From assembly GCA_015178975.1 (NCBI GenBank), contig WHVD01000139.1, forward strand, positions 1 to 64,000: a stretch of 64,000 nt of DNA. The letters are read 5' to 3'. The position numbers and the translations under genes are program-made. The notes beneath the pieces are model-generated. The model was not told the origin of the DNA and did not search any database. It saw nothing but the letters and a program-made list of their open reading frames with translations. The first letter of the stretch is position 1. The number at the start of each line of letters is the position of its first letter. Positions 1 to 64,000 of this stretch are shown here, in pieces. The stretch is from Hysterangium stoloniferum. Lineage: Eukaryota > Basidiomycota > Agaricomycetes > Hysterangiales > Hysterangiaceae.

Positions 1-2020
1 CTATTCTGCTACTGAATGGGAAGCATTAGCAGCAAAGGAGGGACTGGTCCACTTTCAACCTTTCATTGAAGGTGAACATGTCCTGCTCATTACGGACCAT
101 GCAGCTCTGCAATGGGCTAGATCTTACGAGAACACTAATCGTCGACTAGCTGCATGGGGGGCAATATATGCTGCATTTCCAGGTCTCGAGATTTTACATC
201 GAGCAGGGCGAGTTCACAGCAACGTAGATCCACTGTCCAGACTCCCTCGGGTACCAGCCTTCGTGAGCCCTATTAGAGATGATTTGCAGGCTATCACCTC
301 GACTTCTCTGGACAAGAATACTGAGGAAAAACTATGGAAAGACGAACCCGCTAAGAAGGCGGTCTTCTCTACCATACTCGATTCTATGGAGCCTTTTGGA
401 GTAACTCAAAAGGTCCGACGGTCAGAATGGGATATTCATAACGCAATAAGGAATGACCAGGAAGACGAGTCCGACTTCGCATTGCGTCATCCTCAGCTAC
501 TAATCAGCATCGAGGAGGGATATATAAAGAAATTTCTAGAGGGTTATTCGAAGGACCCGGTTTTCAGGAATCTCTATGCTTTAGATACCCCTTCACCCAA
601 CGCAGTTGTTACTCCTTCTCACTACTTCGTGGGAGCAAACCGACTCCTGTACTTTCGTGACTCGGACTGGGAAAAGTCGAGTCTGTGTACCCAGAACCAT
701 GATTACCTCGATTCTAAGGTTGGTGCATGATAACCCTTTTGAGGGAGCACACGCCGGAGGCCAGCGGTTGTTCAACCTGATGAAAGACCGGTTCTTTTGG
801 CCGAGAATGCTACAAGATTGCGTGTCGTACGCGCGTACCTGCGATATCTGCCAAAAAACCAAAGTCGATCGCACCGCTCGTCAAGGAGCCCTCAGACCGG
901 CTGACGTACCTTTTAGGCCATTCGAGGTAGTTTCTATGGACTTTATCACTGGACTACCCGATTCAGGAAAGGATTCGTATTCCGCAGTCTTCGTTGCTGT
1001 TGATAAATTGACGCGCTACGCTATTACAATACCTACCTTTTCGAACCTTACCGCTGAAGGATTCACACGAATATTTGTCAAACAGGTAGCAAGCCCCTTC
1101 GGACTGCCCTCTCGAATAATCTGTGACCGGGATAAGAGATGGACCTGCAGGTTTTGGCGGGAAGTCTGTAAGATCTATGGTACCACCCTTGCGGTATCTT
1201 CGGCTCATCATCCTCAAACGGATGGGCAAACGGAGAATATGAACGCGACCATAGAACAGATGCTTCGAGCCTATTGTGCCTCTGCTAAAGAAAGCTGGTC
1301 CCAGTGGATTGAGGTAGTTGTTCACGCATACAACTCGACTGTTCACAGTTCCACAAACTACGCCCCGGCCTTCTTATTAATGGGATACCTCCCAAGAGGA
1401 ATGTCTCGAGTTCTAGGAGGTGACGAGCCCCTAGTTCCTAGAGAACTATCAGACAGCCCTATGGCCGACCAATGGATCCTCAAGCTAGAAAATCATCAGC
1501 AGATGGCGCGGGATTCCATCGCTCGAGCCCAAGAGATTCAAGCACAAGCGTATAACAAGAAGCAAAGACCTGTAGAAGATATCTCTGAAGGAGACTTTGT
1601 ATTGGTGAACCCCCACTCCCTCGAACTGGTGGAAGTCAAGGGAACGGGGAAGAAACTGATACAAAGACGGATTGGACCATTCGAGGTCCTTGAGAAATTG
1701 AACTCTCAAGTATTTAGGCTTAAGATTCCCCGGAGTACCCTATGCATCCAGTCATTAATCGGGATCATCTGCGGAAATATCAACCCTCTCCTTCCAAGCT
1801 AGGTCCGAGACCCCAACTTGAGAACCTAAGAGAGTTGAAATCAGATCACGAAGAATATGAAGTCGAAGCTATTGTTGGACATAGGAAACAGCAAAATCGT
1901 CTGCTATTTAGGGTGCGCTGGAAAGGTTATGGACCCGAGGAGGATTCGTGGTTAAGCAGCACTGACCTTAGAAACGCTCCAGCACTTTTGAGGGCATACA
2001 AGGCGCTGTTCAACATTTAA
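1..2020 (+). pseudogene. pol 3' part: RNase H, integrase, chromodomain (copy A)
   Basis: Fossil pol fragment. The RNase H end carries the chromovirus signature around ITDHAALQWAR (about 90-120). The integrase zinc finger (His-His-Cys-Cys type) is seen as CDICQKTK near 840-862. The catalytic core is marked by SMDFITGLP (about 935), a second aspartate near 1125 (ICDRDKRW) and the glutamate in HHPQTDGQTEN (about 1210-1235). A C-terminal chromodomain with VRWKGYGPEEDSWL ends at 2020. Chromodomains of this clade bind methylated histone H3 and steer integration to heterochromatin, which fits the nesting seen here. It is broken in a few places. Confidence 0.88.
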
Positions 2021-2275
2021 CGGGATATATGCGCTCAAGGAATCATCTATTCCCTCTTTTTTTGTAACTTCCTTTCAGAAATATCTCAGTTATTCGCGGA
2101 CACATTTCCCCAAAACCCGGCCACAATTAATGAATTCTTTTAACAACCAACCGAGCGGAGTTTCAATTCAATATATATAAAAAAAAAAGTACACGTAAAT
2201 TCGCATAAATTTTCTTTATCTTTCACACCACGTCCTTCTCTCTATCTTCAACTTCACCACTTTTATCGCGTTATA

Positions 2276-4309
2276 ATGCTCCCTTTCCAACAAAACAAGC
2301 AAGTCCTCCCTAAGTTCAAAAAGGTCCAGCGAGCCCCGACAGCCAGTACATCCACGACCGGCGGGGGATTCATCACCCGCGTGCCTCGTACAGACAATGT
2401 CGAGAGCAATTGGGGTACCCAGGAATCAACCCCCCTTTCGACTTTCTCCTTTGGTGATGAGCTGGGGAAAAGTACTGGTACGGATTGGAGCAAGCCGTTA
2501 GGCCCCTCCATCAGGCCATCATCTGAGGAAGTCGCTGCTAGCATGCGGAAGCAGGAAATGTTCATGGAAGAACACAACACAAGGAGACTCGCCCGCAAAA
2601 GAGAAAGGCGTGCTGAGTATAGAAGTCAACAGGAGGCGAGGGGAGCAAGAGAAGGAGTCCCTTCCAAGCGGCAGCGGCGTGAGTACAGAGCGCAGTGCGG
2701 AAACAGAGCTTCAGTGCCGATCCTTCCCCCCGCGGGAGAGAAATGGGCCGACTTTGCGGAGACCGATGATAGCGAGGGTGGGACACCTTGTATTAGGACG
2801 ACGGGAACCAAGAGCTGGAAGGAGAAGGAGGGTACCATCTTTTACGACTGGGAGCTACTTCGACACATTAAGTTGCAACGCATAGTTCTCACCCGAGGGG
2901 ACGGTCAAACGCTGCCCCAACAAGAAAAGGGATACCGTAGGGGACCAATTGAGTTTTCCTCGGATGAGGATGAGGAGGAGGACGAGAACAGGAATGGCGT
3001 GTATAGTATCCGATCTTTGGGAGAGGATTGCCATGAAGGGTTCCTTCTCCCATCTGAAGTTCGTTTCGTAACCAGTGACCCCAACCAAAGACAAACGCGG
3101 AGACCGTCATCCAGAGTATGGAGGGGTCACCGCCCTAGTCAACAGTCAATGGAATGCGAACCTTCCACGATTCCGGTCCCACATCTCTCGCCAACGTCGA
3201 GGCTCCTTCCCATCATTCACCCTACACACACTCCCTCAGCCCCGATTCTAACGCCTCATTTACCTCCCTCTTCAAACGCTGTACCAGTCCCAACCTCACT
3301 TGGGATGTCGAGGCCCCCTCCCATCCTTCACCCGACACACACTCCCTCTGCCCAACGCAAACCTTCCCCGATTCTGGCACCTCGTCTCTCTCCCTCCCCG
3401 AAAGCTATACCGGTACCGACCCAACTTCCGCAGTCACCAGGTATCCCTCCCGACTCTCCGTATTCATATTGCGTGTCCTTGGGTAGCCCTATCCAGGACC
3501 TTTTACCAGAGCGAATGGATGTCGATTTAGACCCCCCTACACCGGATGTCATTGATCCCCTGGCAAGCAGAAAGGTGAAGGAGATGCAGAAAGCCACCAC
3601 TCCTCTCCGAGAACAATCCCCTATTCCCGTCCTTGACAGCCCGGTTCCCCTCACTGAGCCCGTATCCACAACTTTCTGGATGCGAGTAGCCGTCAACTAC
3701 CCTTCCGAACAGTTTCCTGTCAGAAGGGTGCTATCAGAGCTCGTGCCAGTACTTCAACAACCGGTCCTTCAAGGGAGCCTCAAGGGTTGTCGCGGTCTGG
3801 CTCCGTTGTCGGAGATAATGGAGGATTTCTATCTCTCCTTCGAGGATCTCGCAGAGGGGAAGAACTTTGCACGAGCAGCACAGGAGATTAAACTCTCTAT
3901 GTTCCAGCACATCATAGTGGAGCTTCACCGTCTGCCCCCAGACTCAGCGAATGTCCTCTCTATTGCTGGCTTAGTAGATTTACTCGAGGCCCTCGTCCTG
4001 ACGCCTCCCACAGAGACCACCGTGCAACCACACGTTCCTGCCCTACTGCCCGTGTCTTCGTTTCCCCTCCCCAATGCTCCTCTTCTCGTGCGGATTTCCG
4101 CTCCGCCGGTTAGTGTCCGCGCAGTCGTTCGTTGCAGAGAGAAAGCCTACAGACGATGGGCTGACTCCTTGTACAGGAATCCTAGTGATTTGACTCGGGC
4201 GAGAATAGCTGAATCCTTCAGAGTAAAAAGGGAACGATGGGGAAACCTCATTTTGGACCTTGGGGGATCTTCACAGGAAGCTTGGGGCGGCGTCCCAGAT
4301 GCTCTTTGA
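2276..4309 (+). CDS. Extra ORF in env position of Ty3 copy A (677 codons), function unknown
   Basis: This long ORF lies between the chromodomain end of pol (2020) and the 3' LTR (4347). I do not recognise its family. Visible parts are: a short N-terminal MLPFQQNKQ start; a charged Lys/Arg/Glu-rich stretch (about residues 95-135); a conserved block with WADFAETDDSEGGTPC and FYDW (about 155-190); an acidic stretch (SSDEDEEEDE, about 228-238); DCHEGFLLP near 252; a long Pro/Ser-rich linker (about 285-460); and a C-terminal folded-looking domain with NYPSEQFPVRRVL and ending LGGSSQEAWGGV. I see no signal peptide, membrane helix or zinc knuckle, so it is not an ordinary env. Related ORFs sit in the same place at 7450-9931, 16755-18706 and 28817-31124. 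Confidence 0.75.
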   Translation: MLPFQQNKQVLPKFKKVQRAPTASTSTTGGGFITRVPRTDNVESNWGTQESTPLSTFSFGDELGKSTGTDWSKPLGPSIRPSSEEVAASMRKQEMFMEEHNTRRLARKRERRAEYRSQQEARGAREGVPSKRQRREYRAQCGNRASVPILPPAGEKWADFAETDDSEGGTPCIRTTGTKSWKEKEGTIFYDWELLRHIKLQRIVLTRGDGQTLPQQEKGYRRGPIEFSSDEDEEEDENRNGVYSIRSLGEDCHEGFLLPSEVRFVTSDPNQRQTRRPSSRVWRGHRPSQQSMECEPSTIPVPHLSPTSRLLPIIHPTHTPSAPILTPHLPPSSNAVPVPTSLGMSRPPPILHPTHTPSAQRKPSPILAPRLSPSPKAIPVPTQLPQSPGIPPDSPYSYCVSLGSPIQDLLPERMDVDLDPPTPDVIDPLASRKVKEMQKATTPLREQSPIPVLDSPVPLTEPVSTTFWMRVAVNYPSEQFPVRRVLSELVPVLQQPVLQGSLKGCRGLAPLSEIMEDFYLSFEDLAEGKNFARAAQEIKLSMFQHIIVELHRLPPDSANVLSIAGLVDLLEALVLTPPTETTVQPHVPALLPVSSFPLPNAPLLVRISAPPVSVRAVVRCREKAYRRWADSLYRNPSDLTRARIAESFRVKRERWGNLILDLGGSSQEAWGGVPDAL

Positions 4310-4346
4310 CACCTAGTATAGCACATCCCTTCGAACTGGGGGGCAC

Positions 4347-4987
4347 TGTAAAGGGTATGCATATATGCATACCTGGACTAAGGAATAATAACCGGATTAT
4401 AGTACTTTATTATTTACCTTTTATTTTCTTTCTTTATATTCTTTCTATATTTCGAGCACACCTTGATTTGTAGTTCGAAGCTTTGTGTATACGTATGGGT
4501 GCCCTCGGCGCCAAACGATAGACAACTTTTTACCCAGCAGACACCACTTCGTAACGACTCAGACGTCGAATAACGAGAGGTGTCAAGGGTAGTATCTCAG
4601 CTACCATAAAGGTAGCATTCTCTAGTCTACTAATAGCCTTTTGAACTCGAACCGCTAAGGTCGAGTTCCGCTTTCAAGACTTTGCACTCGTCGACACCGT
4701 AGTCGACTCACGCTACTAATACTCTATCCTAAACACTCAGTCTTTAGCTGAGTATCTTTCTTATTTCTAGCTACTAGTTGTACCGTAAAGGGTCAACTCG
4801 TTATCTTACTGTTCTAAGCCGTCGCGAGCAACTATACAGTTGCTCTTGAAGCGTTCAGTGCGTTCTTATACTAGTACTAACAGTCTAGTAGTCTATAGTA
4901 TTGTACTGACGGTCAATACTCTCTAATAGTAGTTGAATAAACACTATTCTTCGTATATAGAGCGGTCAGAACCCACCACTCTTCACA
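4347..4987 (+). repeat. LTR, family A1 (3' LTR of copy A)
   Basis: Starts TGTAAAGGG and ends CTCTTCACA (TG..CA), 641 bp, directly after the polypurine tract. A perfect 20-bp palindrome (GGTATGCATA followed by its complement) lies at 4354-4373. Downstream follows a series of short hairpins, for example 4600-4616, 4643-4668, 4690-4707, 4735-4753, 4826-4845 and 4898-4919. The bases after the LTR are CATGG; the matching 5' flank is outside the window. Confidence 0.92.
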
Positions 4988-5762
4988 CATGGATTCCAGG
5001 ACATTCTTCGTGAAAGGGACCAGAGGGTGTTCGTGTTGGCTCATCAAACCCATTGAGCAATTCCGCCATCATCCTGTTACATCTCTCCAGGTTGCGCATC
5101 AATCTTGACCTGAGAGTGAAGTAGGCGAAACACACATTCGAGGGTTTACCGTATATGGATTCCTTCAACATTTGAATGTATCTGAAATCCGTATCGACCC
5201 TTGGCATGATGTGGTTCCCTCCGAGCAATACATGCATAATCTGTAGCAGATCATCATGTACACAAAGTAAATCGGAGGGCAGAATGAACAGTTCCATCTT
5301 GATACTCGCTATTCCCTTTTCTCGGAAAAACATCACTTCGTTTGACCACTTTGGGATCAACTTTGTTACCTCGTCGAGAGTTCCAGGCCAAGTGAATAAA
5401 TCGTGTGCTGATATGATGCCATGATACCGACCTAGCCAAACTGCTACTGTTGCAGGCGTGGATGGGTATCTAGTCTTGTAATTCTTCGTGGCAGCGACAA
5501 CCTTATCTCTCGAAACTCGAGAAGTGTAGTAGGAGCTCCACTTCACATTGACAGGCTCCGAATAAAGTAGTTGGCCATGATGCTCGAGCATAACTTGTCT
5601 CGGCGGGAAGACCAGGGTATCCTTTATGAAGATGCGAGCATTTTGCCTTTCCAAGGGACTCGACTGCTCGAAGTTCGAGTTACCTTCCATTTGACCAGAT
5701 TCGCAACGCTCAGCGTGCGAGGAGTTCCAGATAGCCTTTTGCAAAGTTGCGAATGTTGACAC
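4983..5762 (-). CDS. Hypothetical protein, 259 codons, cut by an LTR
   Basis: An uninterrupted reading frame of 259 codons occupies the gap between LTR A1 (ends 4987) and LTR C (starts 5845). It starts MSTFATLQKAIWNSSH. I recognise no family; the sequence looks globular (many aromatic residues, no low complexity, no membrane helix). Its stop codon lies just inside the LTR terminus, so the natural C-terminus was probably lost when the element inserted. It could be a fragment of a host gene stranded among repeats, or part of an unrecognised element. It occurs once in the window. Whether it is expressed cannot be judged. Confidence 0.4.
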   Translation of the reverse strand: MSTFATLQKAIWNSSHAERCESGQMEGNSNFEQSSPLERQNARIFIKDTLVFPPRQVMLEHHGQLLYSEPVNVKWSSYYTSRVSRDKVVAATKNYKTRYPSTPATVAVWLGRYHGIISAHDLFTWPGTLDEVTKLIPKWSNEVMFFREKGIASIKMELFILPSDLLCVHDDLLQIMHVLLGGNHIMPRVDTDFRYIQMLKESIYGKPSNVCFAYFTLRSRLMRNLERCNRMMAELLNGFDEPTRTPSGPFHEECPGIHV

Positions 5763-5844
5763 CTCGCAGCTGTATAGTTAGAATTTCGTATTTGAATATA
5801 AGATTTTCTTCATAGGGAAAGTACGGTCCGGCCCGGATCACCAC

Positions 5845-6318
5845 TGTGAAGAGTGGAAGAAGTTCAGACTGTTCTATATACAAAGAAATGAGTAGAAGAG
5901 GAGGATATTGACCTATTCGGTGCAATATAAGAGAAAGTGAGAGAAAGAGCACGAGATGACGAAGGAGTCAACGAGTGTGATGGTTCGAGTGGAGGCCTCG
6001 ACTATTACAGTTCGAGGTCAGAAGTGTTTAGTAGTTCAGATATTGCTACTTATATAGTAGCTGACACGTTACCCTGATCACTGCTCGTAGTAGACCTAGT
6101 TTGTGTCTTACGAGTGGTGGTTCTTGGGTTAAAGTGTGTCTGAGTTCTAATTGGTGCTGAGTGCACCCACAAGTATACACAATGCTTCGAACTAATGAAA
6201 TATGCGATATTCGAAGAATATGAAAGATAGTAAAATATGAATAGAATATGTAAAATATAAATGAAATAAAAGGAGTGTTTTACCACAATGAAACTGTGGT
6301 AAAAGCATACTCCTCACA
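5845..6318 (-). repeat. LTR, family C, minus orientation
   Basis: 474 bp, TGTGAAGAGTGG..CTCCTCACA as read on the plus strand. The terminal hairpin with arms TTTTACCACA/TGTGGTAAAA is present near the right end. The flanks (ACCAC left, GCTAG right) do not match, so this copy has probably exchanged flanks by recombination, or one side was lost. Confidence 0.88.
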
Positions 6319-6549
6319 GCTAGGTACTCTACCATGACACCTCCCACATCCCGAATTCCCTCCATAGCTTGAGGTACTAGAACTCCCAGATGAATTACTA
6401 GGAGGTCCTCCTGATGGCAGAAAAGGGTTGGAGGAGATTGGCAGGGAATGGCGAGGATCGACTGGATTCAGCGATCCTCGACCAGCAACCTGACCAGCTA
6501 TACCCTCAGTGAATGCAGTGGAGAAAGACGGTCGACCCCTGTTGGCGAC
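6319..6549 (-). pseudogene. Ty3 gag fragment
   Basis: Short minus-strand piece of a Ty3 Gag, recognised by SNPFLPSGGPPSNSSGSS and GRPSFSTAFTEGIAG, which match the longer gag fragment at 31793-32479. It is a fossil remnant bounded on both sides by solo LTRs. Confidence 0.7.
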
Positions 6550-7180
6550 TGTGAAGAGTGGTAGAAGTTCTAACCGTTCTATATACGAAGAATATCGACC
6601 GTTGAAGTACGATACCATGATGTATTGACTGTCTAAGTCTAATACGGACCGAATGCGTATTGACTACTTAGTTCAATACGGTAGAGAGAAGTAGCTATCT
6701 AAAGTAAGGTAGATAGCTAGAACAAATAAGCAGAATCGACTGGTTAAGTGCGATTCTGGACAACTGCTCGAGTGCAAGTAGAGTAGTTAGAGAGTCGAAT
6801 AATAGAGTAGTGTGGATGTAGTCCATGCGAGTTGAGATAGGGATTGAGTTTCGACTGATACAGTTCGAAACTCAGTTTGAATGAGTAGCTAAAGCCCGTC
6901 TGTGATGGTTGAGACGATACACCAATCACAACTTACAGGACACTAACGGGTGTCTGGGTAAGTCGTGGTTGCGGTGTAAAAAGTGTCTGAGTTCTAAACT
7001 ACGGGCGCTAGAATACATAAGTCTGGCATGTGTGTGCCCACAAGAGTCGATGTACCGCATACATAGGTCGTCGAACTAATTATAGGTATAATGAAAGAGA
7101 GAAAATAGAAATAATAAAGGAAATATAGTAAGAGCACATCCGACTATATTTCCTGAGTGTATTTCACCATACCTCTCACA
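6550..7180 (-). repeat. LTR, family B, minus orientation
   Basis: 631 bp. The left flank is GCGAC (in gag) and the right flank is CTTGG (in the chromodomain end of another pol), so the two flanks come from different genes and do not form a target-site duplication. This is best explained by recombination between two family B LTRs at different insertion sites. Confidence 0.9.
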
Positions 7181-7449
7181 CTTGGTTAAACGGCAATGAC
7201 CTTCGTAACGCTCCCGCTCTCCTTAGAGCTTACAAGACTATTTATCGAATTTAATGATCATTTCACATCCTTACGACGACAACGCTGTTTATCTACTTCT
7301 AGCTCTACCCTCCCACCTTCTTCCCCCTCGGCCTTTCACTTCAATAACCGAGTGGAGCTTGAAATTAATATAAAATACGTAAATTCGCTAAAGAAAATTT
7401 TATTCCCCCTATCTCTTCCCTCCACGTCAACCTCTCTAATCAGTATACT

Positions 7450-9931
7450 ATGTTGCAGGAGCAGCAACCCAAACCCAAATTCCCCAACTTCAAAAGAATA
7501 CCGCGACCTCAACCTATTAATACCTCTACCACGCCGTCTCGTACTGAACAAGTCGAGCACTCCACGAACAACTCTGGAACGCCTTTGCCAATACCCTCTG
7601 CTGTGCAGGGCGACATCGTGGGAATGTCCACCAACTCGGGGAACGGGACCGCCTTTACTCCATACGCTCCTCTTCCCAGACCCCGATTTCCCAATTTCAA
7701 AAGAATACCTCGACCTCAAACTACAGTTCCTTCTGCCCCATCACCTCGAACAGAAACTGTCGAGCGCGTGGAGGAGACCTTGTCATCCACGAATCCTATG
7801 CAGACGGACTCTATTTCGAAAGCTGCACCATGGTCCTCTAATACTTGGGGGGCTCCCTCAGGAGCATGGAGCGAAACCCCACCACCTTCTCGTAGTATTT
7901 TCCCTTCTACCGAAGAGGAGATCAAAAGGAAATGGCAGTCTGAGGCTTTCTCGTCACAGGTTCAGGAGGAATTGAAAACGCTTAAACGGAAGAGGAGAGA
8001 GGAGTACTTGGAAGGACAGCGGAGGATGGGGGCTAGGGATAATGTCCCTTCAAGGCGGACACGGCAGGAATGGAGGAGAATGGAAGGGCACGATAATCCT
8101 TCAATCATCGCTCCCCCTTCGGGTCATAAATGGATGGATTTCGCTGAAATGGATTGCAGCCACGGGGGCACGCCATGTGTTCGGAGTGTAGGACAAAAAA
8201 GTAGGAAAGGAAAAGACGGGGTCACCTTCTACGATTGGGGACAAAGTACAAAGGATCAAATTACAAAGTATTGCATTGCGACGTGGAGATGGAGTTGCAC
8301 TACCTCCCAGACCCCCTTCACAACGTGGACCTCAGGAATGGACCTACCGGATGGGGCCCGGTGATCTTTCATCTGACTCGGAGGACGACCAATCTCAATA
8401 CCCCGCCTACAATAGCAAGTACCTCGGTGCTGACTGCCATGAAGGTTTCCTACTCCCTGACAACATTCACTTCTTCACGAGTGATCCTAACCAATGACGA
8501 AAGCTACCAACTTCCGTCAGAGTTTGGAGAGGGTATCGTCCAGCAGACTCTGCGACCCCATCCAGTTCCTCTCATCTCCCTCCACCTCCGCCGGTCTCTT
8601 CCGTACCCACATTACAGCGCTTTACACCCTTTTCAGAGTTACCAGGAAGTCTTGTACCATCCGCCGAGCTGCCTTCTCTTCCCCCTATACCACTACCCCT
8701 CCCCTTCGCAGGACATTCCCTGATATCACCGTCCTCATCCATACCCAAGCCTTCTCCAGCACTGCAGTCAATCTCACCCCTTCGCAGGTCACCTGACCCT
8801 CTCGTCGCCTCCCATTCTACTCCGATGCCTTTAGTCCCTGCAGTGTCTAACATTCCCCTCACTTCCTTGACAACTCGGAGTCCACCGCCCGCCTCTCCCT
8901 GCTCCCCTTGCATTTCTCTGGGAAGCCCCATTCAGCATCCTAACGATACATTAATGGATATTGATCACCCTATCCTGGAAGTTCTCGCAATGCCTATGGA
9001 GGAAGTCCTCGAGGTGCCTCTCTCAGCCACAGACGTCTCCAAAGAACCCCCCCCGGCAATGGAAGTCTTTGAGGAGCCTCCCCCCTTAAGCGAAAAAGCA
9101 AAAGGGAAACGAAGAACCGATACTCAAGCCGACGAGCCCCTTGTCATTGACCCCCCCCCGGCCCACCCCATTCGCAGCCCCCCGCCACAGCCATCCTCTC
9201 CCCTCCACTCTGAGGATACGGCTGGCCCCTCCCGTCCCTTCCAGTCAAGTTGGATGCGCCTGTCCATTAATTACCCCTCCGACATCTTTACCGTGGGATG
9301 CACATTAACGCAATTGGGACCAACCCTGCGGCACCCCCTTCTTAAAGGGCATATCCAGGGGTATAGTGGGTCTCTCACGTTGTCGGACCGCATGAGTGCG
9401 TTTTATCTACACGTCAACGACCCTAAGGAACAGCTGCGTTTAGTGGAGGATATCGAACGGGTGGAACTCTCCATGTTTCGGTCCTTACTTGTCAACTCTT
9501 CTTGTGTTCTTCCTGACCACACACCAATCCACTCTGCAGTGGACCTCGTTGACTTTCTGGAGCAACTGTTGCCAGATTCGGACACCTCGAGAGGAATCCC
9601 CCCTGGGGGAGACACGAGCTCCACACCGCTCATCACTCCTACCCCGCCATCACTACACCCTCGACCCCCTCTCATTGCCCGTATTACTGACGCTTCCGCT
9701 GACCGCGTTCGCGCCATAATCCGAATGCGCCAGAAGGCCTACGGTCATTGGGTCTCATCGATCCAAAAACTGGATGGGTTGACATCCGCCACTGACGCTT
9801 CGAAGTGGGAGGACATCGCTCTTTCCTTTCGTGCCAAGCGTCTCGCCTGGGGCAACGCTATCCTACACCTTGGGGGTTCATCGCAGGACGCATGGGGAGG
9901 AGTTCCAAGCGTCCTTCGACATCTTCTTTGA
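7450..9931 (+). pseudogene. Extra env-position ORF of the family B Ty3 element (broken)
   Basis: Diverged homologue of the ORF at 2276-4309. Shared blocks are the MLQEQQPKPKFPNFKRIPR start (compare NKQVLPKFKKV), KWMDFAEMDCSHGGTPC, FYDW, DCHEGFLLP, NYPSDIFTVGCTL and the terminus LGGSSQDAWGGV. The Pro/Ser-rich middle has drifted strongly while the blocks are kept, which suggests the protein was under selection before decay. The copy is broken (a small number of breaks). Confidence 0.75.
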
Positions 9932-9956
9932 CATAGCTCTTCGACCTGGGGGGCAC

Positions 9957-10583
9957 TGTGAGAGGTATGGTGAAATACACTCAGGAAATATAGTCGGATG
10001 AGCTCTTACTATATCTCCTTTATTATTTCTATTTTCTCTCTTTTATTATATCTATAATTAGTTCAATGACCTATGTATGCGGTACATCGACTCTTGTGGG
10101 TGCATACACAGACTTATGTATTCTAGCGCCCGTAGTTTAGAACTCAGACACTTTTTACACCGCAACCACGACTTACCCAGACATCCATTAGTGTCCTGTA
10201 AGTTGTGATTGGTGTATTGTCTCGACCGTCACAGACGGGCTTTAGCTATCTACTCTATCAGAGTTTCGAACTGTACCAGTCGAAACTCAATCCTTATCGC
10301 TACTCGCATGGACCACATCCACACTATTCTATTATTTGACTCTCTAGTACTCTACTTTACTCTCGAGCAGTCGTTCAGAATCGCACTAGACAGTCGATTC
10401 TACTTATTCGTTTTAGCTCTCTACCTTATTCTAGATAGCTACTTCCTTCTACCGTATTGAACTGAGTAGTCAATATGCGTTCATTCTGTATTAGACTTCG
10501 ACAGTCAATACATCTTAGTGTCGTACCTAAACGGTCGATATTCTTCATATATAGAACGGTTAGAACTTCCACTACTCTTCACA
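9957..10583 (+). repeat. LTR, family B (3' LTR)
   Basis: 627 bp, TGTGAGAGG..CTCTTCACA, directly after the polypurine tract. Right flank GTTAG. It carries the family B hairpins, for example the arms GAGTTTCGA/TCGAAACTC around 10260-10288. Confidence 0.92.
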
Positions 10584-11992
10584 GTTAGGATCCCTGTCAT
10601 TTGGCTTGTGTCACCCTTATTGTTAAAATAAAATTAGATCAGTGTATTATGTAATCAGGAACATAGTAATCAGCTAAAGCACCTGTACAGTTCAGGAACA
10701 TGAACGTATGAGGTATTTTAGCTTAGCACACATTAACATAATCTCTCAGTGGAGTTACCACTCACTGAGAGTCTTTTAATAGAACTGTGCAAATAATCTC
10801 AACAGGTTATGGGCCCTGGAGAACCTAGTTTCAAGAGTTATGTTGTCCCAAAACTCAACCATGATGGATCAAATTAGGTTACCTGGAAAAACCAGACACT
10901 GATGGTACTCAGTGCTGGCAAAGGTCTAAAATGTCATCTTGAGGGAACCATGAGGGAGCCACCACTACTGCCACTGGCTTTCAGGGCAAAGCATGTAATG
11001 ACTGAAGATGATTGGGTGAAAGTCGAAGCTGCAGAGCAATGACAAGATGAATTCCATCAATGTGAGGTCCAAATTAAGGTGCAAATCTTCATATCTATTG
11101 AACCAAGTATCCAGATTGAAATCCAGAAGCTGAATACTGAAAAAGAAGTATGGGATGCACTATGCACAAAACATGAAGGAAAGGCATTATCTGTAAAGAT
11201 AGACATGAGGTGCTGAATGTATGAAATGAAGTGTGAAGATGATTCAGCAGTCAAGATGCACCTTAATGAATTGATGAAGATGCAGGCACAACTCGAAGGC
11301 ATTAGTGCCAGACTTTCAAATGACAATTTGGTTACTGTTACATATTCTTGGATTGTTACCAAAATCTTACCAGCCAATCATCAGTATGATTTCAACATCT
11401 GCAACATTCTCTGGACTACCTCCAGAACCAGCAAAAGTAATCAGTGCATTGATGGAGGAATACAAGAGAACCACCATTGATGAAAAGAAACTCAAGAGCT
11501 CAGAAACCACTATGGCAACATCAAAACACCATGGGAAGCACAAGAACAATCAGAGATCCAAATGAACCACTGATGATGTAGAATGTTGGAACTGTGGGGA
11601 GACAGGTCACATTTCGGTAGGATGCCAAAAACCAAAGAAAAAGGGCCAGGGCAAATGCAAACGAAAAGGGGGAAAACGGAAAGCAAACACAGCAATGTCA
11701 AACACCGAGTTTGCATTCACAACAACATTTTTGGGATCCACATTGTCATGTGAAACGAGCCCACATAGACACACCAAAATTGATGTATATGATTCAGCAG
11801 CATCCAACCATACATACATTGTTCAATGTTATGTCTACCATTGATTCACCTTTGGGTATGGAAACTTTCATATTTCCAATTCCAGTTGCATGAAAAATGG
11901 TTTTGTCTGCAGCTTCTATTGAATGCAGTACTGTTTCCTTGAAGGTGACAAAATGGTGATGACTGGGGGACATATATACTGTACTCACCTGA
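10584..11992 (+). pseudogene. Ty1/Copia gag-protease relic, rearranged
   Basis: The stretch begins with about 200 bp of unassigned leader-like sequence. From about 11,000 it encodes decayed Copia-type Gag (KMHLNELMKMQAQLEGI, KVISALMEEYKRTTIDEKK) and a CCHC zinc knuckle (CWNCGETGHISVGC) near 11584-11625, then a Lys-rich tail. The protease-region piece (ATGIGNMKVSIPKGESMVDI) lies in the opposite orientation at about 11,800-11,990, so the relic has been locally rearranged. It is heavily broken and old. Confidence 0.75.
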
Positions 11993-12863
11993 TGTGAAGA
12001 GTTGTGGAAGTGTGAAGAGTGGTGAAAGTTCTAACCGTTCTATATACGAAGAATATTGACCGTTTAGGTATGACATGTAGATGTATTGACTGTCTAAGTC
12101 TAATACAGACCGAACGGGTATTGACTACTTAGTTCAATACAATTGAGTGAAGTAGCTATCTAAAGTAGAGTAGAGAGCTAAAACAAATAAAGGGAATCGA
12201 CTGCTAAGTGTGATTCCAAATGACTGCTCGAGTGTAGAAAAGAGTAACGAGAGTCGAATAATAGAGTAGTGTGGATGTGGTCCGCACGGATTGAGATATA
12301 GATGGAGTTTCGACTGGTACAGTTTGAAACTCTGATTGCATAGGTAGTTAAAGCCCATTTGTGACGGTCGAGATGATACCCCAATCACAACTTACAGGAC
12401 ACTAACTGGGTAAGTCGTGGTTGTGGGGTAAAAAGTGTCTGAGTTCTAATTACGGGTGCTAGAATACATAAGTCTGGTGTGTATGCACCCACAAGAGTCG
12501 ATGTACTGCATACATAGGTCATTGAACTAAATATAAGTGTATAATAAAATAGAGAGAAGGAAGAAATAATAATGGAAATATAGTATGGACTCATCCAGAC
12601 TATATTTTCTGAGCATATTTTGCTGTACCTCTCACAGGAAGTTCTAACTGTCCTATATATGAAGAATATTGACTGTTTAGGTATGACACAACAATGTATT
12701 GACTATGTAAGTCTAATACAGATTGAAATGTGTATTGACTGTTTAAGTTCAATATAACTGAAAGGATTAGTTATCTTAAGTACCAAATAGATAGCTAAGA
12801 CAATTGGAAGGAGAATTGACCTTACAGTATGATTCTGGGCAACCACTCTAATGATTAAGGAAG
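11993..12863 (-). repeat. Old, decayed B-like LTR remnant carrying a solo LTR B
   Basis: The piece 11993-12010 (TGTGAAGAGTTGTGGAAG) continues at 12637 as GGAAGTTCTAACTGTCC and runs on to about 12863 as a decayed family B-like LTR. It is split by the younger solo LTR B at 12011-12636. Confidence 0.7.
12011..12636 (-). repeat. Solo LTR, family B, with 5-bp target duplication
   Basis: 626 bp, flanked by GGAAG on both sides (12006-12010 and 12637-12641). It is inserted into an older LTR of related sequence. Confidence 0.9.
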
Positions 12864-13020
12864 TGTGAAGAGTGGTGGAAGTTCTGACCGTTCTATATAT
12901 GAAGAAATGAGTAGAATGGGAGGAAGGATGATTTGAGTGGAGGCCTCAACTGAGGCCAGAAGTGTTTGCTAGCTCAGATAATACTACCCATGTGGTAGCT
13001 GACATGTTACCCTGATCACC

Positions 13021-14165
13021 TGTAAAGGGTCGAGTAGTTTACCACTCAATGTACGATTGTTATCGACTAGCGATAGTACGAAATACAATCAACTAGTAGT
13101 TAAGATGTAGATTACGATCGACCTTTAAGATACGATCGGTAGATAATTACAAGGGCAGATCGACCTTACAGTACGATTCAATTGTGTAGCTAGCTGGGCT
13201 GATGACCGAGTAGATAAGAGAAAGTATATATTGCACGAAAGAGAGAGAATATCCTAAGAAAGTGAGTTACGATGGATATTCTTACTGCGCTAGGCAAGAG
13301 CTTGAAGTTGAGTTGAATAATAGTAACTGACTTCGACTGTTTCAGTGTGAAGTGTAGTTACTGTAATTCTATGAAGAGAGATAGAGTAGAGGTTTGTTTT
13401 AGACAAGACCCCGAACCAGTACTTGGGTGTGCAGGTGTGAGGAGTCTGCTTTTACCACAGTTTCATTGTGGTAAAACACTCCTTTTATTTTATTTATATT
13501 TTACATATTCTATTCATATTTTTCTATCTTTCATATTCTTCGAATATTGCATATTTCATTAGTTCGAAGCATTGTGTATACTTGTGGGTGCACTCAGCAC
13601 CAATTAGAACTCAGACACACTTTTACCCAAGAACCACCACTCGTAAGACATAAACTAGGTCTACTACGAGCGGTGATCAGGGTAACGTGTCAGCTACTAC
13701 AAAGGTAGCAATATATGAACTACTGAACACTTCTGGCCTCGAACTATAACAGTTGAGGCCTCCATTCGAACCATCGCACTCGTTGACTCCTTTGTCATCT
13801 CGTGCTCCTTCTCTCACTTTCTCTTATATTGCACCGAATAGGTCAATATCCTTCCTTTCTACTCATTTCTTCGTATATAGAACGGTCAGAACTTCCACCA
13901 CTCTTCACAGCAGGTGATGGTTGTCGGGGTTGAAAAGTGTCTGAGTTTGTATCATGTGACTACCACTGTGACATACACATACTTCTTGTGGGTGAGAGCG
14001 CCCACAAGCATACATGGACTCTCGAACTAATAAAAAGCATATTTATGAGTGATAAAGAGAGAATAAAAAATGTAAAACAGAAAGGAAATAATGGCATTAT
14101 AAAGCGGCTTAAGGTCTAAGGCTTAGAGCCTTTAGTCGCGCCTCCTATGTGACCTATCCTTCACA
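13021..14165 (-). repeat. Solo LTR, family E, with target duplication TCACC
   Basis: TGTAAAGGG at the left and CCTTCACA at the right. TCACC is repeated at 13016-13020 and 14166-14170. Net length is about 666 bp once the inner LTR C and its duplication are subtracted. It carries hairpins with GATCGACCTTTAAGATACGATC-like arms near 13119-13140. This is the only copy of this family in the window. Confidence 0.85.
13436..13909 (+). repeat. Solo LTR, family C, inside LTR E
   Basis: 474 bp, flanked by GCAGG on both sides (13431-13435 and 13910-13914). It is the innermost layer of a three-level nest (C in E in C). Confidence 0.92.
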
Positions 14166-14432
14166 TCACCGCTCAGTGTAGACCTAGTTTGTGTCTTATA
14201 AGTGGTGGTGCTTGGGTAAAAGTGTGTCTGAGTTCCATTTGGTGCCAAGTGCACCCACAAGTATACACAGAGCTTCAAACTAATGAAATGGTGCAATATT
14301 CAAAGAATATAAAGGATAGAAAAATATGAATAAAATGTGTAAAATATAAATAAAATAAAAGGAGTGTTTTACCACAATGAAACTGTGGTAAAAGCATACT
14401 CCTCACACCTGTGGGTACATAGACTCTTGTTG

Positions 14433-15074
14433 TAAAGGGTATGCATATATGCATACCTGGACTAAGGAATAATAACTGGATTATAGTACTTTATTATTTA
14501 CCTTTTATTTTCTTTCTTTATATTCTTTCTATATTTCGAGCACACCTTGATTTCGTAGTTCGAAGCTTTGTGTATACGTATGGGTGCTCTCGGCGCCAAA
14601 AGAGACAGACAACTTTTTACCCAGCAGACACCACCTCGTAACGACTCAGACGTCGAATAGCGAGAGGTGTCAAGGGTAGTATCTCAGCTACCATAAGGGT
14701 AGCACTCTCTAGTCTACTAATAGCCTTTTGAACTCGAACCGCTAAGGTCGAGTTCCGGTTTCAAGACTTTGCGCTCGTCGACATTGTAGTCGACTCGCGC
14801 TACTATTACTCTATCCTAGATACTCAGTCTTTAGCTGAGTATCTTACTTATTTCTAGCTACTAGTTGTACCGTAAAAGGTCAACTCATTATCTTACTGTT
14901 CTAAGCCGTCGCGAGCAACTATACAGTTGCTCTTGAGGCGTGTAGTTCGTTCTTATACTAGTACTAACAGTCTAGTAGTCTATAGTATTGTACTGACGGT
15001 CAACACTCTCTAATAGTAGTTGAATAAACACTATTCTTCGTATATTGAGCGGTCAGAATCCACCACTCTTCACA
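14433..15074 (+). repeat. LTR, family A1, left hinge of an inversion
   Basis: 642 bp, TGTAAAGGG..CTTCACA. The left flank is CTTGT and the right flank CTAAC, so they do not match each other. They match, in reverse complement, the left and right flanks of the opposed A1 LTR at 23776-24419. The LTR therefore sits at the edge of an inverted block. Confidence 0.93.
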
Positions 15075-16392
15075 CTAACTCTATCTTAAGGTTGGTACAT
15101 GATAACCCTTTTGAGGGAGCACACACCGGAGGTCAGCGGTTGTTCAATCTGATGAAAGACCGGTTCTTTTGGCCAAAAATGCTGCAAGATTGCATGTCGT
15201 ATGCGCATACCTGCGACATCTGCCAAAAGACCAAAATCAATCGGACCGCTCGTCAAGGAGCCCTCAGACCTGCTGACATACCCTTTAGGCCTTTCGAAGT
15301 AGTTTCTATGGACCTGATCACTGGACTACCCAACTCAGGAAAGGATTTGTATTCAGCAGTCTTCGTCGCCGTTGATAAATTGACACGTTTCGCTATTACA
15401 ATACCTACTTTCTGGAACCTTACAGCTGAAGGATTTGCATGAATATTTGTCAAACAGGTGGCCAGCCCCTTCGGACTGCCCTCTCAAATAATCTGTGATT
15501 GGGACAAGAGATGGACCTGCAGGTTCTGGCGGAAGTCTGTAAGATTTATGGTACCACCCTTGCGGTATCGTCAGCTCATCATCCCCAGACAGATGGACAA
15601 ACGGAGAATATGAACGTGACCATAGAACAGATGCTTCGAGCCTATTGTGCTTCTGCTAAGGAGAGCTGGTCCCAATGGATTGAGGTGGTTGTCCACACGT
15701 ACAACTCTACTGTTCACAGTTCCACGAACTATGCTCCGGCCTTCTTATTAATGGGATATCTCCCGAGAGGAATGTCTTGAGTTCTAGGAGGTGACGAACC
15801 CCTAGTTCCTAGAGAACTATCAGACAGCCCTATGGCCGACCAATGAATTCTCAAACTAGAAAATCATCAGCAGATGGCACGGGATTCAATCGCTCAAGCC
15901 CAAGAGATTCAAGCACGAGCGTACAACAAGAAACAAAGACCTGTAGAAGATATCTCCAAGGGAGACCTCGTATTGGTGAACCCCCACTCCCTCAAACTGG
16001 TGGAAGTCAAGGGAACTGGGAAGAAACTAATACAAAGATGGATTGGACTGTTCGAGGTCCTTGAGAAACTGAACCCTCAAGTATTTAGGCTTAAGATTCC
16101 CCTGGAGTATCCCATGCATCCAGTTATTAACCGGGACCATCTACGGAAATATCAACCCTCTCCTCCCAACCTCGGTCCAAGACCCCAACTTGAGAACTTA
16201 AGAGAGTTGAAACCAGATCATGAAGAATATGAAGTTGAAGCTATTGTTGGACATAGAAAACAGCGAAATCGTCTGCTATTTAGGGTGTGCTGGAAAGGTT
16301 ATGGACCTGAAGAGGATTTGTGGTTAAACAGTACTAACCTCAGAAACGCTCTGGCACTTCTGAGGGCATACAAGGCACTGTTCAACATCTAA
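15075..16392 (+). pseudogene. pol integrase-chromodomain part (copy C)
   Basis: Recognised by CDICQKTKI, SMDLITGLP, HHPQTDGQTENMN and VCWKGYGPEEDLWL. It is the same protein as at 700-2020 with more substitutions and several breaks. A fossil. Confidence 0.85.
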
Positions 16393-16754
16393 CGGAATAT
16401 ATGTGCTCGAGGAATCATCTATTCTATTATTTATTCCATTTCTTTCGTAACTTCCTTTCAGAAACATCTCAGTTGTTCAGTGAGACATCTCATTGGCTTT
16501 TATTCTCTTTCATTTTTTTTCTCTCCTTCCGGTCAGTTGGGACAACCACTCATTGGCGGCAGACACATTTACCCAAAACCCAGCCACAATTAATGAATCT
16601 CGTTTAACGACCAACCGAGCGGAGTTTCAATTCATTATATAAAAAAAAAAGTACATGTAAATTCACATAAATTTTCTTTATCTTTCATACCACGTCCTTC
16701 ACCTATCTACAGCTCTTCCCTCTACTTTCAACTTCACCACCTTGCCACGCTACG

Positions 16755-18706
16755 ATGCTCCCGTTCCAACAAAACAAGCAAGTCCTCCCTAAGTTCAAAG
16801 AGGTCCCACGGGCCCCGATAGCCAGTACATCCACGACTGGTGGGGGATTCATCACCTGCACGCCTCATACAGACAATGTCGAGAGCAATTGGAAAACCTT
16901 AGGACCACCCCCATCGACTTTCTCCTTTGGTGCTGAGCCGAGAGGAGATAGTGGTACTGATTGGAGTAAGCCGTTAGGACACTCCTTCAGACCGTCATCA
17001 GAAGAAGTCACTGCTACTATGCGGAGGCAGGAAACGTTTATGGAAGAACATAACACAAGGAGGCTCACCCGCAAAAGAGAAAGACGCACTGAGTATAGAA
17101 GTCACCAGGAGGCAAGGGGAGCAAGAGAAGTCACCAGGAGGCAAGGGGAGCAAGAGAAGGAGTCCCCTCCAAGCGACAGTGGCGTGAGGACAGAGTACGA
17201 TTCGGAAACAGAGCTTCCGCGCTGATCCTTCCCCCCCCCCAGGAGAGAAATGGGCCGACTTTGCAGAGACAGATGATAGCGAGGGTGGGACGCCTTGCAT
17301 TAGAACGACGGGAACCAAGAGCTGGAAGGAAAAGGAGGGTACCATCTTCTATGACTGGGAACTATGTACTTCGGCGTATTAAGTTGTGAAGAATAATCCT
17401 TACCCGAGGGGATGGTCAAGCACTGTCCACACGAGAAAAGGGATATCGTAGGGGACCAATCGACTTTTCCTCGGATGAGGATGGGGAGGAAGACGAGGAT
17501 AGGAATGATGCGTATAGTGTCCGATATCTGGGAGAGGATTGTCACGAAGGGTTCCTCCTCCCCTCGAAAGTTCGCTTCGTAACCAGCGACCCCAACCAAC
17601 AACAGACACGGAAACCATCATCCAAAGTATGGAGGGGTCATCACCCTAGTCAACCGTCACAGGAACGCAAACCTTCCCCAATTCCAGTCCCACGCCATTC
17701 GCCAATGTCGAGGCCCCCTCCCATCCTCCACCCTGTGCACACTCCCTCAGCCCCAATTCTAGTGCCTCGTCTACCCCCTTCCCCAAAGGCTATACCGATC
17801 CCTACCCCACTTCCACCGTCACTGGCTATCCCTCCCGACTCTCCATTTTCATATTGCATGTCCTTAGGTAGCCCTATCCACGACCTTCCACAAGAGCGAA
17901 TGGACATCGATTTGGACCCTCTTACACTGGATGTTATCATTTCCACGACGAGTGGAAAAGCAAAGGAGATACAGAAGGCCACCACTCCTCTCCCAGAGCG
18001 ATCCCCTATTCCCGTCCCTGACAGCCCACTTCCCCCCACCAAGCTCATCTCCACCACCTTCTGGACGCAAGTATCTGTCAACTACCCTTCCGAACAGTTT
18101 CCTGTCAGAAGGGTACTATCGCAGCTAGTGCCAGTACTTCAGCAACCGGTCCTTCAAGGGAGCCTTAAGGGTTGTCACAGTCTTGCTCCGTTGTCTGAGA
18201 TAATGGAGGACTTCTATCTCTCCTTTGAGGATCCCGCAGAGTGGGAGAACTTTGCACGAGCAGCTCGGGAGATTAAACTCTCTATGTTCTGGCATATCAT
18301 TGTGGAACCCCACCCTCTGCCCCCAGACTCAGCGAGTGTCCTCTCTATTGCTGGCCTTGTAGATTTACTCGAGGCCCTTGTCCTGATGCTTCCCACAGAG
18401 ACCACTACGCAGCCACATGTTCCTGCCCCGCTACCTGCGTCTTCATCTCCCCTTCCCAATGCTCCTCTTCTCGTGCAGATTTCCGCTCCGCTGGTTAGTG
18501 TCCGTGCAGTCATTCGTAGCAGAGAGAAGGCCTACAGACACTGGACCAACTCCTTGCACAGGAATTCTAGTGATTTGGCTCGGGTGAGAATAGCCGAGTC
18601 CTTCAGAGTAAAAAGGGAACAATGGGGAAACATCATTTTGGACCTTGGGGGATCCTCACAGGAAGCTTGGGGTGGCGTTGCAGATGCTCTTCAACACCTT
18701 GTATAG
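16755..18706 (+). pseudogene. Extra env-position ORF, copy C (broken)
   Basis: Third copy of the unknown ORF: starts MLPFQQNKQVLPKFKEV, contains WADFAETDDSEGGTPC and DCHEGFLLP, and ends LGGSSQEAWGGV at about 18,690. The C-terminal half (17705-18706) is an open stretch of 333 codons. There are a few breaks in the N-terminal half. The element belongs to LTR subfamily A2. Confidence 0.8.
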
Positions 18707-18731
18707 CACATCCCTTCGAACTGGGGGGCAC

Positions 18732-20006
18732 TGTGTGTGAAGAGTGGTAGAAGTTCTAACCATTCTATATACAAAGAATATCGACCGTTTAGGTACGATA
18801 CCACGATGTATTGACTGTCTAAGTCTAATACAGACTGAACGTGTATTGACTACTTAGTTCAATACGGTAGAGAGAAGTAGCTATCTAAAGTAAGGTAGAT
18901 AGCTAGAACGAATAAGTAGAATCGACTGTTAAGTGCGATTCTGGATGACTGCTCAAGTGCAAGTAGAGTAGTTAGAGAGTTGAATAATAGAGTAGCGTGG
19001 ATGTAGTCCATGCAGGTTGAGATAAGGATTGAGTTTCGACTGGTACAGTTCAAAACTCAGATTGAGTGAGTAGCTAAAGCCCATCTGTGATGGTCGAGAT
19101 GATACACCAATCACAACTTACAGGACACTAACAGGTGTCTGGGTAAGTCGTGGTTGCGGTGTAAAAAGTGTCTGAGTTCTAAACTACGGGTGCTAGAATA
19201 CATAAGTCTGGCATGTGTGCGCCCACAAGAGTCGATGTACCGCATACATAGGTCGTCGAACTAATTATAGATATAATAAAAGAGAGAAAACAGAAATAAT
19301 AAAGGAAATATAGTAAGAGCTCATCCGACTATATTTCCTGAGTGTATTTTGCCATACCTCTCACACTGTGAAGGGTATGCATATATCATGATTGGACTGT
19401 GGAATAATATACATATTATAGTACTTTATTATCTAGTTTTCGTTTCTTTTCTTTAACTCTCTATATCTTTCAAGCATACCCGTATTTCTTAGTTCAAAGC
19501 CTTGTGTATATCTATGGGCGCTCTCAGTGCCAAATGACAGACACCTTTTTACCCAGCAGACACCACCTCGTAACGACCTGACGTCGAATAGCGAGAGGTG
19601 TCCAGGGTAATATCTCAGCTACCTATAAGGTAGTGTTCTCTTGCATACTAATAGTCTTTGGACTCGAACCGCAAAGGTCAAGTCCCACTCCCAAGTCTTC
19701 GTGCTCATCGACACTATAGTCGACTCGCGCTGCTATATCTCTACTCTAGATAGTCAGTCTTTTGCTGAATATCTCTCTTACTTCTAGCTACAAGTTGTAC
19801 CATAAGGGTCAACTCTTTCTTTTCTTCTGTCCTCGTCATCACAAGCAACTGTACAGTTGCTCTTGTGACGTGTAGTGCGACTCTCTACTAGTACTATTAG
19901 TCTAGTAATCTACGGTATTGTACTGGACGGTCAATACTTAATAATAGTAGTTGAATAAATACTATTCTTTGTATATCGAGCGGTCAGAATCTATCGACTC
20001 TTCACA
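18732..20006 (+). repeat. LTR, family A2 (3' LTR of copy C), split by solo LTR B
   Basis: Starts TGTG at 18732, is interrupted after four bases, and resumes at 19371 as AAGGGTATGCATATATCATG to end TCTTCACA at 20006. Net length is 640 bp. A2 lacks the 20-bp palindrome of A1 but keeps the hairpin series, with changed stems. Confidence 0.9.
18736..19365 (-). repeat. Solo LTR, family B, inserted 4 bp inside LTR A2
   Basis: 630 bp, flanked by CTGTG at 18731-18735 and 19366-19370. The insertion point lies at the polypurine tract/LTR border of copy C. Confidence 0.93.
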
Positions 20007-20047
20007 AGGATGGCTGAGACAATACCCCAGTCATGACTTACAGGACA

Positions 20048-20521
20048 TGTGAGGAGTATGTTTTTACCACAGTTTCATTGTGGTAAAACACTCCTTTTAT
20101 TTCATTTATATTTTACATATTCTATTCATATTTTACTATCTTTCACATTCTTCGAATATCGCATATTTCATTAGTTCGAAGCATTGTGTATACTTGTGGG
20201 TGCACTCAGCACCAATTAGAACTCAGACACACTTTAACCCAAGAACCACCACTCGTAAGACACAAACTAGGTCTACTACGAGCGGTGATCAGGGTAACGT
20301 GTCAGCTACCACATAGGTAGCATTATCTGAACTACTGAATACTTCTAGCCTCGAACTGTAACAGTCGAGGCCTCCACTCGAACCATTGCACTTGTTGACT
20401 CCTTCGTCATCTCGTGCTCTTTCTCTCACTTTCTCTTATATTGCACCGAATAGGTCAATATCCTTCCTTTCTACTCATTTCTTCGTATATAGAACGGTCA
20501 GAACTTCCGCCACTCTTCACA
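20048..20521 (+). repeat. Solo LTR, family C (TSD GGACA)
   Basis: 474 bp, GGACA at 20043-20047 and 20522-20526. It is inserted into an old B-like LTR remnant (20007-20047, 20522-20543). The terminal hairpin lies at 20062-20088. Confidence 0.93.
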
Positions 20522-20543
20522 GGACACTAACAGGGTGTCTGGG

Positions 20544-21017
20544 TGTGAAGAGTGGCGGAAGTTCTGACCGTTCTATATACGAAGAAATGAGTAGAAAGGA
20601 AGGATATTGACCTATTCGGTGCAATATAAGGGAAGGTGAGAGAAAGAGCACGAGATGACAAAGGAGTCAACGAGTGCAATGGTTCGAGTGGAGGCCTCGA
20701 CTATTACAGTTCGAGGCCAGAAGTGTTTAGCAGTTCAGATATTGCTACTTATGTAGTAGCTGATACGTTACCCTGATCACCGCTCGTAGTAGACCTAGTT
20801 TGTGTCTTACGAGTGGTGGTTCTTGGGTTAAAGTGTGTCTGAGTTCTAATTGGTGCTGAGTGCACCCACAAGTATACACAATGCTTCGAACTAATGAAAT
20901 ATGTGATATTCGAAGAATATGAAAGATAGTAAAATATGAATAGAATATGTAAAATATAAATGAAATAAAAGGAGTGTTTTACCACAATGAAACTGTGGTA
21001 AAAGCACACTCCTCACA
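20544..21017 (-). repeat. Solo LTR, family C (TSD CTGGG)
   Basis: 474 bp, with CTGGG at 20539-20543 and 21018-21022. The right-hand duplication is shared with the LTR B that starts at 21023. Confidence 0.92.
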
Positions 21018-21358
21018 CTGGGTGTGAAGAGTGGTGGAAGTTCCAACCGTTCTATATACAAAGAATATTGACCGTTTAGGTACAACACTAAGATGTATTG
21101 ACTGTCTAAGTCTAATACAGACTGGACGTGTATTGACTACTTAGTTCAATACGGTAGAGAGAAGTAGCTATCTAGAGTAAAGTAGAGAGCTAGAACGAAT
21201 AAGTAGAATCGACTGTTACGTGCGATTCTGGATGACTGCTCGAGTGTCAAGTAGAGTAACTAGAGAATCGAATAATAGAGTAGCGGATGTAGTCTGCACG
21301 GGTTGAGATAAGGATTGAGTTTCCACTGGTACAGTTCGAAACTCTGATTGAGTAGATA

Positions 21359-22954
21359 CAGTGAGGGACAAAACCCTTCCAATGATTTTTAGTTGTGCAA
21401 AGATTCTTGAATAACTCAAGAACCACTGTAGATACAGACCTGAAATTTGGTGGTTAGTTAGGTCTACATGTTATCTATATGCCCTTAAAATATTATGACA
21501 TAAGTATTAGTATTCCCCATGCTATAAATAAAATAATAATAAAATCACATTGGAAGGGTTTTGTCACATGATCAGCACAAAACATTATTGATTATATGCA
21601 AAGAAGTGCAAATAAAAATCATGTGACCTGTCAAAATTAGATATATATATAGCTGTTCACTTTCTAGTTCAACAACATCCCCACAACTCAATATTCTACA
21701 CCATGAAAGCTCTTACTCCTCCTCAGGTTAGCCACATTTTCATTTTGCTCAATAAGGGCAAGTCTGCTTCTCAGATCTCTGCAATCACTGGCAGAGGTCA
21801 ATTTACTATATCCAGAATTCACTTTACTCATTGCCCATCACTTTCCAAAGCACCTGGTGGCCATCCATGCAAGCTTTCTCCCTCAGATATTCATTATTCC
21901 CTCTAACAAATCACTTCTCAGAAGGCAGAACATGCCACTGAGGTCACCAAAATCCTTCAAAATATGACTGGAGAGTTTATTTCAGTGAAGAATTTTCATA
22001 GAGCACTCAAGAAAGCTGGAATGAGAGCTGTGGTGAAGAGAAAAAGGCCTTTACTCACTAAGAGGCATAGGAAGGCAAGGATGGGCTTTGCTATGGGACA
22101 CAAGGACTGGACTGTGGATGATTGGAAGAGGTTTGTTTTGTTAGATGAGACAAAAATCAATTGTTTGGGGTCAGATGGGAGGAAGTAGGTATGGAAAAGG
22201 GCAGGAGAGGGGCTCAGTGATAGGGTGGTTGAGGGTACAGTCAGGTTTGGAGGAGGAAATCTGATGTTGTGAAGCTGTATGTTGTGGGAAGGACCAGAAT
22301 ATTCCACCAAAATTAATGGAAGGATGGATGCTGACCTTTATGTTAGCATTCTGGAAGATGGACTTCAAGCAATCATGAAGTATTATGGCAAGAACACAGA
22401 AGATGTGGTCTTTCAGCAAGATAATGATCCCAAACACAAGAGCAAGAAGGCCACCAATTGGTTTAAAGATAATGGATTTGTGGTCATGGTATGACCACCT
22501 CAGTCTGCTGACCTTATCCAATTGAACACCTCTGGTATTACCTCAAAAAAAGGCTGGGGGAGTATGAAGTGGCACCTAAGAGTATTCATGAGTTGTGGGA
22601 GGGGTTTAGACAGAGTGGGAGAAGATCCCTGCCTCTACTTGTCAGAATTTGATAGAGAGTATGCCTAGAAGAGTTGAGGCTGTTTTGAAGGCCAATGGAG
22701 GCTATACCAAGTACTAGATTGTTTGATTTGTGTTCTTTTTATACCAGGGACAAAACCCTTCCAATGTGATTTTATTATTATTTTATTTATAGCATGGAAA
22801 ATACAAGTGCTTATGTCATAATATTTTAATGGCATATAGATAACATATAGACCTAACCAACCACCAAATTTCAGGTCTGTATCTACAGTGGTTCTTGAGT
22901 TATTCAAAATCTTTGTACAACTAAAAATCATTGGAAGGGTTTTGTCTCTCACTG
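21359..22954 (+). mobile_element. Tc1/mariner-type DNA transposon (decayed)
   Basis: 1596 bp flanked by TA (21357-21358 and 22955-22956), the Tc1/mariner target. The ends are CAGTGAGGGACAAAACCC and its complement. Terminal inverted repeats run about 210 bp. Each arm has the same 18-base motif (GACAAAACCCTTCCAATG) at its outer edge and, inverted, at its inner edge, giving four copies: 21367-21384, 21548-21565, 22749-22766 and 22929-22946. A broken transposase lies between the arms. Confidence 0.93.
21703..22712 (+). pseudogene. Tc1-like transposase pseudogene
   Basis: A DDE transposase reading frame starts MKALTPPQVSHIFILLNKG (helix-turn-helix DNA-binding part, about residues 1-45). It continues through VLLDETKI (first catalytic Asp, about 22140) and FQQDNDPKHKSK (second Asp, about 22413). 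The third acidic site is in the PPQSADL..IEHLW region near 22500-22530. In-frame stops occur at 21904-21906, 22186-22188, 22270-22272 and 22492-22494, two of them (22270, 22492) where Trp is expected. A one-base loss near 22513 shifts the frame before the third site. It cannot make an active enzyme. Confidence 0.88.
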
Positions 22955-23209
22955 TAGCTAAAGCCCGTCTGTGACGGTCGAGACGATACACCAATCACAA
23001 CTTACAGGACACTAACAGGTGTCTGGGTAAGTCGTGGTTGCGGTGTAAAAGTGTCTGAGTTTTAACTACGGGTGCTAGAATACATAAGTCTGGTGTGTAT
23101 GCACCCACAAGAGTCGATGTACCGCATACATAGGTCGTCAAACTAATTATAGATGTATAATAAAATAGAGAGAAAACAGAAATAGTAAAGGGAATATAGT
23201 AAGAGCTCA

Positions 23210-23639
23210 TGTCACAACCATCACATGTCACATATTGTCACAAACATTCAAAGGTAACTTTCGACAACTCTTCGACCTATCGAATTCAACTCGACAAAAC
23301 CGAACATTATTCGACACCATCAAATCTCTTTCAACATGTCTCATTTCGATGTCATATATGATTTCATAATTAGTTCATAACATAGTCATAACGATATGAT
23401 GAAAAGCATAAAAGGGCTACAAAAGGAGCGAGGGAAGTCAGTCGAAATATCTGTATATTAGTGATATTAGTAATCTATCTTGTCGTAACTTCTTCAACAA
23501 ATACTTCTGTGAGTTCTCATGACTGGTAATAGCCTCTTACTTCATTGACAGGGTGAATATATACTTCGTCGAATGAGGCTTTCGAGTTCGATTAGTAGAA
23601 TATTATTCGACTTTATCGAAGAATAATCAATTCATGACA
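23210..23639 (+). repeat. Solo LTR, family D (TSD GCTCA)
   Basis: 430 bp, TGTCACAACC..CATGACA, flanked by GCTCA at 23205-23209 and 23640-23644. Rich in TTCGAC and ATCGA words. The element itself is not in the window, so the orientation follows the TG..CA reading only. The second copy is at 27403-27830. Confidence 0.88.
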
Positions 23640-23775
23640 GCTCATCCGACTATATTTCCTGAGTGTATTTCGCCGTACCTCTCACACTGGGTAAGTCATG
23701 GTTGCAGGGTAAAAGTGTCTGAGTTTTAATTACAGGCACTAAAGTACATAGGTCTAGTGTGTATGCACCCACAAG

Positions 23776-24419
23776 TGTGAAGAGTGGTGGATTCTGACCG
23801 CTCAATATACGAAGAATAGTGTTTATTCAACTACTATTAGAGAGTGATGACCGTCAGTACAATACTATAGACTACTAGACTGTTAGTACTAGTATAAGAA
23901 CGAACTACATGCCTCAAGAGCAACTGTATAGTTGCTCGCGACGGCTTAGAACAGTAAGATAATGAGTTGACCTTTTACGGTACAACTAGTAGCTAGAAAT
24001 AAGTAAGATACTCAGCTAAAGACTGAGTATCTAGGATAGAGTAATAGTAGCGCGAGTCGACTACAATGTCGACGAGCGCAAAGTCTTGAAACCGGAACTC
24101 GACCTTAGCGGTTCGAGTTCAAAAGGCTATTAGTAGACTAGAGAGTGCTACCCTTATGGTAGCTGAGATACTACCCTTGACACCTCTCGCTATTCAACGT
24201 CTGAGTCGTTACGAGGTGGTGTCTGCTGGGTAAAAAGTTGTCTGTCTCTTTTGGCGCCGAGAGCGCCTATACGTATACACAAAGCTTCGAACTACGAAAT
24301 CAAGGTGTGCTCGAAATATAGAAAGAATATAAAGAAAGAAAATAAAAGGTAAATAATAAAGTACTATAATCCAGTTATTATTCCTTAGTCCAGGTATGCA
24401 TATATGCATACCCTTTACA
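23776..24419 (-). repeat. LTR, family A1, right hinge of the inversion
   Basis: 644 bp. Flanks are ACAAG on the left and GTTAG on the right. These are the reverse complements of the left (CTTGT) and right (CTAAC) flanks of the A1 LTR at 14433-15074. Confidence 0.93.
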
Positions 24420-25300
24420 GTTAGTCATGGTACTGGGCACACAGACTCGACTTTTCCAGTCCAAGTCACAAAAGTACAGGAGTCTGTTTGCTCCCACAAA
24501 GTAGTGAGAAGGAGTTAACAACCGCATTGGGTGAAGGGGTATCTAGAGCGTAGAGATTCCTGAAAATGGGGTCTTTCGAGTATCCCTCTAGAAATTTCTT
24601 TATGTATCCCTCCTCGATACTGATTAGCAGCTGAGGATGACGCAATGCAAAGTCAGACTCCTGATCGTCCCTTACTGCGTTATGAGAATCCCATTCTGAC
24701 TGTCGGACCTTTTGAGTTGCTCCGAAAGGTTCCATAGAATCGTGTATGATCGAGAAGACCGCCTTCTTAGCAGGTTCATCCTTCCATAGATTTTCCTCAG
24801 TACTCTTGTCCAGAGAGGTCGAGGTGATAGCTTGCAAATCATCTCTAATAGGGCTCACGAAGGCTGGTACCCGAGGGAGTCTGGACAATGGGTCCACATT
24901 GCTGTGAACTCTTCCAGCTCAGTGTAAAATCTTGAGGCCTGGAAATGCAGCATATATCGCCCCCCATGCGGCTAGTCGATGATTAGTGTTCTCATACAAT
25001 CTAGCCCATTGCAGAGCTGCATGGTCCATAATGAGTAGAACATGTTCACCTTCAATGAAGGGTTGGAAATGGACTAGTCCCTCCTTGGCTGCTAACGCTT
25101 CCCGCTCAGTAGCAGAATAGTTACGTTCAGCGCTTTTCAGCATGCGACTCCAATATGCAATGACTCATTCAACGGTAACTTCGGTCTCCTTGAAAGTGGG
25201 TCCCCATGAGTCTGACCACTCAATCTCGGGCTGTTTGGTTTTATACCGATGAACAAAGGATGGCACATCCTGCGCACGGTCAAAAGCTAACTTGGCTTGG
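24420..25300 (-). pseudogene. Ty3 pol fragment: RNase H region (upstream part of copy C)
   Basis: Minus-strand pol remnant with VIAYWSRMLKSAERNYS, ATEREALAAKEGLVHFQPF, IMDHAALQWARLYENTN and VDPLSRLPRV-type sequence, the same region as 1-700. It stops at the A1 LTR exactly where copy C resumes beyond the other hinge (15075). A fossil with some breaks. Confidence 0.83.
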
Positions 25301-25794
25301 TGTGAGGAGTATGCTTTTACCACAGTTTCATTGTGGTAAAACACTCCTTTTATTTCATTTATATTTTACATATTCTATTTATATTTTACATATTCTATTC
25401 ATATTTTACTATCTTTCATATTCTTCGAATATCGCATATTTCATTAGTTCGAAGCATTGTGTATACTTGTGGGTGCACTCAGCACCAATTAGAACTCAGA
25501 CACACTTTAACCCAAGAACCACCACTCGTAAGACATAAACTAGGTCTACTACGAGCAGTGATCAGGGTAACGTGTCAGCTACTACATAGGTAGCAATATC
25601 TGAACTATCTAACACTTCTGGCCTCGAACTGTAACAGTCGAGGCCTCCACTCGAACCATCACACTCGTTGACTCCTTCGTCATCTTGTGCTCCTTCTCTC
25701 ACTTTCTCTTATATTGCACCGAATAGGTCAATATCCTTCCTTTCTACTCATTTCTTCGTATATAGAACGGTCAGAACTTCCGCCACTCTTCACA
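25301..25794 (+). repeat. LTR, family C
   Basis: TGTGAGGAG..CTCTTCACA. The left flank (CTTGG, in pol) and right flank (CCTTG) do not match, so the two sides come from different sites. Confidence 0.87.
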
Positions 25795-25959
25795 CCTTGA
25801 AATCCAATTCCTGACCCTCTGTTAACATTATGCACGGTTTCTGGAACCTGTAATGTTCCCGGTGCATTTGGACCCAAGCATTAATCAGAGCTTCTTGCAG
25901 GTTATTAGCATAAGTCTGCAAACTCATGATGTCGTCAATGGGTTGTCCTTGAAGAAGGT
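25795..25959 (-). pseudogene. Probable Ty3 integrase C-terminal fragment
   Basis: About 55 codons on the minus strand (LQTYANNLQEALINAW.. QREHYRF-like, then EGQELDF) resemble the helical stretch before the C-terminal integrase domain of a different Ty3 element. Identification is by pattern only. Bounded by LTR C and LTR A2. Confidence 0.35.
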
Positions 25960-26597
25960 TGTGAAGGGTATGCATATATCATGATTGGACTGTGGAATAA
26001 TACATATATTATAGTATTATATTATTTAGTTCTTACTCTTTTTCCCTAACTCTCTAGATCTTCGAGCATACCCGTATTTCTTAGTTCGAAGTCTTGTGTA
26101 TATCTATGGGCGCTCTCAGCGCTAAATGGAGACAACTTTTTACCCAGCAGACACCACTTCGTAACGACTCAGACGTCGAATAACGAGAGGTGTCAAGGGT
26201 AGTATCTCAGCTACCATAAAGGTAGCATTCTCTAGTCTACTAATAGCCTTTTGAACTCGAACCGCTAAGGTCGAGTTCTGCTTTCAAGACTTTGCGCTCG
26301 TCGACACCGTAGTCGACTCACGCTACTAATACTCTATCCTAGACACTCAGTCTTTAGCTGAGTATCTTTCTTATTTCTAGCTACTAGTTGTACCGTAAAA
26401 GGTCAACTCGTTATCTTACTGTGCTAAGCCGTCATGAGCAACTATACAGTTGCTCTTGAGGCGTGCAGCGTGTTCTTATACTAGTACTAACAGTCTAGTA
26501 GTCTATAGTATTGTACTGACGGTCAATACTCTCTAATAGTAGTTGAATAAACACTATTCTTCGTATATAGAGCGGTCAGAATCCACCACTCTTCACA
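25960..26597 (+). repeat. Chimeric LTR: A2 at the left, A1 at the right
   Basis: 638 bp. The left third follows A2 (TGTGAAGGG, CATATATCATGATTGG). From about 26130 the sequence follows A1 almost base for base with the LTR at 4347-4987. Flanks do not match (AAGGT left, ACCCG right). ACCCG is the pol site that continues copy D. Confidence 0.88.
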
Positions 26598-26669
26598 ACC
26601 CGATTCAGGAAAGGATTCATATTCCGCAGTCTTCGTCGCCGTTGATAAATTGACGCGTTACGCTATTAC

Positions 26670-27143
26670 TGTGAAGAGTGGTAGAAGTTCAGACCGTTCT
26701 ATATACGAAGAAATGAGTAGAAGAGGAGGATATTGACCTATTCGGTGCAATATAAGAGAAAGTGAGAGAAAGAGCATGAGATGACGAAGGAGTCAACGAG
26801 TGCGATGGTTCGAGTGGAGGCCTCGACTATTACAGTTCGAGGCCAGAAGTGTTTAGTAGTTCAGATATTGCTACTTATGTAGTAGCTGACACGTTACCCT
26901 GATGACCGCTCGTAGTAGACCTAGTTTGTGTCTTACGAGTGGTGGTTCTTGGGTTAAAGTGTGTCTGAGTTCTAATTGGTGCTGAGTGCACCCACAAGTA
27001 TCCACAATGCTTCGAACTAATGAAGTATGCAATATTCGAAGAATATGAAAGATAGAAAAATATGAATAAAATATGTAAAATATAAATGAAATAAAAGGAG
27101 TGTTTTACCACAATGATACTGTGGTAAAAGCATACTCCTCACA
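26670..27143 (-). repeat. Solo LTR, family C, in copy D integrase (TSD ATTAC)
   Basis: 474 bp, flanked by ATTAC at 26665-26669 and 27144-27148. The pol sequence continues directly across it. Confidence 0.93.
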
Positions 27144-27402
27144 ATTACAATACCTACCTTTTCGAACCTTACGGCTGAAGGATTCGCACTTGGTACCACC
27201 CTTGCAGTATCTTCGGCTCATCATCCTCAAATGGATGGGCAAACGGAGAATATGAATGCGACCATAGAACAGATGCTTCGAGCCTATTGTGCCTCTGCTA
27301 AGGAAGGCTGGTCCCAGTGGATTGAGGTAGTTGTTCACGCATACAACTCGACTATTCACAGTTCCACAAACTACGCCCCGGCCTTCTTATTAATGGGATA
27401 CC

Positions 27403-27830
27403 TGTCACAACCGTCACATGTCACGTATTGTCACAAACATTCAAAGGTAACTTTCAACAACTCTTCGACCTATCGAATTCAACTCGACAAACCGAACATT
27501 AATCGACACCATCGGATCTCTTTCGACATGTCTCATTTCGACATCATATATGATTTCATAATTAGTTCATAACATAGTCATAACGATACGACGAAAAGCA
27601 TAAAAGGGCTACGAAAGGAACAAGGGAAGTCAGTCGAAATATCTGTATATTAGTGACATTAGTAATCTACTTTGTCGTACTTCTTCGACAAATACTTCCA
27701 TGAGTTCTCGCGACTGGTAATAGCCTCTTACTTCATTGACAGGGCGAATATATACTTCGTCGAACGAGGCTTTCGAGTTCGATTAGTAGAATATTATTCG
27801 ACTTTATTGAAGAATAATCAATTCGTGACA
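27403..27830 (+). repeat. Solo LTR, family D, in copy D integrase (TSD ATACC)
   Basis: 428 bp, TGTCACAACC..CGTGACA, flanked by ATACC at 27398-27402 and 27831-27835. Closely similar to the copy at 23210-23639. Confidence 0.93.
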
Positions 27831-27835
27831 ATACC

Positions 27836-28467
27836 TCCCAAGAGGAATGTCTCGAGTCCTAGGAGGTGACGAGCCCCTAGTTCCTAGAGAACTATCAGAC
27901 AGCCCTATGGCCGACCAATGGATCCTCGAGCTAGAAAATCATCGGCAGATGGCGCGGGATTCAATCGCTCGAGCCCAAGAGATTCAAGCACGAGCGTATA
28001 ACAAGAAGCAAAGACCTGTAGAAGATATCTCTGAGGGAGACTTTGTATTGGTGAACCCCCACTCCCTCGAACTGGTGGAAGTCAAGGGAACGGGGAAGAA
28101 ACTAATACAAAGACGGATTGGACCATTCGAGGTCCTTGAGAAATTGAACTCTCAAGTATTTAGGCTTAAGATTCCCCCAGAGTATCCTATGCATCCAGTC
28201 ATTAATCGGGACCATCTGCAGAAATATCAACCCTCTCCTTCCAAGCTAGGTCCGAGACCCCAACTTGAGAACCTAAGAGAGTTGAAATCAGATCATGAAG
28301 AATATGAAGTCGAAGCTATTGTTGGACATAGGAAACAGCGAAATCGTCTGCTATTTAGGGTGCGCTGGAAAGGTTATGGACCCGAGGAGGATTCGTGGTT
28401 AAGCAGCACTGACCTTAGAAATGCTCCGGCACTTCTGAGAGCGTACAAGGCGCTGTTCAACATTTAA
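27836..28467 (+). pseudogene. pol integrase end and chromodomain (copy D)
   Basis: Open to 28467 with AQEIQARAYNKKQRPVED, the GPFEVL domain and a chromodomain with FRVRWKGYGPEEDSWL. The start of this pol part lies left of LTR D (26598-27402). It is the best-preserved chromodomain in the window, but the gene as a whole is a fossil. Confidence 0.85.
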
Positions 28468-30522
28468 CGGGATATATGCGCTCAAGGAATCATCTATTCC
28501 CTCTCTTTTGTAACTTCCTTTCAGAAATATCTCAGTTATTCAGTGAGCCATCTCATTGGCTTTTATTCTTTTTCATTTTTCTATCCCTTCGGTCGATTGG
28601 GACAACCATTAATTGGCAGCGGACACATTTCCCCAAAACCCGGCCACAATTAATGAATTTTATTTAACGACCAACCGAGCGGAGTTTCAATTCAATATAT
28701 ATAAAAAAAAAGTACATGTAAATTCGCATAAATTTTCTTTATCTTTCACACCACGTCCTTCACCTATCTACAGCCCTTCCCTCTATCTTCAACTTCACCA
28801 CTTTTATCGTGCTATAATGCTCCCTTTCCAACAAAACAAGCAAGTCCTCCCTAAGTTCAAAAAGGTCCCGTGAGCCCTGACAGCCAGTACATCCACGACC
28901 GGCAGGGGATTCATCACCTGCATGCCTCGTACAGACAATGTCGAGAGCAATTGGGGTACCCAAGAATCAACCCCCCCGTCAACTTTCTCCTTTGGTGATG
29001 AGCCGGGGAAAAATACCGGTATGGATTGGAGCAAGCCGTTAGGCCCCTCCGTCAGACCGTCATCTGAGGAAGTCGCTGCTAGCATGCGGAAGCAGGAAAT
29101 GTTTATGGAAGAACACAACGCAAGGAGACTCACCCGCAAAAGAGAAAGGCGTGCTGAGTACAGAAGTCAACAGGAGGCGAGGGGAGCAAGAGAAGGAGTC
29201 CCCTCCAAGCGGCAGCGGCGTGAGTACAGAGCGCAATTCGGAAACAGAGCTTCCGTGCCGATCCTTCCCCCCACGGGAGAGAAATGGGCCGACTTCGCGG
29301 AGACCGATGATAGTGAGGGTGGGACGCCTTGTATTAGGACGACGGGAACCAAGAGCTGGAAGGAGAAGGAGGGTACCATCTTTTACGACTGGGAGCTACT
29401 TCGACGCATTAAGTTGCAACGCATAGTTCTTACCCGAGGGGATGGTCAAACGTTGCCCCAACAAGAAAAGGGATACCGTAGGGGACCAATTGAGTTTTCC
29501 TCGGACGAGGATGAGGAGGAGGACGAGAACAGGAATGGCGTGTATAGCATCCGATCTCTGGGAGAGGATTGCCACGAAGGGTTCCTTCTCCCATCTAAAG
29601 TTCGCTTCATAACCAGCGACCCCAACCAAAGACAAATGTGGAGACCGTCATCCAGAGTATGGAGGGGTCACCGCCCTAGTCAACAGTCACTGGAACGTGA
29701 ACCTTCCACGATTCCAGTCCCACATCTCTCGCCAACGTCGAGGCCCCTTCCCATCATTCACCCTACACACACTCCTTCAGCCCCGATTATAACGCCTCAT
29801 TTACCTCCCTTTTCAAAAGCTGTACCGGTCCCAACCTCACTTGGGATGTCGAGGCCCCCTCCCATCCTCCACCCGGCACACACTCCCTCAGCTCAACGCG
29901 AACCTTCCCCGATTCTGGCGCCTCATCTCTCTCCCTCCCCAAAAGCTATACCGGTACCGACCCAACTTCCGCCGTCACCGGGTATCCCTCCCGACTCTCC
30001 GTATTCATATTGCATGTCCTTGGGTAGCCCTATCCAGGACCTTCCACCAGAGCGAATGGATGTCGATTTGGACCCCCCTACACCGGACGTCATCGATCCC
30101 ATGGCAAGCAGAAAGGCGAAGGAGATGCAGAAAGCCACCACTCCTCTCCGAGAACAATCCCCTATTCCCGTCCTTGACAGCCCGGTTCCCCTCGCTGAGC
30201 CCATATCCACAACTTTCTGGATGCGAGTAGCTGTCAACTACCCTTCCGAACAGTTTCCTGTCAGAAGGGTACTATCACAGCTCGTGCCAGTACTTCAGCA
30301 ACCGGTCCTTCAAGGGAGCCTCAAGGGTTGTCGCGGTCTGGCTCCGTTGTCGGAGGTAATGGAGGATTTCTATCTCTCCTTCGAGGATCTCGCAGAGGGG
30401 AAGAACTTTGCACGAGCAGTACAGGAGATTAAACTCTCTATGTTCCAGCACATCATAGTGGAGCTTCACTGTCTGCCCCCAGACTCAGCGAATGTCCTCT
30501 CTATTGCTGGCTTAGTAGATTT

Positions 30523-30778
30523 GTTAGAAATGGGAAAATACAATATCTATATGTGACAGACTGTTATAAGACCCAGGTTTGCCATCAGTTATATAAGCTG
30601 TTATAAGAGCACAAGTTGGCATCATAAGTCCTTATATATATATATATGTATATATAATCCATCATATAATACTAGACTATAGGTCCAGTAGCTCAGTGGT
30701 TAAGAGCACCTGCATATAAAGCCAGGAGGTCCTTGGTTCAATCCCAGGCTGGGTCAATTCTTTTCTATGCCTTTAACA
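30523..30778 (+). mobile_element. tRNA-containing insertion (SINE-like), 256 bp
   Basis: Interrupts the ORF of copy D, with AGATTT repeated at 30517-30522 and 30779-30784. The first about 160 bp are A/T-rich and include a TA microsatellite (about 30632-30655). The tRNA-like unit comes last (30682-30755), followed by about 20 bp. Having the tRNA part at the 3' side is the reverse of the usual SINE order. Confidence 0.75.
30682..30755 (+). tRNA. tRNA-like sequence inside a mobile insertion (likely pseudo)
   Basis: Box A (TAGCTCAGTGGTT) and box B (GGTTCAATCCC) are in normal order. A cloverleaf can be drawn: acceptor GGTCCAG/CTGGGTC with two G-U pairs, D arm GCTC/GAGC, T arm CTTGG/CCAGG with loop TTCAATC. 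The anticodon stem CCTGC/GCCAGG needs a bulged C and the loop ATATAAA would read ATA, which is odd. Probably a retroposed tRNA relative rather than a working tRNA gene. Confidence 0.6.
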
Positions 30779-31149
30779 AGATTTACTCGAGGCCCTCGTC
30801 CTGACGCCTCCCACAGAGACCACCATGCAGCCACACGTTCCTGCCCCACTGCCCGCGTCTTCGTTTCCCCTCCCCAATGCTCCTCTTCTCGCGCGGATTT
30901 CCGCTCCACCGGTTGGTGTCCGCGCAGTCGTTCGTTGCAGAGAGAAAGCCTACAGACGATGGGCCGACTCCTTGTACAGGAATTCTAGTGATTTGACTCG
31001 GGCGAGAATAGCTGAATCCTTCAGAGTAAAAAGGGAACGATGGGGAAACCTCATTTTGGACCTTGGGGGATCCTCACAGGAAGCTTGGGGCGGCGTCCCA
31101 GATGCTCTTCGACACCTAGTATAGCACATCCCTTCGAACTGGGGGGCAC

Positions 31150-31792
31150 TGTAAAGGGTATGCATATATGCATACCTGGACTAAGGAATAATAGCTGGAT
31201 TATAGTACTTTATTATTTACCTTTTATTTTCTTTCTTTATATTCTTTCTATATTTCGAGCACACCTTGATTTTGTAGTTCGAAGCTTTGTGTATACGTAT
31301 GGGCGCTCTCGGCGCCAAATGAGACAGACAACTTTTACCCAGCAGACACCACCTCGTAACGACTCAGACGTCGAATAGCGAGAGGTGTCAAGGGTAGTAT
31401 CTCAGCTACCATAAGGGTAGCATTCTCTAGTCTACTAATAGCCTTTTGGACTTGAACCGCTAAGGTCGAGTTCCGCTTTCAAGACTTTGCACTCGTCGAC
31501 ACTGTAGTCGACTCACACTACTATTACTCTATCCTAGACACTCAGTCTTTAGCTGAGTATCTTACTTATTTCTAGCTACTAGTTGTACCGTAAAAGGTCG
31601 ACTCATTATCTTACTGTTCTAAGCCGTCACGAGCAACTATACAGTTGCTCTTGAGGCGTGCAGTGCGTTCTTATACTAGTACTAACAGTCTAGTAGTCTA
31701 TAGTATTGTACTGACGGTCAATACTCTCTAATAGTAGTTGAATAAACACTATTCTTCGTATATTGAGCGGTCAGAATCCACCACTCTTCGCA
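31150..31792 (+). repeat. LTR, family A1 (3' LTR of copy D)
   Basis: 643 bp, directly after the polypurine tract. The 20-bp palindrome is present at its left end. Right flank CAAGT lies inside a gag fragment on the minus strand. Confidence 0.92.
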
Positions 31793-32479
31793 CAAGTATT
31801 CATGCCAGCACGTTCCAAGCAATCCTTCCACAATGCCCCAAAGAAACGACCCATGAGATTGACTGAATTCAGTATGGTGCTCACGGTCTAGGGTACTCCA
31901 CCAGACCTTAGCGTTTCCCGTGAGTCGTCTTGGCAGAGCAACTCCTAACAGCGCACTCAATGAGTCTGATACCTCCACGAGACTCATGATGTCCATGATA
32001 TAATCCAGGGCCTTGGATTGGGCTCCGTCGTATTCAGGGAGGTCAGACCATTTGATCTTAATGTTGTTGGTGTTAAGAGTGATCTTCTTATCCTTAGGTA
32101 AGTCATCAATAAGCACGCTAACTTGAAACCGCATCGGAGTTCGAAAGGGGGTATTAGGCACTCCATTGCGGCGCTCCCCACATCCTGAGTTCCCTCCCGG
32201 GTCTGAAGTATTCGAACTCCCAGATGAATTGCTAGGGGGTCCTCCTGATGGCAAGAAAGGATTTGAGGTGATTGGCAGAGAATGGTGGGGACCATCTGAG
32301 TTCAGTGATCCCCGACCAGTGACTGGGCCAGCTATACCCTCAGTGAATGCTGTAGAGAAGGATGGTCGACCCTTGCTTGCGACCAATCGGTTTCTGGCAG
32401 TGGTCACCTCATTCCCAAAGTTAGGACTGTTCGAGACTCCTTCAAATGCAATGCGAGAATGATGCTCTCCCTGGGGAGG
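31793..32479 (-). pseudogene. Ty3 gag fragment
   Basis: About 230 codons of Ty3 Gag on the minus strand: Ser/Gly/Pro-rich N-terminal part (FLPSGGPPSNSSGSS), then the capsid-like region with KIKWSDLPEYDG, ALDYIMDI and KVWWSTLDREH. Bounded by LTR A1 on the left and LTR B on the right, so neither end is natural. A fossil. Confidence 0.82.
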
Positions 32480-33074
32480 TGTGAGAGGTATGGTGAAATA
32501 CACTCAGGAAATATAGTTGGATGAGCTCTTACTATATTTCCTTTATTATTTCTATTTTCTCTCTTTTATTATATCTATAATTAGTTCGACGACCTATGTA
32601 TGTGGTATATCGACTCTTGTGGGCGCACACATGCCAGACTTATGTATTCTAGCGCCCGTAGTTTAGAACTCAGACACTTTTTACACCGCAACCACGACTT
32701 ACCCAGACACCCATTAGTGTCCTGTAAGTTGTGATTGGTGTATCATCTCGACCGTCACAGACGGGCTTTAGCTATCTACTCTATCAGAGTTTCGAACTGT
32801 ACCAGTCGAAACTCAATCCTCATCGCTACTCACGTGGACCACATCCACGCTATTCTATTATTCGACTCTCTAGTACTTTACTTTACCCTCGAGCAGTCGT
32901 TCAGAATCGCACTAGACAGTCAATTCTACTTATTCGTTTTAGCTCTCTACCTTATTCTAGATAGCTACTTCCTTCTACCATATTGAACTGAGTAGTCAAT
33001 ACATCTTGGTGTCGTACCTAAATGGTCGATATTCTTCGTATATAGAATGGTTAGAACTTCCACCACTCTTCACA
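32480..33074 (+). repeat. LTR, family B
   Basis: TGTGAGAGG..CTCTTCACA. Left flank GGAGG (in gag) and right flank CTAAG (in a reverse transcriptase piece) do not match, so this LTR joins two unrelated fragments. Confidence 0.9.
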
Positions 33075-33292
33075 CTAAGGTTTCTGAACTGCAACGGTTC
33101 CTTGGGATGGTCCTTTACTTTTCGGCGTATATACCATTCTATTCATGGATGGTGTCCCCTTTATTCTCGCTCCTAAAGAAGGGAACACCCTGGACGTGGA
33201 CCACTGACCATGTCAGGGCTTATGAGGATGTTAAAGCCGCACGTGCTGGGACATCCAGTTAGTGGGATGCCCTATTGGCTGTATATGGATGC
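33075..33292 (+). pseudogene. Ty3 reverse transcriptase/RNase H junction fragment
   Basis: About 70 codons with LQRFLGMVLYFSAYIPFYSW and WTTDHVRAYEDVK, typical of the end of RT and the tether before RNase H in Agaricomycete Ty3 elements. A broken remnant cut off by an LTR A2 fragment. Confidence 0.75.
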
Positions 33293-33875
33293 TTACTATT
33301 ATTAAGTATTGACTGTCCAGTACAATACCGTAGATTACTAGACTAATAGTACTAGTAGAGAGTCGCACTACACGTCACAAGAACAACTGTACAGTTGCTC
33401 GTGATGACAAGGACAGAAGAAAAGAAGAGTTGACCCTTACAGTACAACTTGTAGCTAGAAGTAAGAGAGATATTCAGTGAAAGACTGAATATCTAGGGTA
33501 GAGATATAGCAGCGTGAGTCAACTATAGTGTCAATGAGCGCGAAGACTTGGGAGTAGGACTCGACCTTCGCGGTTCGAGTCCAAAGACTATTAGTATGCA
33601 AGAGAACACTACCTTATAGGTAGCTGAGATATTACCCTGGACACCTCTCGCTGTTCGACATCAGGTCGTTACGAGGTGGTGTCTGCTGGGTAAAAAGGTG
33701 TCTGTCATTTGGCGCCGAGAGCGCCCATAGATATACACAAGACTTTGAACTAAAAAATATGGGTATGCTCGAAAGATATAGAGAGTTAAAGAAATGAAAT
33801 GAAAACTAGATAATAAAGTACTATAATATTTATATTATTCCACAGTCCAATCATGATATATGCATACTCTTCACA
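33293..33875 (-). repeat. Partial LTR, family A2
   Basis: Matches A2 in reverse complement and ends ATACTCTTCACA at 33875. Its left end is incomplete. Directly followed by a second A2 LTR in the same orientation. Confidence 0.85.
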
Positions 33876-34501
33876 GATTCTGACCGCTCGATGTACGAAG
33901 AATAGTATTTATTCAACTACTATTATTAAGTATTGACTGTCCAGTACAATACAGTAGATGACTAGACTGATAGTACTAGTAGAGAGACACACTACACATC
34001 ACAAGAGCAACTGTACAGTTGCTTGTGACGACGAGGACAGGAGAAAAGAAGAGTTGACCTTTACAGTACAACTTGTAGCTAGAAGTAAGAAAGATAGTCA
34101 GCGAAAGACTGAATATCAGAGGTAGAGATATAGCAGCACAAATCGACTATAGTGTCGATGAGCGCAAAGACTTGAGAGTGGGACTCGACCTTCACGGTTC
34201 GAGTCCAAAGATTATTAGTATGCAAGAAGTCACTACCTTTATAGGTAGCTGAGACATTACCCTTGACACCTCTCACTATTCAACATCGGGGTCATTACAA
34301 GGTGGTGTCTGCTGGGTAAAAAAGTGTCTGTCATTTGGCGCCGAGAGTGCCCATAGGTATACACAAGACTTCAAACTAAGAAATACGGGTATGCTCGAAA
34401 GATATAGAGAGTTAAAGAAAAGAAACGAAAACTAGATAATAAAGTACTATAATATGTATATTATTCCACAGTCCAATCATGATATATGCATACCCTTCAC
34501 A
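33876..34501 (-). repeat. LTR, family A2, tandem second copy
   Basis: Begins GATTCTGACCGCTCG and ends TACCCTTCACA at 34501, in the same orientation as the preceding copy. The head-to-tail pair without intervening sequence suggests unequal exchange between LTRs. Confidence 0.85.
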
Positions 34502-34882
34502 ATCCTGAACAACTTACAACTGAATCCACCATCATTATCTAGCTTCACACTGAATAGTCAAAGCTCAAACTACCATCAGTTTCGACTTGCACTTCATAGC
34601 ACTCACATTAGACTCTTTCACTTTCAACTCATTACTTAGTTGACTCACTTCTTGGAATTGTACTGCAAGGTTGATTCTATTCCTTTAGTCGACTTAGCTA
34701 TCTTACAAGTGCTAAGTTGACCAGAACCATCTTATTTCATATACATATTGTACTTGATAGTCAATATATTGTCATGTCATACCTAAATGGTCTATATTCT
34801 TCGTATATAGAATGGTTAGAACTTCCACAACTCTTCACACCCCTTGTAGCTTAGATCTTAACAAGGGGTCTGAAAATGGTAG
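34502..34882. other. Decayed repeat sequence
   Basis: No gene seen. From about 34,740 to 34,838 the sequence resembles the 3' end of a B-like LTR (GTCAATATATTG, CTTCGTATATAGAATGGTTAG, CTCTTCACA). The rest is unassigned A/T-rich sequence. Confidence 0.5.
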
Positions 34883-35512
34883 TGTGAGAGGTATGGTGAA
34901 ATACACTCAGGAAATATAGTCGGATGAGCTCTTACTATATTTCCTTTATTATTTCTATTTTCTCTCTTTTATTATATCTATAATTAGTTCGACGACCTAT
35001 GTATGCGGTACATCGACTCTTGTGGGCGCACACATGCCAGACTTATGTATTCTAGTGCCCGTAGTTTAGAACTCAGACACTTTTTACACCGCAACCACGA
35101 CTTACCCAGACACCCATTAGTGTCCTGTAAGTTGTGATTGGTGTATCGTCTCAACCATCACAGACGGGCTTTAGCTATCTACTCTATCAGAGTTTCGAAC
35201 TATACCAGTCGAAACTCAATCCTCATTGCTACTCGCGTGGACCACATCCATGCTATTCTATTATTCGACTCTCTAGTACTCTACTTTACTCTCGAGCAGT
35301 CATTCAGAATCGCACTAGATAGTCGATTCTACTTATTCGTTTTAGCTCTCTACCTTATTCTAGATAGCTACTTCCTTCTACCGTATTGAACTGAGTAGTC
35401 AATACGTGTTCGTTCTGTATTAGACTTCGACAGTCAATACATCTTGGTGTCGTACCTAAACGGTCGATATTCTTCGTATATAGAACGGTTAGAACTTCCA
35501 CCACTCTTCACA
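34883..35512 (+). repeat. Solo LTR, family B (TSD GGTAG), intact
   Basis: 630 bp with GGTAG at 34878-34882 and 35513-35517. The best reference copy of family B; hairpins at 35190-35217, 35306-35330 and 35383-35405. Confidence 0.94.
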
Positions 35513-35517
35513 GGTAG

Positions 35518-35737
35518 GATCCTAACACTTTTGTCTTCAGACTTTAGACCTTAACATTCACTCACTAAAAACAGTATTGTACTTATGTAGATGGTCAATA
35601 CATCTTTTATTATACTTGAGAGTCAATATTCTTTGTACACAGAGTGGTAATTCACACAACTCTTCACATTAACACACTTTAACAAAAACAAAATTCATTT
35701 CTTAACATTCATCTCCTTGAAAGGCATTCACACCACA
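35518..35737. other. Old LTR-like end and unassigned sequence
   Basis: The part up to about 35,669 ends ACTCTTCACA and has GGTCAATACATC and GAGTCAATATTC words like the LTRs upstream, so it is probably a very old LTR end. No gene seen. Confidence 0.4.
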
Positions 35738-36113
35738 CACTAGAGGCACCCCAAGGTTTTTGGAGTTTGATAACCATCTGAAAATCTTAATATTTGGCCA
35801 AATTTTCTAAGAATTCTTTGAACTGATAAATTGTTTGAAAATTTTAAGTTTTAGAATGATTTTCCAAAATGGAAAATCATGTGTGAAAATCTAAATAATT
35901 TGTATCAAAAAACTCTGACTAATGATGTTTCCTTAGATTTCCTGATACAAATATTTAAAGTTTTCAGATATGATTTTCCACTTTGGAAAATCCTATTAAA
36001 ACTTAATATTTTCAAACAATTTATCAGTTCAAAGAATACTTAGAAAATTTGGTCAAATAGTAGGATTTTTTGGAAGGTTTTCCAACTCCAAAAATCTTGG
36101 AGTGTCTCCAGTG
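35738..36113. mobile_element. CACTA-like MITE, 376 bp, nearly all inverted repeat
   Basis: The left end CACTAGAGGCACCCCAAG pairs with the right end, whose complement reads CACTGGAGACACTCCAAG. The arms stay complementary for about 150-160 bp each, with roughly 10-15 percent mismatch by eye. ACA flanks both sides (35735-35737 and 36114-36116), which fits the 3-bp duplication and CACTA/CACTG ends of the CMC/EnSpm group. There is no ORF, so it is non-autonomous. Confidence 0.8.
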
Positions 36114-36276
36114 ACAGAAGTTCCAAGCTTTAAGTGCTTACATAACATAGACAAATTAACCAGATCACATCACCGATACAAATCCAAAGACAATCATAAG
36201 TTTTGTTCATATACACGTTTCCAAGTTTCCAAAATCTGAAAGTAAGAAATCAAAACCCAACTTATGCACTCTCGTC

Positions 36277-39200
36277 TCAGGCTGCACCAAGTAAGCTGTT
36301 TAAAGCTGCCTGTACATCATACCCATGCGTTTCCAAGGCAGCTATGCTCTGTGTTCGAGAGAAACCCATCGCAGCCAATTGCTTGACCGGCTCAGCATCA
36401 TCTTCTACAGCGGGGGTTACAGCTCCGGGTACTGTGGATTCTGATACAGGAGCCAGGAAATGAGACGTATCAGAAGGTATTTGTTGAGTATGGGACTGTC
36501 CTCGTCTGTCTTCTTTATCCTTTGACTTTTCCTCTTTATCCTTCGACTTGTCTTTTCGTCCGAAGGGGAAACGAAGCTGTAGTATTTTAGATCAATTTAT
36601 TGCACGCTGTGGCTTGTCATTTCACTCACGCTGAGTTTATGTTTCGAAGATTCTGGCTTATTGTCAGAAGTCCCTTTGGAGTTACCTCGTAGTCGCGGAG
36701 ACGAAACACGAGGTGGGGGAGAAGCGGTCCTTGAAGTCCCAATCGTCACGAGCGGTTGTTGCGACGACAGAGGACGTATGGGTGATGATGCAGGCTGTTC
36801 GACTGGGGATGTGGGCTGCGGAGAAGTTGTGCGATCTACCTGTGGTTCCGCTTGTATGACTGGGAAAGGGTTTATATTCATGTTTGAAGCAGGGGGTATA
36901 TGAACAGTGTTGAAGGTGCCAGAGGTCACATCTTTTTCGATTTGTTGCAAGCCCGTGGGAGCGTTCCAATCCGATCCAAAGCCATCGTCAAATGTAACAG
37001 TAAGTTTACCATTCGAGTGGTCCGCGAACTTCCTTTCATCAGTTGGATGAGCAGGTGAGAATCCCACACCTTCATTCGATATAGTGGGGCCTATTGATTG
37101 GTTCACGTCTTTCGTAAGAGAGGCCCCAATATGCGAGAAGGGAGTAGAGGGAGCTATTGTGTTAGGATCTGTCTCTGCTGAATGGATATTGCCCATAGGT
37201 TCTACACTTTGATCAGACACACCTACGGCGGAAGCAAAATCAAAATTATCGTCAAATGCAGAGCCGAACTTAAAAGTTGATGCAGCATCGAGTGCACTGT
37301 TAGGGAATTTCCCAAATGCTTCATCGAAATCGGATATAGTAGAAGCATTAGTCAGCAAAGCTGGGGGCTCAAGGACTGTTTCAATGATGGGAGGTGGCGT
37401 GCCATTTGCTAGTGGCTCAAGCGGGGTGGAAAAGTTAGAAGGACCAAAATGGTCCACTATCCCGGTGCTCGAATGGGAGCTGGGTGTACGCATTACGAAT
37501 GTGCCACCAGGCGACCGATTCCTATTAGGTGACGATTTCCTGGAGACAGGTGGTGACTTTTTGGTAGGTGTGGGGGCGCTTGGAGAAACCAGTGTATCAC
37601 TGGTGATGGCCACTGGCGAATGAGGCCGCTGTGAAGGATCCAGATAATCCTCAGAGGGCTTGTTATGGGTATCACGGAAAGGAGGGTTCATTTTATTCGA
37701 GTAGGGTAGCCTTCCTCCTAGAGGTTCGTCATCGCTATCACTCGTATCGGACTCAATCGTCTCTAATTCCTGTAGGGGGCTGAATAGTACATCACTTTTA
37801 CCCAACCCATCATCCACTGCAGTCGACGCTGCCGTTTTTGATGCTTCAACACGGAGTTCGTCTGTTTCGGAGTTTAGCGGATTCGCTGTGGTAGGTGGCG
37901 TTAAGAAAAGCGCCTCATCGTCCGAATGCGACGTACCAGCCATTGATAAGGTACTGTCGTGAAGGGGATCTGTAATTGCCTGCGAGTTCACGTTTGATTC
38001 AACAGTGGGCAATAGAGGAAATTCAGGGAGTATCGACGGCGTTGTATCACTATTCGAAGGTGATAAAGCGTGAAAAACCCGAGTAGAATCAGAATTTACT
38101 GCCGCTAGGGCTAAGCGTTCGAATGGATTGGTACTTTGCCGAGAAACTGGACGAGGGGTGGTGGATTGAGGCGTAGCTGGAAGAGGGACTGTAGCTGCCA
38201 ATAAGGGTTGGACAGGGCTAACTGCGCGGTCTGTAGACGCAATTTCAATGCTACTATCAGCAATGGAGGCAGCAGCAGAAACGGTGCTAGGGGGTTCAGC
38301 AACTTGTGTGTCGACTGCAGCCTTTTCAGTCTGCACGATCTCAAGTTCGCTTTGCGCAACATCTCGTTCCTTGCTGGTCTTTAGATTTTCAATCTCGGCA
38401 GTGGCCAATTGCTTCTTCGCAATCGCGAGAAGTCCCTTCTGTTGTCTGGCATCTTTTCTGAGCTTTTCCATTTGGGCCTTGAGCTGATCGGTTTGACTAA
38501 TAGTCTCCTTCATCCTCCGCTGTAGATCTCTGATCTCCTCCTTGGCTTTAAGAACGGAGCGCTCTACTTCCGCTTTTTCGACCTTGACAGCGCTGAGATC
38601 GCTTTCAGCTCTAATAAGTTCCTCTCTTGTCTCCCGAATATCGGCCCTTTGGGCTGCTGACCGCTCACGTAAACTGTTCAAAAGTTGTGACTCGGTTTCA
38701 TATGAAGCTCGGGCTAATGCAAGTTGTGTTTGCAGCTGTGAAAGTTGCATGTCTTGTTCCAACGTTGTTTGTTCGACCGAAGCCCTCTCATTCTTAGTAG
38801 ACTCCAGCGACCGGTTAGTCGAAGAGAGTTGATTTTGCACATTGCCGATTTCAACCGAAGTGTCCGGAAGGACATTGTTTCTGGTATCGTCGTCGTCGCC
38901 TAAAAGATCTTTGCCTACAACTAGCAAAATGCATATTCAGGTTTTAATCAAAAAAGCCAATTGTGAAGTGAAAAGAAGGACGGACTAGGATTTGAAAATG
39001 TCGACTGCAGCGTTTGGTGCTGCGTAGATGTCCTTTGGACTGGTGACATGAAACCGTTCTGCCCCGTAGCCTGGGGAGATAGTGATGATTGGGCCAAATT
39101 AGGAGGAGATTGCGAAGGTGAAGCGGGAGGAGATTCACCAAGAAGAAGGTCTACCTGCTTATTAGCAGCAGTAGCTGGCGGATGAGATTGTCTTGAAGGG

Positions 39201-40625
39201 GGGACTAAGGTTTGAGGTAATATCGACGGAATATCACCCCCAGCTATCCTCAGATTAATGAGATACATGGCTATTGCGAATCCATCACGCGTCAGATGAC
39301 CGTCATTATCCAGATCAGCAAGGTCCCTTTGCGCTGTTTCAACATAGAACGTCTCATAAACATCCGCCCTTCACTCACCATATCTGTGCTAATTCATCTC
39401 CAGGCAAATTTGAAGTTAACATGAACGGGACAGCGACATCGCCCTCAATAAAACCCCGACGTTGAATGTCTAACCCATCGAACATAGTATCAGACGAAGA
39501 TTTCTCTTCAGCAGAGATGGCCCATGATTGGCTGGATTGTATATTCTTAACCATAGGATTGGGAGAAGCCGTCGTTGATGTGGGCAAGGCTATCAAACCG
39601 GACGCTGGCAGCGTATATGGACCAATGGTTTGAGTCTTTATGGCGTTGGCGCCTAACTTAGTCATTCCAGAGGTAGTATTCTGCAGATTTGACTGAAATG
39701 CGCTGTGCAACGGGGAGCCCAATCCAGAACTACCTCCAGTGGTATGGCTACTTATTCCGGCACTATGGTCCGTTATCTGGTCGTATACCCATTTCGGGAG
39801 AACGGCGGGAAGGGTAAAAGAAGGTGACGACATACACGCCTGTATAAGATACATTCCAACAGTAAAGTCAGAACTATCAAGCGCTCCTCGCGCATTGCTA
39901 TCAGCCAACATCCTAAGAGATCAGAAAGGAGAGTTATTTCCGAGACAAAAGGAGATCGATACATCAAATAACCACTAACCATATATGTGATAGTTTATCG
40001 TAAGAAAGCTTTGATTTCACGAAAACATCTCTAGCCTTTTCACCTTGAGTGCCACGTAAATATGGTCGTATAATAGTATCTAGATTGAAATTTACACGCA
40101 CCACTTAGTAAGCCATTAACAGGGCCGCACCCAATAAATAACTTTAAGAATTTTGTCTTGTCTTGTTGACTGAGCGGAGGGAATGTGGTTGTAGAAGGCG
40201 AAGGGGAGGGCTGAGAAACTGGATTTAACGAAGGCGGAGGCCTAGCAGCAAGAGGCGGAGCGAAGCCTTCGATAGACGCAAGAGGTCCAGCTACAACGAT
40301 AACGATAAACGATGAGGCAAAATGTTGAATGAACGCCAGTATACGACTTACGTGTATCTACCAACACTTCCTTTACGGTTTCGCCTTGCTGAGCATAACC
40401 GATCAACCTCAAAGCTATGCTGAGACCTTTTCTGGTAAGAAAGCCATTATTATCCTTGTCTGCAATGGCCCATATTTCACCAAGTACAGTATGAGATAAG
40501 TTCGCGCCAGAAAGAATGTTTACTGCCGCATCACCAGTGATAATACCGAGCTTTTGAGGGTCTGCAGCAGCGAATATCAGAGAAGTAAGAGCTATCTCGG
40601 CCGGTGTTGGGTTAAAGGAGGCCAT
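36277..40625 (-). CDS. EDE1: EDE1-like EH-domain endocytic scaffold, 1342 aa
   Basis: Early scaffold of clathrin-mediated endocytosis at the plasma membrane (Eps15/Ede1 family). Seven exons fit: 40352-40625, 40102-40290, 39980-40079, 39379-39912, 38986-39326, 36630-38920, 36277-36576; they sum to 4029 bases. Three EH domains are visible: EH1 (residues about 8-90, IWAIADKDNNGFL), EH2 (about 145-220, IWMLADSNARGAL) and EH3 (about 320-400, joined across an intron as AQIWDLADLDNDGHL). A Gln/Lys/Glu-rich coiled coil follows (about 500-670), then a long Ser/Thr/Pro-rich region. A UBA domain ends the protein (MGFSRTQSIAALETHGYDV). EH domains bind NPF motifs and UBA binds ubiquitin. The exon 2/exon 3 intron (40080-40101) appears to be only 22 nt. 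Confidence 0.9.
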
Positions 40626-41086
40626 GTCTAACTAGGAAGTGAAGCCAGCCGCGGTTCACAATGAAATGAAGGTCGAAGTCTTGCAATAAGTTATGGATTG
40701 TGCTGGCAAAGCATTCGACCCAAACCACTGGTCTGGCGCGCCCAACCGATGGGCGTCTATTACCTAGGGCATCCACACTTAACTTCACATCTGAAAGTAA
40801 AAGCAAAATTATGACTAGAAAGAATCAATGTGTATAAGCAAGACTAGTATCTCAGTATAACAGACTGAGGTGAAGTTGAGTACTATCTACGGTCGAACAA
40901 TGCGGCAGTGAGAACAATACACAGCAGAAGGATGTACATATAGCTTAGTGAACTCAGAGAATTGAATACAGAATTGGTGGCTAGAGTAATATAAGTATTA
41001 CTTGCCTAAGCCGCGACGGAGAGGAGAATCCACAACCATCCTGATCACAAGGGTAGATTCTCGTAGATGGTATATATGGCTAAGGG
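40626..41086. other. Intergenic, upstream of EDE1
   Basis: 461 bp between the EDE1 start and the stop of the RAD57-like gene; it should hold the EDE1 promoter. I see no gene, repeat or clear TATA box. Confidence 0.5.
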
Positions 41087-42120
41087 CTAATACAAGTATT
41101 TCCTACCAACAGACATAACACCAGATGGTGAAACAATAAAATCAATGGAACATGGTGCTGCGACATTAGAGAAGATAACAGAACATCGACGGACAAGTGT
41201 CGCCTCATCTATTTTTGAAGACGCCAACCGGTTATCTTTACTGTACTTTAAGTGTCCATTCCCTTCGGTATTTGGCTCTAATATATATCGTCGTCGTCCT
41301 GTGCGTGTCAGCAGCACTCGCAGTCCGATCTGGTTAGCCCAGACCAATCCTAAGGCTGCCTCAGTCGAATCCTCGTTCGGTGTATTGGAAGCCCTAGAAA
41401 ACCAGCGAGCCTGGTCCGCATACAGCACTCTATCAGTGTCATCATCGCCAAAGCGAACAGATGCGTCAAGTCGCTCAAATACTGGGTTGACTTCATTGAT
41501 CACCAGAATGGCCAGATGATAAGTGCTGGCTAAACTGTGAATTATGGATGCCATTTCGCCAAGTTCTTGAGACCTTTCGAATAGCGTCTTTGACGTAGTT
41601 TTGACGTCTGGGCGAAATAGTGCACCCAAAGAGTCCAGCACCAAAAGCCGTAAGGGTAGGCCAGATGCAGGTTTTGAAAGATTTTCGACCATAATCGGCA
41701 CCCCATGTTTGAGAACATGCCGCAACTCAGGAACAGACGATATAGACCGTGTGTGTATATGAGAAATATCAGAGTCTTGACATTTCATCAAGTCGTGTTT
41801 CTGGCTGATTTCAAGCAAGCGAGTAGTCGGAAGATTGCCGTTGATGGTTAAATAGCAAGTGGAGCCTGAGACACCACCAGTCGTGCGAGAAAGTTGAGTC
41901 AAAAGCGAAACCTGAAGTGCGAGTTGTGTCTTCCCGGAAGCACTGAGTATTCAAGTTGATAAGGAGGGCAATCAATAGTCTATGTAGAATGTGCGAACCT
42001 TTCTCCAACGAGTTCCGTTACTACACCACACATAATGCCACCTCCAAATATTTCATCGATATAAGAGTCACCCGTGGTTATAAAGTCTGGTGATGTTTTG
42101 GCTACCGTATCAAATGTCAT
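41087..42120 (-). CDS. Rad51-paralogue (RAD57/XRCC3-like) recombination protein, 325 aa
   Basis: RecA/Rad51-fold ATPase that helps load Rad51 on single-stranded DNA in homologous recombination. Two exons: 41999-42120 and 41087-41942, with a 56-nt intron that splits the Walker A motif. Joined, it reads GESASGKTQ (about residue 38-46). Walker B is [13 protein letters not shown] (about 128). A C-terminal [18 protein letters not shown] block is typical of XRCC3 and Rad57. It starts MTFDTVAKT; the N-terminal helix-hairpin-helix part of longer Rad51 relatives is missing, so an upstream exon is possible, but the next gene starts only 111 bp away. The choice between Rad57 and XRCC3 is left open. Confidence 0.8.
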
Positions 42121-42231
42121 GAAATGGGAGAGACAGTCATATATTTGGTGACAGACCTTACACAGTCACACTCCGACGCGTCACCACAGGCAAACGCGTC
42201 TCCGCTACCACTTTTCATCTTAATTCTTACC
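42121..42231. promoter_or_regulatory. Shared divergent promoter, 111 bp
   Basis: The RAD57-like gene and PRE2 start on either side of this 111-bp gap, which must hold both core promoters and 5' leaders. No TATA box is evident. A proteasome-type upstream motif (GGTGGCAAA) was not found. Confidence 0.5.
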
Positions 42232-43416
42232 ATGAACACTCTCGTATCTCGATTTGCGTCATCGGGCTCAGCCATTGAGCTGAAAGGGAAGGACGACTTT
42301 GAAGATGAAAATATGCCAGAGTCATTATGGGGCTCTTCTGCAGGTTTCGGTAACCTCAGTGCAATTGGAGCCGTTAGCTTCAACATACCCGCCGTACCAG
42401 ACGTATGTTTTGTTTGTCTCGGTCGTCTCGGAGGCTTGCCACATCTAACCCCCGTTAAATTTAAGCCAACATCCTTCCTCAGGTTACACACTGATGACCG
42501 TGCCGACCCGTCCTGCAGGATAAAGATCCAACATGGCACAACTACACTTGCCTTCCGTTTTAAAGGAGGTGTCATTGTATCTGTAGATTCGCGAGCTACT
42601 GCAGGAAGCTACATCGGTATTTAATGTAACACGGTGAATAAACAATAGCTAACGCATCTCAGCCTCCGGCACCGTCAAGAAGGTCATCGAGATCAATAAA
42701 TTTTTGTTGGGAACTATGGCTGGTGGTGCTGGTATGTTCTTTCCTCACTACAGTCTACATATACTGATATTATGTCAGCCGATTGTCAATACTGGGAAAC
42801 ATATCTGGGTATTCAATGCAGACTCTACGAGTTACGTAATCGGGAGAAGATATCGGTAGCGGCTGCGAGTAAATATCTGAGCAACCTGGTCTATAGTTAC
42901 AAGGGTATGGGATTAAGTATGGGTACAATGATTTGCGGGTGGGACAAGACGGTTCGAACCCACCAATGTAATCCCTATGAACTTACTTATACTTTGCCGT
43001 AGGGCCCAGCTATCTTTTATGTTGACTCTGATGGCACTCGGTTGAAAGGTGATGTTTTCAGTGTTGGATCGGGAAGCACATTTGCGTACGGCGTTCTGGA
43101 CCAGGGATATCATTGGGACCTGACAGATGAAGAGGCGCAAGAGCTTGGCAGACGCAGCATCTACGCCGCTGGCCATCGAGATGCATTTTCTGGAAATACT
43201 TGCAATTTATATCACGTAAAGGAAGATGGGTGGAAATTTATTGGTGAGCTTCCTCTCCTTTCTGTAACATTTTGTGCATCTTATGTTTCTTTTTCTCTAG
43301 GGAACTACGATATTACGAAAATGCACTACGAAGGGTCTGGTTCCGGCGGTTATGGATACGACCAAAGAACTCTTGGCTTGAGTTCTGCAAATGCGCAAAT
43401 TCCTGTAACAGCCTAG
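42232..43416 (+). CDS. PRE2: Proteasome subunit beta type-5 (chymotrypsin-like), 306 aa
   Basis: Catalytic beta5 subunit of the 20S proteasome core. Six exons: 42232-42402, 42466-42616, 42663-42731, 42779-42951, 43003-43243, 43301-43416 (921 bases). The propeptide of 81 residues ends in HG. The mature protein starts with the nucleophile Thr ([10 protein letters not shown], residue 82). Asp17 (SVDSRA) and Lys33 (TVKKV) of the mature numbering are in place. The C-terminal part has [24 protein letters not shown] and [10 protein letters not shown]. The first intron is 63 nt with no stop, so it could be mistaken for coding; the branch-like CTAAC and the homologous joint [13 protein letters not shown] argue for splicing. 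Divergent from the RAD57-like gene. Confidence 0.95.
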
Positions 43417-43584
43417 ATGATATGTAACTATGCAGCTCAGAGTTAGGAGTAGTCCCGTGATATTTGTATATCTGCAACTCGTTCTCATAAGTGAACAGCA
43501 AGCCAAACATCGAGGCCATCATCCAACCATTCCCGGAAAGAATAACAGCAATTTTGTTTGACGTAGGAGACAGCCAAGTAAGAT

Positions 43585-44595
43585 TTATTCCCCATTCGTA
43601 TCCATTCTGTCCAGTGAGATGCTTCTGCTCCGTGAGCGGAAACGCGGTGAAGCGCTCCTTGACCTTGATATGGACCGCGATGCAGTTCTGGACGGGCTAC
43701 TAATATGGGACATACGACCACCATTACCATCACTGACGACACTCCCGCCTCTACTATGACTACCTGAAGTGTTGCGGCTTGGACTGCGAGAACTACGATC
43801 CTCAACTTTTCTCGAATCTTGTGACCATTCCATAACTTCCAATAACCGGCTTTTCCGAGGGCCAATGTCGCCTGTATCCTCCAGAGTCTCTCGCTTTGCT
43901 ATTCGGGGGAGGATTATATCGCAAACACGCTCTTCTGTTAGCAATTCATCGACGAATTCGTCCATATACGTCAGAGAATAACCAGCTACATCAAAGCAAG
44001 ACGGTCAATTATTCAAACTACCATTGATGGTTTTAGAGCGCACCCATGGAACGGAGCCGCAATTTCCGATAATCTTTTAGTAGTGGCTCCAGGAGGTCAT
44101 AGACATCCACAGCCCGAAAAGTCATGCGGATGTACATGGCAGCTAAAGCTCTGAGATACCTACGAGGTACAGTTAAGTCTCCATACGTTAAAGATAGCAC
44201 ATATGAGCCTACTTAAATTCGTCGACCAGTAAATACTCTACTAGTATTTCCTTTTCTGGCTGAATTTGGAGAAGTTTAAGTAAGAGACATATGAACTCCG
44301 TGGGCTTTTGATTCCCATACACTCCACCAATTGATTTGAGAGAAATGGCCTTGTCAATGAGCGATTCAGCTGAAGGACATCAGATCTTGCGCAAGTGACG
44401 GATGCGTGAATAACTGACCAGTTAAAGCGAAACAATGTTCCTTCCAGTACGTGGATTCGTATATTCTGGAACGAATGATGTATTCCACAAGAAACTAGAG
44501 GAACATGTTAATTAAATGGGATGATAGTAAGATGTACAAACCTGTGGATTTTGACCATGGATTGATTGAGCACCCTTGATTGTAGTGTTTGCCAT
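43585..44595 (-). CDS. PRP38: Pre-mRNA-splicing factor 38 (PRP38) with SR tail
   Basis: Component of the U4/U6.U5 tri-snRNP that is needed for spliceosome activation. The first exons are 44542-44595, 44419-44494 and one starting at 44369. Their splice joints restore FLVEYIIRSRIYES, ALTAESLIDKA, EYLLVDEFKYLRALAAMYIR, SMAGYSLTYMDEF and EERVCDIILPRI, the PRP38 core. The last exon adds a Ser/Arg-rich tail (SRSISRSRSASPRFRSRSRS) to DRMDTNGE. Fungal PRP38 often has this short RS tail. The start MANTTIKGAQSIHGQNPQ matches the usual N-terminus. It is convergent with PRE2 (168 bp) and divergent from PDE1 (239 bp). Confidence 0.93.
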
Positions 44596-44834
44596 AACCT
44601 TACATCTTCACGTGACTTCGCGTGACATACTAAGGCAGTACTGCATTGTTCTGAGCGCTTGAGCCTTTGTACTTGTGAGTACAACTCCTGTCTCGCTCCT
44701 TTCGAGACCCAACAATCAAGCAGCGCGTACGCTGTTTCCTTGTGGGTCTCGGCAGCGCGTAAAGGTATTTAAGGTGTGTACGCAGGATTCCCGGATAGAA
44801 AAGGCTTTTCAAGTTTACTTGCTTTATAGAATTG
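44596..44834. promoter_or_regulatory. Divergent promoter region PRP38/PDE1
   Basis: 239 bp between two start codons on opposite strands. Contains CGCGTGACAT-type and GCGCGTA words but no motif I can assign with confidence. Confidence 0.4.
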
Positions 44835-46218
44835 ATGCAGCCCTCCTTTTCTCTATTTGTTCTTGGTGCTGGTGGAGGTCCGCTTGAAACAAATCTTTCA
44901 TCGTATGTCTAAACTAATTACTTTTTGTACGTATACATAATACTTACAAAATCCAGATATTTATGCAAGGCCTACGAGTCGACGTGGGAGGGCGACGTTT
45001 TCGCATTAGAGGCTGGTCTGTTTTCACCTCTTTCTATCGGCACACTGGGATGTAGCTTATCCTGTATAAATGTCCACAAATATAGGATCAGGGATCGGCG
45101 CACTCTCGCGACTTTTGCACGAAAATGAGGCCCTTCTGTCATACTTTGGCTTCAAACCATCAACAACACCCCTGGTTGCTGCCACACGTATAATATCAGC
45201 GGTACAGTGCGTACATTGTATGCTATATACCACATGCTGTGGTTGAAAGACGATTACAGCATTTATCTTATAACACATTCACATCTGGATCATATTAGGC
45301 TCGTTGCGCATTGCTATGCTGTGATGCGGAAGGTTCCTAACCTTTTCAATAGCGGACTTGTGCTTTCAGCAGGATCCTTCCCGGGAGGTAGGAGAAAGCG
45401 TATTGCAGCGGTGAATTCAGTTTTGGAAGACATTGAGACTGTATTTTCTGGACGACTCTGGCCCAAACTGGCTAATAGAGAAGAAAACGACGAAGACTTC
45501 AGCTATTTACTAACGATGTGAGATCTTCAGACCACATGCCATTTACTATTACCTAACTCAACGTGATACACCATTTAGTCTTCATCATGGGCAATATCAA
45601 CGACTTTGCCCAAACGTATCAGTCCGTACAATGCCCCTTACGCATGGCAAAAGCTTCACAGATCCAACACTGCCTTACGAGTCATCTGCATTTTTTATTC
45701 GTCATGATATAACACGAAGACAATTTCTTTTCTTTGGAGATGTGGAACCGGATTCCTTGTCCATCAAACCACAGTCTATTGCGGTATGGCGAGAGGCTGC
45801 TTGTCTAGTTCCTGATCAGCTCGATTCTATTTTTCTTGAATGCTCATGGTCTATGGATCGAGACGACGCTTTGTTATTTGGCCACTTATCCCCCAAGCAT
45901 GTATTGCGCGAGCTTGAGACCTTTGCAGATGAGATAATGTGTTCAAAGGCTAGCAATGAGGATGGTTTGCGCACGCCAAAGAGACAGAGAAAGAGTCGGT
46001 CTGGGGTACTGCATGGCCTCACATTGTATATCATTCATTGCAAGGCTGGGTTGAATGATGTTCATGACCAAACGCAACTCATTGCCCGCCAGGTCAAAAC
46101 ATTAGTGCAGGAGCAAGAACTAGGAATAGAGGTTGTCGCAGTGGTTCAAGGCATGCGGATAGGTGAGTAATGTATTTTGAGAATATCATGGGAGGCTGAT
46201 GCACTCGCAGAGATCTAA
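44835..46218 (+). CDS. PDE1: Class II (low-affinity) 3',5'-cyclic-nucleotide phosphodiesterase
   Basis: Hydrolyses cAMP to AMP and so damps PKA signalling. The class II signature is clear: ITHSHLDHI (about 45,280), a metal-binding H-x-H-x-D-H motif of the metallo-beta-lactamase fold. The start is MQPSFSLFVLGAGGGPLE, the usual glycine-rich opening. Later blocks are RHDITRRQFLFFGDVEPDS and DSIFLECSWSMDRDDALLFGHLSPKHVLREL, all typical of the family. Several introns lie near 44,905, 45,017, 45,227 and 45,530. The last is at about 46,163-46,210 and leads to a short final exon ending at 46218. The protein is roughly 360-390 aa. Exact inner splice sites were not all settled. Confidence 0.88.
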
Positions 46219-46300
46219 TTATTTGTGTTTGTACATCATTTCTCCGTGTATATTGATCATTTTGTATCGTGGTATTTTTGTTAGCTTTTCTAAAAAAAAT

Positions 46301-46505
46301 CAATCTCCATGATGTTCCAGCAAGCATTTATTTGCAAAAACCTAGACTTCGGCCTCAGAGGACTTTCAGAATATGTAGTAGTAAGAATCAAAGGAATAAT
46401 CCAATCTCCATGATGTTCCAGCAAGCATTTATTTGCAAAAATCTAGACTTCGGCCTCAGAGGACTTTCAGAATATGTAGTAGTAAGAATCAAAGGAATAA
46501 TCCAA
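46301..46505. repeat. 101-bp tandem duplication between PDE1 and striatin
   Basis: Two copies of a 101-bp unit, starting CAATCTCCATGATGTTCCAG at 46301 and again at 46402, nearly identical (one clear C/T change). It lies in the short gap between two convergent genes and may duplicate a 3' UTR or terminator segment. It ends only a few bases before the striatin stop codon. Confidence 0.9.
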
Positions 46506-46508
46506 TAA

Positions 46509-49450
46509 TTAAGATGCTGCATATAGTTTTACAATACCGTCAGCTCCTGCACTTGCCAAAAAAGGCAATGATGGGTGAAATGCGACGTCTAAAACTCCCT
46601 CATGCGCCTTCACTCGATGACAAGTGGCTTCTTGGACACATGTACGAGAATTTAGCAGATCCCAAAAACGTATAGAACAGTCGTGTCCTCCTGAAACGAG
46701 TGAGAAACCCGCCGGATCTATAGTCAGAGTGGTCACGGCGTCCAGATGAGCGAGCATTGAATATGTACACTGCCCTAAACGCAGTCAAGTAATGTCTGTT
46801 AAAATCGACGAAAAACATTCTTTTATTTAGGAGACACATGTACCTGTAGTGATATCGAAAAGACGGATGTACTTGTCCTCGTGTGCAGTTACCAAGAGTG
46901 GCATAGTGGGATGGGAGACAAGCTTGTTGATCTGGCTAGTCTGTGTCCCGTCTAGCAAATGTTCATTGAAATCACATGAAAGAAAACAGAACAGAAAAGC
47001 ACGAACCGTAGCTCACATTACTTTGAAGCTTACCAACTTCCCTTCCTGTATCGATATCGAATAGTTTGACAACAGCATTACGATAAGCCACGGCGATTTT
47101 CTTGAGATCAGTTTTAACAGCTTCAATAGCGGTAGCAGCTAGAGAATCATCACTCGTAAATTGGGCATCGCTGTCCTCGATTGTTACCCCGTTATAACCC
47201 CAAGTCAAACGGAGAGCACCAGGAGATGATCCGCTTCCTACATCCCAAATTTTGACAGCACTGTCGGCACCACAGCTAACTAGAATGCTTTCGTCCCGTA
47301 CCAAAGCCAGGTCCCAAACTGCATCTGTGTGCCCAACTAAAGACCCTTTGGATCGGGAGGCGTCAAATGCTGCGTAAGTGTTGTGGCTAGGACCGGGCAA
47401 TCTCCAGACATGAATGGTGGAATCTAATGATGCAGAGTATAGTAGGTTCCGGGAAGACGAATATATAAGACGGGTTATAGGTGCAGAATGACCACGCAAT
47501 GTCAATTGTGGTTCAATTTCGGTTTTAGCACCAGATCTAAAAACCGTCCTAAGTATCCAAGATATCATAAACCTTAAATGACGACTTACGCTGAAGACGC
47601 AAGACTGTTGGTATCAATGCGCCAAATCTTTACTGTACAGTCATCGCCACCAGTGGCAAGAGACATCTCCTGAGCGTGAAAAGCCACAGCACGGACTGCG
47701 TCCAAGTGGCTATGAAGCAGCTCAACTCGGAATTGATAAATAAGTAACATTTGGAGCTCACTTTCGCAAAGTCTTTTTTGCTCGCCAAACTTTGCCAGCA
47801 TTGCCATCTCCAGTAACGTTGACTTCATCTACTTCGCCATCTTCTTCATCTTCCCTCATATCATCGTCCTCGTCTCGTGGTCGTCCATCCCACGAAGCGG
47901 CTCCGGTCACAACTCTAGGATGGGGCTCTTCGGACAATCCATCATTTATTAAAGTCCTTGCCTGAGCATTCTGGGATGCTTGACGCAGTGAATTCAATTG
48001 TTCTCTCCAAGTTTCATCGGGACGAAAAATAGCAGTCAATGGTTCATCTGATGACCGTTGGTGATCAACATCTGACCGATTGCTGGCGTTACCGTCGTTC
48101 GGCTGAGCGGGAAGCAATTGTATTTGCATCTGCTCAACTTCGTGAGGTTGGGAACTCTGAGCATTTGCCACTTGTTGTTGTGAGAGGGCCGGCCGGTCGG
48201 ACACTGGAACTGGAGAGGATGCAGACGAAGATGCATTGGTGGCACCGTTGATTACGGCCGTTGAATCAGAACCGTGCTTGGCTTGCATCATTGAGGGAAC
48301 ACCTATGTTGACCATGCTCCCCTCGGGGACTACTTTGCGCGGGCGGCCATTGTAAGCAGCCTGATCGAAATGTGGCAGGTTGGGAATAGTCACAGGAAGA
48401 GATGAATTGCTTAGCAATGGTCGATTGGGTAGCGGATTCAATGCTTGAGGAGAAGTTAAGTAAGTGATTTCCTGGAGACATCTATTTGGAGGGTAAGCAT
48501 ATGTCAGAAGTTTACATTTCACGACGCGTTAAGTGCGGTGACCAACTGTTTGAGATATTCCTTGCTTCGCTGACGGCTGCGAGGGTCTCTTCCTGGAGGG
48601 GGCTTCCCGAACCCTCCTGGGGGAAGGTGGCTGGAGAGTGCATTAGGAGCAACCCAAGATTGCTGCCGGTTGCCGCTATGGGGAGCACCGTTGGGTAAAC
48701 CTGCTAAAGAAGTCATCGACAGACGATGATCGGGTAAAGGTGAATCTAGAGGAGTAAAGGAATCGATATCAAACATGAAAAGTGAGAACCCGACGAACCA
48801 TCACTCCGTGGCGAACTCGCGCCGCTTCCCTCTTTGGGAGGCTGCTGGATATCGTCCTTCTGACCGAGTGACTGGGATGCAATCGTCTTTGTGGAGGATA
48901 CAGCGGGTTGTGAAGGTATATTTAACTGCTTTGTCCTGAGCAAAAGAGACTTGTTAAGGCGAGGGGACATGCAGGTTGGTAAGCGACCCACCGCTCCATG
49001 CGTAGTGCATACTCGAGCATTTTGATTCGGCGAGCTAAATCCAGTCTTATATTTTCGAAAGATCTGCGTTCGCCTTCTAAAAGAGCTATACGAGCCTTGA
49101 AACATGGGTATATTGGCGACGGGAGAGGAGGGAGAAGAGACAAAAAAACATACTCTCATTTCAGCGCGTTCAATCTCCCACTCGTTCCTGTCACGCTCAT
49201 ATCTTCTCCACTCTGTCTGAAGAAAGTGGAGGACGCTTGAAAGGGTAAAATCCTGGCCACTCTGGGGAGGAGGTGGTTGGATGGGGGCAGACTGGATGTG
49301 ATTTGGTGGTTGCTGTTGCTGTTGTTGATGATGATTTGGATTAAGAGGATGCTGCTGGTGGTGATTAGGATTTAATTGGTGACCTAGCATTGGTATACGG
49401 ATAGTAGGAGCAGACTGGGGAGGGATTTGAGGTTGGTTCGACGGGTTCAT
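46509..49450 (-). CDS. Striatin (STRIPAK regulatory subunit, WD40)
   Basis: Scaffold of the STRIPAK phosphatase-kinase complex that controls hyphal fusion, sexual development and septation (PRO11/Far8 family). The N-terminus is Pro/Gln/His-rich ([13 protein letters not shown]). Then comes the striatin domain: [27 protein letters not shown] joined over an intron to [20 protein letters not shown] and [14 protein letters not shown], the caveolin-binding and coiled-coil part. A long Ser/Pro/Gln-rich linker follows, with an acidic patch ([18 protein letters not shown]) just before the WD40 part. WD repeats follow with [60 protein letters not shown] and [12 protein letters not shown]. The gene has about ten exons and ends [14 protein letters not shown]. 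All signature blocks are intact. Confidence 0.93.
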
Positions 49451-49671
49451 GATTGTTGAGCTGTATAAAACTCCGACAAGGCGCGCTCAATTCTCAAGTG
49501 CTGAAAAGAGCTCGTGGAAGTAACTACAGCCACACATCCATATACGTATGTTCGCTACCTCCATGTTTTTCATAGCTTTTTATTTTATTCTGAACTAAAA
49601 CATCCCATCTACGCATGCTCCTCATTTCTTACCGGACCTATTAAGCAGAAAATCCAGGGTCATTCAAGTTG

Positions 49672-50142
49672 TCACCCTTCAACAGGAGTGGGCACGTACT
49701 TCTTTAGTCCTGCTCCCAGGGGACCACCTACACGTGTCGGGTCAGAGCTACTCATCTTACATGTGTTTATCGTGCTTTCTACATACCTTTCTCAGCTGTA
49801 TAGTCGTTCATATCAGCAACCGACCAGCAAGTCAGAGAGACCACCCACCTCGCGCTTTCGCCTCTTTCAATGCAGCAGCATCCGCCTTCTGCTTCTCCTT
49901 GAAGGCTTTGGTCTCTTCGTCCTATTCTAACGATTAGTGAGTTTCCTTTGTCTTCCCAAACACACTAACATCCTCCTTTTTCTCTTTCTTTGGTGCCTGC
50001 AAGATAGACTTTTTGTTCCAAGTACTTTACGGCAGTGATGTGTACATACCTTGAGAGGTTTCATTTTACCGCCTGTACATACGCGGATTCAGCTAATACG
50101 ATGGATAGTCGGTTACCAGAGCTCACCTTGTCTTCCAGACAT
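49672..50142 (-). CDS. TMA7: Translation machinery-associated protein 7, 64 aa
   Basis: Tiny conserved ribosome-associated protein. Five exons fit exactly: 50127-50142, 50050-50072, 49970-49996, 49849-49921 and 49672-49727 (195 bases). Translation gives MSGRQGGKMKPLK, APKKEKKEDDEETKAFKEKQ, KADAAALKEAKAR and GGPLGAGLKKYVP, which match the TMA7 family (yeast is also 64 aa). The Gly-Gly-Pro-Leu segment is kept, but the usual GIKKSGKK end is replaced by LKKYVPTPVEG. The last intron (49728-49848, 121 nt) is longer than its neighbours and might hide an alternative exon. Four introns in a 195-base CDS make it easy to miss. Confidence 0.88.
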
Positions 50143-50222
50143 GATAAAATGGTAGATGAGAAGGAGAGTTGGCGCTTGTGACCGCTGGTGGTGGTACCGG
50201 ACCGCCACAGCGCTTTAAAACT
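50143..50222. promoter_or_regulatory. 80-bp divergent promoter TMA7/hydrolase
   Basis: Only 80 bp separate the two start codons. No TATA box is obvious. If the hydrolase really starts at 50223, the two genes must share most of their control region. Confidence 0.4.
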
Positions 50223-53200
50223 ATGCTGGTTTTGAGCATTTTTTGTCACATTCTTATATACAGGACATTAGCAAAACAGCTGAACCAAGCTCCTTTTCAT
50301 GCTGAACTCATGCAAGACTGGCAGCTTGAGCTCTCTACGGTCTGGGATGTACGTCTGCACCCAAGTCTCGTTTATGACCACCCCTTACTTTCAACAGGTC
50401 TTGGGTCCTTTTCCTATCAGCGCTAGAGAACAGCATTTCTTATCGCCTTCGTTTCCTATCGACTGTCAGTTGCAATCGGATTAGAAGGAATGACCCTGCC
50501 TGCTCACTGATACTTTCATTAGTGTCTTCCTACCAATACCATCCAGGTAGCACCTGGCCTTCGTCTCTAGCTGATGGAGGTCAAGTCAGTTGGAAATCTG
50601 TAAACTCTACCGCAGATGGGCGCATTCTCGTCTCTCACCCAGACATAAGGTGCACGCCGCGTTTACTGGTGATCCACCGAATGTTTTCACTGACATCTGC
50701 ACCAAAGATGGGAGTCTCTTCGTTCCACAGAGGGATGGGCTGCCCTACAGCACCACAATGTTCTTCGTACAACCCTCAAGATCACTCCGCCTACCGCCCC
50801 CAAGCAATCTCTTGCGCCATGGCTTGTATGCTCGTTGAAAAAAGTCTCTTTTTTTACGTTAATTCGGGAGACATCTCACTCGCCTACGCCGGAATGGCAT
50901 CCAGGTAACATATATTCACTCCCAAACGCCCCTCGCCAACTCTTGGAACTTCCTGAACTTTCTTTCACGGAGCCGACGATCTATCACATTTACGTATCGG
51001 GAGACTACGAGGTCATCTTTTTGTCCTTCTGATCTCGCTGCCATTCCTCTTACAACTTCTAATCAGATTCGATTGTTCGGTGATCCCACAGTTTACGGTC
51101 GCCAGCATCCAATCCTAGATATCGACGTTGAGTTCTCGCTTGCCCCTCGCCAAAACACGGTTGCACTTTTTCCTACTCTCCACGTAGTCTGCGATTTTGT
51201 TCAGGGATGGGCATTCGGATCTGTTGTTGGTATTGGTATCCAATCCTTAAACGGCGAATGGAAAGTGTTGAGTGTTACTTCCACTCCCGAATCGACGTCG
51301 GCGGTAAGCATATGTGCAATCTACTTTCTGCAGATTCCCACATGCTCACATGTCCCACAGTTCTCGTTGACCCTTCTTGATAAATCCTTTCTTGTTTCTT
51401 CTCAAACTCGTATTGTACCAATATTGCTCAACCAACGCGCCGCATTTGAGAAAGAAGAGCTATCGATGATGGTCACAGTTATGAACACTAAAGACTCTAG
51501 CCAGATAGTACTCATGCCGACGTTGAGTATTCGACATTGGAATAGCTGGGAAGATGTCGCGGAATTCAAAGCTATCAGGGCAACCTATCTACTTGCTGGT
51601 ACGCCGACCATGTACTTGGCTATTCCGCCTCTTTTCCACACTACACCACAGCCCCCTATCATCGCTCTTCGTACGATTTTCGTTATCTCACATATTATTT
51701 TATTTGATGAACCCCAACAACACAGATGGTGCAGGTGTTGAGATTTCACAATCATTTTGGCCTGCTTCATTACTTCGCCAACCCCATTCTTGGATCGTGT
51801 GTCCTTCTGGCCGGACTTCCTGGGTGCGTGAAAAAGTTGTCGTCTGTTCATCCCATTCCAACGGTTGGGCTGCGACTTTAGGGTCTTGATTGGCATGGAC
51901 CTAGCACAAACGATGCTTGGGGTTCTTTGGCTGCGCTGACCAGTACTTTATCAATGAATGATCTGTGGTCTCAGTGGAAAATAAATGAGTCGAGTCGTGT
52001 AGTCGTGATCGGACACTCCAATGGCGGGCAGGGCACTTGGTATATGGCAGCTCGGCATCCCGACCGAGTGCTTGCAGGTGTGTATTTTCACGAGACTACA
52101 TGTACCAATAGTTATCTCAATCGCCTCCCAGCGGTCCCAGCTGCTGCCTATATCAAGTCGCAACAATATGTTCCTTTGTCAATGTCTCGAGGGTCTCATT
52201 TCATAGACCCTTCACATGCCGGAATCCTGTTTGCTAGTTTGGCACCAGATGATAACGATCTATTCATGTCTAATCTTGTAGACACGCAAATTATGGCCAT
52301 ACACGGGTAGCCATATGTTTGTTTTTATATTCTACGAATCCCAAACGTTTGCATATACAGGGGTGCAGATGAGAATGTCCCTACTTGGCACTCGCGAGAG
52401 TTGGTCGGTCTTGTTAAATCTTGGAATCCCAATGCAAACGTAACGTGAGTGTACTTTCAGAGCACCCCCACTATACAACTAATTATGTGTTAGTTTGGTC
52501 GAAGAAGTAGGACAGCCACATTGGTATCCAAATGTTCTATCATCGGATCATGTACAAGCCTTCATCTCTTCAGTACTTAATCTTGACGATACAACCGTTC
52601 GGGAATCGTCCGAATGCTTCACCCTAACGGTCCTCAATCCCGATGAATCTGGATCGTTACATGGGTTTTCCATTCGTGAGGTGAACCTACCAGGGAGGTT
52701 CGTATCTCGAAAGTCATCCGGACTGTTTTACTGAAGTGTACCAGGCTTGCAAGGCTCTCCATAAGCCGAAACGACGACATTTGGGCAGTGAAGACTAGAA
52801 ATGTGCATACATTTTCGGTTAAAACCTTATCCTTTATTGATAGCATAACTGTGGATGGACTAATGGTTACCATTCCCGATCGATCATCGAATTCGACAGG
52901 TGGTGAGGTTTGGATTCGTCTTGTTGAAGGCTCCTGGAAGGTTAGTAATTTAGTCACCCTCTTGGATTTACATCACCCTAGGCAAGCAGGTGTTTTTTCG
53001 CCCTCCAGCCAATCGCCCCATAGGATCAATCTCCCGTATCTTGTCATCGTCTTCGCCGATACAACTGATCATGCCATCCGCCGATCCTCATGCCCTTTCC
53101 ATCGCAAGAAGATTGGCACACGTTCTTCTCCTGTATTTCCAAGTACGGCATATTCTTTCTCCCATGACATGTCTAACGTGCCAAAAAGATTGACACTGTA

Positions 53201-53733
53201 ATTACTCCCGATTTTGAAGCGTTGCAGAAGACCGATGCCGATTATTACGGGGATGACATCATAATAATCGGTTCAAGCAATGCTTTTGGCTCACGTTTAC
53301 TCTCTTCTCGACCAGGATTGGTGAAGATTTCGCCACATAATTTCACTGTAGGTTATAGGGCTTTCACCTACCCATCTCAAGGTAAATTAAGCTGCACGTT
53401 GTTAAATTTTCGCTAAAAAGTAAATGATTCTGTTTAAAAGGTATAATCTTCAACCATCCCCACCCCTCTAACTCAAATCGCATGGTTATATTCATGTGTG
53501 CCAATGATATTGATGGCCTGGAACGGCTGTCTCGTCTTTTGTTGCCCATTCGCACAGGAGTCCCACTGCCCGAATTCCTCATTACTAGTAAGGAAGCAGA
53601 CACCACTGGTATCGGTGGATTATCGGGAGGCGGGTAGGTGCAGTTCTTCACTCAAATTGTTGTCGAATAACCTAACGGGAATATAGATTTTGGGATCGCA
53701 CTTGGGGATGGAGTGAGGAAATGGCCTGGTTAA
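50223..53733 (+). CDS. Secreted S9-like alpha/beta hydrolase (prolyl oligopeptidase fold)
   Basis: Large basidiomycete-type hydrolase with a probable signal peptide (MLVLSIFCHILIYRTLA). The N-terminal region contains LGPFPISAREQHFLSPSFP and a WHPGNIYSLPNAP block. The catalytic alpha/beta-hydrolase domain has the nucleophile elbow GHSNGGQG (about 52,006-52,030). An acidic residue is in the GADENVPTWHSRE block (about 52,360-52,390) and a histidine in VGQPHWYPN (about 52,515), giving a plausible Ser-Asp-His triad. The C-terminal part carries GSSNAFGSRLL and ends LGDGVRKWPG. About 14-16 short introns are needed, for example within TSW|GLDWHGP (about 51,832-51,888) and A|VPAAAYIKS (about 52,080-52,132). 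The substrate is unknown; serine peptidase activity is inferred from the fold. No damage was seen. Confidence 0.8.
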
Positions 53734-53880
53734 ATTAATTATATTGCTTTCAATCCCACAAATAATAGGCATTGTATGGAACTTTTAAAACAGTGTGGTA
53801 ATACAATACAAGTTGCCTGAACACAGAAGAGGGAAAAAATGAGCAAAGCAAGCAGAAAGCAGTATAGATGTATGTAGCCT

Positions 53881-56800
53881 CTATGATTGTATGTTCTTCG
53901 CCACCTAGAAGTAACGTCAGATGGTATAGTTTAGTTGCTATAACAAAGACAGACATACGTTTTCCATTATGAGAGTAATCTCCGGGGCCACACGAATAAA
54001 ATCGCGTGTCCAAAACTCATATTTAGGGTTGCGCAGCAACTCAATGAATGTCACCAAGATACCCCACGGATGTGGGCGATGTACCATAACGTGTTCTAAT
54101 AGGGTCCTGGTCATAATCTCTTTGAAGCGCTCGTCCTTTATCTCTGTGAAGAGATGCAGCATTAACGAACTGAACCAATGAGTGTGCGCATTAGGATAGC
54201 GAAGGTGGAGCACCATCGCCCTCAGAAGATGATATTGTCCTTAAATAAATCAGATCAGATGACATACAACAGGTATATTGTAAACACACCTTCTGGGTCT
54301 AAGTTCGTGGCTAGGTACGATAAAATTCCAACACCTGGATCAGTGGGCGCAAATGTATGTGATCCACTTCTTGCCTTGGCTTGGGCTACGGATGACATCC
54401 CAACGTAGACAACTACTGCATTAATGGCGGAAAGATTGTACATGCCTAAAGCGACATCCTTCACATCCGACGAACGTAGCCTGTCTTTTAAAGATTGGAG
54501 GAATGAAGGAGGGCCTCGGTTGAAGATAAGGGCTTCAAGAATAGTACCGAAGTCATTGCTTTTGAGCCCTGAAGTGATATCAAACCGAGTGGGCGGTATA
54601 GGACCCATTTCTGGGATAGCGTCCAAGCGAATATTGCGCAAATAAGGGTCCGGTAGAGTGATAGCAGCAGGGAATGCACTCAAGACTAAGTTTCGTAGCT
54701 GTATGCACCTATGGGGGATTGCATCACACAACGAGAAGTAGTACTCGCTCAAGAAATCAGGGAAATCGTGTAATAACACGATGAGAATACGGGTCGCTCC
54801 CTGATACATATCACGGGTGGAATGATGCAACTCTCTAGCACGGAGAAATGGCGCCAAGAAATGAAGGAGCGAGAGAAGTGCCTGATGGAACGCACCCCAG
54901 CCCTAGGAAAGACGTTTCATGTAAGAAAAGACATATGCTCGTTATTTACAACCACGAACCTCTCGATTGGCCGATAGCAAGAGTTTGGGCATGAACAAGC
55001 GATGAGATATAAGAGATATCCAGGAGAAGGCAAACCCAGGAAAGTGTGCCGGTTTTAGGGTGTTGAAAGTATCACTGTCAAGGACTAAGTTATAGCAGTC
55101 AAGAAACAAGGAAGATGGCTTACCAAATTGCGACCAAAAGAAGAAGATACGCTGATTGCAAACTACTCTCAATCGTGTGCAGATCATGGAGCAGACTAGA
55201 GAAAAAGCGGAAAAACGGTTTCTGTTGGAAGTCTACACCACGCTCTTCATGTTGATGGACGAGCACAAGTACGACAATGGATAATATCTTTGTCAAGTAA
55301 CGAAACTTCTTTTGATCAGCATTTGCGCCAGTTCCAACATCACCATTGTATTTGATTAACATGACGACCAAACGCGAGAAGGCATCGATGTCCTGGAAAG
55401 CTCGGGACGTATCTCCAGTAGCTAATCGTTGATTGTACGTCGCCACGCTCGCTTCTGTGCACACCCTAAAAAATAGGGTCGTTAATGTATCTTCAGCAAG
55501 TATGCCTTGTCCAGTAAATTGAGGTATAAACGCCAGAAATGCTTTCTCGCTGGATGCAGACTCTTGATACATGCTTGTCCAATGCTGAAACCAATTCACG
55601 AGCTTGAGATGAACTTCTTCAGATTCTGTCGATGGGAGCACTGTTTCTGTGTCTTCTACTCGTCGGACCGTTCGACGTGATCCTTGCAAATCTTCTAGAA
55701 GGCGGAGCGCACTGTAATACGTATGTGAGATTACGCAACGAAGACAATCACCAAACTTACTCGTCAGTTACGCGGCCCATCTGAACAGAATGAGCGAGAG
55801 CTTCTGTTGAATGCTTGCAATGGTCTCGCTCTAGAACTGGCGGATTGCTGGATAGACATTCGCGAATGAGGGCAGATGCAAAGTTCAACAGGCTAGGCCG
55901 TGGGTCCTTGTAAATGAACTTCGAGAGTCGCTGATCCTGTTGCCAGGGATCAATTAGACCACCACGAAGGAGGGCAACGGTCACGGGGACATTAAACTTG
56001 CGCTATTAGATCATCAGAACAATATATTTGTCTTGGAAATAAGTACCCCTCACCTCGTCTTCAGCATTAAGAAGCCAGTCAATAGCTTCTTTCGCAACTT
56101 TTGGGAATGATTGACAGAGTTGATCAAGAATAGAAACATACATCTCCCGCCCAACCTGGAGGGGGGTCTTGAACAGATGCTGCACCACTTTCTGGGAAAA
56201 TGCGAGCGCCTGGTCATCTGGGGATACCGATTGATTTGCCAACAAATTGATCTGGCGGTGGAATTGGCGAAGTTCGTGGTTAGGGGGGAGTAGTGCTAAT
56301 GATTGGACGTGTATTTGTGGTAAAACCCTTTCCAAGTCAGTTAATAGGCGCTATGAAACCTGTCAGGTACAAATGTATGCTGAGCGATAAACCCTACATT
56401 AAATCTCTCCATTGCTTCCTGGTGTGACAAGAATGTTGGGCCGGTCGCTTGGCGGTCAGGGGCTGGAGAAACATAACCAGTGGTGATGATATGGTCGCGC
56501 CCATAGGCTACACGAGATACAGGCCGACTACCGACTTTGCGCCTGACATCTGCGGCTGACGTCACAACGTGTTAGCCTTATGGAAGAGCTAGAAACAATT
56601 TTGACTGACCGAAATCCTCATATACACGTCCCTGCTGTGGTTGCAGACCACCCTGTCTGATTCGCAATGGGTCGGGAAGATTTACGAAGAAATTCGTGGG
56701 ATGATTTGTGGGATCCCAGAATGGCTGATTAGACCTCGACTGGAGGAAGAGAAAAACAGCCGTTACGAAAAGTTGGAAATAAAGTGAAGAAAAGTCTATA

Positions 56801-59800
56801 CCTCGCGGTGTCTGCGGCGGGCCTCAATACCTGCCGCAAATGCCTCGTCAACATCAGCCACTGCTCTGTCCATTGCAGCCTTCTCAATGGCCACACAACA
56901 CAATTCGATATTGTCGCCAGTGAGCAGTGCAATGACTTGCTCAGGTACCATATGCTAAAATAAGAATTAGAGCTAGAACAGCTAAGGTGCACTATAATTT
57001 ATACCTCCGAAAAGCCATGTTCCGTCAAGAAATGACGAATATGAGTAGCCAGGTTGCTTTTTAGTGGTTCCTTGCAAGTGACTAGAGCAAGACTGCCTGC
57101 GAGCCTACGAGCCATTAGATGTGCTGCATTGCGAAGCTTTTCCTCGTTTGGTTCAGAGGCAAAATCCTTGTTAACCAACTCGCGAGTTGAAATACCCGCA
57201 ATAGTTACAGATCTATCAACAACAGGAAGAATGATCTACGCAGGCAGATGGGTATCAAATGTGCGCAGGTAATTGATTCAAAACTTACCTCACGGACAGC
57301 TCGATCTACAGCGATTTGAATGGCACGCTTGAAAGAATGGTTCGTATGCAAAGGTGCGAGATCGGTGCTGACTTGGACAACATTGGCAAGACCCGACAGA
57401 ATCACTTCGATCTGCACACCAACACCACGAGGAACCTCGGAAGGGCTCGTACTAGTGAGAGAAGAGATCAGGCGCGAATCGGCCTGTATTTGTGTAATGG
57501 GGTCATATCCGCCGATGGGAAGCGCGTCAATATCACCAACATAGTCAGGCAAAGGAGGACCTCCAAACGAATCCGTGATAGGTCGATTGCGTAACACCGT
57601 AGTAGCCTCAACCTGGTCTAAATCTAGATCAAGACTTTTGCAAAGAACCTCAATCTCAAATTTCAGGTTTAGCTTCAATTCTGCGAAGTGATATAACTCG
57701 GCGAGAAGGCTAATCACAGCCATAAGCCAAGGATTTGGCGGCTTGAACACCACCGACTTTGAGCATGCCTCTAGGATTTTACAGACAAACGGGATGGCCA
57801 CAATAAGACGATTGCTGTCATAACCTTCCAATAGTAGGTCTTTAAATGATAGATTCTTGTGCATTATGGGCTTGTTACGTGCAAGGGTAAGAGATCCGAG
57901 CCAAGAACCCAGATTCTTCAGGATTGCCCTTTCCGTACTCGATTGGAGAGTCTTTTCGGAGTTCAATAGATTTGATGACTTGTCGTACGTCTCGTGAATA
58001 ACGAATTTGAACAGTGGTTTTCTGTCCAATGCATCCAGAAAGCGCAAATACAAGTCATGATTGTTTGGCTCTGTGCTGACCCGCTGATCCACAAGGTAGT
58101 TGGCAAACCATCTGGCATAATCATCTTTAAACCGCTCCTTCATCTCTTCCGTTTTAGATTCAAAATTTGATGGTGCAAGATTGTTCACAAGGAACAGAAT
58201 CTTATCCGAGACTTCCTCTTCGGGCTCATCCACGTCGTCCCTAGGCAAGTCGTCGGGCTTCAAAGCTGTGAACGCGTAGTGTGCAATTTCAGTGGTGCCA
58301 TTCGTAGCACCAACCTCCACCAGCACCTCTTCAGAGCTTAATAATGCACGGCGAGCGCTATCTGCGAGATCTGGACGTGTTTCGATCAAGTGGGGAATCT
58401 GAAGAAGCTTTTCACAAAGAGGTTGCCATTCGGGGAGACGCGACTCAAACCGTTGGAGTGCTTGAGTACCAAACTTGAACAAATTGGTTTCTGGGGGGCA
58501 TTGAAGCGCGTCCAGAACATAGCGAATCGCGATGCCAAGCGGAATGTAATCAACGAGGCGATGTTGGATGAGCGACCCGAATAAGTACCCCGTCATACCG
58601 AGTTCACGTTGAGGATAGAAGGACTGGAAGAATTTGTATTCATCAAAGAGGAAGTGAAGCATGCACGAGAAGATCTCATGGTCACGAGAATTGTTTGACT
58701 CCTTTGTGCGTTGCAACATTTGTATGACTTGATCGATGGTGATATGCTCATCGTACATCTGCTTGTAAATCCCGTCAACCTCATTCTCAACCTCTGTAGA
58801 ATAAGTGACCACAGAAAATCCAGGTTCTTGATCGGATTCAGGAGAAAGGTTCATCAGGCGGGGATGAATTTGTAGACACGCATTTCGAACTTCAAGGCAG
58901 CAAGTGGTGTCCGCTTCGTCGAGCATTGCAGAGCTTACAAAATGACATTCAGTAAGAAGAGGGTACATTAATATCTCAGCTTACCTGTTACGGAGAATTC
59001 TTAAAAATATCGCAATGGTCTGTGGATTAAGGGCCATGGTCTTCGAATCCTCAGGAGGAACAGATATTCTCGCCGTTTTCTCACTAGACGTCTTGAATTC
59101 GAGGAAATCAATGACAGAGCGTAAAAAATCTGCGCCATGGTTGGATATGTTGTCTAATAACCATTTGTCCAGGTTGAGATATTCCCTACGTGAAGCGAGC
59201 GCAGCCACGTCTAGTGCGAACGTAAAAGGACGTACATCTAGTAATGCATCAAGGATCTGCCACGTGCGAGATCAACAGAGAGACATGTCACAAAGAGCAT
59301 ATCATACCTTGAGATCCTGAGCTACATCAAGTATTCTCGTGATGTTCAATGGGCTATCATTGTAATAATCGCGAAATGAATGCGTGAGATAGGAGGGATC
59401 GATTTGCCATATCCGCATGAAGACAAGTTGATGGTTGGGATGACCAGCCAAAAACATGCCAAGCAGCTTAGCCGCATACTCTTTTTGGGTCCCATTCCAT
59501 GGTTTCTGCAGGAGTATAGGTTCAACGCCTCCCTTGGCGCCTCGGATTTCTTGAGCAATACTCACCGAAACCTGAAGTAAGCCCATATGAACCAGTTCAG
59601 CGCTGATCTTCACCGCTTTATCTAACATTTCCCTAACACAAGTCCTAATTTCTGTGTTTTCTGAGTCCCCAAGTATAACAAGAATCTCAAATAATTCCAA
59701 CGAATTCCAGGTGTGGCCTTGTACATTAGCTGCAAGGGCTTTGATGGTGGGACTAGCGTTGGAAACATCATCAACAGTAACGATGCGGCGACCTGGAAGC

Positions 59801-61147
59801 GAGACGAAATTGAACGTGTCCGCTGGAAGTGACAAGAGGGCATCGAGTAATCGCAATTGGTATAAGGAGTTCGACCATGGCGACCAAAACCCTGCGACAG
59901 CGTGCTGCTCAACATCACGCGGGGCGTTGAGCAGGATAGCAATTAACAGTTTCAACGTGGCTGTATCAACGCCTGTCCTTTCAGGCCAGTCAAATGCTTC
60001 AATGAGACCGGGCCAATGTATAGGTACATTCTAAATGATGGTGAAATTATAGTCAGATGTTTAAGTTTGTTTAATGACTCACAAATCCGTTCAAAGCACG
60101 AATCAGTGCGCCGGCATCACACAACGGGGTACCTTCAGCAGCCATCCTGCTCAAGGTCGAGATTATCTCAACGACCTGAGCATCGGTAGGGGGTGATGTA
60201 TCCAAAATACCGAATCTTTGTAGCAAGGAGTGAACAGTAGCAGGCTCGCTTGTGATTTCAGTCCCTAGGTCACAAAGGGTTTGAACAAGGGATGTTCCCG
60301 GAGGCAAGCTGTTGTCAATCAGGTTAGAATATCCAATGTACAGATATATCCAATAGTCGCACCTCAAATTGGGAAATATCTGTTGCAAAATTGGCGCCAT
60401 AATCTCCGACCCATATTTTGCTTGTGCAGCAACCACGATCGCCTGACGTTGCTGACCATCGAGCACAGGAGAATCCGCAGGTGGTTCTGACAGAAGGTTA
60501 CTGAGTAATTTGCCTACTTGTTGAGGACTGAGATCTGCATGATCAAATGATGGGTGTTGGCACAAAGACAGAACGGCATTGTCGAACTCGACGCGAACTA
60601 TAGTCTGAGCCTGGCTAACAAGCTCCTTGCGTACGTTTGACGAAACAATCGAACTCGCAAGTATAAGTCGCTCGAGCGGCCGCAGTCCAACACGATCAGC
60701 AAAGCGCACAAGGTCAAAATGGCGAAATATATCGCCATTGTTGTCAATTTTATCGATGCCATCGCGGAAACGGTCTGCAAGGAATGGATCACGCGCGAGG
60801 CGCTGTGTTTCTTGCACAAGGAGACGGAAGGTTAAAGATGTAGAGGTATCAAACGCAGAAGGGGTGGCTGTGCTGGCAAGACGGGCTTGAGAATGTACAA
60901 TCAAACGGCGAATAAAATGCTGATAAGTATCCAACCCATGCTGCTCAGACAGCTAGATGCAAAAATATAAGTGATACAGGTCTATAGGAACTCACCCCAT
61001 GAAAAAACTTACTGATCGGATTTCATGTTGATTTCTGTCAAAATTGTCCTCTGTCAATGTGGAGAGCAAGAACACAATCTGTGCCTTGACGATCGTGTGT
61101 ATTGGTGTCTGGCTGCCCGTATTGGTAGAGGATGAGTTGGATTCCAT
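53881..61147 (-). CDS. CDC39: CCR4-NOT complex scaffold subunit NOT1
   Basis: Central scaffold of the CCR4-NOT deadenylase, acting in cytoplasmic mRNA decay and in transcription control. The start at 61147 reads MESNSSSTNTGSQTP and leads into AQIVFLLSTLTEDNFDRNQ. It is joined over an intron to EQHGLDTYQHFIRRLIVHSQ, a typical NOT1 opening. The order of domains fits: N-terminal helical repeats (to about 59,300), the CAF1-binding MIF4G-like part (about 57,600-58,950; NLFKFGTQALQRF) and a CNOT1 middle domain (VGVQIEVILSGLANVVQVSTDL, about 57,340-57,420). The C-terminal NOT module then gives NAVVVYVGMSSVAQAKA and the last block [21 protein letters not shown]. About 20 exons give roughly 2000 aa. 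The last exon is probably 53881-53904 (ending VAKNIQS). No breaks were noticed. Confidence 0.92.
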
Positions 61148-61414
61148 CGTTACTTTTGAACGATAGCGCGAGGCTGCTGGTTCACAGACCCGCCCGTCAC
61201 ACTATATTTGTCGAGGGCGGGCAAAGGGGTGAGAGTTAGGAGAAAGGAGCAGCAACAAGTACAGGACTTTGTTGCGCAAGTCAGTCGCATGCACGCCAAC
61301 TTGGGGGCGTGTGGCGGAGATTAAATTCCTGAATCTTCCTACTCCGATTGTATTTTGAATTCACTCATTTTACATGCCCACCGTCCTTATTGACAAAGAA
61401 CAAGTATGATATCA
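61148..61414. other. Intergenic, upstream of NOT1
   Basis: 267 bp between the NOT1 start and the amylase stop. GGGCGGGCAAAG-type G-rich sequence near 61,210-61,230 could be part of the NOT1 promoter. Nothing else is seen. Confidence 0.4.
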
Positions 61415-63842
61415 TTATTGCGTGACAACTACGAAAAGAACTACCATAGCCAATACCCACAACGAACCAGGAGATAAGATAGTGCACACAGCAGAGGATT
61501 TCTGCACGGTGGAAGAAAAAGCAGATGCTGGACCGTAACCACAAAGCCCCGAATCATGCAAATCCGATATCGGGAGGAGAACCTGGGAAACATTTGAAAA
61601 CACGTTAGTGGATATGTATGAAGCGACATACTACAGCTCGACCGCCTTTCGAGTATTCGACAGAGAGCGTGCCATTACTCCCAACGTCCCATTCCTTACA
61701 AGACAGGATACTAGGATGAAGGTTTAGTAAACATAGATCAATGGACCCAAGAAATTTCATACTCCATAGTCGGGGTGCTGGGTTGCCATGGTGTAGACAC
61801 GGCAATACTACTATTCTTCGGCTTTCAAATACCCATCTGAATACCACGGTTTCGCCACAAGGGAAAGATGCTCACCGGTGACCCAATGTTAGTCATGACG
61901 CTAAGAACATTTCCTTTTAGAACGGCTATTTCATTGTCAGTCGTCGAGACCACTTCCGCGCTCGTTGTCGTCCATGTCGAAGCAGACCTACTCACGAGGA
62001 AATTACGCAACTAAGGTATGTCACTTCTCATTAGATGCAGTATAAGTGAAATGAACTTCTTCCTTTGCATACCGTGTTCAGTGTTGCAATCATACTGTAG
62101 ACACTGGTATTGGTGTAACCAGATTGCCAAAGTGGTTCACGATTCCACTATCAACTTGTAGTCAATTAAATAGCTACTCTCAAAATGTCAGAAACACAAA
62201 CAGGATCTGCATTGCCTGAAAATCGCTGCTCTTGCCCTATATAAGAAAGTAGCTTAGCAGTACGTCACCACCACAAGCAATGACATCCCCACCATAATAC
62301 ACAATCGGAATGCTATATTATTGGTGAAATTGAGTAGACATTACTAAATAAAAAAAAGGCAATATGAATGACGCACCCGTCAGTCATAAAAGTGAACACC
62401 AGTGCATTACTAATACTTGCTTTTAGCAGACGGTAACATTAAAGTTTCATGTCAACTTACTACATGCTCTGAATATCGACTGAGATGTTTGCCCAGCGGG
62501 GAATATCCTGTAGTGACACATTAACTTGGTGATATCCTGTAAGAAAATGTTTACCTGGTTCTCGAGAAAATTCCCAAGCACTGATAAATCCTAGGAGGTA
62601 CCATCCAGCGGAGCTCATGTCTCTGAACCACGACTACTTACCTGATACTGTTCTTTGGACTGCTGCATGATTTGCACCAAACCAGTAATATTTTGAGGGC
62701 CAGGTAATGCGAACGCTTGTACAAGTGCATCATATATCGGATAATTAAGAACCGAGTCGAGAGCTTGAGATCCCTGATACGAGGCGGCTTCGTTGACATC
62801 TTTGCCGAAAACTTCACCCATACAGAAGACACCGGCACTTGCACAAATTGGCATCCAAAAATCAAGAGGTGCATGTCTTTGACAAGTGGCGTATTAAACG
62901 AAGCGGACAGGGTCTAATCCATGACACGTACTTAGCAGCTGTGGACATTTGAATGAGTACTACGAGTGATGAAAAAAGTAGAACCTCTTGCCATCAAGAC
63001 GCAGACCATCAATCGAAAACTCTTGAACGAAGCCTTTGATCCAACTTTGATACCCCTGGATGACTGAAGGGTTTTCTGTGTCCACATCTGGCAAAGGTAC
63101 CACAATGTCCCCTAACCAACAATGCATCTCACTCGTCCGATTACCCCAATCTATGGGACAATATGAATGATATTGGGAGGCATCCTGAGCATACCAACAG
63201 TGTTGAGATCAAGGCAGAGAGTGCAGGATACTTGACAAATATTGGGCCTGCTCACCTTGAAGAAATAGTCGGAATAATTCGGAGTTAGAGACGTTGCCAT
63301 GACATTGTTGAGCACCAGGTCGACCATAAGATACATGCCACGACGATGGAGTTCTGCAGAGAGTGCTTTGAGATCGTCAGCAGTTCCAAAGTGTGGGTTG
63401 AGCTGAGACACGTCTGTGACCCAGTATCCGGTGTACGCATCTCCGTATGGAGTACGAGGACCGTCGTAGTTCTTGTTTACAGGTGAGATCCACACTGGGA
63501 ATAAAACAATACATTTTCATCACGGGCAACGATCGTTATTTCCAAGATATACCTGCGGTAAAGCCAGCATCCTGGATATAGTCAAGGTTTTCGGAAATAG
63601 CATTCCAAGTACCTCCACACCATGTCCGTTTACCAGGATCGCACGTGGAAGGGTCGGCACTTGCAGGCAAGGCGAATCGGTCTGTGAAAAGTCTAAGAGG
63701 GAGGCATGAATGGAGAAAGAAAGAAAGAGAGGTAGTTTGCCTGCGCATACTGGTATATAGAACGCGAACGCCATTGAGCAGCAGTGGCCCCAAGAGCTGG
63801 AGAAATATAGAGGAATAAAAGAGCGACTAACAAGACAAGCAT
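61415..63842 (-). CDS. Secreted alpha-amylase (GH13), probably GPI-anchored
   Basis: Starch/alpha-glucan hydrolase. The signal peptide MLVLLVALLFLYISPALG is followed by QWRSRSIYQ and LFTDRFALP, the usual fungal amylase opening. The TIM-barrel regions are visible: VWISPVNKNYDGPRTPYGDAYTGYW-type block near 63,400-63,490; region I (MYLMVDLVLNNV, about 63,290-63,330); region II with the nucleophile Asp (GLRLDGKR, about 63,000-63,020); region III Glu (VFCMGEVFGKD, about 62,810); region IV (LGNFLENQ joined to DIPRW, about 62,500-62,580). Then IPIVYYG, GQEQRFSGNADP and WNREPLWQSGY follow. The C-terminus SPGSLWVLAMVVLFVVVTQ is a hydrophobic tail after Ser/Ala-rich sequence, as for GPI addition. The usual NHD of region IV reads NQD. 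About 12-14 exons. Confidence 0.87.
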
Positions 63843-64000
63843 AGTAAGAAGGCCAATAGGACACTCCGCTGAGCTGACAGGTTTAACGAAGGACGTGAAA
63901 GAAAAGAGCGACGAGGTCCAAAGAGGATAATCTAGATGAATATGAAGACAAGACAACTAAACCGGGTCCCTTTACTACGGCGAGGATCGAAGTCATGACG
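63843..64000. promoter_or_regulatory. Upstream region of the amylase gene
   Basis: 158 bp to the window edge, presumably promoter and leader. Nothing specific is recognised. Confidence 0.3.

Follow-up and report, generated by a model that had tools for sequence, protein, structure and literature searches.

The long terminal repeats (LTRs) of several related retrotransposon families in Hysterangium stoloniferum carry a genuine array of short hairpins, many of which follow one plan on the sense strand: a variable stem, G, a single bulged base in the 5′ arm, ACY, a loop, RGT, C and the stem again. Among the kinds of explanation for this array, RNA folding that serves packaging or a similar function has the best support, and the data presented here partly support it. 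For the more specific reading, that the element transcript carries the array as a docking RNA, with Gag as its probable partner and packaging as its probable role, I judge the chances to be about even.

The window is the whole stretch of DNA analysed here, namely 64 kb from the start of a contig of 219,744 bases; the genome comprises 111 Mb in 554 contigs. Positions 0–35.7 kb are mostly a nest of LTR elements, and the remainder is mostly genes. A reading frame for CCR4-NOT subunit 1 is located at 57205–58968; it has 427 relatives, and among the 120 matches listed Hericium alpestre (61% identity) is the sole organism named. A long AT-rich imperfect inverted repeat at 35800–36100 resembles, by eye, a separate mobile element. 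Within the nest, the LTR A1 is found at 98–100% identity in at least 40 full-length places of the genome, A1 itself counted, a number that is a lower bound scored among 1,282 candidates. The LTR families related to A1 are A2/A3/A4, C, B/B2, F and G, and the following copies are relevant here:

4347–4987, plus strand: A1, LTR of family A, 641 bp, TG..CA, the 3′ LTR of the element spanning 1–4346
14431–15074, plus strand: further A LTR with array
25960–26597, plus strand: further A LTR with array
31150–31792, plus strand: further A LTR with array
23776–24419, minus strand: further A LTR with array
19367–20006, plus strand: LTR of the A2 subfamily with array, 80% identical to A1
33294–34501, minus strand: two A2/A3 LTRs with array, back to back
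6550–7182, minus strand (sense is minus): B LTR
5845–6318, minus strand (sense is minus): C LTR
ending at 35668, plus strand: F LTR remnant, which carries hairpin H9 at 35574–35601

The A, B and C LTRs, oriented by their common ends, start with TGTRA and finish with CTTCACA. All three families have TG..CA termini, with a few LTR copies showing altered end bases, and 5-bp target duplications are present at many solo copies; in the table of termini, some B rows begin one or two bases early and the A3 rows end short, owing to the query used. A primer binding site (PBS, GTGGTGATCCGGGCC..) follows the 5′ LTRs in A, B and C, and a purine tract (CTGGGGGGCAC) precedes the 3′ LTRs in A and B. The element bearing A1 encodes an integrase (606–1802) and a further reading frame (ORF2, 2276–4309), both in the plus direction. 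The order reverse transcriptase, RNase H, integrase was assembled from two copies, with RVT_1 and RNase H found in locus L110 (1724–5887) and the integrase in the window; L110 positions 5728–5827 overlap window positions 1–100 at 99%. One A element has the first ATG of its gag frame ∼76 nt past the 5′ LTR. This gag frame gave no Pfam match, and a weak zinc knuckle match, below the Pfam cut-off, was found in the pol reading frame. By its termini, target duplications, PBS, purine tract and domain order, the carrier is a Ty3/gypsy LTR retrotransposon.

The first-pass annotation had named seven hairpins in A1, and all seven are present, each no more than one base from where it had been placed. Two more, H8 and H10, were absent from it. 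The hairpins of A1 (plus strand), of the B and C LTRs (minus strand) and of the F remnant are as follows:

4600–4616, plus: H2, no bulge, ACC..GGT border
4643–4668, plus: H3, plan member, bulge A, arms covarying across A, C, B and F
4690–4707, plus: H4, no bulge
4735–4753, plus: H5, no bulge, without ACY border
4776–4798, plus: H6, plan member, bulge T
4826–4845, plus: H7, no bulge, ACT..AGT border
4869–4890, plus: H8, plan member, bulge T
4897–4920, plus: H9, plan member, bulge T
4925–4948, plus: H10, bulge geometry of the plan, with GTT..AAC in place of ACY..RGT
6846–6873, 6732–6757 and 6692–6719, minus: H3, H6 and a long hairpin of the B LTR
6656–6680, 6622–6645 and 6593–6614, minus: H7, H9 and H10 of the B LTR
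6045–6061, 5994–6019 and 5905–5928, minus: H2 (no bulge), H3 and H9 of the C LTR
35574–35601, plus: H9 of the F remnant

The array occupies the side of the LTR that faces the PBS and gag. Hairpin centres in A1 are spaced by 43–48.5 nt across the first seven hairpins, and by 28–29 nt thereafter. Counting hairpins with a perfect stem of at least 6 and a loop of 3–14, A1 possesses nine, compared to 2.06 ± 1.39 in dinucleotide shuffles, and none of 200 shuffles reaches nine; the excess over shuffled LTRs on which the first-pass claim depended is therefore present. The nine consist of H2–H5, H7–H10 and a palindrome at 4354–4373, outside the array, while H6 is excluded by its outer stem of 5 bp. For the 20 copies of A, B and C in the window, each compared to 200 shuffles, the observed count is reached by no shuffle in 11 copies, by 1–5 shuffles in eight, and by 13 in one. 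In the A2–A4 copies, H7 is seen by eye to lie at the centre of a longer stem, such as CATCACAAGCAACT..AGTTGCTCTTGTGATG, the 3′ side of which has a 2-nt bulge.

The same plan had been claimed for families A, B, C and E; it holds for the first three, but not for E (27404–27830), where only three simple hairpins are present, a count reached by 65 of 500 shuffles, and where a search for a bulged hairpin found none. This TCGAC-rich region is an insertion of the form TGTCAC...GTGACA, and is perhaps an unrelated solo LTR. It had also been stated that most loops open with ACY and close with RGT. These borders are indeed common, but they act as base pairs rather than as part of the loop, with C-G and T-A (in some copies A-T) alternating.

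The feature overlooked in the first-pass annotation is the single unpaired base of the 5′ arm, between the stem and ACY. The plan that includes it is followed by H3, H6, H8 and H9 of A1 and by many hairpins of B, C, F and G, all oriented by gag-pol. Counting against one uniform plan, H2, H4, H5 and H7 have no bulge, and the H10 of family A has no ACY..RGT. Across 128 LTR copies, a bulge of 1 nt at a distance of three pairs from the loop is found 412 times on the sense 5′ arm and 29 times on the 3′ arm, in a count where copies are not independent and one hairpin may enter twice; unbulged hairpins, counted separately in the same copies, number 227. Shuffling single copies gives roughly equal counts for the two sides, and no side bias is seen in the gene half of the window (13 versus 15) or in 13.5 kb of internal element DNA following the PBS, from nine loci (11 versus 12). 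A strict version of the plan, with G-N-AC and GTC fixed, occurs 358 times in sense and five times in antisense within the LTR sequence covered by the mask. Elsewhere it has 23 matches, by eye mostly in LTR families that this mask does not cover; it is absent from 27 kb of genes, and occurs three times in 1.08 Mb of shuffled sequence.

The families had been described as sharing structure without sharing sequence, which is too strong: A and C LTRs are 68–71% identical over 198–310 bp, the last ∼43 bp are common to A, B and C, and sequence alone is enough to align four hairpin positions in A, B and F. H3, H6, H9 and H10 are old hairpins, common to the A, B and F lineages (H3 and H9 in C), and the others are lineage-specific. 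Further LTRs, grouped as lineage G (L102–L105, L107 and L109), possess some or all of the plan hairpins H3, H6 and H9, and in L102 and L104 the PBS after the LTR is the same as in the other families. In a sequence-only alignment of 126 LTRs, comparing 21 lineages of less than 84% identity, the stem and ACY columns are one base apart on the 5′ side and adjacent on the 3′ side in 80 of the 80 cells with letters (H3, H6, H8, H9 and H10, with 25 of 105 cells set aside for gaps). This is a measure of alignment spacing, not of pairing, in which gap costs favour the result and some H9 rows shift the third inner base; it is supportive, in that it backs a conserved geometry without proving pairing. The bulge base itself is A, T, C or G across these lineages.

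A covariance model was built from 19 family A hairpins, picked to fit the plan, some of them from the window. At E ≤ 5 it gave 84 matches in the window, with 73 in LTRs in sense, none in LTRs in antisense, and 11 outside LTRs; none lies past 35.7 kb. The sense matches comprise 32 in A LTRs and 41 in the B, C and F LTRs, which contributed nothing to the model. On 28 loci that belong to other families or are old relics, the same model gave 48 matches at E ≤ 1, both LTR strands pooled, the best at 3.5e-05. Rfam 15 gave no match for window positions 4200–7300 at E ≤ 1. Genome-wide, the pattern TATTG-N-ACY-N3-9-RGT-CAATA occurs 3,037 times, compared to once for its reversed control. The same core without the bulge is found at three sites (six rows, since this pattern is its own reverse complement), with one forward and one reverse occurrence for the control, and with two bulged bases it is not found in the genome. 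A second subtype, TTTCG-N-ACY..RGT-CGAAA, occurs 447 times, with none for the control. These subtype counts mirror copy number as well as constraint.

Covariation across LTR copies, the check proposed in the first-pass annotation, is supported by matched-arm tests, but not by the strictest test. Between lineages of less than 84% identity, own arms pair in 79.7% of cells, compared to 74.1% when arms are swapped between lineages, and none of 5,000 permutations is as high; with Watson–Crick pairs only, the values are 73.4% and 64.0%. H5 was omitted from this test, and H10 was defined on a B copy. For individual hairpins, with G·U included, H3, H7 and H10 are each matched by none of 5,000 permutations, followed by H6 (p = 0.0022) and H2 (0.010); the signal is weaker for H9 (0.097), H4 (0.15) and H8 (1.0, from five lineages). 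The 5′ stems of H3 include GAACTCG, GGCCTCG, AGTTTCG, AGCTTCA and GACCTCA, and most of them have a matching partner.

Pair counts were obtained for three hairpins on sequences that were not chosen by pairing, with the proviso that relatedness can inflate measures other than double changes. On this basis, H3 has 85.0% of cells paired (76.0% shuffled, at most 47.8% slid), H6 92.2% (88.1% shuffled) and H10 80.1% (74.8% shuffled), while 0, 1 and 0 shuffles in 500, respectively, attain their covariation scores, which exceed every slid version. Double-change pairs are not above shuffles in these three hairpins, the observed number being reached by 186, 361 and 102 of 500. In a phylogeny-aware test similar to R-scape, on 74 LTRs thinned from the 126, 92 pairs were proposed, 3 of them in dropped columns, and one of 89 structure pairs was significant at E < 0.05; slid sets gave 0/78, 0/84, 1/87, 0/89, 1/89 and 0/89. 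For family A alone, the best of 83,436 pairs has E = 0.17 and is not a stem pair. I read this outcome as reflecting few independent events, yet it is a failed test.

Stem sites also evolve slowly. On internal branches of family A (54 sequences) they show 0.38 changes per site compared to 1.27 elsewhere, or 3.3-fold slower, and on terminal branches 0.76 compared to 1.21, or 1.6-fold slower. Slow stems on internal branches are expected if the amplifying lineage keeps its stems while copies that are dead degenerate. G·U pairs are no more frequent than A·C (64 versus 77 cells in the 21 lineages, 12 versus 12 on internal branches), a result that does not favour RNA over DNA. In all seven array segments tested, the sense RNA folds more stably than 60 shuffles (z −2.1 to −5.7), and its folds are more extreme than the antisense in six of these, by about one standard deviation; in the segment from the C LTR at 5845, the two are equal (z −2.09 and −2.17). 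The upstream LTR halves, too, fold more stably than their shuffles (z −3.2 to −4.6 in sense, and −6.4 for B in antisense); fold energy thus does not single out the array, and is weak evidence.

Several other explanations can account for part of these observations. The ACY..RGT sequences could lie in half-sites (TYGACY) arranged as dyads in double-stranded DNA, and be recognized by a DNA-binding protein of the host or the element. Conservation of the core TYG..ACY/RGTCRA in sequence as well as structure, and the lack of preference for G·U pairs, agree with this. A dyad site has equal halves at a fixed spacing, whereas here the left half has one extra nucleotide and the right half none, the half-sites are separated by loops of 3–9, bulged sites outnumber true dyads of the same core as reported above, and the outer arms covary though their sequence is free. 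Since the bulge breaks the inverted-repeat symmetry and follows the sense strand, the spacing varies, and own arms match best, I favour RNA over DNA, and consider DNA sites improbable. More improbable still is that the arms covary without selection, as a mutational artefact. Imperfect inverted repeats are corrected to perfect ones when reverse transcription switches templates, and such correction would explain paired changes without G·U intermediates. It should however also erase the bulge, the spacing of which is kept in every scored cell, and the stems evolve slower than the spacers, not faster, with a conserved core sequence. The least probable reading is that of a functionless relic, in which one ancestral hairpin unit is repeated in tandem at ∼45 nt spacing and the repeats are alike through common descent only; the regular spacing of the first seven A1 hairpins, their common core and the non-significant phylogeny-aware test all suit it, but it is difficult to reconcile with arm covariation across lineages of less than 84% identity, and with slow stem evolution on internal branches.

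The remaining alternatives accept an RNA structure. A Rev/CTE-like export signal or a TAR-like expression signal, acting through a host protein or the ORF2 product, draws on the same structural evidence as docking, and is unlikely though well worth considering: ORF2 is intact at 2276–4309, and a 39% identical relative is located in 8825–9931, beside a B LTR. ORF2 was nevertheless rejected as the binding partner, as it has no Pfam match, a search with its residues 420–677 found no homologue, its model is poor (mean pLDDT 50), and it has no link to RNA binding. A dimer signal and a source of small RNAs, both suggested in the first-pass annotation, are not favoured. The loops vary in sequence and length, which argues against dimerisation through kissing loops; as for small RNAs, hairpins processed by Dicer have long stems of ∼20 bp or more, while those described here are mostly of 8–13 bp, inner 3 bp included.

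I therefore return to a docking RNA. The other proposal of the first-pass annotation, RNA folding as a packaging-type signal, gains from the bulge side being tied to the sense strand and from matched-arm covariation, set against the failed phylogeny-aware test. The array would act in cis as an RNA structure, carried by the sense transcripts of a large Ty3/gypsy-type clade and transcribed as part of U3, R or U5. Each plan hairpin would present a G-C pair, one free nucleotide in the 5′ arm, the pairs A-U and C-G plus a third, and a short loop. Repetition, and one geometry in many hairpins, suggest one protein bound several times, and with repeats upstream of the PBS and gag, the array may form a multivalent platform for a single RNA-binding protein. 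The likeliest such protein is the element's own Gag, or its nucleocapsid region, a candidate because the families share the PBS and presumably their replication machinery. Its likeliest role would be selective packaging of the genomic RNA, with dimerisation or the start of reverse transcription.

Plan hairpins are also present outside LTRs. The 22 kb of non-LTR DNA in the window contain eight (outer stem ≥ 4), compared to 0.17 per strand in mono-shuffles:

659, 2385 and its copy 28926, 7538, 7745 and 5658: six plan hairpins on coding strands
13159 and 13404, minus strand: plan hairpins in unassigned DNA, the former perhaps, by eye, in an old LTR remnant

These dispersed hairpins in element bodies are only a lead. 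The body of L110 has one sense plan hairpin (2797), and one in antisense (6580) lies beyond the matched part of the element; L110 also has a sense plan hairpin in an LTR (7424) and a weak antisense match to the model (5563–5609, E 0.06). No plan hairpin is found in the element body of L111. The hairpin at 659–683 is a perfect one within the integrase reading frame, and an inverted copy near 24445 retains it, with a loop one base shorter and one stem base changed. A pattern search for integrase relatives in viral contigs gave eight matches, none of which was confirmed.

ORF2 is a post-integrase frame of up to 677 amino acids, with relatives at 8825–9931, 17705–18706 and 28922–30556. Two of the four frames were scanned against Pfam, without a match, and the C-terminal part of ORF2 is predicted to be helical in a low-confidence model. 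By eye, its coding-strand plan hairpins at 2385–2404, 7538–7557 and 7745–7764 encode RTDNVE, RTEQVE and RTETVE, with a third inner pair of A-T, T-A and A-T, at third codon positions.

To my knowledge, apart from those of yeast elements and retroviruses, the RNA signals of LTR elements have received little study. The coat-protein operators of the RNA phages MS2 and Qbeta consist of a lower stem of largely free sequence, a bulged base in the 5′ arm, 2–4 pairs and a small loop, and require a particular bulge base and loop. The plan hairpins resemble them in the lower stem, single 5′-arm bulge, short inner pairing and small loop, though no homology is claimed; they differ in that bulge base and loops vary, and in that several are present per LTR, so they are not operators of the MS2 type, although they may work similarly. 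HIV TAR and RRE are bulged hairpins of a retroelement transcript that are read by protein; TAR is a single hairpin with a 3-nt bulge, whereas an array with 1-nt bulges is found here. The double-hairpin elements of fungal mitochondria are short repeated hairpins that are themselves mobile, whereas those described here are at homologous LTR places and have covarying arms.

The genomic RNAs of Ty1 and Ty3, like the transcript proposed here, have cis-acting sequences in or beside the LTRs, among them structures of the 5′ leader for packaging, dimerisation and priming. Minimal Ty1 requires 380 nt of its 5′ end and 357 nt of its 3′ end (PMC4974528). The array differs from Ty1 in that the available passages of that paper describe no repeated array of one bulged hairpin; in its text, the terms hairpin and packaging signal are absent, and stem-loop appears solely in the reference list. 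No hairpin array in LTRs was found in the literature covered, mainly listings and the beginnings of abstracts, with subscription papers mostly outside it. While cis-acting retroelement RNA is already known, the bulged-array form is thus new as far as could be seen.

A broader reading is that the array represents a new class of RNA motif, borne by LTRs, set by geometry (exactly one unpaired 5′-arm base, three pairs from the loop) and read multiply by a dedicated element protein. I hold this tentatively, as a possibility more doubtful than plausible. If true, competing families could differ in sequence and still retain the platform, and the single sense-strand plan hairpins in integrase, gag-like and ORF2 coding sequence could be additional contacts for that protein along the genome. 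In either case, the array is a candidate signal that can be read from DNA alone, with thousands of natural variants in one genome, such that its rules are directly testable. It would offer a way to study RNA selection by fungal Ty3/gypsy elements, and the means by which a shared platform persists in many families of one genome.
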